Shown here: piece by piece, positions 1 through 64,000 of the stretch
Layout: each line of letters starts with the position of its first letter
Numbering within the stretch: position 1 is the stretch's first letter
Source: Chamaea fasciata
Taxonomy: Eukaryota; Chordata; Aves; Passeriformes; Sylviidae
Direction of reading: 5' to 3'
Length of the DNA: 64,000 nucleotides
Assembly: GCA_029207755.1 (NCBI GenBank)
Contig: JARCOQ010000006.1
Span: 68,174,093-68,238,092, forward strand
Made by a program: the position numbers and the translations under genes
The notes under the pieces: model-generated
Database searches by the model: none
Seen by the model: only the letters and a program-made list of their open reading frames with translations
Told to the model about the DNA's origin: nothing

Positions 1-352
1 AATGGAAATGAGCTGGTTCTGGCTTACAATGATTGCTTTAAAATACAAGGCACACGGACCATGTTCCCTGTAAAACATTTCTTGCAAGAAAACCTACTTC
101 TGCTTTTGTCTCCTCTAGTCCTCCACCTTGCCTTATCCTAAAAAAAAAATCACAGTGGGTTTCAGGTTTTCCAAATGCCTGTTTATCCTTTTCTCCTGCC
201 TTATTTGTTTCAGCTTAGGTACCAATTAAAACAAAGAGAGAGGTGTCCCTTGTGTTTTTTGCTGTGTCTCCAGCCTTTCAGCTTGCAGATTGTGTGCATC
301 CTTTTAAAATGCTTAGTCCTTGTTCATCACGGCCCTGTTTGTTCTGCACTAG

Positions 353-466
353 GATCTTGTGGATGACCTGAAATCAGAACTTACTGGCAAGTTTGAAACC
401 TTGATGGTGTCTCTGATGAGACCAACATGTATTTTTGATGCTCATGCACTGAAGCATGCCATCAAG
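353..466 (+). CDS. ANXA5: ANXA5 exon (end of repeat 1, start of repeat 2)
   Basis: This 114-bp exon lies between acceptor AG at 351-352 and donor GT at 467. It encodes DLVDDLKSELTGKFETLMVS and onward to HALKHAIK, the linker and first helices of annexin repeat 2. Frame is phase 0 at both ends. Confidence 0.95.
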
Positions 467-2628
467 GTAAGAGGAATCAATGTGTTACATGAAATGATTG
501 GTGCTTTTGGTTGATTTAAAAAACAGAAATTAGCAAAGTTGTGCTGACACCTGCCAATGTCATGGTTTTGCCTTGTTTTTTTATCCTAATTACTCAGAGG
601 CAGTTCAGAAATCTACACAGCATAAGAATTGCTCCTACCATGAGTAGATGTGCATGTTACTTTCACATTCTTTTTGCTGTTCAAGTGCAGTGCTGAAGTC
701 CAGTGGACTCTGGATTTTCCCGCTGTGAGCAGACAAGGTTTTATAGCTATACAGCTGTATGAAAATTAGTTCAGAGCATTTAAAGGAAGTGTGGTGCTCT
801 TTTTTTCTTTTTGACTGTTATTTAAGCTACAGAGTATTTTGCCCTAATGGACTGCGGTGCAAATCCAAAATTTATGAGCTTGTGTAAACTGGTGTCCCCC
901 AAAATTATGAGCAGGTATTGTCTGTAGTATTGAATGTGCTCTAAAAACTGCCTCAAGAAACACAGAGGGAATAATCGATGACCGTGTTACCATTCTGTAT
1001 TTTCTCTTCAGTGAAACCATTTCGTGCCTTTCTGGGCAGACCAGGTAAACAAACAGTTTACAATGTAGGAATGTAGGAATTTCAGGGTCTCTTCTATGTG
1101 CTCCTTTTTTCTGTCTCTGTCACACCTGTGGAATTTCAGGAATTGGGTATCCCTGGACTATTTACAGTATTGATCAAAATAGAGGACACTGAACTTGACT
1201 CTAGTGTGAGGTAGTGCTATGTGGAATGACACTTCCATGTAAACTCCCAAGATCCTGGATGAGCAGCTGGTTAATATATAGGCTTTAGTCAACTGTGCAA
1301 GCAAGTGCTCATGCACCTGTGACCCTGCAAATAGTCCCTCAGACAGAAACTTTGTTCCTGGAGGTTTTCTGTAATGCCTTTATGTGCATTGGGGGAAGGG
1401 ACAGAAACTGATAAAGGCCTTGTTGATTTATAAAAAAAATTGTATTCCCAAGCTCCTCTTATTGATTTAGGAGTCAAAGACTGACAGGGATGTGACAGGA
1501 CAGATAGGTGTAGGAGGTAAAGGAGAGATAGTGAAACAAGAGTGGTTTTGTTCTTGTCACTTACAAAAAAACCAGTATTAAACCTTAGAGACCATAGAAT
1601 TTCAGAGAATGTGTCTGCACAGGAAAGGGTGTCAGTCCTGGCTGCAGTTCAGCCAAGGGGGGTAACAGTAAAGCAGATGTGATGGCAGGGACTTGAGTGC
1701 AAGATAACTCAGCTAAAAGCGCTAACTCTGTGCTGAAGGCTGTCCCATCAATTTTCACTGCTGCTGTTTGGATTACAGTGTGTTTAACTGTGCCTGCCTC
1801 CCTTGTTGAGTAGGCACGTTCATGAAACAATCTGCATTTTGGAAATGATTGCCTGAAACCTGGCAGGTTTGTATTCTGGGTAGTGCAGTTGCATATCTTT
1901 GTATGTGTTCAGTATTCAATGTTTTCCTTACAAGAAAGGTTGTAAATAGCATGCTGATGCAAAAAAAATGCTCGGTATTGCATTTCAGTGTTCCTTTTGT
2001 GAAATGACTCCTTTGTATGTGAAGAGGAGTGGATTATTCTTGCAAACAAAGTAGGCTTAGACTTGTGGAAGCAAGATACTGGCCTGGCTTTTGTAAGTTT
2101 TATCCTTGTAAAAGTGAAAGAGTGGCTGTTGTTTCTGCTGTCATTAAGAACTGCAGAATTGCTGGAACTGTCTGGGTTAGCAATTCTGTTGTAAAGTGCG
2201 TTTGCAGTGGAAGAAGGTGTTTGTTTAACAGCACAGTTCACGGCAGGGTGCAGATCTGTGCTGAGTGGCTCTGTGTCCTGGCTGGTGACAGACACTGTGT
2301 GATTTAGACCCAAGATGCAAACTTAACTCCAATCACTTCTCTTGGTGTCCTTGATTGTAATAGCAAAGAACTGAGGCACCCCTGGCTGTGCTTGGGCATG
2401 GAAGGGCCCATCTGTATCCTACAGCACTAGGTTTTTATAAATTGTTGGGTTGGTCTTGAAAACAATCAAGACAGAACTGGGAGAAATTATCTTCAAAACC
2501 CCCACAGTAAACCAGAGAAAAAAAATTACTTGATCCAAATGTATGAGTTTATGCTTGGTTTTAATTGTCAAAGGGAATTGTTTTCCGTTTGTTATTCCAT
2601 CAACTGATTCATACTTGCACCCCTGCAG

Positions 2629-2719
2629 GGAGCAGGAACCAATGAGAAAGTGTTGACTGAAATTCTTGCCTCCAGAACACCTGCAGAAGTGCAGAATATT
2701 AAACAGGTTTATCAGCAAG
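2629..2719 (+). CDS. ANXA5: ANXA5 exon with calcium loop GAGTNEK
   Basis: This 91-bp exon has acceptor CAG at 2626-2628 and donor GTAATT at 2720. It encodes the repeat 2 type II calcium-binding loop GAGTNEK and the helix TEILASRTPAEVQNIKQVY. Confidence 0.95.
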
Positions 2720-3660
2720 GTAATTTTCTCTATAAAATAAGAATCTCTGTTCAATTCCCTTATTATGATTTTAGATTATCTTTCAGATAGGGCCTATCTC
2801 TGAACTGATGGATGTGTCCAACAAGAGAGAATTCTTTCTGCTGTGTTTCAAGACTTTGTTTTGAAAGGAACTAGAATTTGAATTGTAAACTGAAATAATT
2901 TTTATTTCAGGGTTATGACTGTAGGTTGTGGTGCTTTGTGCTTTATAGTTAGAATTCTTTCAAAAGCATGTCTCTCCTCCCCCGTTTTGTTCATCCCTTT
3001 GACTCAAAGGTAATTTTCAGTAACTGGAAACAAGAAAACTGATATCACATAAAAAAACAGAAGTGATTTTTTTTTCCCCCTTTCGCTCTATGTTGTGTTC
3101 AAATGCACTTATGCTAAAGCAGGTGCAGCTTTTGGCTGTCTACAGGAGTAGATGCTTTTACCATGTGATTGTGGGGTTATTTTTCAGGGCAGTGTTTAAT
3201 TCAACAGATTCCTTTTAGCTCTATGCAGATTCCTGCTGCACAAGAAATTCTCACATTTTAACAAATTTTGAGCCCAAACACAGAGTCTCCACGGGCAAAA
3301 TTTATTAGTAGCAGAGTTTTCTGGGCTCATGGTTTTTGTACAGTGAGACTGCCATATTTTAGCATGACTTCATATCTGTATCCCCTTTAGTTCCTTAAGG
3401 AGCTGAACCCATGCATGTCACCTTGTACTTGAAAATATTGTGAGTAATCTGTTCCTGACATGAGGTATGAGGTGCTGTATTTTCCTGTTAGAGTAGTGTT
3501 ATGTTGTAAGTGAAAGCAGAATATGTCCTGAGTGTTAAAGGTCTTTCTGATAGATGATTCTACAAATTGTGAGTCAAGCAAACTTTTTACCTTTTCTTGC
3601 TTTCCCCTCAAAATAGTGAGGGAGCCTGTAGGGTGGTGAGTGGATGTTGCTCTTTTGCAG

Positions 3661-3740
3661 AGTATGAAGCTGACCTGGAGGATAAGATCACAGGAGAAAC
3701 ATCAGGCCATTTCCAGAGGCTGCTGGTGGTGCTGCTGCAG
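3661..3740 (+). CDS. ANXA5: ANXA5 exon (repeat 2 acidic cap)
   Basis: This 80-bp exon follows a pyrimidine tract ending in TTTTGCAG and ends at a GTCGGT donor. It encodes YEADLEDKITGETSGHFQRL and LVVLLQ. The downstream acidic residue and SG motif complete the calcium site opened in the previous exon. Confidence 0.95.
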
Positions 3741-4160
3741 GTCGGTGTCCTCTTGTGTGATGACTCTTGCTTCCAGGTGCACTTATCACTTTCTGCTTAC
3801 TAAGCTGGGTTCTGGATGAGCCCAGTGCTAGGCAGGATTGGCTGTGGAGCTGAGTCACTTCCTCTGACGTGCAGGGTCAGCCTTGGGCTCTCCCCTGAGT
3901 CATTTCCATATCACTGAAGCAAAAAGCTTCTGTGGTGCTTGTGGGTGCAGGTGCTGCTACATGGGGTTTTGAGGGCAAAATGGGAAGAGGACACTTACTT
4001 CATAGATGCATGTGAGGAAAAAGGAAAAACAAGGTGGTTTTGGAGAAGATGCATTAGGGAGTGACTTCTCACAGTAACTTACAGGCTCAATATAACAGAT
4101 AAATGCTTTTTGACTTATCTTCTAATTCTTCAGTTTAACAACTTCTGAATTTCTGTGTAG

Positions 4161-4217
4161 GCAAACAGAGATCCTGACGTTGGAGTTGATGAGGCTCTTG
4201 TTGAGCAGGATGCTCAG
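4161..4217 (+). CDS. ANXA5: ANXA5 exon (repeat 2-3 linker)
   Basis: This 57-bp exon encodes ANRDPDVGVDEALVEQDAQ, the linker between repeats 2 and 3. It is flanked by TGTAG and GTGGGT splice sites and keeps phase 0. Confidence 0.95.
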
Positions 4218-6619
4218 GTGGGTGACTGAATTGGGGTTTGGGGTATTTCTACAAGTTATCTCACAAAGTTGGTAAACAGCTAGAATTCAAATGTGAAAGA
4301 GTGATAGTTAAAGTTTGATGTGGTTTTATAACGTTTCCATGTGATCTTGTATGTTCTGGACAAAAGAAGTGCCAAACCTGAAACACTAAGTGCCAAACTA
4401 ATTTTTGGCACTTCCACATTTCAGTTTTGCTTATTACGTGATGAAGGGCCTGAATGAACCAGTTGAGTCGACCATTGGAAGAGAGGCTGACATTTGGTGA
4501 TGCTGAGGGGCCCACTGCTGGAAAACTCAGATGTTAACCATTCATTCCTTAGTACCTGACTTGAACTTCTCTCTGAATTTAATCCCTTGTCCATGACTGC
4601 TCCCTAACCGTGTGCTCTGGATGGAAAGGAATGGCAGCAGTTAATTGATGTCCTTGCCAGTCTCTTGATGGGTGCCATTTGCTTTTTTGGAGTGATGGTC
4701 AATATTCCAGCAATTTGATTACAACTCATTTAATACAGGTTTCTTCCCAGTTATTTCAGACAACTCTGCATGAGACAGTTTTCTCTCATAAATTGTTCGT
4801 TGAGATGAAGGAGGTACAGGGATTGTTCGGGGTGACATGGAGTAAACACAGAATATCAGATCAATAAAACATTCTCCTGACAGCACAGCAAGATGGAGAG
4901 ACAGACTGGCAAAATGTATTTTACTGGCACGGGCCTATCCTTTGTCACTTCAATTCAGAAAGCATTATTCTTCTGCTGTTAATTTCCTGTGACAGTTACA
5001 GCTGGAAAATTAGAGGGGCAAACATTTGAATCGCTAACTAGACGATGAAATTTCCAGTCTCACTTTTGGCTGGGCCTACGTAATTGAGGAAACCAAGGAA
5101 GCATCAGCCCTTTAATTGGGTTTAAATGAGCAGTTAAATTTAGGAGGCACCAAGCCCAGCTGTTAAAAAGGTCCTGGTTTTCCAGCAGTCTTCTGTGGTT
5201 TGCTGCATACATTTAGCTTGGGCTGGAACCTTGAGTGAATGAAGTTTCCATTCACCACCCACCACAGCTAGAACAGATTCAGTCATTTTCTAATTGCTAT
5301 TGCCAGGTACAGACGGTCAGAACTGAGGTACATGGCTGTGCAAATGTAGGAGTATTTTCAGCTTCCCCTTGTTTTTCTCAAGTCATATATTCTGGAAAGG
5401 ACTTGATACGTTAGAAGGCAAACTTCTTGCTCAGTGGTAATTTTTAAGTTTTTTGTGTCTACGATTACTAAATATTAATTCAGAGCAATTGTGAGACTTT
5501 TCTGAAAATGCCTGAAGGAGAAAGTCTCACTTTTTGGAAAAGATTTTGTGAATATCACTTCTTTAAAGTTACATAGTTGAGGTACGTTTTGTGTATTGCC
5601 AAGTGGCAAGTCGGGTAAAAACTTACAGCTGACATAAAATTCTATTTACAACTTCTAGTTGTAAATCAATCTTTTGCTGATATTTCTAAATGCTGTACTG
5701 AGACTTCTCATTTGCTACTGGATGGAGAGTGCTGGTATTCATTTGGAGGGCTTAGCATAGGTTATTTGTAATAAATATCCTTGCAGTGATTGCCTTGAGA
5801 GCTTTTTCCTCTCCACCTTTTTTTATTCTGTACCATTAATATTAAAAAGAGCATATATACTACAGCATGTACAACTTTTCTCCTTAGAGTATTTAGCACA
5901 CAATTTGGAAAACAGCAAAGTTTTCCAGCTGTCAGGAAAAACAACTTGTTTCGTTTTCCAAATTTCTTTTTCTTTCTCCTCCTGGCACTTGCCCATTCCA
6001 CCTTTTTGAAGTGCTTTATTTTCCTAATGCTGAAAATGCACCCAGGTCTTTGTCTACATCAAAGACAGACTTGCCTGAAAAACCATGAACATGCTAAAAC
6101 TATGATTAAAATCTGGTTTCAAACAACTAAGAATTTATCAGCCCACAAATCTTGTTTCTGAGAGCTAGATCCATCCTCCCCTCCTTCTTGGAAAACTTCC
6201 TCCTGGGCCAAGTTGGCAGGGTTCTGCTGTTAAAGAGCCATCGTATACCAAAATTTTGCTACTCTGTTTGAAAAAGGAAAGGGGAAAAAAAGGCAGAAAA
6301 GGCAGTACTGTGAATAGATTTCATCTGCTGTATTATCACAGTTTCAGGAAACTTCAGGCTTATGAAGGGGACTATGCACAGTCAGTTTCAGGGCCTGAAG
6401 CTGCATTGCTTATGAAAATGCTTTCACAGTCCATTTCAGATTTTTTCATTTATTTCTAAGATGAGTTCAGTACTTGGCAGCATTATCTCATTTTTTTCCC
6501 TCCACCTATAGCTTGTGAGTAAATTTAATGCTCCTTAGAGTGAGACAAATAGAGCTTTTCAACAGGATGCATGGACACAAAACAAATGCTGATGTTATGA
6601 TCTCTTGAATTCATAACAG

Positions 6620-6713
6620 GTTTTATTCAGAGCTGGAGAGCTGAAATGGGGAACAGATGAAGAAAAGTTCATCACTATCTTGGGAACCCGCAGCATTTCC
6701 CACTTGAGGAGGG
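6620..6713 (+). CDS. ANXA5: ANXA5 exon (repeat 3, first half)
   Basis: This 94-bp exon encodes VLFRAGELKWGTDEEKFITI then LGTRSISHLRR. The KWGTDEEK segment is the repeat 3 calcium loop, whose tryptophan in annexin A5 is known to swing out to contact membrane. The last base is completed by the next exon. Confidence 0.95.
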
Positions 6714-7084
6714 GTAGGTACTATGAGGGCCTGAAAGCTTCTGCCTGAAATCCAGCCTGGAAAAACTCAGCCCACATCAAAGTGCCTATTTTATGAGCTG
6801 ATGATTGAGGCACAATACCTTTTCCCCCCTGCTTCTTGCCCGTCCATAAGTCTGTTTTACTAATCTGTTTAGGCCATTGGGATTCATGCATGGGGCTGTC
6901 CCTTCCAGGTGCGAGGAGGGGTTGGATAGGGGGTGTCTGATGGGAAATTGGTGCTCAGAACAGGACAGTGAGTGGCAGTAGCACCTGAGCTGTGGATAAT
7001 GACACACAGGTGGCATTGTCCTGAACCGAGGGGCACTGTCAGGAATGTTGGCTGTTCACTGACTGAGCACACTTTGTTTTGCAG

Positions 7085-7180
7085 TGTTTGACAAGTACAT
7101 GACCATTTCTGGCTTCCAGATTGAAGAGACCATTGACCGGGAGACCTCCGGTGATTTGGAGAAGCTGCTTCTGGCAGTGG
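7085..7180 (+). CDS. ANXA5: ANXA5 exon (repeat 3, second half)
   Basis: This 96-bp exon follows TTTTGCAG and ends at GTAATT. It encodes FDKYMTISGFQIEETIDRET and SGDLEKLLLAV. Both borders are phase 1. Confidence 0.96.
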
Positions 7181-7644
7181 GTAATTGAGTCCTAACACAT
7201 CTAGCACTAGGCTGCCTTTGCTTGCTCCCAGGCCTCCTAAAATTGCAGTTGTCACAGAGACTGGCTTGAAACAGGGTTCCTTTAGGAAGTTAATTAATCA
7301 CCTGGGATCTATTTTTATATCTAGAGAAGAGATGGTTAACTGCATTCTGTTTGGTCATGTGCACCTCTGCCAGAGGTGAGACAGAACTCTGCCTTCACTT
7401 GTATTCCTGTGTTGACATCCTGGCAGCTTATCTAGGACAGTGTTGTAGAGTTTGACTAGTAAAGTCTCTCTACTATCAGAAATACATGTTTGTTCTAAAT
7501 CTCAGAACCCAAAAAGTTGTAAGAGAAACAGACCAGATGATGCCACAGGAGAGAATAACCCAGTACGACACACCTTGTCTTGGCAATCACAGATTGCCAT
7601 GTATTTAATAGCAGTCAATAATTCAATCATTTGGCTTTCTGCAG

Positions 7645-7703
7645 TGAAATGCATCCGAAGTGTGCCTGCCTATTTTGCTGAGACCCTGTATTATTCCATG
7701 AAG
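7645..7703 (+). CDS. ANXA5: ANXA5 exon (repeat 3-4 linker)
   Basis: This 59-bp exon encodes KCIRSVPAYFAETLYYSMK, the segment leading into repeat 4. Splice sites are TCTGCAG and GTATGT. Confidence 0.95.
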
Positions 7704-9736
7704 GTATGTAAATGTTTTCCCGAAGTCACTTTCCATCTCCTCCAGCTACAATTCCTTTTCTCTTAGCTTGTTCTTAATTTCCTCTGCCACTGTAAATGCT
7801 GACAAGATACAGGATCACTAAGTATCTGTAAAAGGTTCAGGGAATGCAGGTCTGGGAGAGCATACAAACAATTCATAGTTTCCTTGGAGTTCTTCCTGGG
7901 TTTGTCAGACCCTAGACCTTTTAGTCTCATCAGCTGTTTTTTAATTTGCTGTTGCTACACTGGATTATGTCTGGCAAGATCCACTGGGCACTTCCAGCTG
8001 ATTAAACTCCAGTGTCTTTAGGTGGTGAATGTACTGAAAAAGGAAAGGATTGTAAATTGTGAAAATTAGTGCTCTTTGATTTGGATGTGAGTATTTCCAG
8101 ACTGAGGGCATTAGGTAACTTTGAAATACATTTTGGTTACTATCCATCCTGTTTTGAGAAGCAAAAGAAACTGAGCAGAGAAAAGGAAAGGCGTAAACAG
8201 CTGCAAAAGATTACACACAGGAATTGCATTAGTGCATCCATGTTTCTGTTGGCTTCACCGTCTCTTGGATGGGAACAGATAAGTAGGGAAAACTGTAATT
8301 TTTAACTCCCAGTGAGTAATATTAATTAAACCTGAGGCAAGTAGTTTGTTGTTTTCAGGCAAGTTATCAGCTTCCCTGAGGAATTCCTCCCTTCCCCTTG
8401 CTGGAGAGCCCTGACATATGTTTGTCAGAAGAGGAGGTGACAAGCTTTAGAGTTAATGATGAGACACACAATGATAGCTTAATTTTAAAAAGTCCATTAC
8501 TGCTTTTTTAGATACCAACGTAGAATAAAGTTCAGGTGAAAAACACAGAATACTGTACCAGTAGGCTGCGGAGGATTACCTTTTTTTAAATATTAATTTT
8601 TATTTTTTAAAGAATGAAATTTTCCTGTAGGCTTTAGATTCTTACACCCTTCTGTTATGAGGAGCCTGACCAAGGTGTGCTGGTGAGATCCCCAGATTTT
8701 ATTTTTTTTTTAAAAAACAAAAATCATTAAACACTTCGAATAAGAAAGCTTTTTGTCAATTATTACTTTGACAGAGGATTTTGTACTTTTAATTTATCAG
8801 TTTGGCATGTCAAGGTTCTACACTGAGCAGAGTTTGCTTTCATGATTACATGGGGCAGAGCTTGGCCTTTATTCCTTGGAAACCACCAGACTCATGGCAT
8901 AACTTGTGAGCAGCTTTAGGGCATTTCTAGGTGTAATCCAAGAATATTGCCCCCAGAAGGATTGAGTGGCCCTGGACGTTAGGCTGAAGATGACCATGGG
9001 GGCTCTGCCAAGTCCTTCACTGAGGTGCATCCGCAGGTCAGCATGTGAAAGTTTCTATGGCTTCAGCTTGTGTGGAGTCTGCCTTGTCTGAGTAGAGGGA
9101 TCAGGGCCTTGGTCTGCACAGGAATGTGAAATGTTTCAAGCACTGAAGATGATGAACAGAGTGGGGCATGTTTGTGTGGTTGGAAAAGGTTTGTGACGTT
9201 TGCCCCCATAATAAACAGCTGGAGAGTTCATGGGATGAGTTGTGCTGCCTGTGTCCTGCTGTATGATGTTCCTTTGCACTGGTCACTGCTGGGATTGAAG
9301 TACCCAGTTCCAGAACTGCCTGCAGCTCTGCAGCCTCATGGTGCACTGCAAGGGGGATTTACACGTGATTCTGGTTGTGGTGAGCAGCTGTGCTACTGTG
9401 TAAGCTTGGAATGGGGTTCTTTTAAATCTGTGGGCATTCACAGTTGAAGCCTGAGGTAAAACATAAAATAAGAGGCCTGAGCATTTGGCACTTGACAGAG
9501 GTCCAGGGGTTAGAGCACCCTGCGTGGTCAGCCCTGTGTTCGCTACATTTTGGTGTGAGTGTCCTGTGGTACTGTCCCAAGTATCCTGTTTTGGAGCTGA
9601 ACTGTAATGCAGGAGTGGTCTGAGATGCCACTTGTTGCTTTCATGTTGTACCATAGTTGTTTGTGTTTCATGTTTTGTTGCAGCATCTGTCCAGAACAAA
9701 CTCATTTTTGAATGTTATGTGATCTTTTCTCTTTAG

Positions 9737-9859
9737 GGGGCTGGCACTGATGATGACACCCTAATCAGAGTCATGGTTTCAAGAAGTGAAATTGATCTGC
9801 TGGATATTAGACGAGAATTCAGAAAGAATTTTGCTAAATCCCTGTATCAAATGATTCAG
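9737..9859 (+). CDS. ANXA5: ANXA5 exon with calcium loop GAGTDDD
   Basis: This 123-bp exon follows CTCTTTAG and ends at GTAAAA. It encodes the repeat 4 type II calcium loop GAGTDDD and the helices through [13 protein letters not shown]. Confidence 0.96.
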
Positions 9860-10912
9860 GTAAAATTTCTGTTCTGTTCTCGAGGAACACAGGGGTCATT
9901 GAGATGTCACTGTTTTCACTGTTGTTTTTCTTGTCAGAGGGTGGGTATGGGTAGAGCTGGGTGACCTGGGCTCTGAGATTGATGGGTTCCTCTGCAGTTT
10001 GACATGGCATTGTTTAAGTGGGGGACACTTCCTATGGAAAAATGTTCCCTTTCTAGTGTTCACTAGGGCCAGATGTGATGTCATTTTCTGAAATTGCAAT
10101 TACTCATACACCATTTTTAGTTACTGCATAATTTCCTTGTTCTCGTCTGGGTTCCTTATTGTGCAGTGCTTCAGAGAGGATGCTGGCTCCAGAGAAATAA
10201 CAATGGGGCTGGGAGTCTGAATTATCATGAGGTTGAAGTTTAGATCTTGGGTTGTGGTATGGAACCCTTTGCAACATTGCCAAGTGGCAAGAGTTTCACT
10301 GTGGAACCACTCTGAGTCATAATTTCCTTTGAGTGGATGGGAAGGAGCAGGGAGGGAAGGAGCCAGCAAGGAATCTGGAGCCAGCTGTTGCTGCAAAGTG
10401 AAGCTGAAAGGCTTTTTTTTTCCCCGTTATTTTGAAAGTCCTGCTTTTTTTTGATTTTTCTACTGTCATTCCTGACATTATGCTCCTTAACTAGGCTGGA
10501 TGGCGTTGCTTTTTGGCACTGCCTGTCAGGCCCATACGGATTTTGTATCAAAGCTTCCCATTGATTACAACGAGCAGACCTGGTGCCTTTCTAGGCACTG
10601 ACAGGTGCACTTTGACCACATGTTGCTTTTGGTGCTGCTTTGAGCTTCTTCTTTGGACTTTCCCCTGGAGACAAATGCATCAAATGTGCAATGGGTAGTT
10701 CTGTTTTCTAGTAAAGCTTTTGGAGGTTTTTTGGCTCTGGCAGAGTCTGTCTGTGTAAAAAAAGCTGGCACGTGAGAGGCAGAGAATTTGTGTCATTCCT
10801 GAGCGGAGAGTCATCCGTGTGGATTTCCTGTGGGCGGGACGAATGTGTCGGGCTGGGGCCCTCCTTGGCAGCTGCTCTGGTGACTCACGGGGCTGCTGTG
10901 CTGCATTGACAG

Positions 10913-10975
10913 AAAGACACCTCTGGGGACTACAGGAAAGCGCTGCTGCTCCTCTGCGGTGGAGACGACGACTGA
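10913..10975 (+). CDS. ANXA5: ANXA5 last coding exon
   Basis: The coding part is 63 bp, encoding KDTSGDYRKALLLLCGGDDD and a TGA stop at 10973-10975. The terminal LLLLCGGDD matches the C-terminus typical of annexin A5. Confidence 0.95.
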   Translation, partial: KDTSGDYRKALLLLCGGDDD

Positions 10976-11445
10976 CGGGCAGGGGACACGCAGCACTCGT
11001 CGTCCTCCAGCTTTGCAGCCCTTCATTAGCATGTCTGCCTGAGGTTTTGTATCTTAATGCTTTGTGGCTGCTTGAATTTATACTAGGATTGCACTTAGTA
11101 AAAAAGGAGCGCATTGTTATCCCTCTTCTTCCCCACATCCCAATTTCCAGGAATTTCAAGTGCCTTTTGTGATCTGCGAGAGTCACCTTCATGGAGGGTG
11201 GGTGCTGAGCACAGAACCCAGTTCTTTACAGGTGTTTTGCTGAAATAGGAAAAAATAATCATGTATTTCACGATAAACTCAAGATTATCCTTTTTGCTTT
11301 TATTCCTTACACTTCCACTGAATGTTAAGCTAGTTCTAACATGGCAAGGGAATCCTTTATATGTAATATTTGAATGAATTTGCTGAACATATTACAAGTA
11401 ATCATTGGAAATCCAAAGGACCAATAAATTTTTTTCCCCTCACAT
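10976..11445 (+). other. ANXA5: ANXA5 3' UTR with poly(A) signal
   Basis: The non-coding tail after the TGA contains one canonical AATAAA at 11423-11428 followed by a T-rich stretch, which suits a cleavage site near 11445. The exact cleavage base is inferred. Confidence 0.7.
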
Positions 11446-12669
11446 CACAGTTGTGTATGTGGTTTTTAATCGAATTTAATGTTTTACAATCTATTTTCCC
11501 TTTGATGTGATTCCACTGCCTCAGACTGTTGGCATATATTTCCTCCCATTATTGAGATTTTGAAGTATCTATGGTGTTTTGCAGCTCTCCATCTTCATGT
11601 CTAGCCTAGGATATGGGTGCTGTGGTGATGCTGCTGCTCAGTATAGTTGGAAAACCAAAGTGTTGGTGATTGCTGGACATTGCATTCTCATTTTGTGCTG
11701 CATTGTGCTTTTCTTCTCCTCTAAAGCTGGGGCAGGGAAGGAAGGAGAGTTGCTGTGCATGGCCAAGGTAGAGCAGATGTGTGCTGCACTCTAGGACTGG
11801 TCAAGGATGTCTGGGATGGAAGCAGGTGAAGAAGAGATGGGATCTGTTCTTCGGGAATCTTGTGAGAAAAGAGGATGGTTGCAGCATCCCACCCCTCAGG
11901 TTATTGGGGAGCAGAGCACAGGGTGAGAGAAACACCAGCCTGTTTTGTGGGCTGCCTTGAATTCTCTGCTTTTCTTCAGCATTTATGACTAGATCTGAAA
12001 ATCAAATTGACGTGCATGAAGGAGAATAAAGAGACTTGTCTTTAGTGGCTTGGTGAATCAGCATTGCTCAGGCACATGTGGAGGAAAAGCAGCTTGAGGA
12101 CAGCCTTGCAGCAGCACTTTGCTCATCCTACTGAGAAAGGCCCCTGGGCAGGCAGCTCTAGGGCCCTTGCAAAGGGCAAGGCCCAGTGCCTCGGTCCACC
12201 GCGGAGAAAAGGCCTCTCAATTGGCCGGCCCTGGCACGTCAAGCCTGCTCCCAGGCTGCTTCACACACAGCATTCTTCTGGAGGACTGCAGCAAGCCGAG
12301 AGTCAGCTCTGCCTTCTCCACAGTCCATGTTCTAAAGCTGCCTGGGAGAAGAAATTTAGGCTCAGCTGCCATGGCACAATCCCTCCTGGCCCAGGGTACA
12401 GCGCTGGCAAGGTCTTGGTGTGCCAAGGCTTTGCTGCAGCTACAAGGAAATCTCCTGGCTCAGGCTCACCTTTCCTGCTCAGCCAGGCTCCCCAGTGCCC
12501 CAGCAGCAGGAAATTGTCACATTTGGCTACTGCCAGTGCTGGCAAACAACACACCTGGGCAGGCGCTGGCAATTTGCTGCATCTCAACTCCAGGCACTGG
12601 CACATCGGGGGGCAGTGCCGGTGCCAGCAAATATCGGCTTTCAGGCTCCAAGTGCTGCTAACAATTTGA
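11446..12669. other. Intergenic, nothing recognised
   Basis: Open frames in 12064-12740 occur on both strands in a G+C-rich stretch with repeated GCTGGCA-like words. They show no domain or family resemblance, so no gene is called. Confidence 0.5.
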
Positions 12670-12720
12670 CCTTCCTTCCTTCCTTCCTTCCTTCCTTCCG
12701 TCCGTCCGTCCGTCCGTCCT
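12670..12720. repeat. Compound microsatellite (CCTT)n then (CGTC)n
   Basis: About seven CCTT units are followed by about five CGTC units, a compound tetranucleotide repeat with a sharp switch at about 12699. Confidence 0.95.
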
Positions 12721-13154
12721 GGTGCCCTCACTCTCCCCAAATCCCTGGCACTTCACTGCAGATCTCCACCGCTTTGCACCTTGACCTCAACCTTCCCAAT
12801 TGAACTGCAACCACCCAGAAGGGTCATCAAGGCCCCAGAATTACTATGAGCAGCAGGAACATTGCCAAAAGTGCCCCCTTCTTCCCCTCCCTCTAATGCC
12901 ACACTCCAAAAGACCAAACCACGCCATACCACCTTGCAAACCCCACCCCTCACCAACTCATCCCTCACCAACACATCCGTTCTCACCCTTCTCTCCACAA
13001 GCAGAGAAGCTAGTCCTCTGCCAGCCTTGGAACCGGGAGACTGCTGCATGCAGATCTTGTGGCCTCCGTGGGGGGTTCTGTGACTTTGCTTGGAGCAGGA
13101 GCCCTGTGTGTTTTCTGTGCTCTCCACCAGCAACTGGTTGGCCCTACATGCAAT
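12721..13154. other. Spacer before ERV-A
   Basis: No exon, LTR or known repeat is recognised. It could hold decayed upstream gag of ERV-A, but the translation shows no Gag motif before about 13155. Confidence 0.4.
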
Positions 13155-13624
13155 TAAGCAAGGTCCCTCTGAAACACCTTCTGAATTTTTAGAACATCTC
13201 ATTAGATGCATGAGATGCAATGCATCGCCATACAACCTTAGATCCTGACCCTGAGAAAGGGGCACAACAACTGGTGGGTTTATTTCTAGGACAATCTACA
13301 GGGGACATCAGACGCAAACTTCAGAAGATTCAGGGCCCAAGGGCGCAGGATTTAGAGACTTTGCTAGATGAGGCATGGAAAGTTTTTAGTAACCGGGTAG
13401 AAGGATGCAAACAAGGGATGAGAAAATTAGTAGCAGTAGTAAGGGAAGAAGAAAAAGGGAGGCGTGGACAAGGGCCAACACCCTGGCTAGGGAAAGACCA
13501 GTGTGCATTTTGTAAGAAATCTGGACACTGGAAAAACCAGTGCCCAGAACAACGAAACGGCAATGATCAGAAAAGAGGAGACCGAAAGGAGGTGGGGGTG
13601 GTTGCTCACGTTAAGGAAGACTGA
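13155..13624 (+). pseudogene. gag: ERV-A gag 3' part (capsid end and nucleocapsid)
   Basis: The start of the fragment reads GPSETPSEFLEHL, the capsid C-terminal domain of gammaretrovirus-like Gag. A frame change follows near 13200, then a capsid tail with GQSTGDIRRKLQ. The zinc knuckle CAFCKKSGHWKNQC at about 13502-13543 fits CX2CX4HX4C. The frame ends at TGA 13622-13624, followed by GGAGGA. Gammaretroviruses read through a stop at this junction, but here protease is in another frame, so the copy is dead. Confidence 0.88.
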
Positions 13625-13639
13625 GGAGGACTGGAGGAT

Positions 13640-13947
13640 CTTATCCTAGGAGACCCTCTGGTTATAATGAAACTAGGGAACAAAGGAAAAGAAATGGAAT
13701 TTTGGTAGACACAGAAGCAACATATTCAGTGTTAAATAAAGCTTTAGTACCAATAACAGATGATTATGTCATGGTAAAGGGGGCAACTGGCCAATCTGAA
13801 AGAGCATACTTTTGTAGACCACTGAAATATAAACTTGGGAAACAGTGGGGAATTCACAAGTTTTTATACATGTCCAGTGCTCCATCAGCACTTTTGGGTA
13901 GAGATTTACTGGAGCAACTGGAGGCAAAAATAATTTTTAAAAACTGA
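13640..13947 (+). pseudogene. pro: ERV-A protease fragment
   Basis: A retropepsin-like segment contains LVDTEATYSVL at about 13702-13735 and LLGRDLLEQL near its end. The expected active-site triplet is Asp-Thr-Gly, but here it reads Asp-Thr-Glu, so the catalytic glycine is lost. It is not in frame with the preceding gag. Confidence 0.8.
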
Positions 13948-15275
13948 GAGATTATTTCAGAGGTTAAGGACCAAAAATATGTGGAAATGTTAAGCCTGAT
14001 TTTAATAGCCAATGAGGCCTAAGTTGAAAGGAAAGATGAGATTAACAGGAAAATAATGAACCAAGTATTTCCAGGGGTATGGGATTCTGATATACCAGGG
14101 AATGCACCAAAGAATGCACCCCAGCACAAATTAAGCTTAAAGAAGGAAAACAGCAAGTTAGAATTAAACAATATCCTTTAAAGAAGGAGGACAGGAAAGG
14201 GATTAGCCCAGTAATTGAAAACTTTTTTTGCAGAAAGGACTATTAAAAAGAGTCAGTCTGAATTTGATACTACTGTTTTACCTGCTAGAAAGCCTGATGG
14301 GTCTAACTGAATAATACAGGATTTGAGGGTGGTTAATAAGATAACTGAAGACTCATATCCAGTGGTTGCCAACCCCTATAGCCTGCTAACCTCTTTAACA
14401 CCTCAATTAACTTAGTTTACATTTTAGATTTGAAAGATGCTTTCTTTTGCCTTCCTCTCCATTAGGCCAGCCAGAAAAGTTTTGCATTTCAATGGGAAAA
14501 CCCCAAGAGTGGGCTTAAAACACAGCTCACATGGTTGGTTATACCCCAAGGATTTAAAAACCCACCTACCATATTTGGGGAGCAACTCGCAAGAGATCTG
14601 GAATCCTGGGAAGCCCTATCAGGAGAAGGACAGCTGTTACAATATGTGGATGACCTCCTGATAGCGACCAGAACTCAAGAGACATGTGTGGAGTGGACAG
14701 TAAGCCTTCTAAACTTATTGGGTTTACAAGGGTACCAAGTATCCCAGATGAAAGCCCATATGGTGAGGAAAACAGTTATTTGCTTGGGCTACGTGGTCAG
14801 TGCTGGACAAAGAACCTTAGGGCAGGATCACAGGGGAGCAATATGCCAGACCCCAAAACCCCAGACAGAAAAGGAACTGAGAACCTTTTTGGCATGACAG
14901 GCTAGTGTAGACTGTGCATTTACAATTGTGGGCTGTTAGTCCATCCCCTATAATGCCCTGGTTACAGAAGGAAACAGAGACCTCCAATGGATGAAAGAAG
15001 CAACACAAGGCTTTGACCAACTAAAGAAGGCCCTCATGTCAGCTCCAGCTCTGGGACTTTCAGACGTGAGTAAACCATTCTTTTTGTTTTCTGACAAAAA
15101 GCGGGGGATTGCTTTGGGAATACTGGCACAAGACCTGGGCCCATATCACAGGGCAGTCACTTACTTTTCCAAGCAACTGGATAGAGCAGCCAAGGGATGT
15201 CCAGGGTGCCTCAGAGCCACTGCTGCAGTGGATTCCCTCTTACATGCTACAGTCATTGGTTAAAGAGGAATATGA
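13948..15275 (+). pseudogene. pol: ERV-A reverse transcriptase and RNase H remnants
   Basis: Fragments in several frames include the finger/palm region (about 14140-14530), GFKNPPTIFGEQL (about 14550) and the catalytic YVDDLLIAT (about 14643-14669). The connection and an RNase H-like start follow to about 15270. The order is colinear with gammaretroviral pol, with several frameshifts. Confidence 0.82.
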
Positions 15276-16290
15276 GAAAACAACACTGGGGAATAAACAC
15301 TCTGTATAACTATTTGAAGGACAGAATCATAGCCAGAAATTTGCAAAGTACAGTAATTCAAGTGACTCAGCAATGTAGCCTTTGCGCCCAAACAATCCCC
15401 AAAATATTCCTAAACCAAAGCTTGGACAAATTGGGAAAGGTTGTAGGCCTGGGCAGCAATGGCAAATTGATTTTTCAGAACTACCCAGAATGGGGAGGGT
15501 TTTGATACCTATTGGTGTTAACAGATACCTCTTCAGGGTGGCCAGAAGCTTTCCCTACCAGAACTGCCAAAGCACAAGAAGTAACCAAAGCATTGTTACA
15601 GGAAACAATACCATGTTTTGGAGTCCCAGCCACAATGTCTTCAGATAGGGGGCCACATTTTATTTCAAAAATTGTGCAGCAAATTAGCTGCAATTTAGGC
15701 ATAGACTGGAAACTTCATCTCCTGTATCATCCTCAGTCAAGTAGCCAGGTAGAGAAAATGAACCATTTGATTAAGCAGCAAATTATAAGATTGGGACAAG
15801 AAGCAATGGCTTCGAGCTCTTCCATTAGCATTATTATGAATTCAGACCAAGCCAAGGACAAAAGAAAAATGAAGTCCTTTTGAAATATTGTATGGAAGAC
15901 CGTACAGGGTCCAAGAAGGAACAACACCTACCCAAGGAGGGGAAGAAACCCTACACAGGTGTATGGTGGCCCTAAACAAACAATTTAGAGAAAATGAGAA
16001 ACATGGCTGGGGCTTGAAGCAGAGAACTAGATGAGCCAGTACATAACATACAGCCAGGGAATATGTTACACGATTTATAACAGGTATATGTCTTTTGCAT
16101 AAAATACTCTGGAACCCCACTGGGAAGGACCAGGTGCTCCTCACATTTATTGCAATCAAGATCAGAGAGCAAAATGCCTGGATTCATCACACTCGAGTGA
16201 AGAAGGTTCCTGAAGGAATCTGGAGATCCAAACTGGGAGACAATGAACTAAAATTGAACCTTATTCGGGAAAGTGAATAGTGTGTGTGTA
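15276..16290 (+). pseudogene. pol: ERV-A integrase remnant
   Basis: The zinc-binding region ends in CSLCAQ. The catalytic core shows the first Asp in WQIDFSE (about 15461-15481), the second in SSDRGPHF (about 15639-15662) and the Glu in VEKMNHLIKQQI (about 15750-15785). The C-terminal domain ends in AWIHHTRVKK (about 16173-16202), typical of gammaretroviral integrase. Frameshifts separate these parts. Confidence 0.85.
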
Positions 16291-17084
16291 AAATGTTAGA
16301 ATAGCTCAATAGCTTTTGAAGAATAGGAAGAGTTGTAGTTGTTATGGAAAATCAAATAGGCATAGTCTGGAGACCTGTGGCCTTTGAAACCATCATTATA
16401 GCCACAGCTGGTGTTAAGGCAACACCACACACATATAATGTGACAGGTATATAGAGGTGTGAATGAAGAGCCTATGATTTTCATTCCTGTATGTTTTTGG
16501 GGCACATGTTGAAGGTTACAAATGCAACTTCTTGGGAAGGAAGAAACATTTGGGGATGTAAATATGTGTTTGTCCAGGATAGATTCCATGAGTCTCATCA
16601 AGAACCCATGAAACCCATCCGAATTGATCCTGAATGTTGTGACAAAAGCTCAGGCAGTGGCAGCCTGGGGCTCCCCGGGAGCGGTGTCCAAAGGCTCCTG
16701 GTGCTGCGGCAGCCTCGGGGCTGTGACCGTTCCCTGGGGAGCCTGGTCAGTGGCCCAGCCCCCTGTAGGGGAAGAAGCTTTTGCTGATCTCCAGCCCACA
16801 GCTGGCCTGGCCCAGCCCCAGCTGTTCCCTGGGCTGCTGTCCCTGCTCCCCCGGGGCCCAGGTGGGAGCTGCCCCAGCGCCAGCCCTGGCAAGGAGCTGC
16901 AGCTCCAAGCTCCGTCTGCTGGGCTGAGGCCGAAGGGAGGCAGCGGCCACAGAGCTGCGGGGAAAGGTCCTGGACCTGGCTCCGGGCTGGGCCGGGGCCA
17001 CGGACAACAACATCAATTTGCAGCTTGTGGCCCTCGGCAGGGAGGAGCAGCAATTACTGGCTGAGAGAGACTCTTGCCAAGGGC
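16291..17084. other. G+C-rich spacer, unresolved
   Basis: 16291-16630 could be decayed ERV-A 3' sequence, but no Env motif is visible. 16630-17060 is strongly G+C rich with long ORFs on both strands that look compositional. No family is recognised. Confidence 0.4.
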
Positions 17085-17265
17085 CTGCAGGGAGAGGACA
17101 CAGGGAAGAGCTTTGCGCTGCCAGGGGCAGGCTGAGATGGGATGTGGGTATGGAATTGTAGCCTTGTCAGGCCATGGCACAGGTTCGCCCAAGAAGCTGC
17201 TGCAGCCCCTGAATCTCTGGAAGCCTTCAAGGCCAAGTTGGATGGGGCTTCCTGCCTGGGATGGG
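17085..17265 (+). mobile_element. CR1 LINE 3' fragment
   Basis: The phrases GCCATGGCACAGGTTCGCCC, then GAAGCTGCTGCAGCCCCTG, then CTGGAAGCCTTCAAGGCCA and TTGGATGGGGCTT follow the sense 3' region of avian CR1. The copy is divergent, truncated at the 5' end and lacks the 3' terminal octamers. It abuts the end of ERV-E. Confidence 0.8.
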
Positions 17266-17281
17266 ATATGATGGGATGGGA

Positions 17282-17681
17282 TGCAGGGGAATATGGGCAA
17301 CTGAATAGCAGAATCAGTATGATTTCAGCAGAAACCGTTTATTGTTTACATGACAGTACAGTTATAGATTGTAGGACTGCTGTCCACACATACAGGTATC
17401 TCTTGACTGGCTAAGCCACTTGCTCACAAGGCAGGCACACATCCTTCAGGACACCTAACTGGTCAAGTGTCCATCATCACACTATGTGTCCTCTGTCTAG
17501 GTTTTGCATTTCCTGTAGACAGTTTCTCAGGCTCTTCGTCCTTATTTTGAGTTCTGTTGTTGTCTCAGTAGCCTTGATGAATTCCTGAGAATTCTGAAAA
17601 CAAGACTGCAGGTGGCTTGTTACCTACAAACATTTTGGCTGGTACACAGAATGGCCTAAGTTATTCAGATACATCACTACA
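17282..17681 (-). repeat. ERV-E 3' LTR
   Basis: This 400-bp LTR begins on the - strand with TGTAGTGATG at 17681 and ends CCCCTGCA at 17282. It carries a - strand AATAAA (plus-strand 17338-17343). It aligns along its length with 23316-23445 plus 24225-24500. Confidence 0.8.
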
Positions 17682-17845
17682 GTTCCCCCTTCTCTTTCTT
17701 GAACCAGCCAAACTTTCTTTACTGCATTTTCTACCAAACAAGTCACCAATTTTATAATGCACGGAATAAAACAAAGCAAAAATATAATGAAAACTAATAT
17801 TAACATAATAACATTGACATGAATGATCATTACTTTAAAGTCCAA
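17624..17845 (-). pseudogene. env: ERV-E Env transmembrane-like tail
   Basis: The - strand frame holds a long hydrophobic anchor (VIMLILVFIIFLLCFIPC) and a short basic cytoplasmic tail with ENAVKKVW. It runs into the polypurine tract and LTR, which is where a retroviral Env ends. No surface subunit, fusion peptide or heptad repeat could be followed upstream. The assignment rests on position and hydrophobicity. Confidence 0.45.
17682..17701 (-). promoter_or_regulatory. ERV-E polypurine tract
   Basis: On the - strand this reads AAGAAAGAGAAGGGGGAAC directly before the 3' LTR, as expected for the plus-strand primer of reverse transcription. Confidence 0.65.
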
Positions 17846-20800
17846 ATACTTGAGACACAGGAAGAAGGCCCATTAGCTGAAAATGTTCATTCTTGATGTC
17901 ACCAAAAGTCTTTTTGGGAACTTGGAACAGGAAATAGCTGGAGAAGGTTAGTAGGAGCACTGTACCATGATGATGACATAAGGTTTTTGTTGGCTAGTTC
18001 CCTCTAAGTCTCCAGACACAGCCCTCTTTTGGCAGTCCTACTTTTGCTCCTGTTCTGCTTACAAAAGGCTGGGTGGTGATGAAGTAATTTCTCTTCTCAC
18101 TGAACCTCATTTTTCTCAGAGGCCATTGATGTCTGAACAAATGAATAGATGACTACTTTTAACCTGTTAATGATAAAAACACGTGCACCTCTTCTCTTTA
18201 AGTTAATGAATCAATTAATAAAAATATTTTGAAAAAAATCTGTTATATTGGTAAAGTGGATTTTCCTTTAAAGGCCTGGAAACTCTTTTGGGAAACTTTA
18301 TGCAGCTAGGTTACAGAGGTTTTTTTTCACTCGTTTTCTAATTGCATGTAGATTACAACCAAAAACTTGGTAGATCTGAACACAAAGAGCCTCTGGCAGA
18401 TGTGATCTGAGCTGAAAACTGAAATATAGATTTGATAACTCTTTTTCCAAATTTATAATGTAACTATTGCATTATTCAAAATTATCTGTTGCCTAAAGCT
18501 CTGATGCACATCTTGCATTATTCACCCCTCTCAAGGCACTAAATTCCCCCTTGTTTCCCCTTTTTGTTTTTGTTTTTATTTTTTGTGCTAAAACCAGCAT
18601 GCATTTCATGTTCTTGCTAAGAACATGAAGGGAATAATAAAACAAAACTATATATGCAGTGAAACAAGAAACTGACAGCAATCAGGAATAAGTTGGGTAC
18701 AACCATTAAGAGTATTTCAGATTATACACCTAATCATTAACACATGTGAAATTAGGTAATTAGCAATCTCTGAAATACTGTACCATCATCCCAGAGTCTG
18801 CAGACAGCTGATAAACCTCAAATCAGGGAAGATTTGGACAATCATCCTCTGGATAATGATTCTCCAAGCTCTTGTCAAAGACAGGTCCAGCTGTCAAATC
18901 CATAGGGCCAAATTGCCAAGTCAAGGCAACTTGAAGGCAGAAAACACCTGGGTCTGTTGGAAAATTTCCCATCCATACAGAGCTAAGGCCTGACCACTGC
19001 CTGAGCTCTAACTGGAAGAGAATTCCCTAGACATTCAAAACAAGGCTCCTAAGAATCTTAGGGTGAAAGACTAAATGAGCTTTCTAATAACTGGTCTCCA
19101 CTAAAATACCCTTAGGATAGGGCTGCCTTAAACACAGCAAACTGTCAGAGTGCTTCTTTAACAAGAACTGAAGGTCACAATATCATCAGTTCAAAGGAGG
19201 TTTTCGATAAAGTTCAGATTTCGTTTCTTTGAACTCAGAAAAATACTTAAAAATCATGAGACAGCACTGGGTCAAACCCCTGAGCTAGTAGAGAAACTGG
19301 CATAAACACCTAGAGAACAATAACACATATTTAAAACAAAGTCCTTAACAACAGCAATTATGAAATGCCTAAGGCAATTAAAGAAAAAATAAATAAAATC
19401 TTGAAAGAACACGTTTTCTAAGAAGTTGGCTACAATACAAAAATATCAACTTATGAGTAATGCCTATTATCATATCAGTAAGTTCACACCATACAATTAA
19501 TATTCAGACCTCACATTTGAGATAGAAATGGGTCAAGCTACAGACTCTTGTCTAATAATGTGAAAAAGTCTCTGTTTATTCTTCTTTATAATTCAGTCAT
19601 CGTGATCCTAACTATTCACTGACCTTTGACTGCAGTAAACTCCCACTGTAGGGTTCCTTTTGCAGACTCTGACTGCTGGTTATTTCTTACTAGAATATGG
19701 CTGTGTTCTAGTAGGACTGTGACAGTAGAATATGATAAGTATTCCCTTGCTGCCTCTGACTGTAGGCCTTCACCTAGCTCGACTATGACTGCAAAACTCC
19801 TACTGAAGGGTCCAGTACTCACCTCACAGCAGATTCCTCACAGCAGTAAGTGCCTCTCCCATTTGGTCAGTCTTCTAGCCTTCCCAAGCCATTCTTGCAA
19901 TACTTTCAATTCCTTCTTCCTCAGGATCTTCCCCTGAGTAGCTATCCCATTCTTTTATCACGCTCAAAACACAGCTGTGACTTATCAGGGGTGAAGTCAT
20001 CTGAAACCTTTTCTCTTAAAAATATACCAGTTGTAAGTAACTATTTGAAAAAGTTAAGATAATATATTCTAAACATTAATGTATTTATAACTGTGAAATG
20101 AAACAAAAAGGGAGGCAAAATTATGAGCTCTTTCACCAAATGAGTTGGAATCTGAGAAACAGAATGGAAGCAAAAGGAGACTGCACTGACAAACCCAATC
20201 CAAAGCTGAAAAGACACACAGCATCCCATAGAAAGGATGGACAACAACGCTCCATAAAGAAAAAGACCAGAGAGTCTCTCCACCACTCAGACTAAGGTCC
20301 ACAAAAGCTTCCACCTTCCGCCCAAGCTCAAAGACATCAAGAGGCCCAAAGAACCCCTAGAACACACAGAGAAGCCCAAACAGCCCTGCCTCCTTCACAG
20401 CCTGTACCGCCACAACCCATGGGTATCAGGATGCATATGAAAGAAAAACACTGAACAACTGACAAGGAAAAGCCATACTAACTCAGACTGAATAACACTC
20501 AAAGCTGGCATAAATGAATTCAGACAGCAGTGAAGCTCAACAAGATGAACTCAATAGAATTCTGCCTTAAAAGGACTTCAAATTCATAAAATGTAGCTCA
20601 ATTATTACTTCAGTAAACAGAAGGTAACCTGAAGAGAAATCAGTCAACAATCATACTCAACCATCATACTCAAAGTGTACCATCAATACCATTATAAACA
20701 CAACAAAATATAGCTTATTCTACTACTCTTAACACAAAAATAAAATGAAAAACTGAATAATCTGGAAGAAGAATAACAGCATGATGGTATACTGGAGGGA

Positions 20801-20942
20801 TAAAAGTCTCAACAAGCATAGTAAACTGATAAGTAAATCAGTTATGAGAAAAACCCCTGGCAACTGCAAATTTCACCAAAACAAGAATTTAGTAAAACTT
20901 CTTAAAGTGCAGGGTTACTGAAAGAACAAATATAATAACGTG

Positions 20943-21067
20943 CAATTCGGCAGATTGATGAACAGCTTAGTAGCGTCTTGCAATTGAATCCTGTGGAATC
21001 TCATCTGGCAAATTTGCCAACATTCTTGTTTAAGAAATCAGACTATGCTGAAATCTTTGATAGGTAA
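20943..21067 (+). other. Exon-like open stretch, identity unknown
   Basis: A plus-strand frame of about 40 codons reads RQIDEQLSSVLQLNPVES, then HLANLPTFLFKKSDYAEIFD, and ends at AG followed by GTAATA, a usable donor. A CGGCAG acceptor-like site lies near its start but has no pyrimidine tract. The composition looks protein-like, unlike its surroundings. I do not recognise the protein. Confidence 0.3.
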
Positions 21068-21899
21068 TAAGGCACTGCATTTATTGCTTCTTATCTCTCC
21101 AGCAGCCTTAAAACTGTAAAAGATTAGAATTCCTTCAAAAAACAAAATTAACTTTAAAAAAACCCTATATCAACATGGTTTTAAGGTATACAAACAAACT
21201 ACATCTTCTTCCATCTACAAGCAGGTGTTTAGGAGCAGTTCATCACAGCTGCTTCAGTTGGAGTTGCCTTTTTCCTAAAAAAAAAAATTATATTTTTTTC
21301 AAATTTATTTCAAATACTTTAAAATTTAGAGAAGCATCTTTTAACAAAACTTAAGAATTTTGAATTAAACAACTCTTAAACTTAATAAAAATTAATCTGA
21401 AGAGAACTTAGCATCCAGATACTAAAGCAAGAACATATAACTTAACGGTACCCTAACCAAAACATAGTGGAGCTTAATTATGCTTAGCTATATCAACCCT
21501 TAATTTATATTAAAATATAAATACAACCTTAAGTATAAATCATAGTAACTGTAGCTTTACTAAAAAAAAAAACAACCACAACAAAAAAAACCACCCCAAA
21601 ACAAAACCACCACCAACAACCTAAAGTTTATTAAATTGTTATTCATCATTGCAGTATTTTGGAAATGTCTGTACAATATATTCAAGCTTCTTCTATTTCC
21701 TTCTGTATTTCTTGGCAAGCTTCTGGGTCGTTGGATTGCTGTTACTGTCTTCTTTGAGATTTCTTACAAGGTCTTTTCATCTCCCTGCGAAGCCGGCTGC
21801 TCTTGGATCTTTTCTACCCGCATCTGCCTAAACAGGATTATTTGTCTTCCAATTAGCTTTAGAGTGGTGAATGCAACTGTGACTCCAATTAAAAATCTA

Positions 21900-22900
21900 C
21901 ATTGCTGCGGCGGCAGCGATGGTGGAGCCGCTCTGCCGCTGCCTCGGGTCTCTGTGTCTCTGGCCACCGCGGAGGAAGAGGAGGCGAGGGCTCTTTTTTG
22001 AGTTTCTCGACAAGGCACAATTAAAAGCTGGTCATTTACTACACAAAAACCTCTTTCTTTAATCGTTTTTCGCTTCACTTCAGCCCGATTAATTGATTTT
22101 AAACTGTTTCCCTGAAACATCTTGTGGCTTATAATTTGAGAGGACTGTTCCTAGATCCAGTGAGCCTGTATCTTGCAAATCTGTCCTTTTTTGCCGAGAC
22201 AGAATAATTTCCTCGCTGCCGCATTCCTTCCATTCGTGTGTAACTTTCCGTCCGTTCTTCTCCCCCCAGCTCCTTGCAATAATAGAAGCGGCCAGAGGCG
22301 GCGCTGTACTTGGAGGCTGCGAGCCTCGGTGGTTACAAAATGGCGTCGGCGGAAACGCGCATGCTCCAGATAGGGCGCCGGCATTTTATTGTACGGAAAA
22401 GAACAAGGAGCAGCCCTTCTGCTGTAGGAAAGGCCTTTGAAGGGCGCTGCCATTTTGCTGTACGGACGGCCGTGCTGCACATGCGCAGTGCTGCCGAAGA
22501 ACACCGCCTGTTTCCGCGCCACGTTTAAAATGTGTTCGCTCCGGGGGCCTCCTTGTATGACCGAGAGGAACATCTGCAACACCTGAGCAATGAATCTCTT
22601 ATTTCTTGCTTGGAAATCGAACGAGAATGCAAAGCCTCTAAATTACAGTAAACGTCCCTTTGTTATTTTGAGAGGTTTTGACCCAGTCTCACTTCCCCCG
22701 GTGCCCGCAGAGCCCCGGGGACAGGGCCCGCCCCGGCAAAGCCGCTGGGTCTGTTAAAAAAACCCCACGCGCCGAGACTGGGAGGGAATGGCCTTGGAAC
22801 TTCAGCTCCGGGAAAGGAGTCGTGTTTCAGGGGGTGTTGTCCTGTTCCTGCCGTGTTCAGAGCCGCGAATGGACCGGTACCCGGGGCGAGGGGCTTTCTG
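21900..22900. other. CpG-rich stretch inside ERV-E
   Basis: Frequent CG dinucleotides and high G+C contrast with the A+T-rich sequence to the left. It covers the region just downstream of the matrix-like frame on the - strand. It may be a promoter or a relic of inserted CpG-rich DNA. Confidence 0.45.
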
Positions 22901-22911
22901 AAGAATAAAAC

Positions 22912-23097
22912 TCACCAGCACGGAGCTCCTGGGGGTGGCAAAAATCCTCTCTCCTGGCCCCATTTTAATAATCTCTTTAAGACCTCCTGGTCATATACAA
23001 TTCCCTTCCCAGAAAGGATAACTTGGAGGAGGTGTAACATGGCTTCCTCTTCCTTGGACAAAGCCTTCCCCCATCTCCTCGAGCCCTGGCTTCTCAC
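22912..23097 (-). pseudogene. gag: ERV-E Gag matrix-like N-terminus
   Basis: This 61-residue - strand frame starts about 200 bp inside the primer site, the usual gag position. It contains KEEEAMLHLLQVILSGKG followed by EVLKRLLKWGQERGF, a helical pattern like the matrix domain of alpha/betaretroviral Gag. After the frame closes, no capsid follows. A GTGAGT donor-like site (minus strand, about 22916) lies at its end. Confidence 0.55.
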
Positions 23098-23294
23098 CTA
23101 TTCTATCCGGTGAACTCGCTGCAGCGTGCGTTTCTCCGGAGTCTTTCTTCAAAAGGCTTAATGCTTTTGTCCCTTGACTCCTACTCCCACGGAGGCGTCA
23201 GGCTGGGGCCCCTGCCTGCCTTATCCACTGACCCTCTTCCCACCCGATCAGAGTTCAAAGAGTCCTGGTCTGCTTCAATACCACGTGCTCCTAG

Positions 23295-23312
23295 AAACAT
23301 CGTGGGTCACCA
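23295..23312 (-). promoter_or_regulatory. ERV-E primer binding site, tRNA-Trp-like
   Basis: On the - strand the sequence is TGGTGACCCACGATGTTT, three bases inside the LTR end. Its first nine bases match the tRNA-Trp primer site of alpharetroviruses; the rest diverges. Confidence 0.5.
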
Positions 23313-23315
23313 TTA

Positions 23316-24500
23316 TGCAGGGGGAAAATGGGCCACGGAATAACAGAACCAATATGATTCCAACAGAAGCCGTTTATTGTTTACATTACATGGCAGATAT
23401 AGATTCTAGGTCTACTGTCCACATGGGCACGCAGCTCTGGGTTGGTGTTGGGAGTTAGGTTTTTTCCTTCTTTCGCTAAAGAATTTTTTCCTCATAAGTT
23501 ACCAAGGAGACCAAGTGTTGGATACTTGAGAGTACTTAACCGAAACAAAGAGGTGGACAAAGGTGGAAGGGGGAGATAAAGCAGGTAAAAGACAGAGCTT
23601 GAGGCAGCTGCGGGCTCTTCTTTGTCCAGCGTTTGGGGAGAGAGAGAACGGCTGTTGCTGGCTGGAAGAGTTTCACTGTGGCCAAAGGGATCCAGTCCTG
23701 GGAAATCTACTACCACCGGTTCGGCCTGAATCCTGAGTTTTCCCTGCCACCCGCGGGAACTGGGCTGGCTCTGCCTCTCCTTCGGCTTCTTCGGTGCTGC
23801 TCCTCTTGCTACAGTGTGACCCTGCACCCCCTGCCCTGCCGGGACACCCTGCCATCCCAGCTACCAGCTCGGTAGTTTCAGCTTGGTGCTCTGAGGAACC
23901 TGCAGGGACGCCGAAACCAAACTGCCCTGGGTTTTGTGAAACAAAGCCCTCAAGGTTCTTGGTACTGTTGTCGTTTGTCATTAATGCTGTAGTTGTTTGG
24001 TGGGTTTTTTTTTTTTTTGTGTGTTTGTTTGCTTTGTAATACAGACTAGTAAAGAACTGCTATTCCTATTTCCCAAATCTTTGCCTAAGAGCCTCTGATT
24101 GTAATTTATAATTGAAAAAGAAAAAAAAGGGTGGAGGGGGGGGGTTTACACTCTCCATTCCAAAGGAAACTGCAGTTGTTTTTTTTTATTACCTGGCAGA
24201 AACCTGTCTTCCCAAACCAAGACAGTTGGCTAAGCTGCTTCGTCATGAGGCAGGCACACATCCTTCAGGACATCCAACTGGTCAAGCGTCCATCCTCACG
24301 TTGTACTTCCCGTATCTAGGGTTTACATTTTTTGCAGAGAGTTTCTCAGGCTCTCTTTTTATTTTTGATCCTGTTGTTTTCTCAGTAACCTTGACAAATT
24401 TCTGAGAGCTCTAACAACAAAACTGCAGGTGGTTTGATATTACTCACAACGAGTTTGGCTGGTGCATCAGAATGGCCTGTTATACAGATACATTGCTGCA
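23316..24500 (-). repeat. ERV-E 5' LTR, split by a solo LTR
   Basis: The outer parts, 23316-23445 and 24225-24500, align with the ERV-E 3' LTR, including a - strand AATAAA (plus-strand 23373-23378). The middle, 23446-24224, is a foreign solo LTR of family B. Confidence 0.8.
23441..24229 (+). repeat. Solo LTR of family B with GTTGG target duplication
   Basis: The 779-bp LTR (23446-24224) begins TGTTGGGAGTTAGG and ends AAACCAAGACA, like the LTRs at 26573 and 32533. It is flanked by perfect 5-bp direct repeats GTTGG at 23441-23445 and 24225-24229. A solo LTR results from recombination between the two LTRs of a provirus. It lies inside the ERV-E 5' LTR, so it is younger than ERV-E. Confidence 0.93.
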
Positions 24501-25390
24501 CTGCTTCATACCTGACCTCCATCTGCAAGGATCTTAGTCATATTGGACCAGCGGTTTAAATGCTGCAGACCACCTGTAAAACACAAAAAAAGAAAGGCTG
24601 CTCACAGTTTCATCACTAATACAACAACTCTGGTAGCACCCAGTTCTGTGCTGGAATCGATATCTCCATCACTGGTACTCATTCAGTCATGTTTCCCCTG
24701 GTGCTGATATCTGGCCGTGATGAATACTTTGCATCTTCAAAATGAAATGAAAAGCTGAATGACGAGGTAAGTGTAGAGAAGAAAGCCAGGCTGCAGCTCA
24801 GACTTTGGGTGCCGACCCACCTCATTGCTGTACTCCCCTGGCCTCCTGCATTCATGTCAGGTTTACTTGTCCCTATCCCTCTGCCTCTGCAAAAAGATTA
24901 TTTGTCAAAGTCACTCAGACACACAAGGAGAGCTTAACCTTTCCAAAGTCCTCATTTCTGAAAGCAAACTGCCTAGGATCCAACAACAGCGTGCATTAAG
25001 ACAAATAACTAGAGAACAGCCACCACTGTACCACTCCTGCTGTCTCTGCCCAGCTCTGCATGGACCAGCCATGGTTGCTCTGTCCGAGGTGTGGCTCTGT
25101 GGCTAAGCAAAGCAAAATATTACCTATAAAGTCTTCTTTCTATTCCACCTACCCCTCAGTCTATTCCACAAGGCAGAGCAGTTCCAGGCTAAACACAACA
25201 GCTTATGCTACCGTGTGACACAAGGAGAATAAAAAAGAAGAATAATGGCAAACTGAGATGATGCCAAAAGAGATGACCGATGGCATGGCAACATTGGATG
25301 GAAGAGGCTCTAAGGGGCAGAAGAAAAAACTATAACAGAGTGATCTGTTAAAAGAACTGTTGGTCACAATGATCAAGATGGCTGTGAGAC
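24501..25390. other. Spacer, nothing recognised
   Basis: No LTR, coding motif or known repeat is identified between the end of ERV-E and the next LTR-like element. Confidence 0.45.
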
Positions 25391-26085
25391 AATGCTATGT
25401 TTAGAATGCTCCTTGTATCCATACAAACTTACAAGCCCCAGGACATTACAACTCAGGGCTGGAAAGGACAGAGGGCGATTCAGCCGGGAATGAGGCCCCA
25501 AAAGACATCCTACTGGATGCTTCTGAGATGTGACTCTGAGATGCGGCCCAGCCCGCCAGTAATTGTGGGAAATCAAGGCATAGAAAATTCTCAAAACTTT
25601 CTGCTTACAGGCCCAGACTTAGAAATGAATACAGGGTTCGGCTTAAGACCTTGGAAAAGGCTTCCAGATTTAGAGACTAGATGCAAGAATGTGGAGTTGT
25701 AGTTTAAGCAAAAACATATCAAGAGAGGTAGTGGAAAGTTTTAAAGTTTAAGATATAGAAGTAGTTATAAAGGTAGTAAGAAGTTTTAAGGTGTAGTTCT
25801 GTAGGTTTGTGTGTCATTATGTGATTAGTTAAGAAAGTCCGCACTGTGGAAAGATATGTAAAACAAAAGAATTAACGATTAGGTTAAAGATAAAAACAAT
25901 CTTTGTGGCAGTAGTTTATTGGCTAATAAATCTTTAAAAGGCATTGTAACTTGAGATCTTATGACCTCTGACTTATGCAGTGAAGATGTTCTCACCCTTC
26001 CTATGAGACTGTAGAAGGCAAGAACAATAAATCCTGCTTTAACAGATTTCTCACTGGTCCTGTCTCTCTCGTGCAATCCCAATAG
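25391..26085 (+). repeat. Probable solo LTR, retrovirus-like signals
   Basis: A TATA-like TTTAAAAGG (about 25934-25941) is followed about 90 bp later by AATAAA (26026-26031) and a CT-rich stretch, the U3-R-U5 layout of a + strand LTR. The ends are approximate; no target duplication was found. The left part may be non-LTR internal sequence. Confidence 0.45.
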
Positions 26086-26572
26086 GTAAGAGAACAAACT
26101 TATATCGGCATTGTGCCAAGAACTGTGAACATCTGAGAATCTAGAGATGACAGCTGTGATAAGGCCCTCGAGGGGAAAAGGCAGAGATATCGGATCTGAG
26201 GGATCGCAAAGACTTGCTAGACAACACAAAATGCCAGACAACACAACCCAGACTGGAACTGCTCTGTGCTGCACACCCTAGCGTTGCAGTCAAAAGTAGA
26301 GCCACAGTAACTCCTACCTGGGTACCCTGCTCATCCTCCCTCTCCTGTTCACAATTCTCACCTTACCCACAGGAAGACTTGATCTCCGAAATCATCTTTG
26401 ACATGGGGCAGGTCCCTTATCTGACACGATGAATCTGCTGAGAAAATCTGAAGTGTTCTACCTGACACAACCTGGAATTTCAGAAGTTGCACTCCTCCTA
26501 AAAAAACCCCAAAACAACCAAAACAACCAACCAAACAAAACCCCCCCAAAAAACCCAGAAAAAAAAGCCAGC
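26086..26572. other. Spacer ending in an A+C-rich low-complexity run
   Basis: Nothing recognised to about 26500. 26500-26572 is an A+C-rich run into which ERV-B inserted. Confidence 0.5.
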
Positions 26573-27332
26573 TGTTGGGGGTTAGGTTTGTTCCTTCTTT
26601 CTCTAAAGAATTTTTTCACCACAAGTTACCAAGGAGACCAAGTGTTGGATACTTGAGAGTACTTAACCGAAACAAAGAGGTGGACAAAGGTGGAAGGGGG
26701 AGATAACGCAAGTAAAAGACAAAGCTTGAGGCAGCTTCGTGCTTTTCTTTTTCCGGTGTTCGGGGAGACGCGTGTCTGCCGCTTCTCGAGGAGCTCAGCC
26801 GCCGCAAAGCACGCCGAGCGGAGAACGGCTGTTGCTGGCTGGAGGAGTTTCACTGTGGCCAAAGGGATCCAGTCCTGGGAAATCTACTATCACCGGTTCG
26901 ACCTGAATCCTGAGTTTTCTCTGCCACTCGCGGAAGCTGGGCCGCTTTTCTGCCTCGCCTTCGGCTTCTTTGGCGCTGCTCCTCTTGCTGCAGCGTGACC
27001 CTGCAACCCCTGCGCTGCCGAGACACCCTGCCATCCCAGCTACCAGCCCGGGACTTTTCCACTGTTTCAGCTTGGTGCTTTGAGGATCCTGCAGGGACAC
27101 CGAAACCAAACTGCCCTGGGTTTTGTGAAACAAAGCCCTCAAGGTTCTTGGTACTGTTGTCGTTTGTCATTAATGCTGTAGTTGTTTGGTGGGGGAGGGG
27201 AGTTTTTTTTGTGTTTGTTTGCTTTGTATTACATACTAGTAAAGAACTGCTATTCCTATTTCCCAAATCTTTGCCAAAGAGCCTCTGATTGTAATTTTAC
27301 CTAGCAGATACCTGTCTTCCTAAACCAAGACA
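26573..27332 (+). repeat. ERV-B 5' LTR
   Basis: 760 bp, starting TGTTGGGGGTTAGG and ending AAACCAAGACA. It aligns with 32533-33323. A CpG-rich middle (about 26750-26900) precedes a T-rich 3' part. Confidence 0.93.
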
Positions 27333-27337
27333 GATTT

Positions 27338-27355
27338 TGGCGCCCAACGTGCGGC
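27338..27355 (+). promoter_or_regulatory. ERV-B primer binding site, tRNA-Lys1,2 type
   Basis: TGGCGCCCAACGTGCGGC differs at one base from the complement of the tRNA-Lys1,2 3' end used by spumaviruses and some other retroviruses. It lies five bases after the LTR. Confidence 0.85.
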
Positions 27356-27459
27356 TTGAAGGCACTGAGAAAAGAAAAAGGAAGAGAAATAGCAGTTCTT
27401 AACTAACCTAGTGCTTTCTTTTGTGTGTGTTGGATATAAAAACCTCATTAAGCTGCATC

Positions 27460-29238
27460 ATGTGGTCTAACTTAGCCTGGTTTGGGTGGCATGTAGTTGT
27501 GGCTGTATTCCTTCCATTTGCAGGCCCTTATCTAAACATGGGCCCTATAACTAAGGCTACTGTGACTGTCATCCAGTTTATTTTATAGCTTAATAAGGTG
27601 AAGAACTCATGGATTTTTAATTTCCTCTGGAAGGCAGGCACATGGATTCAGGGCTATCGTACACTAACTGTGTGTTTTTGGAGTTACTTTAACAATGGTA
27701 CCTACTGTGAGGAAATGACACCGGGGGAAGTTTCTTTTTCCCAACCCTTTACCCATCTCTTTGGGTCTGCCCCACCAGTTTTTGAAGGGTTTAAATCCTC
27801 TCTGAATGCTAATGATATCATACAATGGCTGGTGCTGCTAATAAGCATATTCTATTTAGCATTCAGAGATAAAGGAAGATTGACCTGGATAACCACCCTG
27901 ATACCTACCCCACAGAATAGGGATGATACCCCAGAGCCTGACTCTGCCCCACAGCCTGCCTCAGAAAGGACCCACCCGGACTGGGTTGAGGTTCTGGTAA
28001 AAGAGATGGGCCAAATGCTGAAGGAGTACATTTCCCCAGCTCATGAAAAACCCTCCCCCTGCCCCGAGAAGGCAGAGTCTGATAGTGCAGCAGTGGAACC
28101 CACAGACGTTACAACTGTCCAGGTTCCAGCTGAACCACAAGGGCAGCCACAGTCAGCAGCAGTCGCCCCTGTGGAAACAAGGAAGTGTAAAGTGAAATCG
28201 TCAGATCCTGGTATTAAGGATAAGAAAGGAGGGTCCTCACAGTCCACAGAAGAGCCACAGGTTGAGATCATCACTGAGTCCCTGACATATGAAAGTCTAC
28301 GTAATCTGCAAAAAGATATTGCACGACGAGGACGTGAGGCTTATACAGCCTGGCTACTTCGAGTCTGGGACCTTATGGGTACAGGTGTGCAACTGGATAG
28401 TGCTGAAGCAAGGAATTTGAGACCCTTGACCCAGGACTCAGGTATAAATCAAGTATTTGTAAGAGAGCAAAAGCCCCTTCCCCTTTGGGAACGACTTCTA
28501 ATGAGTGTGAGAGAGAGATTTGTCCACAGAAATAGAATGCAAGAGCACAACAATAGAATGCAATGGAAGACCCTTGAAGAAAGAATCCAGCAGTTGAGAG
28601 AAGTGGCAGTATTGGAAGTACTTTTTAGGAGGACCGGACAGCATGATAATGACCCCGACAAGGTTAAATGCACAGGGCACATGTTGTGGAATCTGGCAAC
28701 TCATGGACCATCCCAATACGCCACATTCATCGCAACAATTAATGCCGAGGATAACCGAGAAACAGTGGGTTCTGTTGCCAACAAGCTCAAAAATTATGAA
28801 AGTATGATCAGTAGCCCAATGCAGGCTCATGTCTCTGCGGTGGTGAAAGAACTCAAAGAGGAGATGAGGGAAATAAGAGAGGAGATGAGAAAGAACAGTT
28901 CCCATGTAGCACTGGTGCGAGTCACAGGCCCTAGAATCAGAGCCCAACATCCCCCAGCGAGAGAGAGAGGGTACACCCCTCGAGCTGACCTGTGGTTTTA
29001 TCTGCGAAACCATGGAGAGGACATGGGAGCATAGCACAAGAAACCTACTTCTGTCCTGGCAGCACGGGTACGTGAGCTCAAGAAGAGAAACGCTAACAGA
29101 GGGAGTTCCACTAGAATGAAAGTAGCCTCAGCCTCCCATGAGCAAGCTGCCAGGTATTACGGAGGTGAGAGTGCTGTGTCAGATTCCCTCGAAGGAACCT
29201 CTACCATGTATGTCCAAAAAGGGAATAATAACCAGTGC
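27460..29238 (+). pseudogene. gag: ERV-B gag
   Basis: The first ATG (27460) opens a hydrophobic leader of 42 codons closed by TAG at 27586-27588. The same frame continues to TAG 29032-29034, where ERV-C has Trp, and then to TAG 29239-29241 at the gag/pro border. A second hydrophobic segment (IIQWLVLLISIFYLAF, about 27817-27865) precedes a Pro/Glu-rich linker and a capsid-like core with WLLRVWDLMG. The end has PPARERGYTPR but no CCHC knuckle. It is related along its length to the ERV-C Gag at 41824-43353. Confidence 0.8.
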
Positions 29239-32200
29239 TAGAGGGGCCCTGCCTCTAGCCAGGAAGAGGCACGAGAAAATCGGGTTTTTTGGACTGTGTA
29301 GATTCGATAGCCTGGCACATCAGAGCCACAAAAATATGAATCTTTCGTAGATACTGAGTCGCAGTGTACTCTAATGCCATCGAGACATGTGGGGGCAGAA
29401 CCGATTTCCATTGCCGGGGTGACGGAAAGATCACAAGAATTGACTCTGGTTGAAGCCGAGGTGAGCCTGACCGGGAAGGAGTGGCAAAAACTTCCGATTG
29501 TGACCGGCCCAGAGGCTCCATGTATTCTGGGCATAGACTTCCTCAGGAATGGATATTATAAAGACCCTAAAGGACTCAGATGGGCTTTTGAAATAGCTGC
29601 TGTGGAGACAGAGAACATTAAGCAGTTGAACACCTTGCCGGGACTATCAGAGAACCCATCTGCAGTGAAACTCCTGAAAGTAGAAAAACAACAAGTACCT
29701 GTTGCCACCTCGACAGTGCACCATCGGCAGTATCGGACAAATCGGGACGCCGTGATCCCCATCCACAAGATGATCCGTGAGCTGGAGAGCCAAGGGGTGG
29801 TCAGCAAAACCCACTCACCCTTCAACAGCCCCATCTGGCCTGTGCGCAAGTCTGATGGAGAATGGAGACTGACTGTGGACTATCATGCATTGAATGAAGT
29901 GACTCCACCGCTGAGCGCTGCTGTGCCGGACATGCTGGAACTTCAGTACGAGCTAGAGTCCAAGGCAGCGAGGTGGTATGCCACTATTGACATTGCTAAT
30001 GCATTTTTCTCCATTCCTCTGGCTGCAGAATGCAGGCCTCAGTTTGCTTTCACCTGGAGAGGCATGCAGTACACCTAGAACCGGCTGCCCCAGGGGTGGA
30101 AACACAGCCCCACCATCTGCCATGGGCTGATCCAGGCTGCACTGGAGAAGGGTGAGGCTCCGGAACATCTACAGTACATTGATGACATCATTGTGTGAAA
30201 AAAGACTGCAGCTGAAGTGTTCGAGAAAAGAGAGAGAATCATCCAGATTTTGCTGAAAGCCGGGTTTGCCATCAAGAAAAGCAAAGTCAAAGAACCTGCC
30301 AGAGAGATCCAGTTCCTGGGAGTAAAGTGGCAAGATGGACGGCGGCAGATCCCCACTGAAGTAATTGATAAGATCACAGCAATGTCTCCACCGACCAGCA
30401 AAAAGGAAACACAAGCTTTCCTAAGAGCCATAGGTTTTTAAAAGATGCACATTCCTGAGTACAGTCAAATCGTGAGCCCTCTCTACCTAGTTACCCGCAA
30501 GAAGAACAATTTCCACTGAGGCCCTGAACAGCAACACGCCTTTGCCCAGATCAAGCAGGAGATTGCTCATGCAGTAGCCCTTGGCTCAGTCAGGACGAGA
30601 CCAAATGTGAAGAATGTGCTTTATTCTGCAGCCGGGAACAATGGTTTGTCCTAAAGCCTTTGGCAGAAGGTGCCAGGGGAGACCCGAGGCCGACCACTGG
30701 GATTCTGGAGTCGAAGTTACAGAGGATCTGAAGCCAACTACACTCCCACAGAGAAGATCTTGGCCGCCTATGAAGGAGTTCAAGCCGCCTCAGAAGTGAT
30801 TGGCACAGAAGCACAACTCCTCTTGGCACCCCGACTACCAGTGCTGGGGTGGATGTTTAAAGGAAAGGCTCCCTCCACGCACCATGCCACCAATGCCACA
30901 TAGAGCAAATAGACTGCCCTCATCACACAGTGTGCCCGTATTGGAAACCCAAATCACCCTACGATTTTAGAGATAATTACAAACTGGCCGGAAAGAGAAA
31001 ACTTCAGTCTCACGGACAAAGAGGAGCAAGAACAAGTAACACGAGCTGAAGAAGCTCCTCCGTACAACCAACTGCCTGCAGAAAAAACACACTACGCTCT
31101 TTTCACTGACGGTTCCTGTCGCATCGTGGGAATGAACCGTAAGTGGAAAGCAGCCGTATAGAGCCCCACACGACAGGTTGCAGAAGCCACTGAAAGAAAA
31201 AGAAGATCAAGTCAGCTTGCTGAACTCAAAGCTGTTCAATTAGCCCTTGACATTGCTGAAAGAGAGAAGTGGCCAAAGCTCTACCTCTACACTGATTCGT
31301 AGATGGTAGCCAATGCTCTGTGAGGCTGGCTAGAAAGGTGGAAAAAGGCCAACTGGCAGCATAGAAAAAAAACAATCTAGGCTGCTAATGAATGGAAGGA
31401 CGTTGCCACTCGTGTAGAGAAGCTGCCTGTGAAAGTCCGCCATGTAAATGCCCATGTTCCCAAGAGTCAGGCTAATGAAGAACACCAAAACAACAAGCAA
31501 GTAGATCAGGCTGCCAAGATAGAAGTGTCAAAGATAGATTTAGATTGGCAACACAAGGGAGAGTTGTTCCTAGCCCAATGGGTCCATGATGCCTCGGGTC
31601 ATCAGGGCAGAGATGCCACCTATAAGTAAGCCCGAGACCGAGGAGTAGATTTAACCATGAACAGTATTTCTCAAGTTATCCATGACTGTGAGACATGTGC
31701 TGCAATCAAGCAAGCCAAGCGGGTGAAGCCCTTATAGTGTGGTGGGCGGTGGTCCAAATATAAATATGGGGAAGCCTGGCAGATTAACTACATCACCCTT
31801 CCCCAAACCCGCCAGGGCAAGCGTTATGTGCTAACCATAGTGGAAGCCACCACTGGATAGTTGGAGACCTACCCTGTGCCTCATGCTACTGCCCAGAACA
31901 CCATCCTGGGCCTAGAAAAACAAGTCCTGTAAAGACATGGCACCCCTGAGAGAATCGAGTCGGACAATAGGACTCATTTCAAGAATAGTCTTATAAGCAC
32001 CTGGGCTAGAGAACATGGCATTGAGTGGGTGTACCATATTCCTTATCATGCACCAGCGGCCGGAAAAGTTGAACAGTGCAATGGCCTGCTTAAAACTACC
32101 TTGAAGGCACTGGGTGGAAGAACCTTCAAGAACTGGGATATTAATTTAGCAAAGGCCACCTGGTTGGTGAACACTAGAGGCTCCACCAACCGAGCAGATC

Positions 32201-32421
32201 CTGCCCAATCTAAGCCCTTGCAAAAGACAGACAAAGATAAGGTTCCAGTGGTACACATGAGAGGTATGCTGGGAAAAACTGTTTGGATTAATCCTGCCTC
32301 CAGCAAAGACAATCCGATCCGTGGGGTTGTCTTCGCTCAGGGACCAGGTTGCACCTGGTGGGTGATGCAAAAAGATGGAGAGACCCGATGCATACCTCAA
32401 GGGGACCTTGTTTTGAGGTGA
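29239..32421 (+). pseudogene. pol: ERV-B pro-pol, many Trp-to-stop changes
   Basis: Protease (about 29340-29560) has VDTESQ where ERV-C has VDTGAQ. Reverse transcriptase (about 29700-30440) retains YIDDIIV at 30174-30194. RNase H has FTDGSC (about 31103-31120). Integrase shows the HDCETC zinc-site end and a core in which the first catalytic Asp is Asn (WQINYI), while SDN and the Glu region remain. Stops at 29299, 29308, 30076, 30196, 30439, 30517, 30652, 30901, 31159, 31321, 31378, 31627, 31735, 31858 and 31930 all sit where ERV-C has TGG. The frame is never shifted. Confidence 0.9.
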
Positions 32422-32509
32422 ACTACCCATGAGAATGTAGCTGTATCCATATTTGCATATATATATGTGTATTTTTAACAGTTAAAACTCAATGTAATAT
32501 GTTGGTATG

Positions 32510-32532
32510 AGAAAAAAATTCGGGGTGGATAA
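32510..32532 (+). promoter_or_regulatory. ERV-B polypurine tract
   Basis: A purine-rich run ending CGGGGTGGATAA lies directly before the 3' LTR. ERV-C has the same GGGGTGGATAA at 46611-46621. Confidence 0.65.
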
Positions 32533-33323
32533 TGTTGGGGGTTAGGTTTGTTCCTTCTTTCTCTAAAGAATTTTTTCCCCACAAGTTACCAAGGAGACCA
32601 AGTGTTAGATACTTGAGAGTACTTAACTGAAACAAAGAGGTGGACAAAAGGTGGAAGGGGGAGATAACGCAAGTAAAAGACAAAGCTTGAGGCAGCTTCG
32701 TGCTTTTCTTTTTCCGGCGTTCAGGGAGACGCGTGTCTGCCGCTCCTCGAGGAGCTCAGCCGCCGCAAAGCACGCCGAGCGCCGAGCGGAGAACGGCTGT
32801 TTGCTGGCTGGAGGAGTTTCACTGTGGCCAAAGGGATCCAGTCCTGGGAAATCTACTATCACCGGTTCGACCTGAATCCTGAGTTTTCTCTGCCACTCGC
32901 GGAAGCTGGGCCGCTTTTCTGCCTCGCCTTCGGCTTCTTTGGCGCTGCTCCTCTTGCTGCAGCGTGACCCTGCACCCCCTGCGCTGCCGGGACATCCTGC
33001 CCCTGCCTGCTGGGACACCCTGCCATCCCAGCGACCAGCCCGGGACTTTTCCACTGTTTCAGCTTGGTGCTCTGAGGATCCTGCAGGGACACCGAAACCA
33101 AACTGCCCTGGGTTTTGTGAAACAAAGCCCTCAAGGTTCTTGGTACTGTTGTCGTTTGTCATTAATGCTGTAGTTGTTTAGTGAGAGAGAGGAGTTTTTT
33201 TGTGTTTGTTTGCTTTGTATTACATACTAGTAAAGAACTGCTATTCCTATTTCCCAAATCTTTGCCAAAGAGCCTCTGATTGTAATTTTACCTAGCAGAT
33301 ACCTGTCTTCCTAAACCAAGACA
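32533..33323 (+). repeat. ERV-B 3' LTR
   Basis: 791 bp, matching the 5' LTR apart from scattered substitutions and small insertions. These include a repeated CGCCGAG unit near 32775 and about 25 extra bases of CCTGC-rich sequence near 33000. It carries a run of G-to-A differences near 33177-33195. Confidence 0.93.
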
Positions 33324-33894
33324 CCAACTTAGAGTGAAAAAGAAATAGAGAAAAAAAGAAATACAGTTAAAGTATATAGAGAGAAAAAAGAGAAAAAATA
33401 GAGTTAGAGAGAAGTAGGGAAATAGAGAGAAAGAGGGAAATAGAAACAGAGATGGAAGCAGTGAGAAACAGAAACAGAGAGACAGAGTTAGACAGACAGA
33501 CAGAAATCAAGTTAGAAATGAAAAAGTAATGTGAGGAATAGACTGAAAAGTAAAGTGAGAAGCAAACCAAGAAATATAGTGAAAAAATGACTAAACCACA
33601 CCAAAGAAAGACAGGAGCCAAGAGGGGGAGGGGGGTATCTGTTACAGTTGATTCAACTTTATTGAATGAATTTTTATTATTTACACTTCAGCAAAACACA
33701 TGGAAACAATGTATACAAATGCAAGTACAGATACAAAAGCAAGTACAGATACAATCCGTATATACACTGGTAAAAGTCCAATTTCCATACAGAGCAATAC
33801 ATGGAAATGCAGCAGCAAATGCAAATACAGAACAATACAGGGCAATACAATCCAAATACATATTAACACAACATAAAAATAAATGTATAAATTT
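33324..33894. other. Purine-rich low complexity and unresolved repeat
   Basis: 33331-33590 is almost all A and G with GAGAAA-like words. 33640-33890 has CAAGTACAGATACAAA twice in tandem and - strand AATAAA words, perhaps the end of a decayed - strand LTR. Confidence 0.5.
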
Positions 33895-36800
33895 TAAAAT
33901 CCCATTATAACTAACCCCAAACCCCATATATTCTAAACAGAAACTTCCTCCAAAGCAACTATTTCAAAAACCTCAAATAAACAGTTAGAATAACTACTAC
34001 AAAACCAAAAAACATTAAACAATTAAACACCTTACCTAAACTATCAAAAAACCCACCTGCAATAAAACTTCTTAAAAAAACCCCACAATGAATACTAATT
34101 ACCACTTCACCAATAAACCACCAACAATACGAAACGACTCAAAATACTGTAATTCCCATCCACAAAATACTCCATAAACTAACTAACAAAACAATAATCA
34201 ACAAACCCCATTCACCTGTGGAGGCTGGTAAGCCAAGTAAAAACTTAGCCATGCTCCCCTGGAGAAACTTACCCGTCAACAACCCCATTTAACCTATACA
34301 AAAAAAAAAAAAAATTGACTATAAACCATCATACCTTAAACAGAGTAACTCCACCATTAAACACTACTGTACCAAACGTATTAAAACTCCAATGCAAATT
34401 AAAATCCAAAACAACACAATAATATGCCGCTATTAACATTACCAAGATGTTTTTCTCCACTCCTCTAACAACCGAATACAAAGTTTGATTTACCTTCACC
34501 TAAAAAAATGTACAACGCATCTAAACCAAACCATCCCAAAAAAAACCACGCTCCTACTGTCTCCCATCAACTAATCCAAACCACACACACAACCCCCCCT
34601 CCAAAACAGCTACAATACATCCGTATATAAAAATACAACAAAAATACTTTTAAAAAATCATCCAAATTCTTCTGAAAGCAGATTTTACCATCATGAAAAA
34701 CAAAATTAAAAAACCTACTCAAAAATGCAACTCCTAACAATAAAATAACAAAACAAACAGCATCAAGTTCCCACCAATATCATCAATAAAATCACAATAG
34801 CTCCACCAACCAACAAAAAAATCTTAGCAACCTACAGAAAAGTTCCAAACCACCTCAAAAATAATCTACACTAAAACACGACTCCTCCTAACACCTCAAA
34901 TCAATACTAAAATAAATACTAAAATAAATGTTCAAAACAAAAATTTAACCCACCACACCAATGCCACATAAAACAAGTTACTCTCATTACCCACACCCAT
35001 ATAAAAAATCTAAATCCTCCTAAAATCTTAAAAATAATTACAAATTAACCCAAAACAAAAAACTTTAATCTCACTAACAAAAAAAAACCCCAACAAATAA
35101 CACAAACTAAAAAAAAGCTCCACCATAGAATGAACTACCAGCAAAAACCCCTCACTTTTCAGTAACAACTCTTGTCACATCATAAAAATGAAACAAAAAT
35201 AAAAACCAACCATATAGAACACCACACAATAAATCACAAAACCCACTAAAAATAGTCAAACCAACTCACTAAACTCAAAACCATGCAAATGACCCTAAAC
35301 ACGATTTAAAAAAATAACCAAAACTCTACATATACACTAATTCATGAATAATAACCAATACTCTAAAAAATTAACTAAAATAAGCCCAAACTAATTCACA
35401 ACACACAACCCCCCAATCTAAATGGCCAAAAAATAAAAGACCATCACTACCCAAATTTAAAAAGTAATTTTAAAAGACCACCAAATCAAAACCCATGTTC
35501 CCAAAAATAAAACCAATAAAAACAACAAACAAATCAAACTACAAAAATGAAGACATCACAAGTAAACTTAACAGCACCAAAAAAATGATTCCTAACTCAA
35601 TAAATCCATAATGACTGAAACCATCAAAACCAAAATGCCACCTATAAATAAACACAAAAACAAAAGATAAATTTAACCATAAATTATATTTCCCAAATGA
35701 TCCATAACTATAAAACATACACTACAATCAAATCAAATAAATAAACCCCCTATAGTAAACAATAATCCAAATATAAATTAAAAAAAAATATCAAATTAAA
35801 TACATCACACTACCTCAAACCCACCAAAACAAACACTGCATACTCACAATAATAAAAATCACCACAAAATAATAAAAAGGTACCCGATACCTCATGCTAT
35901 AGCCCATACAATCCTAAATCTTAAAAAACACAACATTAAATAAATAGACCGTATGCCTTATAACCAACTACAAACAAAACAATATAATTATTAAAAACGC
36001 TAAAAAAAAAGCTTTCAAAAATTAAAAACTACATCTAACAAAAGCCACCTAATCAATTAGCACCCCAAACTCCACTAAACAAACCCTACCCAATCTGAAC
36101 CTCTACATACAATAAAAAAAAAACAAAATCCCAATCACACATGACAAAAGCCTGTTTAAAAAAACCTACTGAAATTAATTCTACCTCAAATACAAACAAA
36201 CCCATCCATAAAATAATCTTTACTCAAAAACCAAATTACCCATAATAATACTACCCTGGGTTGAAGTATATTCTATCACCATCTTCATGAACTGTTGAGA
36301 CCAGGTGAGGCAGTGCTCCCTGCCTCCTCCACCCTGGCTTATCTTCTGTTAATGGGCCCATCAGCACCTTTGCTACACAGCTCACAGATAACCCCCTTCT
36401 GGACTACCTCCTGTTAATGGGCCCATCAGGCCTTATCACATGACTCACCATCCCATTGTGAGATGCTCTGCCTAGAGGGAGGAACCAAGCATTCCAGCCT
36501 GGATATAAGCTGAGACTCTGAACACCAGAGGGGCGCTTACCCACTGGATTCCCAGAGGACCCGAGCTACCAGACCTTTCTACAGGATCACTGCTTCAGGA
36601 AGACCACCTCATCTGGACTGCTTCCATCACTCCGCTCAGGTTGTATTCTGACTCTGTCAGTGGTCTTTTGTATTATTGCATCTATTTTATTTTACTTTCT
36701 TTTTTTTCCTATGAAATTGTATCTCTGACTTGGAGCCTCTCATTTGTTTTGCTTTCAAACCACTACAAATAGAAAAAAAATACACAATAAATCACAAAAA
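33895..36800 (+). mobile_element. pol: ERV-D: G-to-A hypermutated ERV-B-like pol copy
   Basis: From about 33895 the sequence follows ERV-B from about 29491 (end of protease) through reverse transcriptase, RNase H and integrase to about 32355, but with A at almost every G. Blocks such as 35041-35100 and 35761-35820 contain no G at all. Two deletions of about 350 bp (near 34820) and about 160 bp in total are present. The match breaks at 36251 for an inserted LTR, and weak similarity resumes after 36767. No LTR of its own is visible. Confidence 0.9.
36247..36772 (+). repeat. Solo LTR of family C inside ERV-D
   Basis: 516 bp (36252-36767) matching the ERV-C LTRs, starting TACCCTGGGTTGAAG (usual start TGTCCTGGG) and ending ACCACTACA. 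The flanks AATAC and AATAG suggest a 5-bp duplication with one change. Its base composition is normal, unlike the G-poor host element. Confidence 0.9.
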
Positions 36801-37080
36801 AATATAAATACCACTATAAATACCACATATAAATACCACTATTTACTAAGTAGCACTACCACTATCTATATTAAAAAAACCAACAACAAACAAACAAACT
36901 TAAAATATATCAACTTCGGCATTAAGCGGACGATATACAATAAAAAACAAATTGTCTTAAAATTATATTATAATACGATATCCCCTATTGTCTACTTTAT
37001 GCCAAAACATAAATTCTATAACTTTAAAATGAAAAAATAGAAGTCTTTCAACACACAATTTATACACAATATTCACATCC
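36801..37080. other. G-poor spacer
   Basis: A+T-rich and G-poor sequence that I cannot align to ERV-B. It may be decayed ERV-D 3' sequence or part of the next element. Confidence 0.35.
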
Positions 37081-37617
37081 TCCCCCAAGTTCTCTCTCAA
37101 CTAAACTAACACAAACAACAAAAAAAAAAAAATCCATTTTTTACTTTTTTAACTACTAATTTATTAGCTAAAACAAAAAAAGTTTCCCAAAACTGTAACT
37201 ACTTCTTCTTCTAAAACTATTCAACTTTACTCCAATTCAAAAAACCAAACTACCACCAGAAAATGCCACACTGCAGCCCAAAAGACCCATGCCACACCCC
37301 AGCTGCAAAAAGAAATCAAACCATACCTGGAAAAAAACCCCTCTAAGTCTATCGATTTTTTTCTCCACAACAAAGCCATTTATTATCTAACATTCATTCT
37401 TTTTCCCCTCCTTCCACCTACATATACGCTTGTTAAATTAACAATAAATATATCTATATTTAACAATAAATATATTGTTAAATAAACAATCTTCCCCTCT
37501 TTTTCTCCAAAAAACTCTTTAAAAACCTTTTTTAAAAAAGAGACTGAAACCTGCCTTCCATTAAAAAACACACTCATTTCAAAACATTTCCTCCCAGTTT
37601 GTCTCAAACCGAGACAC
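37081..37617 (-). repeat. Possible minus-strand LTR
   Basis: On the - strand the segment begins TGTCTCGGTTTGAGACAAAC, a start resembling the other LTRs here, and contains AATAAA words near 37380 and 37445-37490. The other end is not defined and no target duplication was found. Confidence 0.3.
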
Positions 37618-38544
37618 TTTCTAAGGTCTGGATTCAATTCCAGTGCACCAGAACCAAATCGATCTGCTCTGGCTCTGAAAACATCAGCGACACCAAACCC
37701 AGTCGCCAGCACGAAACTCCTCACAGCTCTGCCCCAAAAGCCCAAGTGTGCATTCAGAGGAAATGATCACAAACAGCTCAGCCAACAACAGACGCACGGG
37801 ACACTGTCAACTTGGACGGGCAATTAACTCCGCAATGGAAAAACGCGAGCCTGAAGTTCTCACGGGAGAGTGCAAAATGTATTGAACACTGTTTCGAGAA
37901 GGCGCCCACATCACTGCTCAAAGGCGTGGCTCGGTTAAAGAGCAATACCAACAAAGCCCACGGACAAAAAGCCTGCGGGGTCGGCGTTGGGTTTTTTCCC
38001 CCTCTTTTCCTTTCAGGGACCTTTGCAAGCAGACTCTGGAGCTGACAGGCCACAAGCGTCCCCCCAGTGCCCTTTGCCGGGACTCGCTCCCGGGCTGGCG
38101 CCGTTCCACGGCACGGGGGAACCGGGGGGACCACGCGAGCCCCGGGAGCGGCGGCACTCGGCACCCGGGAGCGGCCTCCCGCTCCCGGCAGTGGAAAGAG
38201 TGCGGCTCCCGGCAGGAAAGCCGCTCCTGCGGCAGGTAGGGGCGGCTTCAGGCCGGGACCCGCCCGCCCAGCGGCACCGGGCTGAGGGGGCCCCGGCAGC
38301 GCCCGGGACGGGCAGAGAGCTCCGTGCCGCGGCTCCCGCCTGCCGGCCCGGCAGAGCTCGCCTCAGTTCCGCACGGCTCACACCGGCACGGCTCTGTCAG
38401 TCCCTGGTGGCAGCCCAGCCGCGACATTCCCGTTCCACCTCAGCAATTCCCCAGGGGATGGATGCCAGGAGTGCTCCCACGCAATGCATTTGGTGCCAGG
38501 GCACGGGCAGAAGCGCCCTCAAGTGCAGCGGCACGGCCTGATTT
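37618..38544. other. Spacer with CpG island
   Basis: 37980-38420 is G+C rich with dense CG dinucleotides and a GCAGGTAGGG donor-like site near 38233. Several overlapping ORFs occur on both strands, none with a recognisable domain. It could be a promoter of an unannotated non-coding transcript. Confidence 0.45.
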
Positions 38545-39055
38545 AAACCCTTCAAATGCTGGGAAAACTGGCGTTTCCTTCAATTGAACCCCTGAAACTG
38601 AGGCAACAGCAGGTGTTTACCTCAACTGAAGCCAATACAATGGCAAATAAAGAAGTTCTCCCGTTCAATTTAATCTCCAAAAATAGCAGGAAAAGGTTTT
38701 TTTCCTCAAGACTCTCAAATGATGGGAAAGGGGGGATTTTTACCTCAATTCAAACCCTTACTAAGCAGGGACAAGAGGGCTTCCTCCTCAATTTAAACCT
38801 TAGGATTATGAAAATGGGGGGTTTACCCTCAATTCACGCCCATAATACAAGATCAATATTTCCCCCCTTCCATATAAAATAGAACACAGGGATTCCCTAT
38901 TAACTGATACCCCTAACACCATGGAAAATCCAGGTTTTCCTTCAATCAATACCCTTACAATCCCAGGTGAAGGGGGATTCCCCCCAGTTCAGACACAGAC
39001 TGTAATGGAAGAGGAGTTGCTTCCCTCAGTTTAAACTCCTTTTGTCCTCATAACC
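38545..39055. repeat. Degenerate tandem repeat, units of about 60-65 bp
   Basis: About eight diverged units share a G-rich half and a half like TTTACCTCAATTCAAACCC. Clear examples begin near 38555, 38715, 38770 and 38812. Confidence 0.6.
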
Positions 39056-40950
39056 CCTATTTTTTTCTGGGGGCACTGGGGAGGGATTGGCAAGATTAAA
39101 TCAAAAGGGAAAAGGAGAAAGATCCCCCCTTGCATATCCATGCACCAGCTCACCTGCTCAGCTGCTGCTGCCTGGCACAAAGGTTTGTCCCTCGGCACCT
39201 CCTTTAAGCAGTGCTCTGCATCCAAGTGCATCCAGGTGCTCCCCAGACCCTGTGAGATGCTCTCACCGTCGTTCCATGAGACAGCCCCCAGGAGTCCACT
39301 ATAAACCCCTCTCTTCCAGCAGCTCCATACAAATGTGAATTGAGGAAACCCCTCCTTAAGCAGCCTCCGGCAGGAGCTGCCTTCTCCTCACCCTCACAGC
39401 TCACACCTGGGGCTGTTGACAGTCTTCTCAGCCACCGCCCTGTACGGCGGCTGCTCCTTTGGGCGCCGTGGCCTCGCACTCGAGCCCGGACGTGTCCCTT
39501 TACACTCTTAACCTCCTTCGCCCGTCCCCGCTATTTACAGGATCATCCCCGCTCGCCCCTTCCCCGCCCGGCAGAGCCCGCGCGTCACCCAGCGGCGGGC
39601 GAGGGGGCAGCGGCAGTACCGCGCTCTGCCCACAAGGCGGCAGCACTGCCGCCGAGCTCAGCCCGGGGTTCCCCCACTCTCTGGGGACAGGCAGAGAAGA
39701 GGCACAAGTTGCCGGAAAGCCTTTTCTTTTTCCTTCACGCCCAGCATCTGTTCTTATGGGTTCAGGGCACTTGATCGGTTCATTCCTAGATAAAAACGTT
39801 ATGGTATTATTTTCAAAACTACTACCCATCTCCACTCAGTTTCCTACATTCCTGTATGCAACAGAGTGAAAAAAGAGAGGGTTTCTTTCCAAATGAATTT
39901 AAATTCATATTCTTTGCCAATACCTATAAAAACGAAAAACTTGACAGGTTTTAGTGTTCCACACTCACCCCTCCCTGTGAATTTTCTGGCAGCCCTCTGG
40001 GGGAGGGCACCCAGCATGACCCCTCCTCATTCTCCACCCACCTGCTCCTCTACTGCAGCGTGCCTCCCTCTCCTGGGGACGTTCGGGTGCCCCAAATGAC
40101 ATCAGAGTCCCCACGGCTCCACCCCCTCCCCCAGTCGTGGCTCCTCACCCGCAGAGAAGGCTCAGAACGGGTCAAACTGCCCTGGACAGCAGCACATTGC
40201 TTTATTCAAGCCCATTCCATGTGTACACCCCCCCCCAGAAAGGGGCTCTGCTGCAACAAGAAACGGGGGCAGCCCCCAGAAGGCCTGAAGTTCCTCCCCA
40301 GCCCCGCTGTCACAGGCCACCGGCTGCCCCACAGCAGCTCCAGCCAGCAGCAGCAGGGGACTCCTCCCTTCCCTACGAGGCTGCAGCACTCATGGACCTG
40401 TCTGGCAGTTGGATGTGAGCACCAGGGACCGACGACGAGGGGCAGAAAGAGGGAGTGGCAGCAGAGACGACACAGGAAGAAAAGGAAGAACGGGGTGCAG
40501 GATGAAATTGGAAAAAAACAAAATCCCAAAACCTGGGATGGGCAGCACGACAGAGAGGGATTAAAAAAGAACAGGAACAAGGACCAGGACACAAGGATCC
40601 AGTGAGAAACTGGCACAGGAAGCACCACGTGAGATATACCCACTGAGAATATAAGGAACACAAGTGAGGCATGCAGAAGGACAGAGAAAAAGAGTGCTAA
40701 ACATACAGCAAGGACGGAGGGATACAGTGACAAAGAGGGAAACAAGGACAGAGAGATGAAATGACCACGGCACGTGGTTGTGGGGAAAGGTGGGCAAGGC
40801 GCTCCTCGCTCTAGTCACTACAGCAAGCACAGCTTCCCTGGAGTTTCACACACAGCATCTCTTCCAAGCTCTATAGGTGAACAAACAGGTACTCTAGCAT
40901 ATCCCTCCTTTGTACTTTGGGCAGCAGACCCACCAGGAGGAACAGCAATC
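39056..40950. other. Intergenic with CpG patch and purine-rich tract
   Basis: 39430-39690 is CpG rich. 40430-40770 is a purine-rich degenerate repeat (words like ACAAGGACAGAGAG). A - strand AATAAA lies near 40202. No gene is called; the ORFs look compositional. Confidence 0.45.
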
Positions 40951-40955
40951 CAAGG

Positions 40956-41474
40956 TGTCCTGGGTTGAAGTATATTCTATCACCATCTTCATGAACTGTT
41001 GAAACCAGGTGAGGCAGTGCTCCCTGCCTCCTCCACTCTGGCTTATCTTCTGTTAATGGGCCCATCAGCACCTTTGCTACACAGCTCACAGATAACCCCC
41101 TTCTGGACTACCTCCTGTTAATGGGCCCATCAGGCCTTATCACATGACTCACCATCCCATTGTGAGATGCTCCGCCCAGAGGGAGGAACCAAGCATTCCA
41201 GCCTGGATATAAGCTGAGACTCTGAACACCAGAGGGGCGCTTACCCACTGGATTCCCAGAGGACCCGAGCTACCAGACCTTTCTACAGGATCACTGCTTC
41301 AGGAAGACCACCTCATCTGGACTGCTTCCATCACTCCGCTCAGGTTGTATTCTGACTCTGTCAGTGGTCTTTTGTATTATTGCATCTATTTTATTTTACT
41401 TTCTTTCCTTTTTTCCTATGAAATTGTATCTCTGACTTGGAGCCTCTCATTTGTTTTGCTTTCAAACCACTACA
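40956..41474 (+). repeat. ERV-C 5' LTR
   Basis: 519 bp from TGTCCTGGGTTGAAG to ACCACTACA. A TATA-like TATAAG lies at 41208-41213. A 19-bp word CTGTTAATGGGCCCATCAG is present twice, at 41050-41068 and 41115-41133. Confidence 0.95.
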
Positions 41475-41478
41475 TTTT

Positions 41479-41496
41479 TGGCGCCCAAGTGGGGCA
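41479..41496 (+). promoter_or_regulatory. ERV-C primer binding site, tRNA-Lys1,2 type
   Basis: TGGCGCCCAAGTGGGGCA equals the tRNA-Lys1,2 primer site with one base missing. It starts five bases after the LTR. Confidence 0.82.
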
Positions 41497-41552
41497 CAAG
41501 GCACTGAGAAGTCAGAATTACAATTTTGTATTGAAGAAGACACCTGTTCGCT

Positions 41553-41852
41553 ATGATGCTCAACATGCTTACATGTGTCTTATATCTATCTCTCTATATT
41601 TTTCCACAACTGGGGCACTATCTGCCAGTCTTAATGCTCCTGTGTAGACCATGGTATGGTACTAAAATTGCTTTATTGGTCTGTTATGTCCATTGCTTGA
41701 TAAACTCTGAGGCAATGAACATCATTCAGAATATACACCCAGTTTTGTTTTCTTGTTCTGGTCTAGGATGCTACATCTGGGTCCTCAACAATCTCACCCA
41801 GCCCCTGTGGGGAGGGGTGAAGAATGATTTTTTTCCAGCTTTTCAGGCATGA
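41553..41852 (+). pseudogene. ERV-C hydrophobic leader frame of gag
   Basis: A 99-codon frame rich in Leu, Ile, Tyr and Cys with at least two potential membrane segments overlaps the start of the larger gag frame by 29 bp in another phase. Its end (LNNLTQPLWGG) resembles the ERV-B gag frame at about 27745-27775 (FSQPFTHLFG), where leader and Gag core share one frame. The split in ERV-C is therefore probably a frameshift near 41840, not two separate genes. Confidence 0.55.
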
Positions 41853-43353
41853 CACAGCAGTTTTTGAAAATATGGAGTACCCTCTGGATGCCAAGGACAG
41901 CATGATGTTGTTGTTAGTCCTGCTTTGTCTTCTCTGCACGGCCCGCACCATGCTTAGAATCAAAACACTACCTAGTGTGATACAGTGTGTTCTGAAGGAA
42001 GAGGAAGAGGGAAAAAGAAGCAGAGCAACAGCATCAGTGTCTACACAGAGTGTCACAGAGGCGAAAAGAACCAAAGGCAAGGCAACAGTGTCCTCATCTA
42101 CACAGACCGTCACAGAGGAGAAAGAAGCCAAAAGTGAGGCAACAGTGTCCACATCTATGCAGACTGTTACAGAGGAGAAAGGGACCAAAGGTGCCATCAG
42201 CATCTCCACACAAACCGTCACCAAACCGGAACAGCCTAAACCAGTAGCAGTTGCTTCCGTTCAGAAGAAGAAATCAAGGACCAAATCAGTCCGCTTAGTG
42301 ACTGATGAGAGTGCAGCAGGACCTTCACACCCAGCAGAAGAGACAGAGCCAGAAATCATCACTCGCTCTCTATCTCTGGGTGAGCTGTGTGACCTGCGAA
42401 GGGAATTCACCTGCCAGACCAACGAGTCCATCCTGACCTGGCTACTCCGCATCTGGGACACTGCAGCCAATGACACCATTCTGGATGGAAGTGAGGCCAG
42501 GCAACTGGGATCGTTGTCCAGGGATGTGGTCATTGACCAGGGGATTGGGAAAAGCCAAGAACCTCTCAGCCTCTGGCAGCGACTGCTAACAAGTGTGAAG
42601 GATAGATACCTTTGTAAAGAAGACCTCCAAGTGCACCAAGGAAAATGGAACACAATAGAACAAGGTATCCGATGCCTGAGGGAATTGGCTGTGTTGGAGA
42701 TCATTTTTTCAGAAGATGAGAGATTTCCTAAAAACCCAGATGGTGTCCAGTGCACATCACGGATGTGGTTGAGATTTGCATGGCTTGGACCTGAGATGTA
42801 CTCACGTTACCTGGCAACACTGCAATGGAGGGAAGGTGAGGACAGGGTAGGTGTCTTGGCTAATAAACTAAGAATTTACGAGGACACTGTCACTGCCCCA
42901 GTTCGTACCCATGTCTCATCTGTGGAAACAAGACTGGCTGAGCAAGTCCGGAGCTTGATTGAAGAAGGCCATCAGAAACTGAAAAAAGAACTTAAGGAAG
43001 AAATTTACCGTATCCCACCAGAGCCGATGAGAGTCTCTGCCATTAGGAGCAGGCGTCCCCCAGCCAGGGAGAGAGGATACACACCACGAGGTAACCTCTG
43101 GTCTTTTCTTTGGGAGCATGGAGAAGACATGAGGAAGTGGGATGGAAAACCTACCTCCTCCTTAGCAGCCCGGGTACGTGAACTGAAAAGAGAAACACCT
43201 ACCACAAAGAGCCCATCTAGAATCAATGTTGCTCCGGTCTCTCGTGCACAGAACTCCAGACGGTACAGGAATGATGATATGACTGATCCTCTTGAAGGAA
43301 CCTCAGAAACATATTTACAAGAAGAGAGCAATGTATGCCATGACCAGGAATAG
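41824..43353 (+). CDS. gag: ERV-C gag core frame
   Basis: A 509-codon open frame. The first 45 residues include a hydrophobic segment (MMLLLVLLCLLCTA). A Thr/Ser/Glu-rich region follows with three to four imperfect repeats of about 20 residues (TVSSSTQTVTEEK-like, about 42035-42230). The capsid-like core has LTWLLRIWDTA and RLRELAVLEIIF-type helices, and the tail has PPARERGYTPR. No CCHC zinc knuckle is present, as in spumaviral Gag. The frame ends at TAG 43351-43353, after which protease continues in the same frame. Confidence 0.8.
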   Translation: MIFFQLFRHDTAVFENMEYPLDAKDSMMLLLVLLCLLCTARTMLRIKTLPSVIQCVLKEEEEGKRSRATASVSTQSVTEAKRTKGKATVSSSTQTVTEEKEAKSEATVSTSMQTVTEEKGTKGAISISTQTVTKPEQPKPVAVASVQKKKSRTKSVRLVTDESAAGPSHPAEETEPEIITRSLSLGELCDLRREFTCQTNESILTWLLRIWDTAANDTILDGSEARQLGSLSRDVVIDQGIGKSQEPLSLWQRLLTSVKDRYLCKEDLQVHQGKWNTIEQGIRCLRELAVLEIIFSEDERFPKNPDGVQCTSRMWLRFAWLGPEMYSRYLATLQWREGEDRVGVLANKLRIYEDTVTAPVRTHVSSVETRLAEQVRSLIEEGHQKLKKELKEEIYRIPPEPMRVSAIRSRRPPARERGYTPRGNLWSFLWEHGEDMRKWDGKPTSSLAARVRELKRETPTTKSPSRINVAPVSRAQNSRRYRNDDMTDPLEGTSETYLQEESNVCHDQE

Positions 43354-43381
43354 GGGGGCCCTGCCTCTAGCCAGGTAGAGG
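43351..43381 (+). promoter_or_regulatory. Candidate gag/pro stop-readthrough signal
   Basis: TAG (43351-43353) is followed by a G run and a 6-bp hairpin, CCTCTA (43364-43369) with TAGAGG (43376-43381) and loop GCCAGG. Protease continues in frame beyond it. ERV-B has TAG at the same place and a 5-bp version of the stem. The function is inferred by analogy with gammaretroviral readthrough. Confidence 0.5.
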
Positions 43382-46300
43382 AAAGGGACAATCGGATCTA
43401 CTGGACTGTGTGGATCCGATGGCCTGGAACATCTGACCCACAAAGAGATACGTCTCTGGTTGATACCGGTGCTCAGTGTACTCTGATGCCGTCAAGGTAT
43501 GTGGGAGCGGAACCCATTTCCATTTCTAGCATGACAGGAGGATCCCAGGAGCTGACGGTACTGGAAGCTGAAGTCTAACTGGGAAAGAATGGCAGAAACA
43601 CCCCATTGTGACTGGTCCAGAGTCCCCATGCATTTTGGGCATAGACTATCTCAGAAATGGGTATTTCAAAGACCCAAAAGGATACCGCTGGGTTTTTGGC
43701 ATAGCTGCTCTAGAGACAGAAGGCATCAGACAACTCAGTACCTTGCCTGGACTCTCAGACGACCCCTCTGCTTTGGGACTACTAAAAGTTGAAGAACAAC
43801 AGGTGCCGATCGCCCAAGCAACAGTGCACCGTCGGCAATATCGCACCGACAGAGACTCTGTGGTCCCCATCCATAAGATGATTCGTGAGCTGGAGAGCCA
43901 GGGGGTGGTCAGCGAGGCTCGTTCACCCTTTAATAGCCCTATATGGCCCGTGCGTAAGTCCAGTGGAGAATGGAGACTGACAGTGGATTACCGTGGCCTG
44001 AATGAAGTCACACCACCACTGAGCGCTGCCGTACCAGACATGTTGGAGCTTCAGTATGAGCTGGAATCCAAGGCAGCAAAATGGTATGCGACCATTGATA
44101 TTGCAAATGCCTTTTTCTCCATTCCTCTGGCAGCAGAATGCAGGCCTCAGTTTGCCTTCACCTGGAAGGGCATGCAGTACACCTGGAACCGACTGCCCCA
44201 GGGGTGGAAGCACAGTCCCACCATTTGCCATGGACTGATCCAGGCTGCACTGGAAAAGGGTGAGGCTCCAGAACACCCGCAATACATTGACGACATTATC
44301 GTGTGGGGAAACACAGCAACAGAAGTCTTTGAGAAGGGAGAGAAGATCGTTCAGATTCTCCTGAAGGCCGGCTTCGCCATCAAGAGGAGCAAAGTCAAGG
44401 GACCTGCTCGAGAGATCCAGTTTCTGGGAGTGAAGTGGCAAGATGGACGGCGTCAGATTCCCACCGAAGTCATCAATAAGATCACAGCAATGTCTCCACC
44501 GACCAACAAGAAGGAAACACAAGCTTTCCTAGGTGCCATAGGCTTTTGGAGGATGCACATTCCCGAGTATAGCCAAATTATGAGCCCTCTCTACCTGGTT
44601 ACCCACAAGAAGAATGATTTCCACTGGGGCCCAGAACAGCAGCAAGCTTTTGCCCAGATCAAGCAGGAAATCGCTCATGCGGTAGCCCTTGGCCCAGTCA
44701 GGATGGGATCAGAGGTGAAGAATGTGCTTTACTCTGCAGCCGGGAGCCATGGTCTGTCATGGAGCCTTTGGCAGAAGGTGCCGGGTGAGACTCAGGGACG
44801 ACCACTGGGATTCGGGAGCCGAAGCTACAGAGGATCCGAAGCCAACTACACCCCCACAGAGAAGGAAATCTTAGCCGCCTATGAAGGAGTCCAAGCCGCC
44901 TCAGAGGTGATTGGTACTGAAGCACAGCTGCTTCTGGCACCTCGACTACCAGTGCTGGGGTGGATGTTCAAGGGAAAGGTTCCTACCACACATCACACCA
45001 CCGGCACCACGTGGAGCAAACGGATCGCCCTGATCACACAAAGTGCCCGTATTGGAAACCTGAATCACCCTGGGATTCTGAAAATTATAACAAACTGACC
45101 TGAAGGTGAGACTTTTGGATTATCATCTGAAGAAGAGGAGGAGCAAGTGACACGGGCCGAGGAAGCCCCACCATATAACGAGCTACCAGAGAGTGAGAGA
45201 CGATATGCCCTTTTCACCGACGGTTCCTGCCGAATTGTAGGTGCTAACCAGAAATGGAAAGGTGCTGTATGGAGCCCCACACGACGAATTGCACAAGCTA
45301 CCGAGGGAGAAGGTGGATCAAGTCAGGTCGCAGAGCTTAAAGCTGTCCAGCTGGCTTTGGATATTGCTGAATGAGAGAAGTGGCCGAGGCTCTATCTCTA
45401 CACTGACTCGTAGATGGTAGCTAATGCTCTGTGGGGATGGCTGGACCGCTGGAGAAAGGCCAACTGGCAGCCCCATCTGGGCTGCTGAGATTTGGCAGGA
45501 CATCACCACCCGAGTAGAAAGGCTGGCCGTGAAAGTTCGACACGTGGATGCGCACGTACCCAAGAGTTGAGCTAATGAAGAACATCATAACAACGAGCAG
45601 GTGGATTGAGCTGCCAAGGTGAAAGTATCACAGGTTGATCTAGACTGGCAGCACAAAGGAGAATTATTCCTAGCTCGTTGGGCTCATGATGCCTCTGGTC
45701 TTCGAGGGAGAGATGCAACATATCGATGGGCTCGTGACCGAGGTGTGGACATTACTATGGACAGCATCTCCCAGGCTATCCATGACTGCGAGACCTGTGC
45801 TGCGATCAAACAGGCCAAGCGAGTGAAGCCTCTGTGGTATGGTGGACGATGGTCAAAGTATAGGTATGGGGAAGCCTGGCAAATTGACTACATCACCCTT
45901 CCCCATACCCGCCAAGGCAAGCGCTACGTGCTCACCATGGTGGAAGCAACCACTGGATGGCTGGAGACCTACCCTGTGCCTCATGCTACTGCCCGGAACA
46001 CCATCTTGGGCCTGGAAAAGCAGGTCCTGTGGAGACATGGCACCCCTGAGGGAATTGAGTCAGACAACGGGACTATTTCAAATATGGCCTCATAAGCACT
46101 TGGGCCAGAGAACACGGAATAGAATGGATATACCATATCCCATATCATGCACCATCTGCCGGGAAGGTGGAACGCTGCAATGGACTGCTTAAAACTACCC
46201 TTAAGGCACTTGGTAGAGGGACCTTCAAAAACTGGGAACTGAACTTAGCGAAGGCCACCTGGATGGTCAATACCCGAGGGTCCATCAATCGAGCTGCTTC

Positions 46301-46532
46301 TGCCCAGTCTGAATCCTTGCACAGAGTGGATGGAGATAGGGTGCCTGTGGTACACATGAGAGGTATGTTAGGAAAGACTGTTTGGATTAATCCCACCTTG
46401 GGCAAGGGCAGACCCTTCTGTGGGGTTGTCTTTGCTCAAGGACCTGGTTACACTTGGTGGGTGATGCAAAAGGATGGGGAAACCCACTGTGTACCACAAG
46501 GAGACCTTATTTTAAGTGAGAACTGTGTGTAA
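43354..46532 (+). pseudogene. pol: ERV-C pro-pol
   Basis: Retropepsin motif LVDTGAQCTLMPS (about 43456-43494) is intact, but a small deletion near 43575 shifts frame before ILGIDYL. The long frame 43608-45098 carries reverse transcriptase with YIDDIIVWG (about 44284-44310). TGA at 45096-45098 replaces TGG seen in ERV-B. RNase H (FTDGSC, about 45217) follows, with TGA at 45372 and TAG at 45411. Integrase (45619-46532) has HDCETC, the first Asp in WQIDYI, the second in SDNGT and the Glu in KVERCNGLL; a 2-base deletion near 46070 breaks it. Confidence 0.9.
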
Positions 46533-46606
46533 GTTTTCATTGTGTATATATGTGTGTGCGTAGTTTAAGGAAGGTATTGATTTGGGATGATGTAGATGGT
46601 AATAGA

Positions 46607-46621
46607 ATAAGGGGTGGATAA
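46607..46621 (+). promoter_or_regulatory. ERV-C polypurine tract
   Basis: ATAAGGGGTGGATAA directly precedes the 3' LTR and shares GGGGTGGATAA with ERV-B. Confidence 0.65.
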
Positions 46622-47141
46622 TGTCCTGGGTTGAAGTATATTTTATCACCATCTTCATGAACTGTTGAAACCAGGTGAGGCAGTGCTCCCTGCCTCCTCC
46701 ACTCTGGCTTATCTTCTGTTAATGGGCCCATCAGCACCTTTGCTACACAGCTCACAGATAACCCCCTTCTGGACTACCTTCTGTTAATGGGCCCATCAGG
46801 CCTTATCACATGACTCACCATCCCATTGTGAGATGCTCCACCCAGAGGGAGGAACCAAGCATTCCAGCCTGGATATAAGCTGAGACTCTGAACACCAGAG
46901 GGGCGCTTACCCACTGGATTCCCAGAGGACCCGAGCTACCAGACCTTTCTACAGGATCACTGCTTCAGGAAGACCACCTCATCTGGACTGCTTCCATCAC
47001 TCCGCTCAGGTTGTATTCTGACTCTGTCAGTGGTCTTTTGTATTATTGCATCTATTTTATTTTACTTTTCTTTCCTTTTTTCCTATGAAATTGTATCTCT
47101 GACTTGGAGCCTCTCATTTGTTTTGCTTTCAAACCACTACA
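46622..47141 (+). repeat. ERV-C 3' LTR
   Basis: 520 bp. Read by eye against the 5' LTR it differs by C/T near 46642, C/T near 46780, G/A near 46840 and one extra T near 47067. Confidence 0.95.
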
Positions 47142-47146
47142 CAAGG

Positions 47147-48285
47147 GCAGATTTGAAAATGGGATTCCCACTGGCCACTCTCTCCACCTTTTCTCCAGCT
47201 TAGCCCTAGGCTAGGAAACAAAAGACAACAAACATTTATAAACCAACCTTGAAGTGTCTTGAGCATGCCCAGGCCTGGGAGAAAGCCCTTCCCGCCACCC
47301 TCTTGGCCTTCTCCCACTCTGAGGAACTGTAGAAATGCACATCCAAAACCAAGTCAGGCAACCTGGGATGTTTTCTGCACACCAAACACCACAGCCCCAA
47401 GCACCAGTAGCCTGAAGATGCTCTGGATTGCAATTCCCAGCTTCAGTGAAGTCTGCATGGCACAGCCAAATTGTTTCTGCACAGAGGAAATAAAAGTTGC
47501 CATTTTCAGTAGTTAAAACATCTGTGAGAGTTACTGGCTGCTTACAGCAGGGAGCTTTGTATGGCCTCCAATACTTATGGATTTATCAGAAGAAGCAGTT
47601 CCAAGTTCCTTCTTTTCAGAGCCCCACTCCAAACGGGAAGCTTCTCTCAACTGCTCCTGAGTGAGGCAAGTGGAATTTCAGGGGCTCAGGAAAGTGACTC
47701 CCTCTCCTGAGTCCTGGTTCACCTGCCCGAGCACCCACAGTACTTTTATAACACCTCTGTCCCTACTTTCCACGTCCATTTAAATGCAGAAAAGCTGCAA
47801 GCTCTGCCTCCCGCCTCAGCTGCATCTTCCCTGCGCCCCAGCACTGCCCACCTGCTCAAGTGCTGCTCCTCTGTGCTGCGCTGGCCCTCGCCACGGGGCC
47901 GAGCTGGGAGAAATTCTGGGTTTTGTTTCCCAGGAAGGGCTCAGCCCGGCCGAGCACCCCTCCCCGCGGAGCTCTCCCCGACTCCACGGCCGCGGTGGGA
48001 CAGCCTTTGCCCCGCACAGCTCCCGCCCCCCTCCTCGGGGCTTTTCCCGGGACCTGCCGTCCTCCGCTCACCTTCAACCCCGCTGCAGCCGCAGCAACTC
48101 TCGCCCTCCTCCACTGTCACCGCAACCCTCGGCAGCCCCGCACAGCCAGGCCGGCCCCGCCGGGTGTCACCCGCAGAGCGACAGCGCTGGACTGGTGCCA
48201 GAGCTGCTACAAACACTGGGAAAATCTTTAATGTTGCTGCAAACATCTGAGCGCCACATAGGAGAACGTGGGTTTTCATTTTAAA
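47147..48285. other. Intergenic with CpG island at BMP3 3' side
   Basis: 47860-48190 is CpG rich and lies just beyond the likely BMP3 3' end. ORFs on both strands across it show no domain. It may be a promoter for an unannotated transcript or an orphan CpG island. Confidence 0.45.
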
Positions 48286-48594
48286 GTATTTTTATTTAAC
48301 ATTTCTCCAGAGTTCTGAGCAGAACGTCTGCATTACTGAAGGAAAACAATACAGATCAGACAAGCTTATCCATCAGCAGTAAAACATGCCCTTCACACTG
48401 TGGGTGCACCTATTCTTTGGAGCTCCCCTACAGCCCTGGCAGTTCATCTTTGGCCTGACAGAGAGAACTGCATGGTTTAGAGAGTACTGAGATAAAGAAG
48501 GATACATTAGAAGGCCCACGGATATAAAATAAATTAGAAGCATCTGTAAAAGTTTCTTTCCATATACAAAATAACTTTTCTTTTGGGGGTGATT

Positions 48595-48625
48595 TTCTTT
48601 TTTTTTTTTATTTTTTAATTAACAG
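48595..48625. repeat. T-rich low-complexity run
   Basis: A near-continuous T run with few A interruptions, within the probable BMP3 3' UTR. Confidence 0.8.
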
Positions 48626-48829
48626 TCTGTACACAGATAAACCTTTCACCAGAAATCATTTAAAAATGCTGGTTTTACAAGGAAAAAGGAGCCACTAAAT
48701 GACTCATCCTGCAAACTCACAAGCCTCTCCTCTGTTGAGGGTGCCTATCTTTGGGACCAGCCCTGCCCTGGGAGTGGACACTGCTGCTGCTGAGTTTAGG
48801 GCCCCCAGAGCATGGAAGAAACACATCAC

Positions 48830-49090
48830 CACTTTGCCAGCTAAATCAGAGCACTGAGTGCCCTGTCCAGTCCTTTCCTGAGCAGCTCCATGGAGGATGA
48901 CTTCACCACTTCTCTGGGCAGCCCTTACCACTGCCTGACCATCTTTTCCATGAAAAAATTCTTCCTAATGTCCAGCCTGAAGCTCCCCTGGTGCAGTTTG
49001 AGGCTATGACCTCTGGTCCTGTTGCTTGTTACCTGGGGAAGAGGCCACTCCACAACCTGGTTACAGGGTCCTTGCAGGTAGGCAACCCAC
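48830..49090 (-). mobile_element. CR1 LINE 3' fragment
   Basis: The + strand shows the antisense CR1 pattern: CACTTCTCTGGGCAGCCC, TTCTTCCTAATGTCCAGCCT and GACCTCTGGTCCTGTTGC. The element is thus on the - strand. It is truncated and diverged. Confidence 0.85.
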
Positions 49091-49900
49091 AGATTATTTG
49101 AAAGTATGTTGTAGAACACGTGGTGAACAAGTCATTTGGACACTTCACTGAGCGTGGTATTTTCATACCCCTGGCCTGCTGAGTCTCCATAGCAGAAGTC
49201 AGAGTGATACACTCAGTAGTCCTGTTTTGAGCTCTTGTGCCCAGGGCTGCCGAGCTCCAAAGAGCTGAATTACAGAGTACACCTCAGTGAAAAGGAACAC
49301 GTACACGAGCTGGGTAACCTTGTACCAAGGAGATGCATGGTCAAGTAGGGTTATCTACAGCTTTTACGATGTCAGATTTGTTTTGCTGCCTTGCTGCACT
49401 ACTCTAAAACCTAAGGCAAGAAACTTGGCTTTAAAATGAAGACTATTACATTTCTAACCTCCCCCTGCCATTAGTCACCATTAGAACAGAGATAAGAATT
49501 ACCAGCTTGTGCTGCTTCCAAAACCTTGTACAAAAACAGATCACTATGTCCTTTGGGCAGTCTCAAAAATCTGCAGATTTTTCTTTCACCTCTAGCTTTC
49601 AACAGGTACAGTCAGGTCCCATTCCCAAGCTTTGTGTCTCGGTCAATACAGACGAATGAAGTCTGTAATCACTTTCCTTGGAATCAGTATTTGGAATCCA
49701 TTCTGTTCCCATTCTCACTGATTGTATTTCTTTACATTTTCTCTTTTTTGTCCAAAGGAAATGCATTGGCAGTGCAAACACAAAGTAGGTATGATGAGAC
49801 TCCTGCCCATCCCCCTTACCCAAACAGCTAGGGAATGGCAGCACTCAGCACCCGGGGCATTGTCAAATCACCCTGGCATTGCAAAAGGCCTCCCAAGGCG

Positions 49901-50092
49901 TTATTTGCAGGCACAGGACTCCACTGTCATGTTGGGGTACACCTTCAGCACCACATTTTTGTTTTCGTCAAAGAATAAGATACTAAGAGAAGACATTTTG
50001 TCAGGAACACAGCAAGGCTCAGGAATGCCAGGGACGACTCCAACAGCTCTCACAATGCTCTGGATGGTGGCATGGTTGGATGGCTTCATGGC
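49901..50092 (-). CDS. BMP3: BMP3 exon 3 (C-terminal cystine knot)
   Basis: It starts after a CTTGCAG acceptor and encodes [20 protein letters not shown], then [18 protein letters not shown], and ends with VESCACK and TAA at 49901-49903. The CC pair and CAC end are the last four knot cysteines. Confidence 0.97.
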
Positions 50093-53000
50093 CTGCAAGA
50101 GAAAGACATGGCAGAATGTTACTGCACTCACATTCCTATGGATTTATGTACTCTATAATGAAGTTGCTTTGTTGAAAGGCCCTGTTGAGACCCCTCAGCT
50201 GAAACATCTGTAGCCAGTGGCATGGCTGAGGAACTGAGCCTCCAAGACAGCTGTACCTCATACTAAAATGATATTTTCCTCCAGAGAAGAAACTTCAAAG
50301 GACAAAGTCTCCTAAATTTTTAAAAAGGGACATGCCTGGGTTTGGTCTAAACAGAAAGCAAATCTGCCTGGTAAGGTAACTGCTTGGTCATAATACCAGA
50401 AACCATTAAGGTGCTCATAAAAATAAAAAACCAACACAGAAATGAAAAACACAAAGTTTTACTCTGAACCCTAAAATGCTTCCTGATCCAAGTATCTGTA
50501 CAAGAGACAGGTGGGCATGAAAAATGCACAAGACACAGCTTTCAGCCAAGGACTTTTGGTTGGGTTTTTAGAGTTCTTCTTACACACACAATCTGGGAAT
50601 CAAAACAGTTCAGTGTGTACCCCATCACATGTTGCTGAGAAATATACCGAACAAGGTCATTTCGGCCAAATGTTCAATTTGCAGTTTTGCTGCAATGAGA
50701 GATGATTTGTTTTGGGAAAAAAAAAATCAGTCTTAAGGGTTAGATACGGACCTGCAAAAAGCGCAGGAACAACTGTGAATTCCAGCTCTTCATATTGTTT
50801 GTACAGCACATTAGTACATGATGTTGTAAGTCTCCATCTAAGCTGATCAAAAACACTTCTGCTGGTTTGTTTTGAATTCAAAAGTCCCTATACTGGTCAG
50901 CAGTGACAGTCAGGGATTTAAAAACATGTTTTAGATTATCATGATTTCTGTATCATTTCTGTCTTCAAAGGGAAGTGAAAGCTGTGGTAGCACCCAGCTA
51001 CATTTCCTTACTCAGTTGCTGGGCAGCATTCTCCCCAAAACAACTGGGAGCCCAACAGCAGTCCTGAGCCTGATGATCATATGCCAAAAGGTAGAAGAGC
51101 TACTGAGATCCTATTTCCTGTATCCAGTAGTACTGAAACTAAAATCAAGACTCCAAATACACCACGTAACATCTCCTCATAACCTTCTCCTTCAGGTATG
51201 GAATCCATAGGCCCAAAATGCTGAATTGCACCAAACCAACTTCAGGCTAAGCAGCATTGAATGGATTTCAAGCATGGCCTTGGTTTTCAGTGGGAACAGC
51301 CTGGACACATGCTGTCCTTAAAAGAAGTATCTCTGTTTGACTGGGTAGCATACAACAGGGAACATCCTCGTCACTGACCCCAGCATGTGCTGAGGACACT
51401 GTGCCAGTCCTTCAGGTGCACCCTGGAGGATAATCCAGCTTCAGCCAGTGGGAATTAAACTGTGACCAGAGCAAAAGTCCTGTGCTTCTCAGGAGCCCCA
51501 AATCCCCTTGGGAGTACTAAACTGCCACAATGCCCTGCACAGAGGGTGAGTCAGGCCCTGTGGGCCACCAATGCTTCATCCAGCATGCAGTCGTGGAAGG
51601 CAGGCAGGAGTTTGTTCAGAGCAGGGGAGAAGCAGGGGAGGACAAGAGGGCCAGCAGGAGATAAAAATACCGAGCTGCCTCCAAAGTGCCAAGCCAGTGG
51701 GCGAGCACAGCTGCAGTCGGGCCATGCCTGCCAAGCTGCATGGCCCTCAGGAGCCTGGCTGCCCTGTGGAATGTCATTGCACCTGCGTTAAAATGGTAGC
51801 TACGAGTGCTCATTCCTGACCAGGAGAGCATCTCCCTGGCCCATGAGCTCTACACCAGGTCACACTCCCAACACATGTGGGTTTGACAGCAGTTAAACCA
51901 GCTAACTAGAACCGGGGCATGGGTATAAACATGCAAACCTGGAGGTGAGGGGTGGGGCACATCTGTTCTCAATTACCAAACAGGTTGTTAGCTCTAGGGG
52001 CTCACCTTCTGAGACATAGACTTCAAAGAATTCGGGATTTTAGAGAAGTTAGGATTTCAGTTAGAGATAAGCTTTGTTGGAATTAATTGAAGTTTGTTAA
52101 AAATTAAAAGTTTGTGGTTCGTTAAGAGAAACCAGATTTGAGTTAACTTTCACAAGCCTCAATAACTGATTGCTTGTCAACTTTTTTTGCTTACCTGGGT
52201 TTGTAATGAAGAACAGAGAACCTGATAAATAGATTTAGGAACACAAGACAATTACAGAAACTTCCCTATTCCGAAACCCATTGAAGGTCATGCACCTGGG
52301 GAAATGGGAGTCCTACCAGAGCTCATTTGTCACATTTGCATTGAAAAGGTAGAAAGTTCAGAGCGATGAAGAGTCATTCTACTTCCTCATTTTAAGCCCC
52401 CTACCCTTGAAAAAGACCACCGACCCATTTCAAAGGGCAAACTACGCATGCTTAATTGGTTTTTTTGCTAATTACCATATGAAGCGGAGAATGGGAGGTA
52501 CTCGGGCTATGAATATGCATTTGTGTTTTGGGTATTCAACATCTCTGTAAATGAAAGGAGTCTGTTATTATCTGTAAATTGTGGTGTGTATTTGGGAGCT
52601 ATCCCACATGCTGCCCAGAGCTGTAATAAACATACACTTTCTAACTTTAAACTGTCAGAGAGTTTTTGTCCGCCTCAGTTGGATATTGGTATTAGATCGA
52701 TATTCATAACTTTTTAGTAAGTCATTTCAGCAAGGGAACATTATGCACCCACAGGCACAGACCAGTCTGTTATTGCCTGAGGGTCAGGGTATCCTTCTGC
52801 AAACACGTTCTTAGTAGTAGCAGATTCCATGATGCTCAGTTTTAAAGCCTGCCTGAGCAGGTGGAGGTAGGCAAGTCATCTCCTCTGAGGAGAGGACCCC
52901 ACCTTCTGCACCTTGCTTTGTCTGGGTGCCAGCCCTTTTGGTACAATTCTTCCACCCATCACTTTCAAAGGGTGACTCCCTTGGCTCTTTAAGCCACTGA

Positions 53001-53877
53001 AATGCCACATACATTTTGGAGCCAACTGCTGTGGCTTCGCTGTGGCAGGAATAAAGACTCTGGAATGAAATGCTGCAGTGAGTCCGAGAGACCTGCCTTT
53101 ACTGATGTTTCCTGCAGGTGTTACTTGTGCATACCCCTCATTTTAGGCCAGCCTCAAATCCCATGTCCTGCTCTCAAGTTTCAGCAGCCTCCAGGGGCTA
53201 CATGTTGCTAAGAATGACACTGGACATTTGGAGCAGAGTCCATCTATCTAGGTCACAGGGCTAGGAGCACATCAGCCTCGCCTGCTACCCACATGCAACC
53301 AGCTCATACCACCCACAGGACATTTTAAAAGTCAGTGGGCCTGGTTCCATTGCTTTTGGATCCCTTTGGTCCAGTGAATCAGAAGTGATTTATTCGACTC
53401 TATTGTTGATGGGCCACCCAACCACGCCTGCCACTGCCCGGACCTCTCTGCCCTTGGCTTCCATGGTTCACGGCTTGCCTGGAGTGTGTTCTGCCGACTG
53501 CCTGTGGTGGGGCTCTGGGCTCCTATCAGGCACAACAAGTGCTGCCTACGAAACAGTTTTCCAGATCTGGCTTGTATTTTGTGAGTTAAACAAGCTAATA
53601 ACAAGTTCACACATCATAGGCACTATTCAGGAAATGCTATATAGCTATTTGGGTTCTGGGTGAAAAACTAATAGCAAGCCAAGTTTTTTTAATTACCTTT
53701 GCAAGCTTATCTCTTTACTAGATGTTCTAACCACTGCCCATCGCTGTGTGGGGTGAAGGTACCAGGTAGGTCCTCGATCCAGACACATGCTGGCACTGGC
53801 TGCCTTTTACTGACATGGGAAACAAAGTGCCCAGTTTATGGTAACAGAGAATGAAAAAGAATCAACAGAGACCATAC
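50093..53877 (-). other. BMP3 intron 2
   Basis: About 3.8 kb. Besides the LTR-like element near 52 kb, no exon or named repeat is recognised; ORFs here are short and unsupported. Confidence 0.6.
51970..52720 (+). repeat. Probable solo LTR in BMP3 intron 2
   Basis: A + strand segment with LTR-like layout: A+T-rich U3, AATAAA at 52625-52630, then a short U5-like stretch rich in T and C. It runs antisense to BMP3. The ends are approximate and no target duplication was found. Confidence 0.4.
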
Positions 53878-54788
53878 CTTTGGAATTGGGAATTGGCATT
53901 CTCCTGAGCAGTAATAGGCGTCGAAAGACTTAGGGGAAATAATCCACTCATTCCAGCCGATGTCTGCAAAATCCACCTTGAGATAGCGCCGGGCGCAATA
54001 CCTTGGCTCGTTCCACTGCTTCCTCCTCGCCTTCTTCAGTGTTTGCTCATCGAACTGGAGAGTCTGGGTCTGCTGGAGATGATTCTTCCTCTGCTTTTTC
54101 TTACCCTTGGCCCTGTCTGTGAGCTGTGGCTGGAAGGTCTTGTAGGGTTTTCTCCCCTCCCATCTCTCGTCCTCACTGTACTGGTACTTGGCTCCTGGAA
54201 GCTCGTTATTCTGCAATGGCAACATGATGTTTGCAGAGCGTTTTCTCCGGTGATTATTGACACTGCTCCTCTTGTGGCTTTCTGGCTTGGGAAGCACCCT
54301 TGCCAGAGACTGACGGTGTCCTTGCAAAGTAGAGACAACACTCTCTGGCTCTGAGATAGCAGAATCATTGGCGTAAATCAGGATGTAGGGTTCATAGGAG
54401 GAAGATACTCTTTCCCAGGGATGATGGCTGGTCAGATTAATTTTAATTCTGATCAGCAGTTCATTGTTTTGCTTTGCTTCATGCAGGAGCCGAGTGATAT
54501 CCTTCCACTGCCAGGAAAGGATATCCTGGTAAGCAGAGGAGACATTTATGAGGAAATGCCCCAAGCTCCGGGTTGGGTGCCCTTCTGAAGGAAAGGTCCA
54601 AACTGAAAGGCATATCTGAATTTCAGGTTTCCTGTGCCTGTGATGAGAACAGCCACTGGACTGGGAACAGTTCCACTTCACATGCAGCAGATCACCAGTA
54701 TAATAATACACTGAAGCTGACAAGACATTTTCAGACTCTGTGAGTGATGTCAAGTTAAAAATGTACATCTCCTGGCTTTTGGGGGTCC
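53878..54788 (-). CDS. BMP3: BMP3 exon 2 (propeptide and start of mature ligand)
   Basis: This 911-bp exon follows TTTTCCTAG and ends at a GTATGG donor. It carries most of the propeptide, with N-glycosylation-type motifs (NLT, NCS, NVS). A RRKR furin-type site falls at about residues 290-293 and a further basic run, KKARRKQW, lies just before the cystine knot. The first knot cysteines are in [16 protein letters not shown] and YYCSGEC. The exon ends at FPIPK. Confidence 0.96.
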
Positions 54789-57700
54789 CTAGGAAAAGAA
54801 AAACTCAGATAAGAATATGGGCATCTAAAAATGTCATCCAGAGGGGACGCAGGCTGCTCTGACAGCCTTTTGGCTAAGTCAGATACTAATCACCCTTCAG
54901 ATTTCCCTCTAGAATTATCAGTTACACTGGGTACATTTAGTCATTCCATCTAGGACACTTCATCAATTTCCACGCCAGAGTTAGGAGGCATTTACTAATA
55001 CAGCTGAAGGCAGACAGATGGTCCTAGAGCATCCTCGGTAGCTCAAAGAAAGCCAATCCAAAAACCAGATTTGAGGGATTGCAGGGTGGCACACCTCCTT
55101 GTGGGTGTGCAGGCATAAACAAGCCAAGGACAACCCTTCCTACGCCTGGGATGTGCCTGTGCCAAACAGGAATGCCACTGGGGACAGCACGCTTTCCACA
55201 GCTGTGACATCCAGGAAGTGGAGCTAACTGCAGGTACCATGCCCAAAGCCAGGGACAGGCTGCTAACACGGGCTGGTCAGGGAAACACATGGGGGACTCT
55301 AACCCCCAGAAGGTGCAACAGCAAAGCTCAAGAGGAAGGTTTAATTTTTCTTTTAAAATTTTCTGTGGGCTGCGGTTATGTCCATCCTTCAGAGCAAGAG
55401 AAATACAGACCTGAATGTTAACCTATAAAAGCAGGCAGGTAGGGAAAACTCAAATACAGTATAGCTAAGGTATGGTCTGCATCCCCCACAAAGGGCTGGA
55501 AACATTGTGACACATTAGGGAAATGAGGGCATGCAGAATTAAATGCGTTTTGGACACCACAGCATGTCAAAAGCCTCTCCAAAGGGTTAGTCCAAGCAAT
55601 GTCAAGCGCAGAGATTGCCATGGACTAGGGATGACCAGCCATGCCGCTCCCACCCTCCACACAATGTAGGAAGTCCCTTGCCCAGGCAAGTGAAATCATT
55701 ATTTCCAGTACTCATCTTTCAGAAACTTTGACAATTTCATGTTCTATGTGACATTCAGTGCCTCCAGCCTGCAATATCCCAATGGCCGGTTTCTGGACAT
55801 TTTTGTGTCATAATATTCCAATCAGTACATTACAAAAGCAGGGAACTGGTCCCACTAGAAAAAGAGAACCCTTCTCCCCAACTTAGCAGATGCACTGCTT
55901 CATGGAATTATGGAAAAAAGCTATGTGTTTTCTTCATTGGAACTGGGCCAAAACAGTGGAAAGGCCAGAACATCTAAGGAAAACACCTTTGTTTACATGT
56001 TCAGCCTAATCTGACAGCAGAGCACATAGGTAACTTCCCAAGCACGGAAAACTAATGTACCACTATTACAAATGCCTACGGAACTAGATTTACTTGGAAT
56101 TCCATCATACTTCTTATTCCTCAAGCCAAAACCAGCTCTTGATTATGCTTGTACTAGGCATACATGAGGACCTGATCTCTGCTTGGTTTGTAACCACTAA
56201 TGTAATAAGGTTGATACATAATTTGGCAGAGCACTGAGTAGATCAGCCTTAGAAGCCAGAATTCATGATGTCTCATGAGCACCCGTTTAAGAAGTTTATA
56301 TTTAAATCATTGCTGTATTTTGAATGACAAGTTTTGATCTGAATTTTTATTACAAATGTCACTTAAAAAATCCTGCCTGTTCTAAACTGACATGTTGTAT
56401 TGGAAGACAAAAGAAGCTACTTTTGCTCATAAAGAAATTCTGGACAGCATGGGGCAGACACAGAAGTAGTCTATAGTTCTGGTTAAAAGCTAAATTCCAG
56501 CAGCTACTTCTGGCCTGTAACTCTACACCAAGAAGAAGCACTTGCAGTAGGTGGTGCTATTTTCCTACACAATCACCTCCAAACTTCAGCAGCTCTGAGT
56601 TCTCAGACCTTTCATCTGCAAAATCATCTTGAAAACAGTTAATAGTGGTCAGCACAGACATCTGTGGATTCATCAGATTCCGCCTCAAGTAGAGAAGAAA
56701 CCCAACTGCATGACCTGGGGTTCCATCAAAATTTGGGAGTACTGGGCCTGATACACCCCTTATGCGACACCAATACCTGACCCCCAGGTGTGAGCATTGC
56801 ACTGAAATAAGTGTTCCCTGGGCTAGAAATTACCCTTAAAAATGACAGACATGCCAAGGAAGATGCAGCTTTAAAATAACTACAAACTCATCTTTTGCTC
56901 AGGAAAAATTCATTTCATTGAAACGAGACTTTGTCTTTTGGCTCATAGGCTCATATTTCTGCTGGAAACCATTCCAGAGAATAAGTTTTAAGAAGAAAAA
57001 GGGAAAGAAAAAGTATGAGGAACCGAGCTATACTGCTGCCTTTCAGACACCATGAGGCCAGATTTTAACAGCAACCTCTGCTCCCCTCCACTAGATGTTA
57101 CTGCCGGCCTAATGAGGAGTTTTTAAGACCAAGCTCTGCACGACATACTCTTTTGAATTGCAATAGCTAAGACACAGCACCACTGCACCCTTAGCACTGC
57201 TTGCTTCTACAGCATTGAGCGCTGAAGCAGCAGCCAGGAGCTGGGCAGAAAGACAGTTGACAAGTCGGACACGGCATTGTGTGTATTCATGTCACGTATC
57301 ATTTGGAAGGTACGTACAGTTACACAGACAGGCAAGGGGTTTGTCGGCCTCCGTGGCCGGCAGGTATGTCGGTGCTCACCTGTGCACTCGCCCCTTGCCC
57401 AAACGAAGCCCACAGCCCAGCAGCACCATGGCAAGGCTTGCACTGGGATAGCCCTGCGTCCTAGTCTCATGCACAAATGACAGCAGGGCTCTCTGGGACA
57501 GGGCCAGAAGAAGGGGACAGTCTCCTCAGACTGAAAGCAGAAATGCCTGCCTTATTCCACCCATGTACTGGCACTCCTTCTTTGGGGTACCAGAGATGCC
57601 AGACTATTTACTAACAGCTCAAACCCAGCTCCTGGCACTACAGCCGAAGTACCTGTACCTCTTGAGTCTTAGATGCATGGCCCATGCTCCCTCACCTCCC

Positions 57701-58309
57701 TGCACCAACCCACAACTGCATGGATGGCCTGTGACTGGCATTAAAAAAGGATTTCTAAGGAAGTGCAGTAGGTCTGTCAAGACCGACATCGCCAGCACAA
57801 ATAGATTCCTGTCACAAGGGAGATTTCAGGCATCAATAAGCTGGAACGAGTCTGCTAACATGTGGTGTGTTTACCTTTATAAAGGATGCCCTGACATTTT
57901 TATGGACTGCCAAATCTGTCCCATGGGGGAAAAAGGATGCAATAATAAGCACTATGTAGTTATACAGTCACCATTAGCTATCATTGAAAGGAGATATTAA
58001 AGACGTGCCCTTGTGCCAGGGCCCAGAAAGAAAGTATGAGCGTCTCCAGTGTAAAATGTTGTTCTCATTAGTTCTTACAGCCCAGATACAAAGGTACACT
58101 CGGAGCTGCAAACAGGACACATTCCTCAACAGAAACAGATTAGGAAACCAGATTTTCTCTTTTCTCCCGCCTTCCCTCTTACTTGCCTGCTGCTTCCTAG
58201 TTACCAATTTGTGTTCTGTGCAAAAGGGAAAGATAGGATGCGGTTTGCCCTTTTGAAGGAGCATAGGACCTGGTGCCAAACGGGTTTTACTAATTCTTTT
58301 AGCAAAGCA

Positions 58310-58400
58310 AAAGAATAAGGTTAATATTCTTTTGTTAATATTTTTGTTAAAATATATTAAAACAAATAAGTTAATATTTTTTGTTAAAAAGCAAAGGTAA
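58310..58400. repeat. A+T-rich imperfect tandem repeat
   Basis: Three imperfect copies of a word like TTAATATTTTTTGTTAAAA in BMP3 intron 1. Confidence 0.7.
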
Positions 58401-59608
58401 GATCACAGCAGCTAGCAACTTGATATAAAACAGCAGCAATGGATTAAAGCTATCAGCCATTTAAATAAAGAACTTATGTAGAAACAGCAATGCTGCATAC
58501 TCAGGATGTAACTCACATGAGGGTTTCATGAAATGAAACCCACAAATCTGCACATTGCACAGCATAAATATTCTGCACAGTGGTCACTTGATCTCTTTTC
58601 TATATATTTTAAGCAGGAAGATCACAGCAGGTGTGAAAACTGAACACAACATCTAGCTAGAAGCTCACAAGCCAAGCAAGCTAAGGGGGTACATCCACAG
58701 TAGACACAAATCTGGGCAGAAGAGTCAACCTCACTCTTCCTCACAGCCGTGATTCCTTGCACTTTGGCTGGTGGCAGCAGGCTGGTTCAGTGAAAAGCAA
58801 ATTGTGCACAGCCTGTCCTTTGTCACCAGAGCTCCTCATGCTGAAGCAATGTGTTCTAGAAACAGGGACCAGCAGGGAACTGTGAACACAGCTCACTTAT
58901 GTGCATGGTACCACTGTGAGACATACAGTGACAGAAGCCAAAAAATTCAAATTCTGCGTCTGGTCATGAGAGGCCAAACCTACATATCCTGCCCATTGGC
59001 CTCAGAGGCTTGCAGATTTGGGCCCATCTACCCAAATCATAGCCTAATGTTTTCCAAGTTCCTAAAAACTACCAGGATGCTACTGCTTGCATTGTATTTA
59101 TAGGGGTGGAGCAAAAAAACCCCCAAACCAAAGAAACACACAGAAGAGAAAAAAAGTCTCCTGACGGAATATTTTTAAAGCTCTTGTTGCAAAGAACCCC
59201 TAGTACCACTGGTGCTCAGAGGGGTCAGCATTTGGCCTGGACTGGTTTCTGCAGGCTGATGGCAGCAGGTGAGGTGCTGCTTTCCCCGTGCATGCTCCAT
59301 TTCCCCTGTTTTCATGGGCGCTTTGTACCACAACAAAGGAAAGAAAGGCCTTTTGAAAGGGAGGAGAACTTAGTTCTAAAACCACAAGAATTGGCCTAGG
59401 GGCAGATGTAATACCTGAAATTACCTGAACTTCAGTCAATAAAAAAGAGTTTAAAGTAATTTCTCACTGTATAGCTTTACTATAACACCATTAGGAGGAC
59501 CTTCCAATTAAAGTCAGGACTCATTTGCAAGCCATGCTACTTTAATGATGCTAGGACTAAAAATGCTTTCAGAAACAAACCTATTCTGCATTTGAGGCTT
59601 TTATCTTT

Positions 59609-59660
59609 CCACTCTCTTTTTTTTTTTTAAAATTTTTTAAATTTTTTTATTTTATTTTTG
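59609..59660. repeat. A+T low-complexity run
   Basis: A T-rich run with AAA interruptions in BMP3 intron 1. Confidence 0.75.
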
Positions 59661-62600
59661 TGCTGTATCTGACATCCAAATCCTGAGCCTGGGCAGCACA
59701 CCTCCAGAGGCAGTGCTGAAAGTAAGCAGATTTCTGCCAGCCGGAGGTCAGGTCTCTTTCAGGAAGACAACAGTCAGGTACAGACACTGCTGCAGGGACA
59801 GAACCACAGCTTCAGAGTTCCCTTGCCAGAACTGCCTGAGTGTTCCACTGTGGCTCACAGATCACCTGACCTTCTTCCTATGTGTCTCTTAGAGCCACAA
59901 CGGATGGAAAACTACTCCTGTGGCACCCATAGGTAAAGAACTGGAAAAGACCTGCCCAAAGCAACACAAGGAATACCAGAGTCATCCCAGAAATGTCCTC
60001 CAACAGTGAGAAGAGCTGCCACACGAAATCACAGGCTGAATGTCCCTTGACTCAAATACAGTGAAACAAATTAGAGCAGTTAGGTCCATGAGAGAGAATG
60101 GTACTAAAGTATAACTAAACACTCTGTGAAAGATAGACATCCTTACTGCACTCCTCATGGATTTCAGACCTGGCGTTTCTTTTCAGCTTTGTCACAGGCA
60201 AAGGTTCCTTCTTCTGAGTGATTCAAACTAAACAATTATGCTCTCAGATAATTTAGCAAGTTTAACAGGAAACAAATTTACCTGAATGATCGCATGAACA
60301 TTCTTCAAAATCAACGGCCAAAACCCCCAGCCCAAACAAGCAACCATCCAGCCTAGTTGTGATGTCTGGCACATGAGAGCTTTCAGGGCAGTGTGGGATG
60401 GAGGCTTCAGAGGTGCCACATGGGGCTGGAGCTCTGGTCCCATGCCCTCAGAGAACTGTGCTGCAGAAAGAAGAACTTATTTTTAACAGGTATGATGATG
60501 CCTGTTTTGATTAATCAGTCTTAGGTGGGTTTTGTTGGCTGTTGGTAACACGGTGACAGCTGCCACATGTGACACCACTGTTCTTTGACTAGAAACAGGG
60601 ATGAGTTTCAACAAATCCTACGAGAATTTGGTCTCAAAAATTCATCTGCTGGGTTACCTGGGAGATTTGGGAAATGCCTTTCCCATGTGCTGCAGAAGAA
60701 GCAGAAGCCCCTGCAGAGGAAAAGCAAGGACAGAAAGGTTTCACAGCTACATTTGAGAGCTGTGTTTCAGAAAAGGAAGAGTTTCTCTCCTGAAACTTTC
60801 AGACTAAATTGCAAAGTTAAATTGCAAATGAAAGATTTGCTTCAAGATCTCTTGCAGTAGGTGGAGGAGACACAGGAGAATTCTTGGGGAACTTCTGCTC
60901 CTAGCAGACAAAAAGCTGAGTCCTGAAGGGGCTGGCAGAGGGAATGGAAAAATGTGAAGGAGTAACAGCATCATGTAATAAATTAACTGATGCATCCCAT
61001 TAAGGACAAGGGGAAGCCCATGGGAGACTGAAATTTGGAGCCAAAGAGCGCAACAGTCAAAGCAGTGGATCTAGAGACAAAGTGCCTTGAAAGGCGAATA
61101 CTGCAGGATGTGTCATTTTCACTGCAGGTCTCGTCAGGCAGTTGGGCCCAAGGAAGAAGTCAGAAAAAGCCTTTCTATTGCACCCACCACCCTGAGGAAC
61201 ACCAAATATAAGGGCTTTCTGGAAACAGATTTTTCTGTCATCAATAACCACAAAAAACAAGCTGCTGCTGTTGCCAATGGCAAGAGAAAGACAACAGCTA
61301 ACTGGTTAAATCTTGTGCATAAATACTTATTAAAATATCGAAAAAATTTAAAACAAATTTGTTGCTTTGGCACTTGTTCTGTGAAAGTATTGGAGCAGGA
61401 GGAAAGGGATTAGCAAGCAGTGTGTTTATAGGACAGCTGCCACTCAACATCAAGTGAGAGTACAAATATAATCATAAAGACCACAGAGATGGGATTTCAA
61501 CCAACAATATTCTAGGTTTAGAATGACTTTAATCAGATATGCATAACAGAGCAAATATTGCTCTGCTGGGATCACTAACAACCTCTCCTTTGGGGGAGGG
61601 GTTTCTGTAGTGAATATCCTCCCCTCTTTTGGTGGGCTTAATTCAGCGACAGTCATGGACGTGAGACTTCACACGGCAAACAAGTCACATTAGAAAGGCA
61701 AGAGAGCTCTTCTGTAAGAGCAGCATCTGGGGAGTCCTGGCTCTCAATCCTCCAAACACAGGCTAATTACTCCTCTAAAGCCTCTCCTGTGGACAAAAAT
61801 ACTTTCAGGGTTGAAACCTAAGACACCAAAGCCAACTCACTCCTCACTGTATTTGATCTCTGTACAGAGCTGCCTTATAAAATACATTGTTGCTTTCGAA
61901 GAAGCAAGGAAGCCTGTCACACAGCGCTCTTTCCTGGGACAGGAAGGACTTGAAGCAAGTCACTGAAACTCAGAGAGCTCTTAGTTTTACTGACAGATGC
62001 TTGTCTAAGAAAAGGCCACTGGGTCAATGCACCTGTGTAATGAAAAGTAATAGACTGGCAAATGGGGCTTCTGTGTGAGGCATGGCAGCTATCCTACACA
62101 CAGCAAGGTGTTGTTGGGGTGCAGTAGAGAGGGGAAGGACATCCCAGCGATGGTCATCTTTGGGTTCTGGCCATTCCATTTAGCCCTTGTGGAGCTCACA
62201 TGCACAAAAACCGGAAGAAGAAAGGGAGAGGATGCAGCACCAAGACAATGGCTTCTTCTCGTTCTCCTAGGACATGGTTCTTTTGAGATGCTGGCATGTT
62301 AAACACGCAACCCTCCCTTATGAAAAACGTTATTACATTTTCACCCATCTACCTGTGCATGCCAGTGTGTAATCACAGAGTGATGTAAGTGCCCCTTCCA
62401 AAGATGCCAAGACAAAGTATTCAAGACACTCAAGTCGTGCTTCAACTGAACTCATCTGCTACTGCCTCTCATTGTCAGTACTATCACCACATATCAATAT
62501 GAGAACGCTGCAGATAGCTTGAAGGATCCCCAAACCATGTCACAGCTCAGTCACGCCCAAATCAGCCCTTGGCTCCAGCAGAAGCTACACGTGCAGAACA

Positions 62601-62819
62601 TCACTAACAGGGGACTCCGGAGAAGATCTGCTAATTACTCCACCTCCCTCGCATTGTACTCAGTCATGGTGATGACACTGATGCTTGAAGCAGAGCAGAA
62701 GCAGTAAGGCAATAATTAAAAGTACAGGACATAACGTAAAACACGACAGTCCCCACTGGAAGCGATACTTCTCTGATTCTCTCATTTCTTCCCCTCAACT
62801 GAGCCCTCCGGGCACTATC

Positions 62820-63780
62820 CCAGCGATGCTCTGACGCCGCCGCTCAGGGGACACGGAGCGGCCCCGTGGCCGAGCGCTCCCCACCGGGAGCCGAGCCCTG
62901 CCCCGACAGGTCCCTCCTCTTCCCCCGGCCACGGTGCGCACTCACCTGCCGGCAGCGGGCGGAAGCCGCGCACCGTGTTGCCCCGGCGAAACCAGGGCTC
63001 GGATGGTGTCGGCGGGTCCCGGCTGCCGCGGTACTGCTCGTAGAGCCGAAGCATGTGCTCCGCCACTCTGTCCGCTGCTGGCGATCGCCCGGGCCGCCGC
63101 TGCCCCGGCCCGTCGTCACCTGCGGCCGCCCGGGCGCGGCCGGCCCGATCGACCCCCGGCGCGGCCCGGCGCCGGAGCCCGACCCGGCGCGGCCGCAGCG
63201 CGTCCCCCAGAGCCAGGCACAGGCAGCCCCATCCCAGGCACAGGCACAACACCCAGCGGGCCGACGCCGCCATCCCGCCTCTCCGTCCCGGCGGCGGCGC
63301 CGGGCGACCGGGCGCGCTTGGGCCAGGCTAGCCCGGGACTGCGCGGAAAGCGGGCACGGGGCGTCCTCCTTCTGGAGAAGGAAAGAAGGGGAAAAAAAAA
63401 ACCACGAAAAAAAGCGGGGCGGAGGAAAGCTCCACGGTCTGGACCGCCCTCCCTTCCCGGCGGGGAACGAGGGGTTTTATTCCCAGCCGTGCAGGTTGTT
63501 GTCGGGGGAGAGGCGGAGGTGCTGCTCCCGGCACGGCCGGCACTCGTTCGCCGCTCCCGCTCCGCGGCCGGTGCAGCCCCGCGCAGTGTAGAGACCGGAG
63601 AAGAGCGGAGATCGCCCCGCCCGCCCTCGCTCCGGCGGGGGCGAAGTGCGGGGAGCCGCCACCCCAGGGGCAGCGCAGCGACGGGACGGAGGGAGGGGAT
63701 GCTCTGGAAACTCCATCCCCCTGGGCGGACGGCCATCGAGGCAGAGGACGATCCCCGCCCGCCTCCACCCAGTCCCTCCC
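62820..63780 (-). promoter_or_regulatory. BMP3: BMP3 CpG island promoter and 5' UTR
   Basis: Dense CG dinucleotides surround exon 1 and extend about 500 bp upstream on the - strand. No clear TATA box is visible. The transcription start is not determinable by eye. Large + strand ORFs here (for example 62866-63809) are products of the base composition. Confidence 0.7.
62946..63273 (-). CDS. BMP3: BMP3 exon 1 (signal peptide and propeptide start)
   Basis: Start ATG is at 63271-63273 on the - strand. The first residues MAASARWVLCLCLGWGCLCL form a hydrophobic signal peptide, followed by an Arg/Ala/Gly-rich propeptide start. HMLRLYEQYRGSRDPPTPSE is typical of BMP3/GDF10 proteins. The exon is 328 bp and ends at a GTGAGT donor. 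Confidence 0.93.
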
Positions 63781-63804
63781 AAAGGCCGTACAGAAACGTG
63801 GTGG

Positions 63805-63807
<3 letters not shown>

Positions 63808-63841
<34 letters not shown>
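63808..63841. repeat. Poly(A) run of 34 bases
   Basis: Thirty-four consecutive A on the + strand (poly-T relative to BMP3), about 530 bp upstream of the BMP3 start codon, at the edge of the CpG island. It may be the tail of a retroposed insertion or a simple homopolymer. Confidence 0.95.
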
Positions 63842-63843
<2 letters not shown>

Positions 63844-64000
63844 CACGAGTCGCAGCGCATTCACCCTTCTTCCCAGGAACGTCTCAAGGCTTGGCTGGGA
63901 GCAGAGCACTGTCTATCGCGGGCAGGTGGAAGCGATGCTCATCGGGTTGTGCTGAGGTTCTTCCTGCCTCTCTTGAGTACCAGCCACACTCAGTGACCTT
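63842..64000. other. BMP3 upstream flank
   Basis: Short flank at the window edge; nothing recognised. Confidence 0.5.

Follow-up and report, generated by a model that had tools for sequence, protein, structure and literature searches.

An ancient and extreme case of G-to-A editing in a passerine provirus, later multiplied by duplication

The window analysed here (the whole stretch of 64,000 nucleotides from Chamaea fasciata) harbours a retroviral copy, named H, which is a real, extreme and ancient case of a known process, the G-to-A editing of retroelements, and which was later multiplied by duplication. Its G has been converted to A strand-specifically and nearly completely, the conversion stops at the border of the provirus, related elements have normal G, and further G-poor copies in the genome have in common with H a host flank that has diverged as much as the edited block. 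Very probably, a class III-like provirus was edited on its minus-strand cDNA, presumably by an enzyme of the AID/APOBEC family, integrated once and was later duplicated.

Organization of H and its neighbours

Three related pol copies are found in the window, all on the plus strand: H, the edited pol/provirus copy (33889 on), and the related proviruses E1 and E2, which are 78% identical to each other over 3.5 kb. The lightly edited E1 (26573..33323) possesses LTRs at 26573-27332 and 32533-33323 and the target repeats CCAGC/CCAAC; E2 (40956..47141), which served as G-normal reference, possesses LTRs at 40956-41474 and 46622-47141 and the target repeat CAAGG. H begins with an edited, G-poor pro/pol part (33889..34215), where the left end of the copy is truncated: neither a 5' LTR nor a target repeat was seen for H, and 33324-33902 matched none of the ERV parts tried. 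In another copy of the genome (L032), the edited stretch extends further left, over a part like 29034-29600 of E1 (gag-end/pro region). An unedited insert of 59 bases follows in H (34216..34274; G at 14 of 59 positions), which is missing from E1 and E2 in the alignment, and then the edited pol with the RT, RNase H and integrase regions (34275..36251), recognised by its alignment to E1/E2 and by its codons.

Nested in H is an unedited solo LTR of the E2 family (36252..36767), around 98% like the LTRs of E2 and with 5-base flanking repeats (AATAC/AATAG) that were read off the sequence. Behind it the G-poor stretch resumes, passing from pol towards the 3' LTR of H (36768..36952, by comparison with the genomic copy L065) and through the body of this LTR (36953..37590, its start taken from the alignment) to around 37590. 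The final 26 bases of the LTR (37591..37616) and host flank with normal G (37617..39424), pieces of which are common to other copies of the same integration, are situated to the right, likewise on the plus strand. The range 33895-36251, to which the initial annotation had confined the phenomenon, is thus edited, but the true limits lie near 33889 and near 37590, with the solo LTR inside.

Concerning the class of the retrovirus, the best chains for the RT among solved structures are 7o0h, 7o24, 7o0g (Pr125Pol), 7kse and 7ksf, which we take to be foamy virus pol chains. The last pol ORF ends at 32421 in E1 (LTR from 32533) and at 46532 in E2 (LTR from 46622), i.e., within around 110 bases of the LTR, and no env lies between. 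By its RT match, the element appears nearer to class III (ERV-L/foamy-like) than to 'ERV-B', the label it had first been given; the likeness to ERV-L elements (RT near foamy pol, no env in E1/E2) is one of best structure matches and gene order. A search of viral contigs found no relative.

To the left of H, 33324-33888 is purine-rich and then A-rich, and its minus strand partly resembles, by eye, the end of a transcript (AATAAA). ORFs at 13220-15883 resemble, also by eye, pieces of another retroviral gag-pol. The minus strand carries a BMP3-like ORF (BMP3 exon) at 53836-54768, which is 95% identical to that of Sinosuthora webbiana, the other 119 relatives listed (of 598) being at most 89% identical; this places the host among the passerines, perhaps close to sylvioid songbirds. 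At 62815-63273, likewise on the minus strand, the likely first exon of BMP3 was recognised by eye only, with no Pfam match; the ERV cluster sits downstream of BMP3.

Extent and direction of the G-to-A change

H was aligned to the pol of E1 (29491-32424) and of E2 (within 43500-46530) with no distinction made between G and A, the real letters being counted afterwards; apart from the 59-base insert, the alignment contains several deletions. Three-way counts refer to 33903-36240 and leave out gap sites and sites at which E1 and E2 differ. At the 474 sites with G in both relatives, the letter in H is A 412 times, G 32 times, C 21 times and T nine times, whereas T is found at only 50 of the 464 sites with C in both; the reverse directions amount to 25/486 (A>G) and 42/372 (T>C). 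Pairwise tables, in which sites differing between E1 and E2 are kept, agree with this (G>A 497/578 from E1 and 530/624 from E2; C>T 70/560 and 91/560, respectively). The near-total G-to-A change that had been proposed for this ERV pol copy is therefore borne out, with G>A and C>T far from equal and the excess of G>A large in all contexts.

Outside CpG, and counting only sites at which H has A/G or C/T, G>A amounts to 364/391 and C>T to 43/369 (odds ratio 102, Fisher p 5e-129). CpG decay, already considered insufficient in the initial annotation, does not account for this, and Gs within CpG were changed to a similar degree (27/28). The G content is 4.6% in 33903-36240 vs. 25.1% in 29491-32424, and the blocks 35041-35100 and 35761-35820 indeed have no G. 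When the whole window was scanned in 300-base windows with a step of 50, those containing no more than 18 G, or no more than 18 C, were found only within 33801-37600.

Reverse transcriptase error under unbalanced nucleotide pools can also give plus-strand G>A, and could do so in principle without a deaminase; we regard it as very improbable here, since the conversion is nearly complete over around 3.1 kb while C>T stays at background. An ancestral G-poverty of the virus lineage, for which the many G-poor copies described below might speak, has next to no probability: E1, E2, L065 and the E1 family (with 28% G in the block in its copy L003) have normal G, as the first reading of the sequence had implied, and of 21 Trp codons of E2, 17 appear as TAA in H, whose 552 compared codons no longer include any for Gly or Trp.

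Many of the Gs present in H may be later A>G changes, as their share is similar at ancestral G (32/444) and ancestral A (25/447; p 0.34). Corrected for A>G, the editing level of H is around 98% (bootstrap 95-102%). Across up to nine edited lineages, G is found in at least five at 14/186 ancestral-G vs. 6/156 ancestral-A sites, from which the same correction gives, by arithmetic on these counts, around 96%. Every context was changed in H (GA 112/117, GC 91/103, GG 95/97, GT 56/66). G was kept more often in GY (22/169) than in GR (7/214; p 4e-4), these kept Gs being partly later A>G changes; the A>G baseline of H is also uneven, GC measured against its own baseline yields p 0.056, and H is saturated. 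No clear gradient of editing was seen along H pol.

Comparison of the 3' part of H with the LTRs of E1 and E2 and with the LTR at 23446-24142 gave no clear margin over shuffled controls; the 3' LTR was recognised via L065, a copy on another contig with normal G (25% in pol, 20% in the LTR), which aligns with H from the end of pol through the post-pol stretch and the LTR to 37616. Relative to L065, the ratio of G>A to kept G is 137/7 in pol, 38/2 after pol, 89/15 in the LTR body, which retains slightly more G than pol (p 0.012), and 0/3 in the last 26 bases. On the right side, the editing thus stops between 37590 and 37616; the host flank at 37618-38000 exhibits 23% G, and at this border the edits are confined to the reverse-transcribed element. 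Within 37591-37616, all three aligned Gs are kept, compared with 15/104 in the LTR body (p 0.004).

A different division of this region, in which 36850-38956 would be inserted sequence and 38957 would mark a polypurine tract with an LTR free of editing, is ruled out by L055-L058, in which 36816-39415 is one continuous stretch.

G-poor copies in the genome and their probable single origin

A search of the genome (1.19 Gb) with H yielded at least 39 other places (best 40 of 633 candidates scored; matching places elsewhere in the genome bear L-numbers). All 25 whose composition was examined among these 39 are G-poor, with 3.7-5.3% G in 19 of 19 and 5.4-10.5% in 6 of 6, and a G-poor state private to the window copy is ruled out. 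In the parts that match, three places added by the LTR search (L052-L054) contain 2.9-5.6% G; L053 and L054 reach 20% and 17%, respectively, when the alignment is extended, only the end of pol matching there. Editing can consequently not be regarded as an event of one copy only, as it had been at first. Other G-poor copies had also been named as potential evidence for an ancestral G-poor state; to the letter they exist, but they have the same integration flank and go back to one edited provirus. These places do not count as independent: L036-L050 seem to form a single group, and the four members compared pairwise are 98.3-99.6% identical. Comparisons with L032-L050 used only a restricted block, longer alignments running into unrelated flanks.

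The common flank is found in several pieces. L052 carries host flank 37617-37695, from the end of the LTR on, L055-L059 carry pieces of flank 37823-39415 together with LTR pieces and no pol, and L032, L033, L035 and L036 carry pieces of flank 38956-39424 and have a common deletion of 36850-38956. The K2P distance from the window copy is 0.139-0.193 in the flank (seven comparisons) and 0.152-0.180 in the block (six comparisons). The same host flank, together with equal divergence of flank and block, implies that one provirus was edited once and then duplicated. Residual Gs are also common: G predominates in the other copies at 5/14 sites where H has G vs. 10/172 sites where H has A (p 0.002). 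Of the derived changes that are not of the G>A type, 20 are common to H and others, 61 are confined to H and 30 to the others. At ancestral-A sites, derived G common to H and others (0/4 vs. 6/152) speaks neither for nor against a single origin. The CT-site identity of H is 85-88% to other G-poor copies and 88% to E1, i.e., not higher, which counts against it. Since neither this identity nor the balance of derived changes, in which those of H only outnumber the common ones, favours a single origin, it rests on the common flank, the common residual Gs and the common derived changes.

If neutral rates of 2-3.3 per site per billion years are assumed, the window copy would have split from the others around 20-50 million years ago, and the editing would be older. 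This age is compatible with slow strand-biased mutation at the host locus after integration (transcription- or methylation-linked), with no burst of editing. Such a process is nevertheless highly improbable: the G content of the host flank is normal, the loss of G ends 26 bases inside the LTR end, and Gs outside CpG were changed as much as those within it. Moreover, the differences between H and six copies in the block sum up to similar numbers of A>G (80) and G>A (64), with no clear strand bias since the duplication.

Concerning the duplication, the copies on contigs C9 and C16 match each other at 99.4% for another 5 kb adjoining the block, which points to a segmental duplication. Of 11 listed places, 4 are situated no more than 280 kb from the end of their contig. 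A segment (L036, L044, L074 and L075) close to where C9 and C16 end is duplicated at around 99% and carries the edited block; similar further places exist on small contigs, and E1-type LTRs are nested in some copies.

Mechanism, enzyme and known systems

E1 constitutes a second, lighter and younger case. Its family comprises at least 39 other close copies (best 40 of 1441 candidates scored), and changes in E1 were counted within 29700-33500 at sites where 29 family copies agree among themselves: G>A 72/852, C>T 5/762, T>C 2/720, A>G 0/854 and eight transversions. G>A is concentrated in GG (44/227) and GA (20/233), with few changes in GT (4/149) and GC (1/193), i.e., 64/460 in GR vs. 5/342 in GY, and of 12 in-frame stops among the E1 pol codons compared, 10 correspond to Trp in E2. 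The LTR pair of E1 has A in the 3' LTR for G in the 5' LTR at six places and the reverse at one, too few to use. E1 is thus a case of APOBEC-like editing with GG/GA preference, independent of H. AID has its hotspot at WRC (PMC5391955), which is GYW on the plus strand; E1 exhibits 0/159 changes there vs. 64/586 elsewhere (p 2e-7). This context speaks against AID as editor of E1, whereas H is saturated and uninformative in this respect.

G>A on the plus strand, sparing C and ending where the provirus ends, is the pattern expected from deamination of the minus strand before plus-strand synthesis, and this reading of the initial annotation remains the best explanation for a change that is not CpG decay, not equal on both strands and confined to the provirus. 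The source would have been a passerine retrovirus that was class III-like and lacked env. During reverse transcription, a host enzyme of the AID/APOBEC family would have deaminated its single-stranded minus-strand cDNA until nearly every C was U, and plus-strand synthesis would then have fixed the changes as G-to-A along the provirus. Having integrated once in the germline, the edited provirus would later have been copied with its host flank by segmental duplication, partly near contig ends, which would have given rise to the many G-poor copies. The window copy would be one of these, later interrupted by the solo LTR and now lying between younger proviruses.

A point against the proposed reading is that H is edited at GC and GT, contexts hardly touched in E1; hits per GC site are 2.46 in H vs. 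0.0052 in E1, such that an around 470-fold exposure would be needed if both had the same editor. A more permissive enzyme, stalling of the plus strand or several rounds of editing may have been the cause. Repeated rounds could have been stepwise, a partly edited copy being recopied with the proteins of intact relatives and re-edited each time, with the last copy duplicated; lightly edited copies such as E1 do become fixed, and the contexts changed in H would agree with it. The 25 G-poor copies, however, span 3.7-10.5% G with no intermediates among them (a search with H favours G-poor copies), and we hold stepwise saturation to be unlikely. Only tentatively do we suggest that songbird ancestors had a deaminase, or allowed a very long exposure, by which practically every minus-strand C was converted in any context, clearly beyond the GG/GA-preferring activity seen in E1, and that DNA almost free of G was tolerated, integrated and duplicated.

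H constitutes a germline record of editing near completion in a lineage that, like birds in general, is not known to possess APOBEC3. It can be calibrated against a relative free of editing and a neighbour edited only lightly. Duplication of the locus after the editing makes it possible to distinguish true escapes from mutations that arose later, and the host flank provides a means of dating the event. Which bird enzyme edits retroviruses, and in what context, thereby becomes testable.

The literature searched, which comprised neither most subscription papers nor Knisbacher and Levanon 2016 itself, yielded no avian provirus edited to this extent and no edited provirus spread by segmental duplication. 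Human APOBEC3G hypermutants of HIV and HBV are similar to the present case in the deamination of minus-strand C and, as regards E1, in the GG preference; PMC2877740 gives up to 50 of 58 cytidines edited in HBV sequences and an ex vivo editing range of 7-98% for APOBEC3G. Those hypermutants, however, are short amplicons from infected tissue or cells, and within one cycle GC and GT are rarely edited by hA3G (PMC3310730), whereas H is edited in these contexts, too. In the lizard, G>A editing in a non-mammal is attributed to APOBEC1, with 85 of 32,872 L1 elements affected and none significant among LTR elements according to PMC3880073, where an APOBEC1 homologue is also marked in the zebra finch; this case differs from H in that it concerns L1 elements. 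Most similar are the avian LTR retrotransposons of Knisbacher and Levanon 2016, in which, as cited in PMC6523648 and PMC6497032, strong APOBEC G-to-A editing, clustered on the plus strand, was found, strongest in oscine passerines. Editing in birds is thus known, whereas the saturation and the later duplication are new: H is nearly completely edited in all contexts, and its edited locus was multiplied by duplication.
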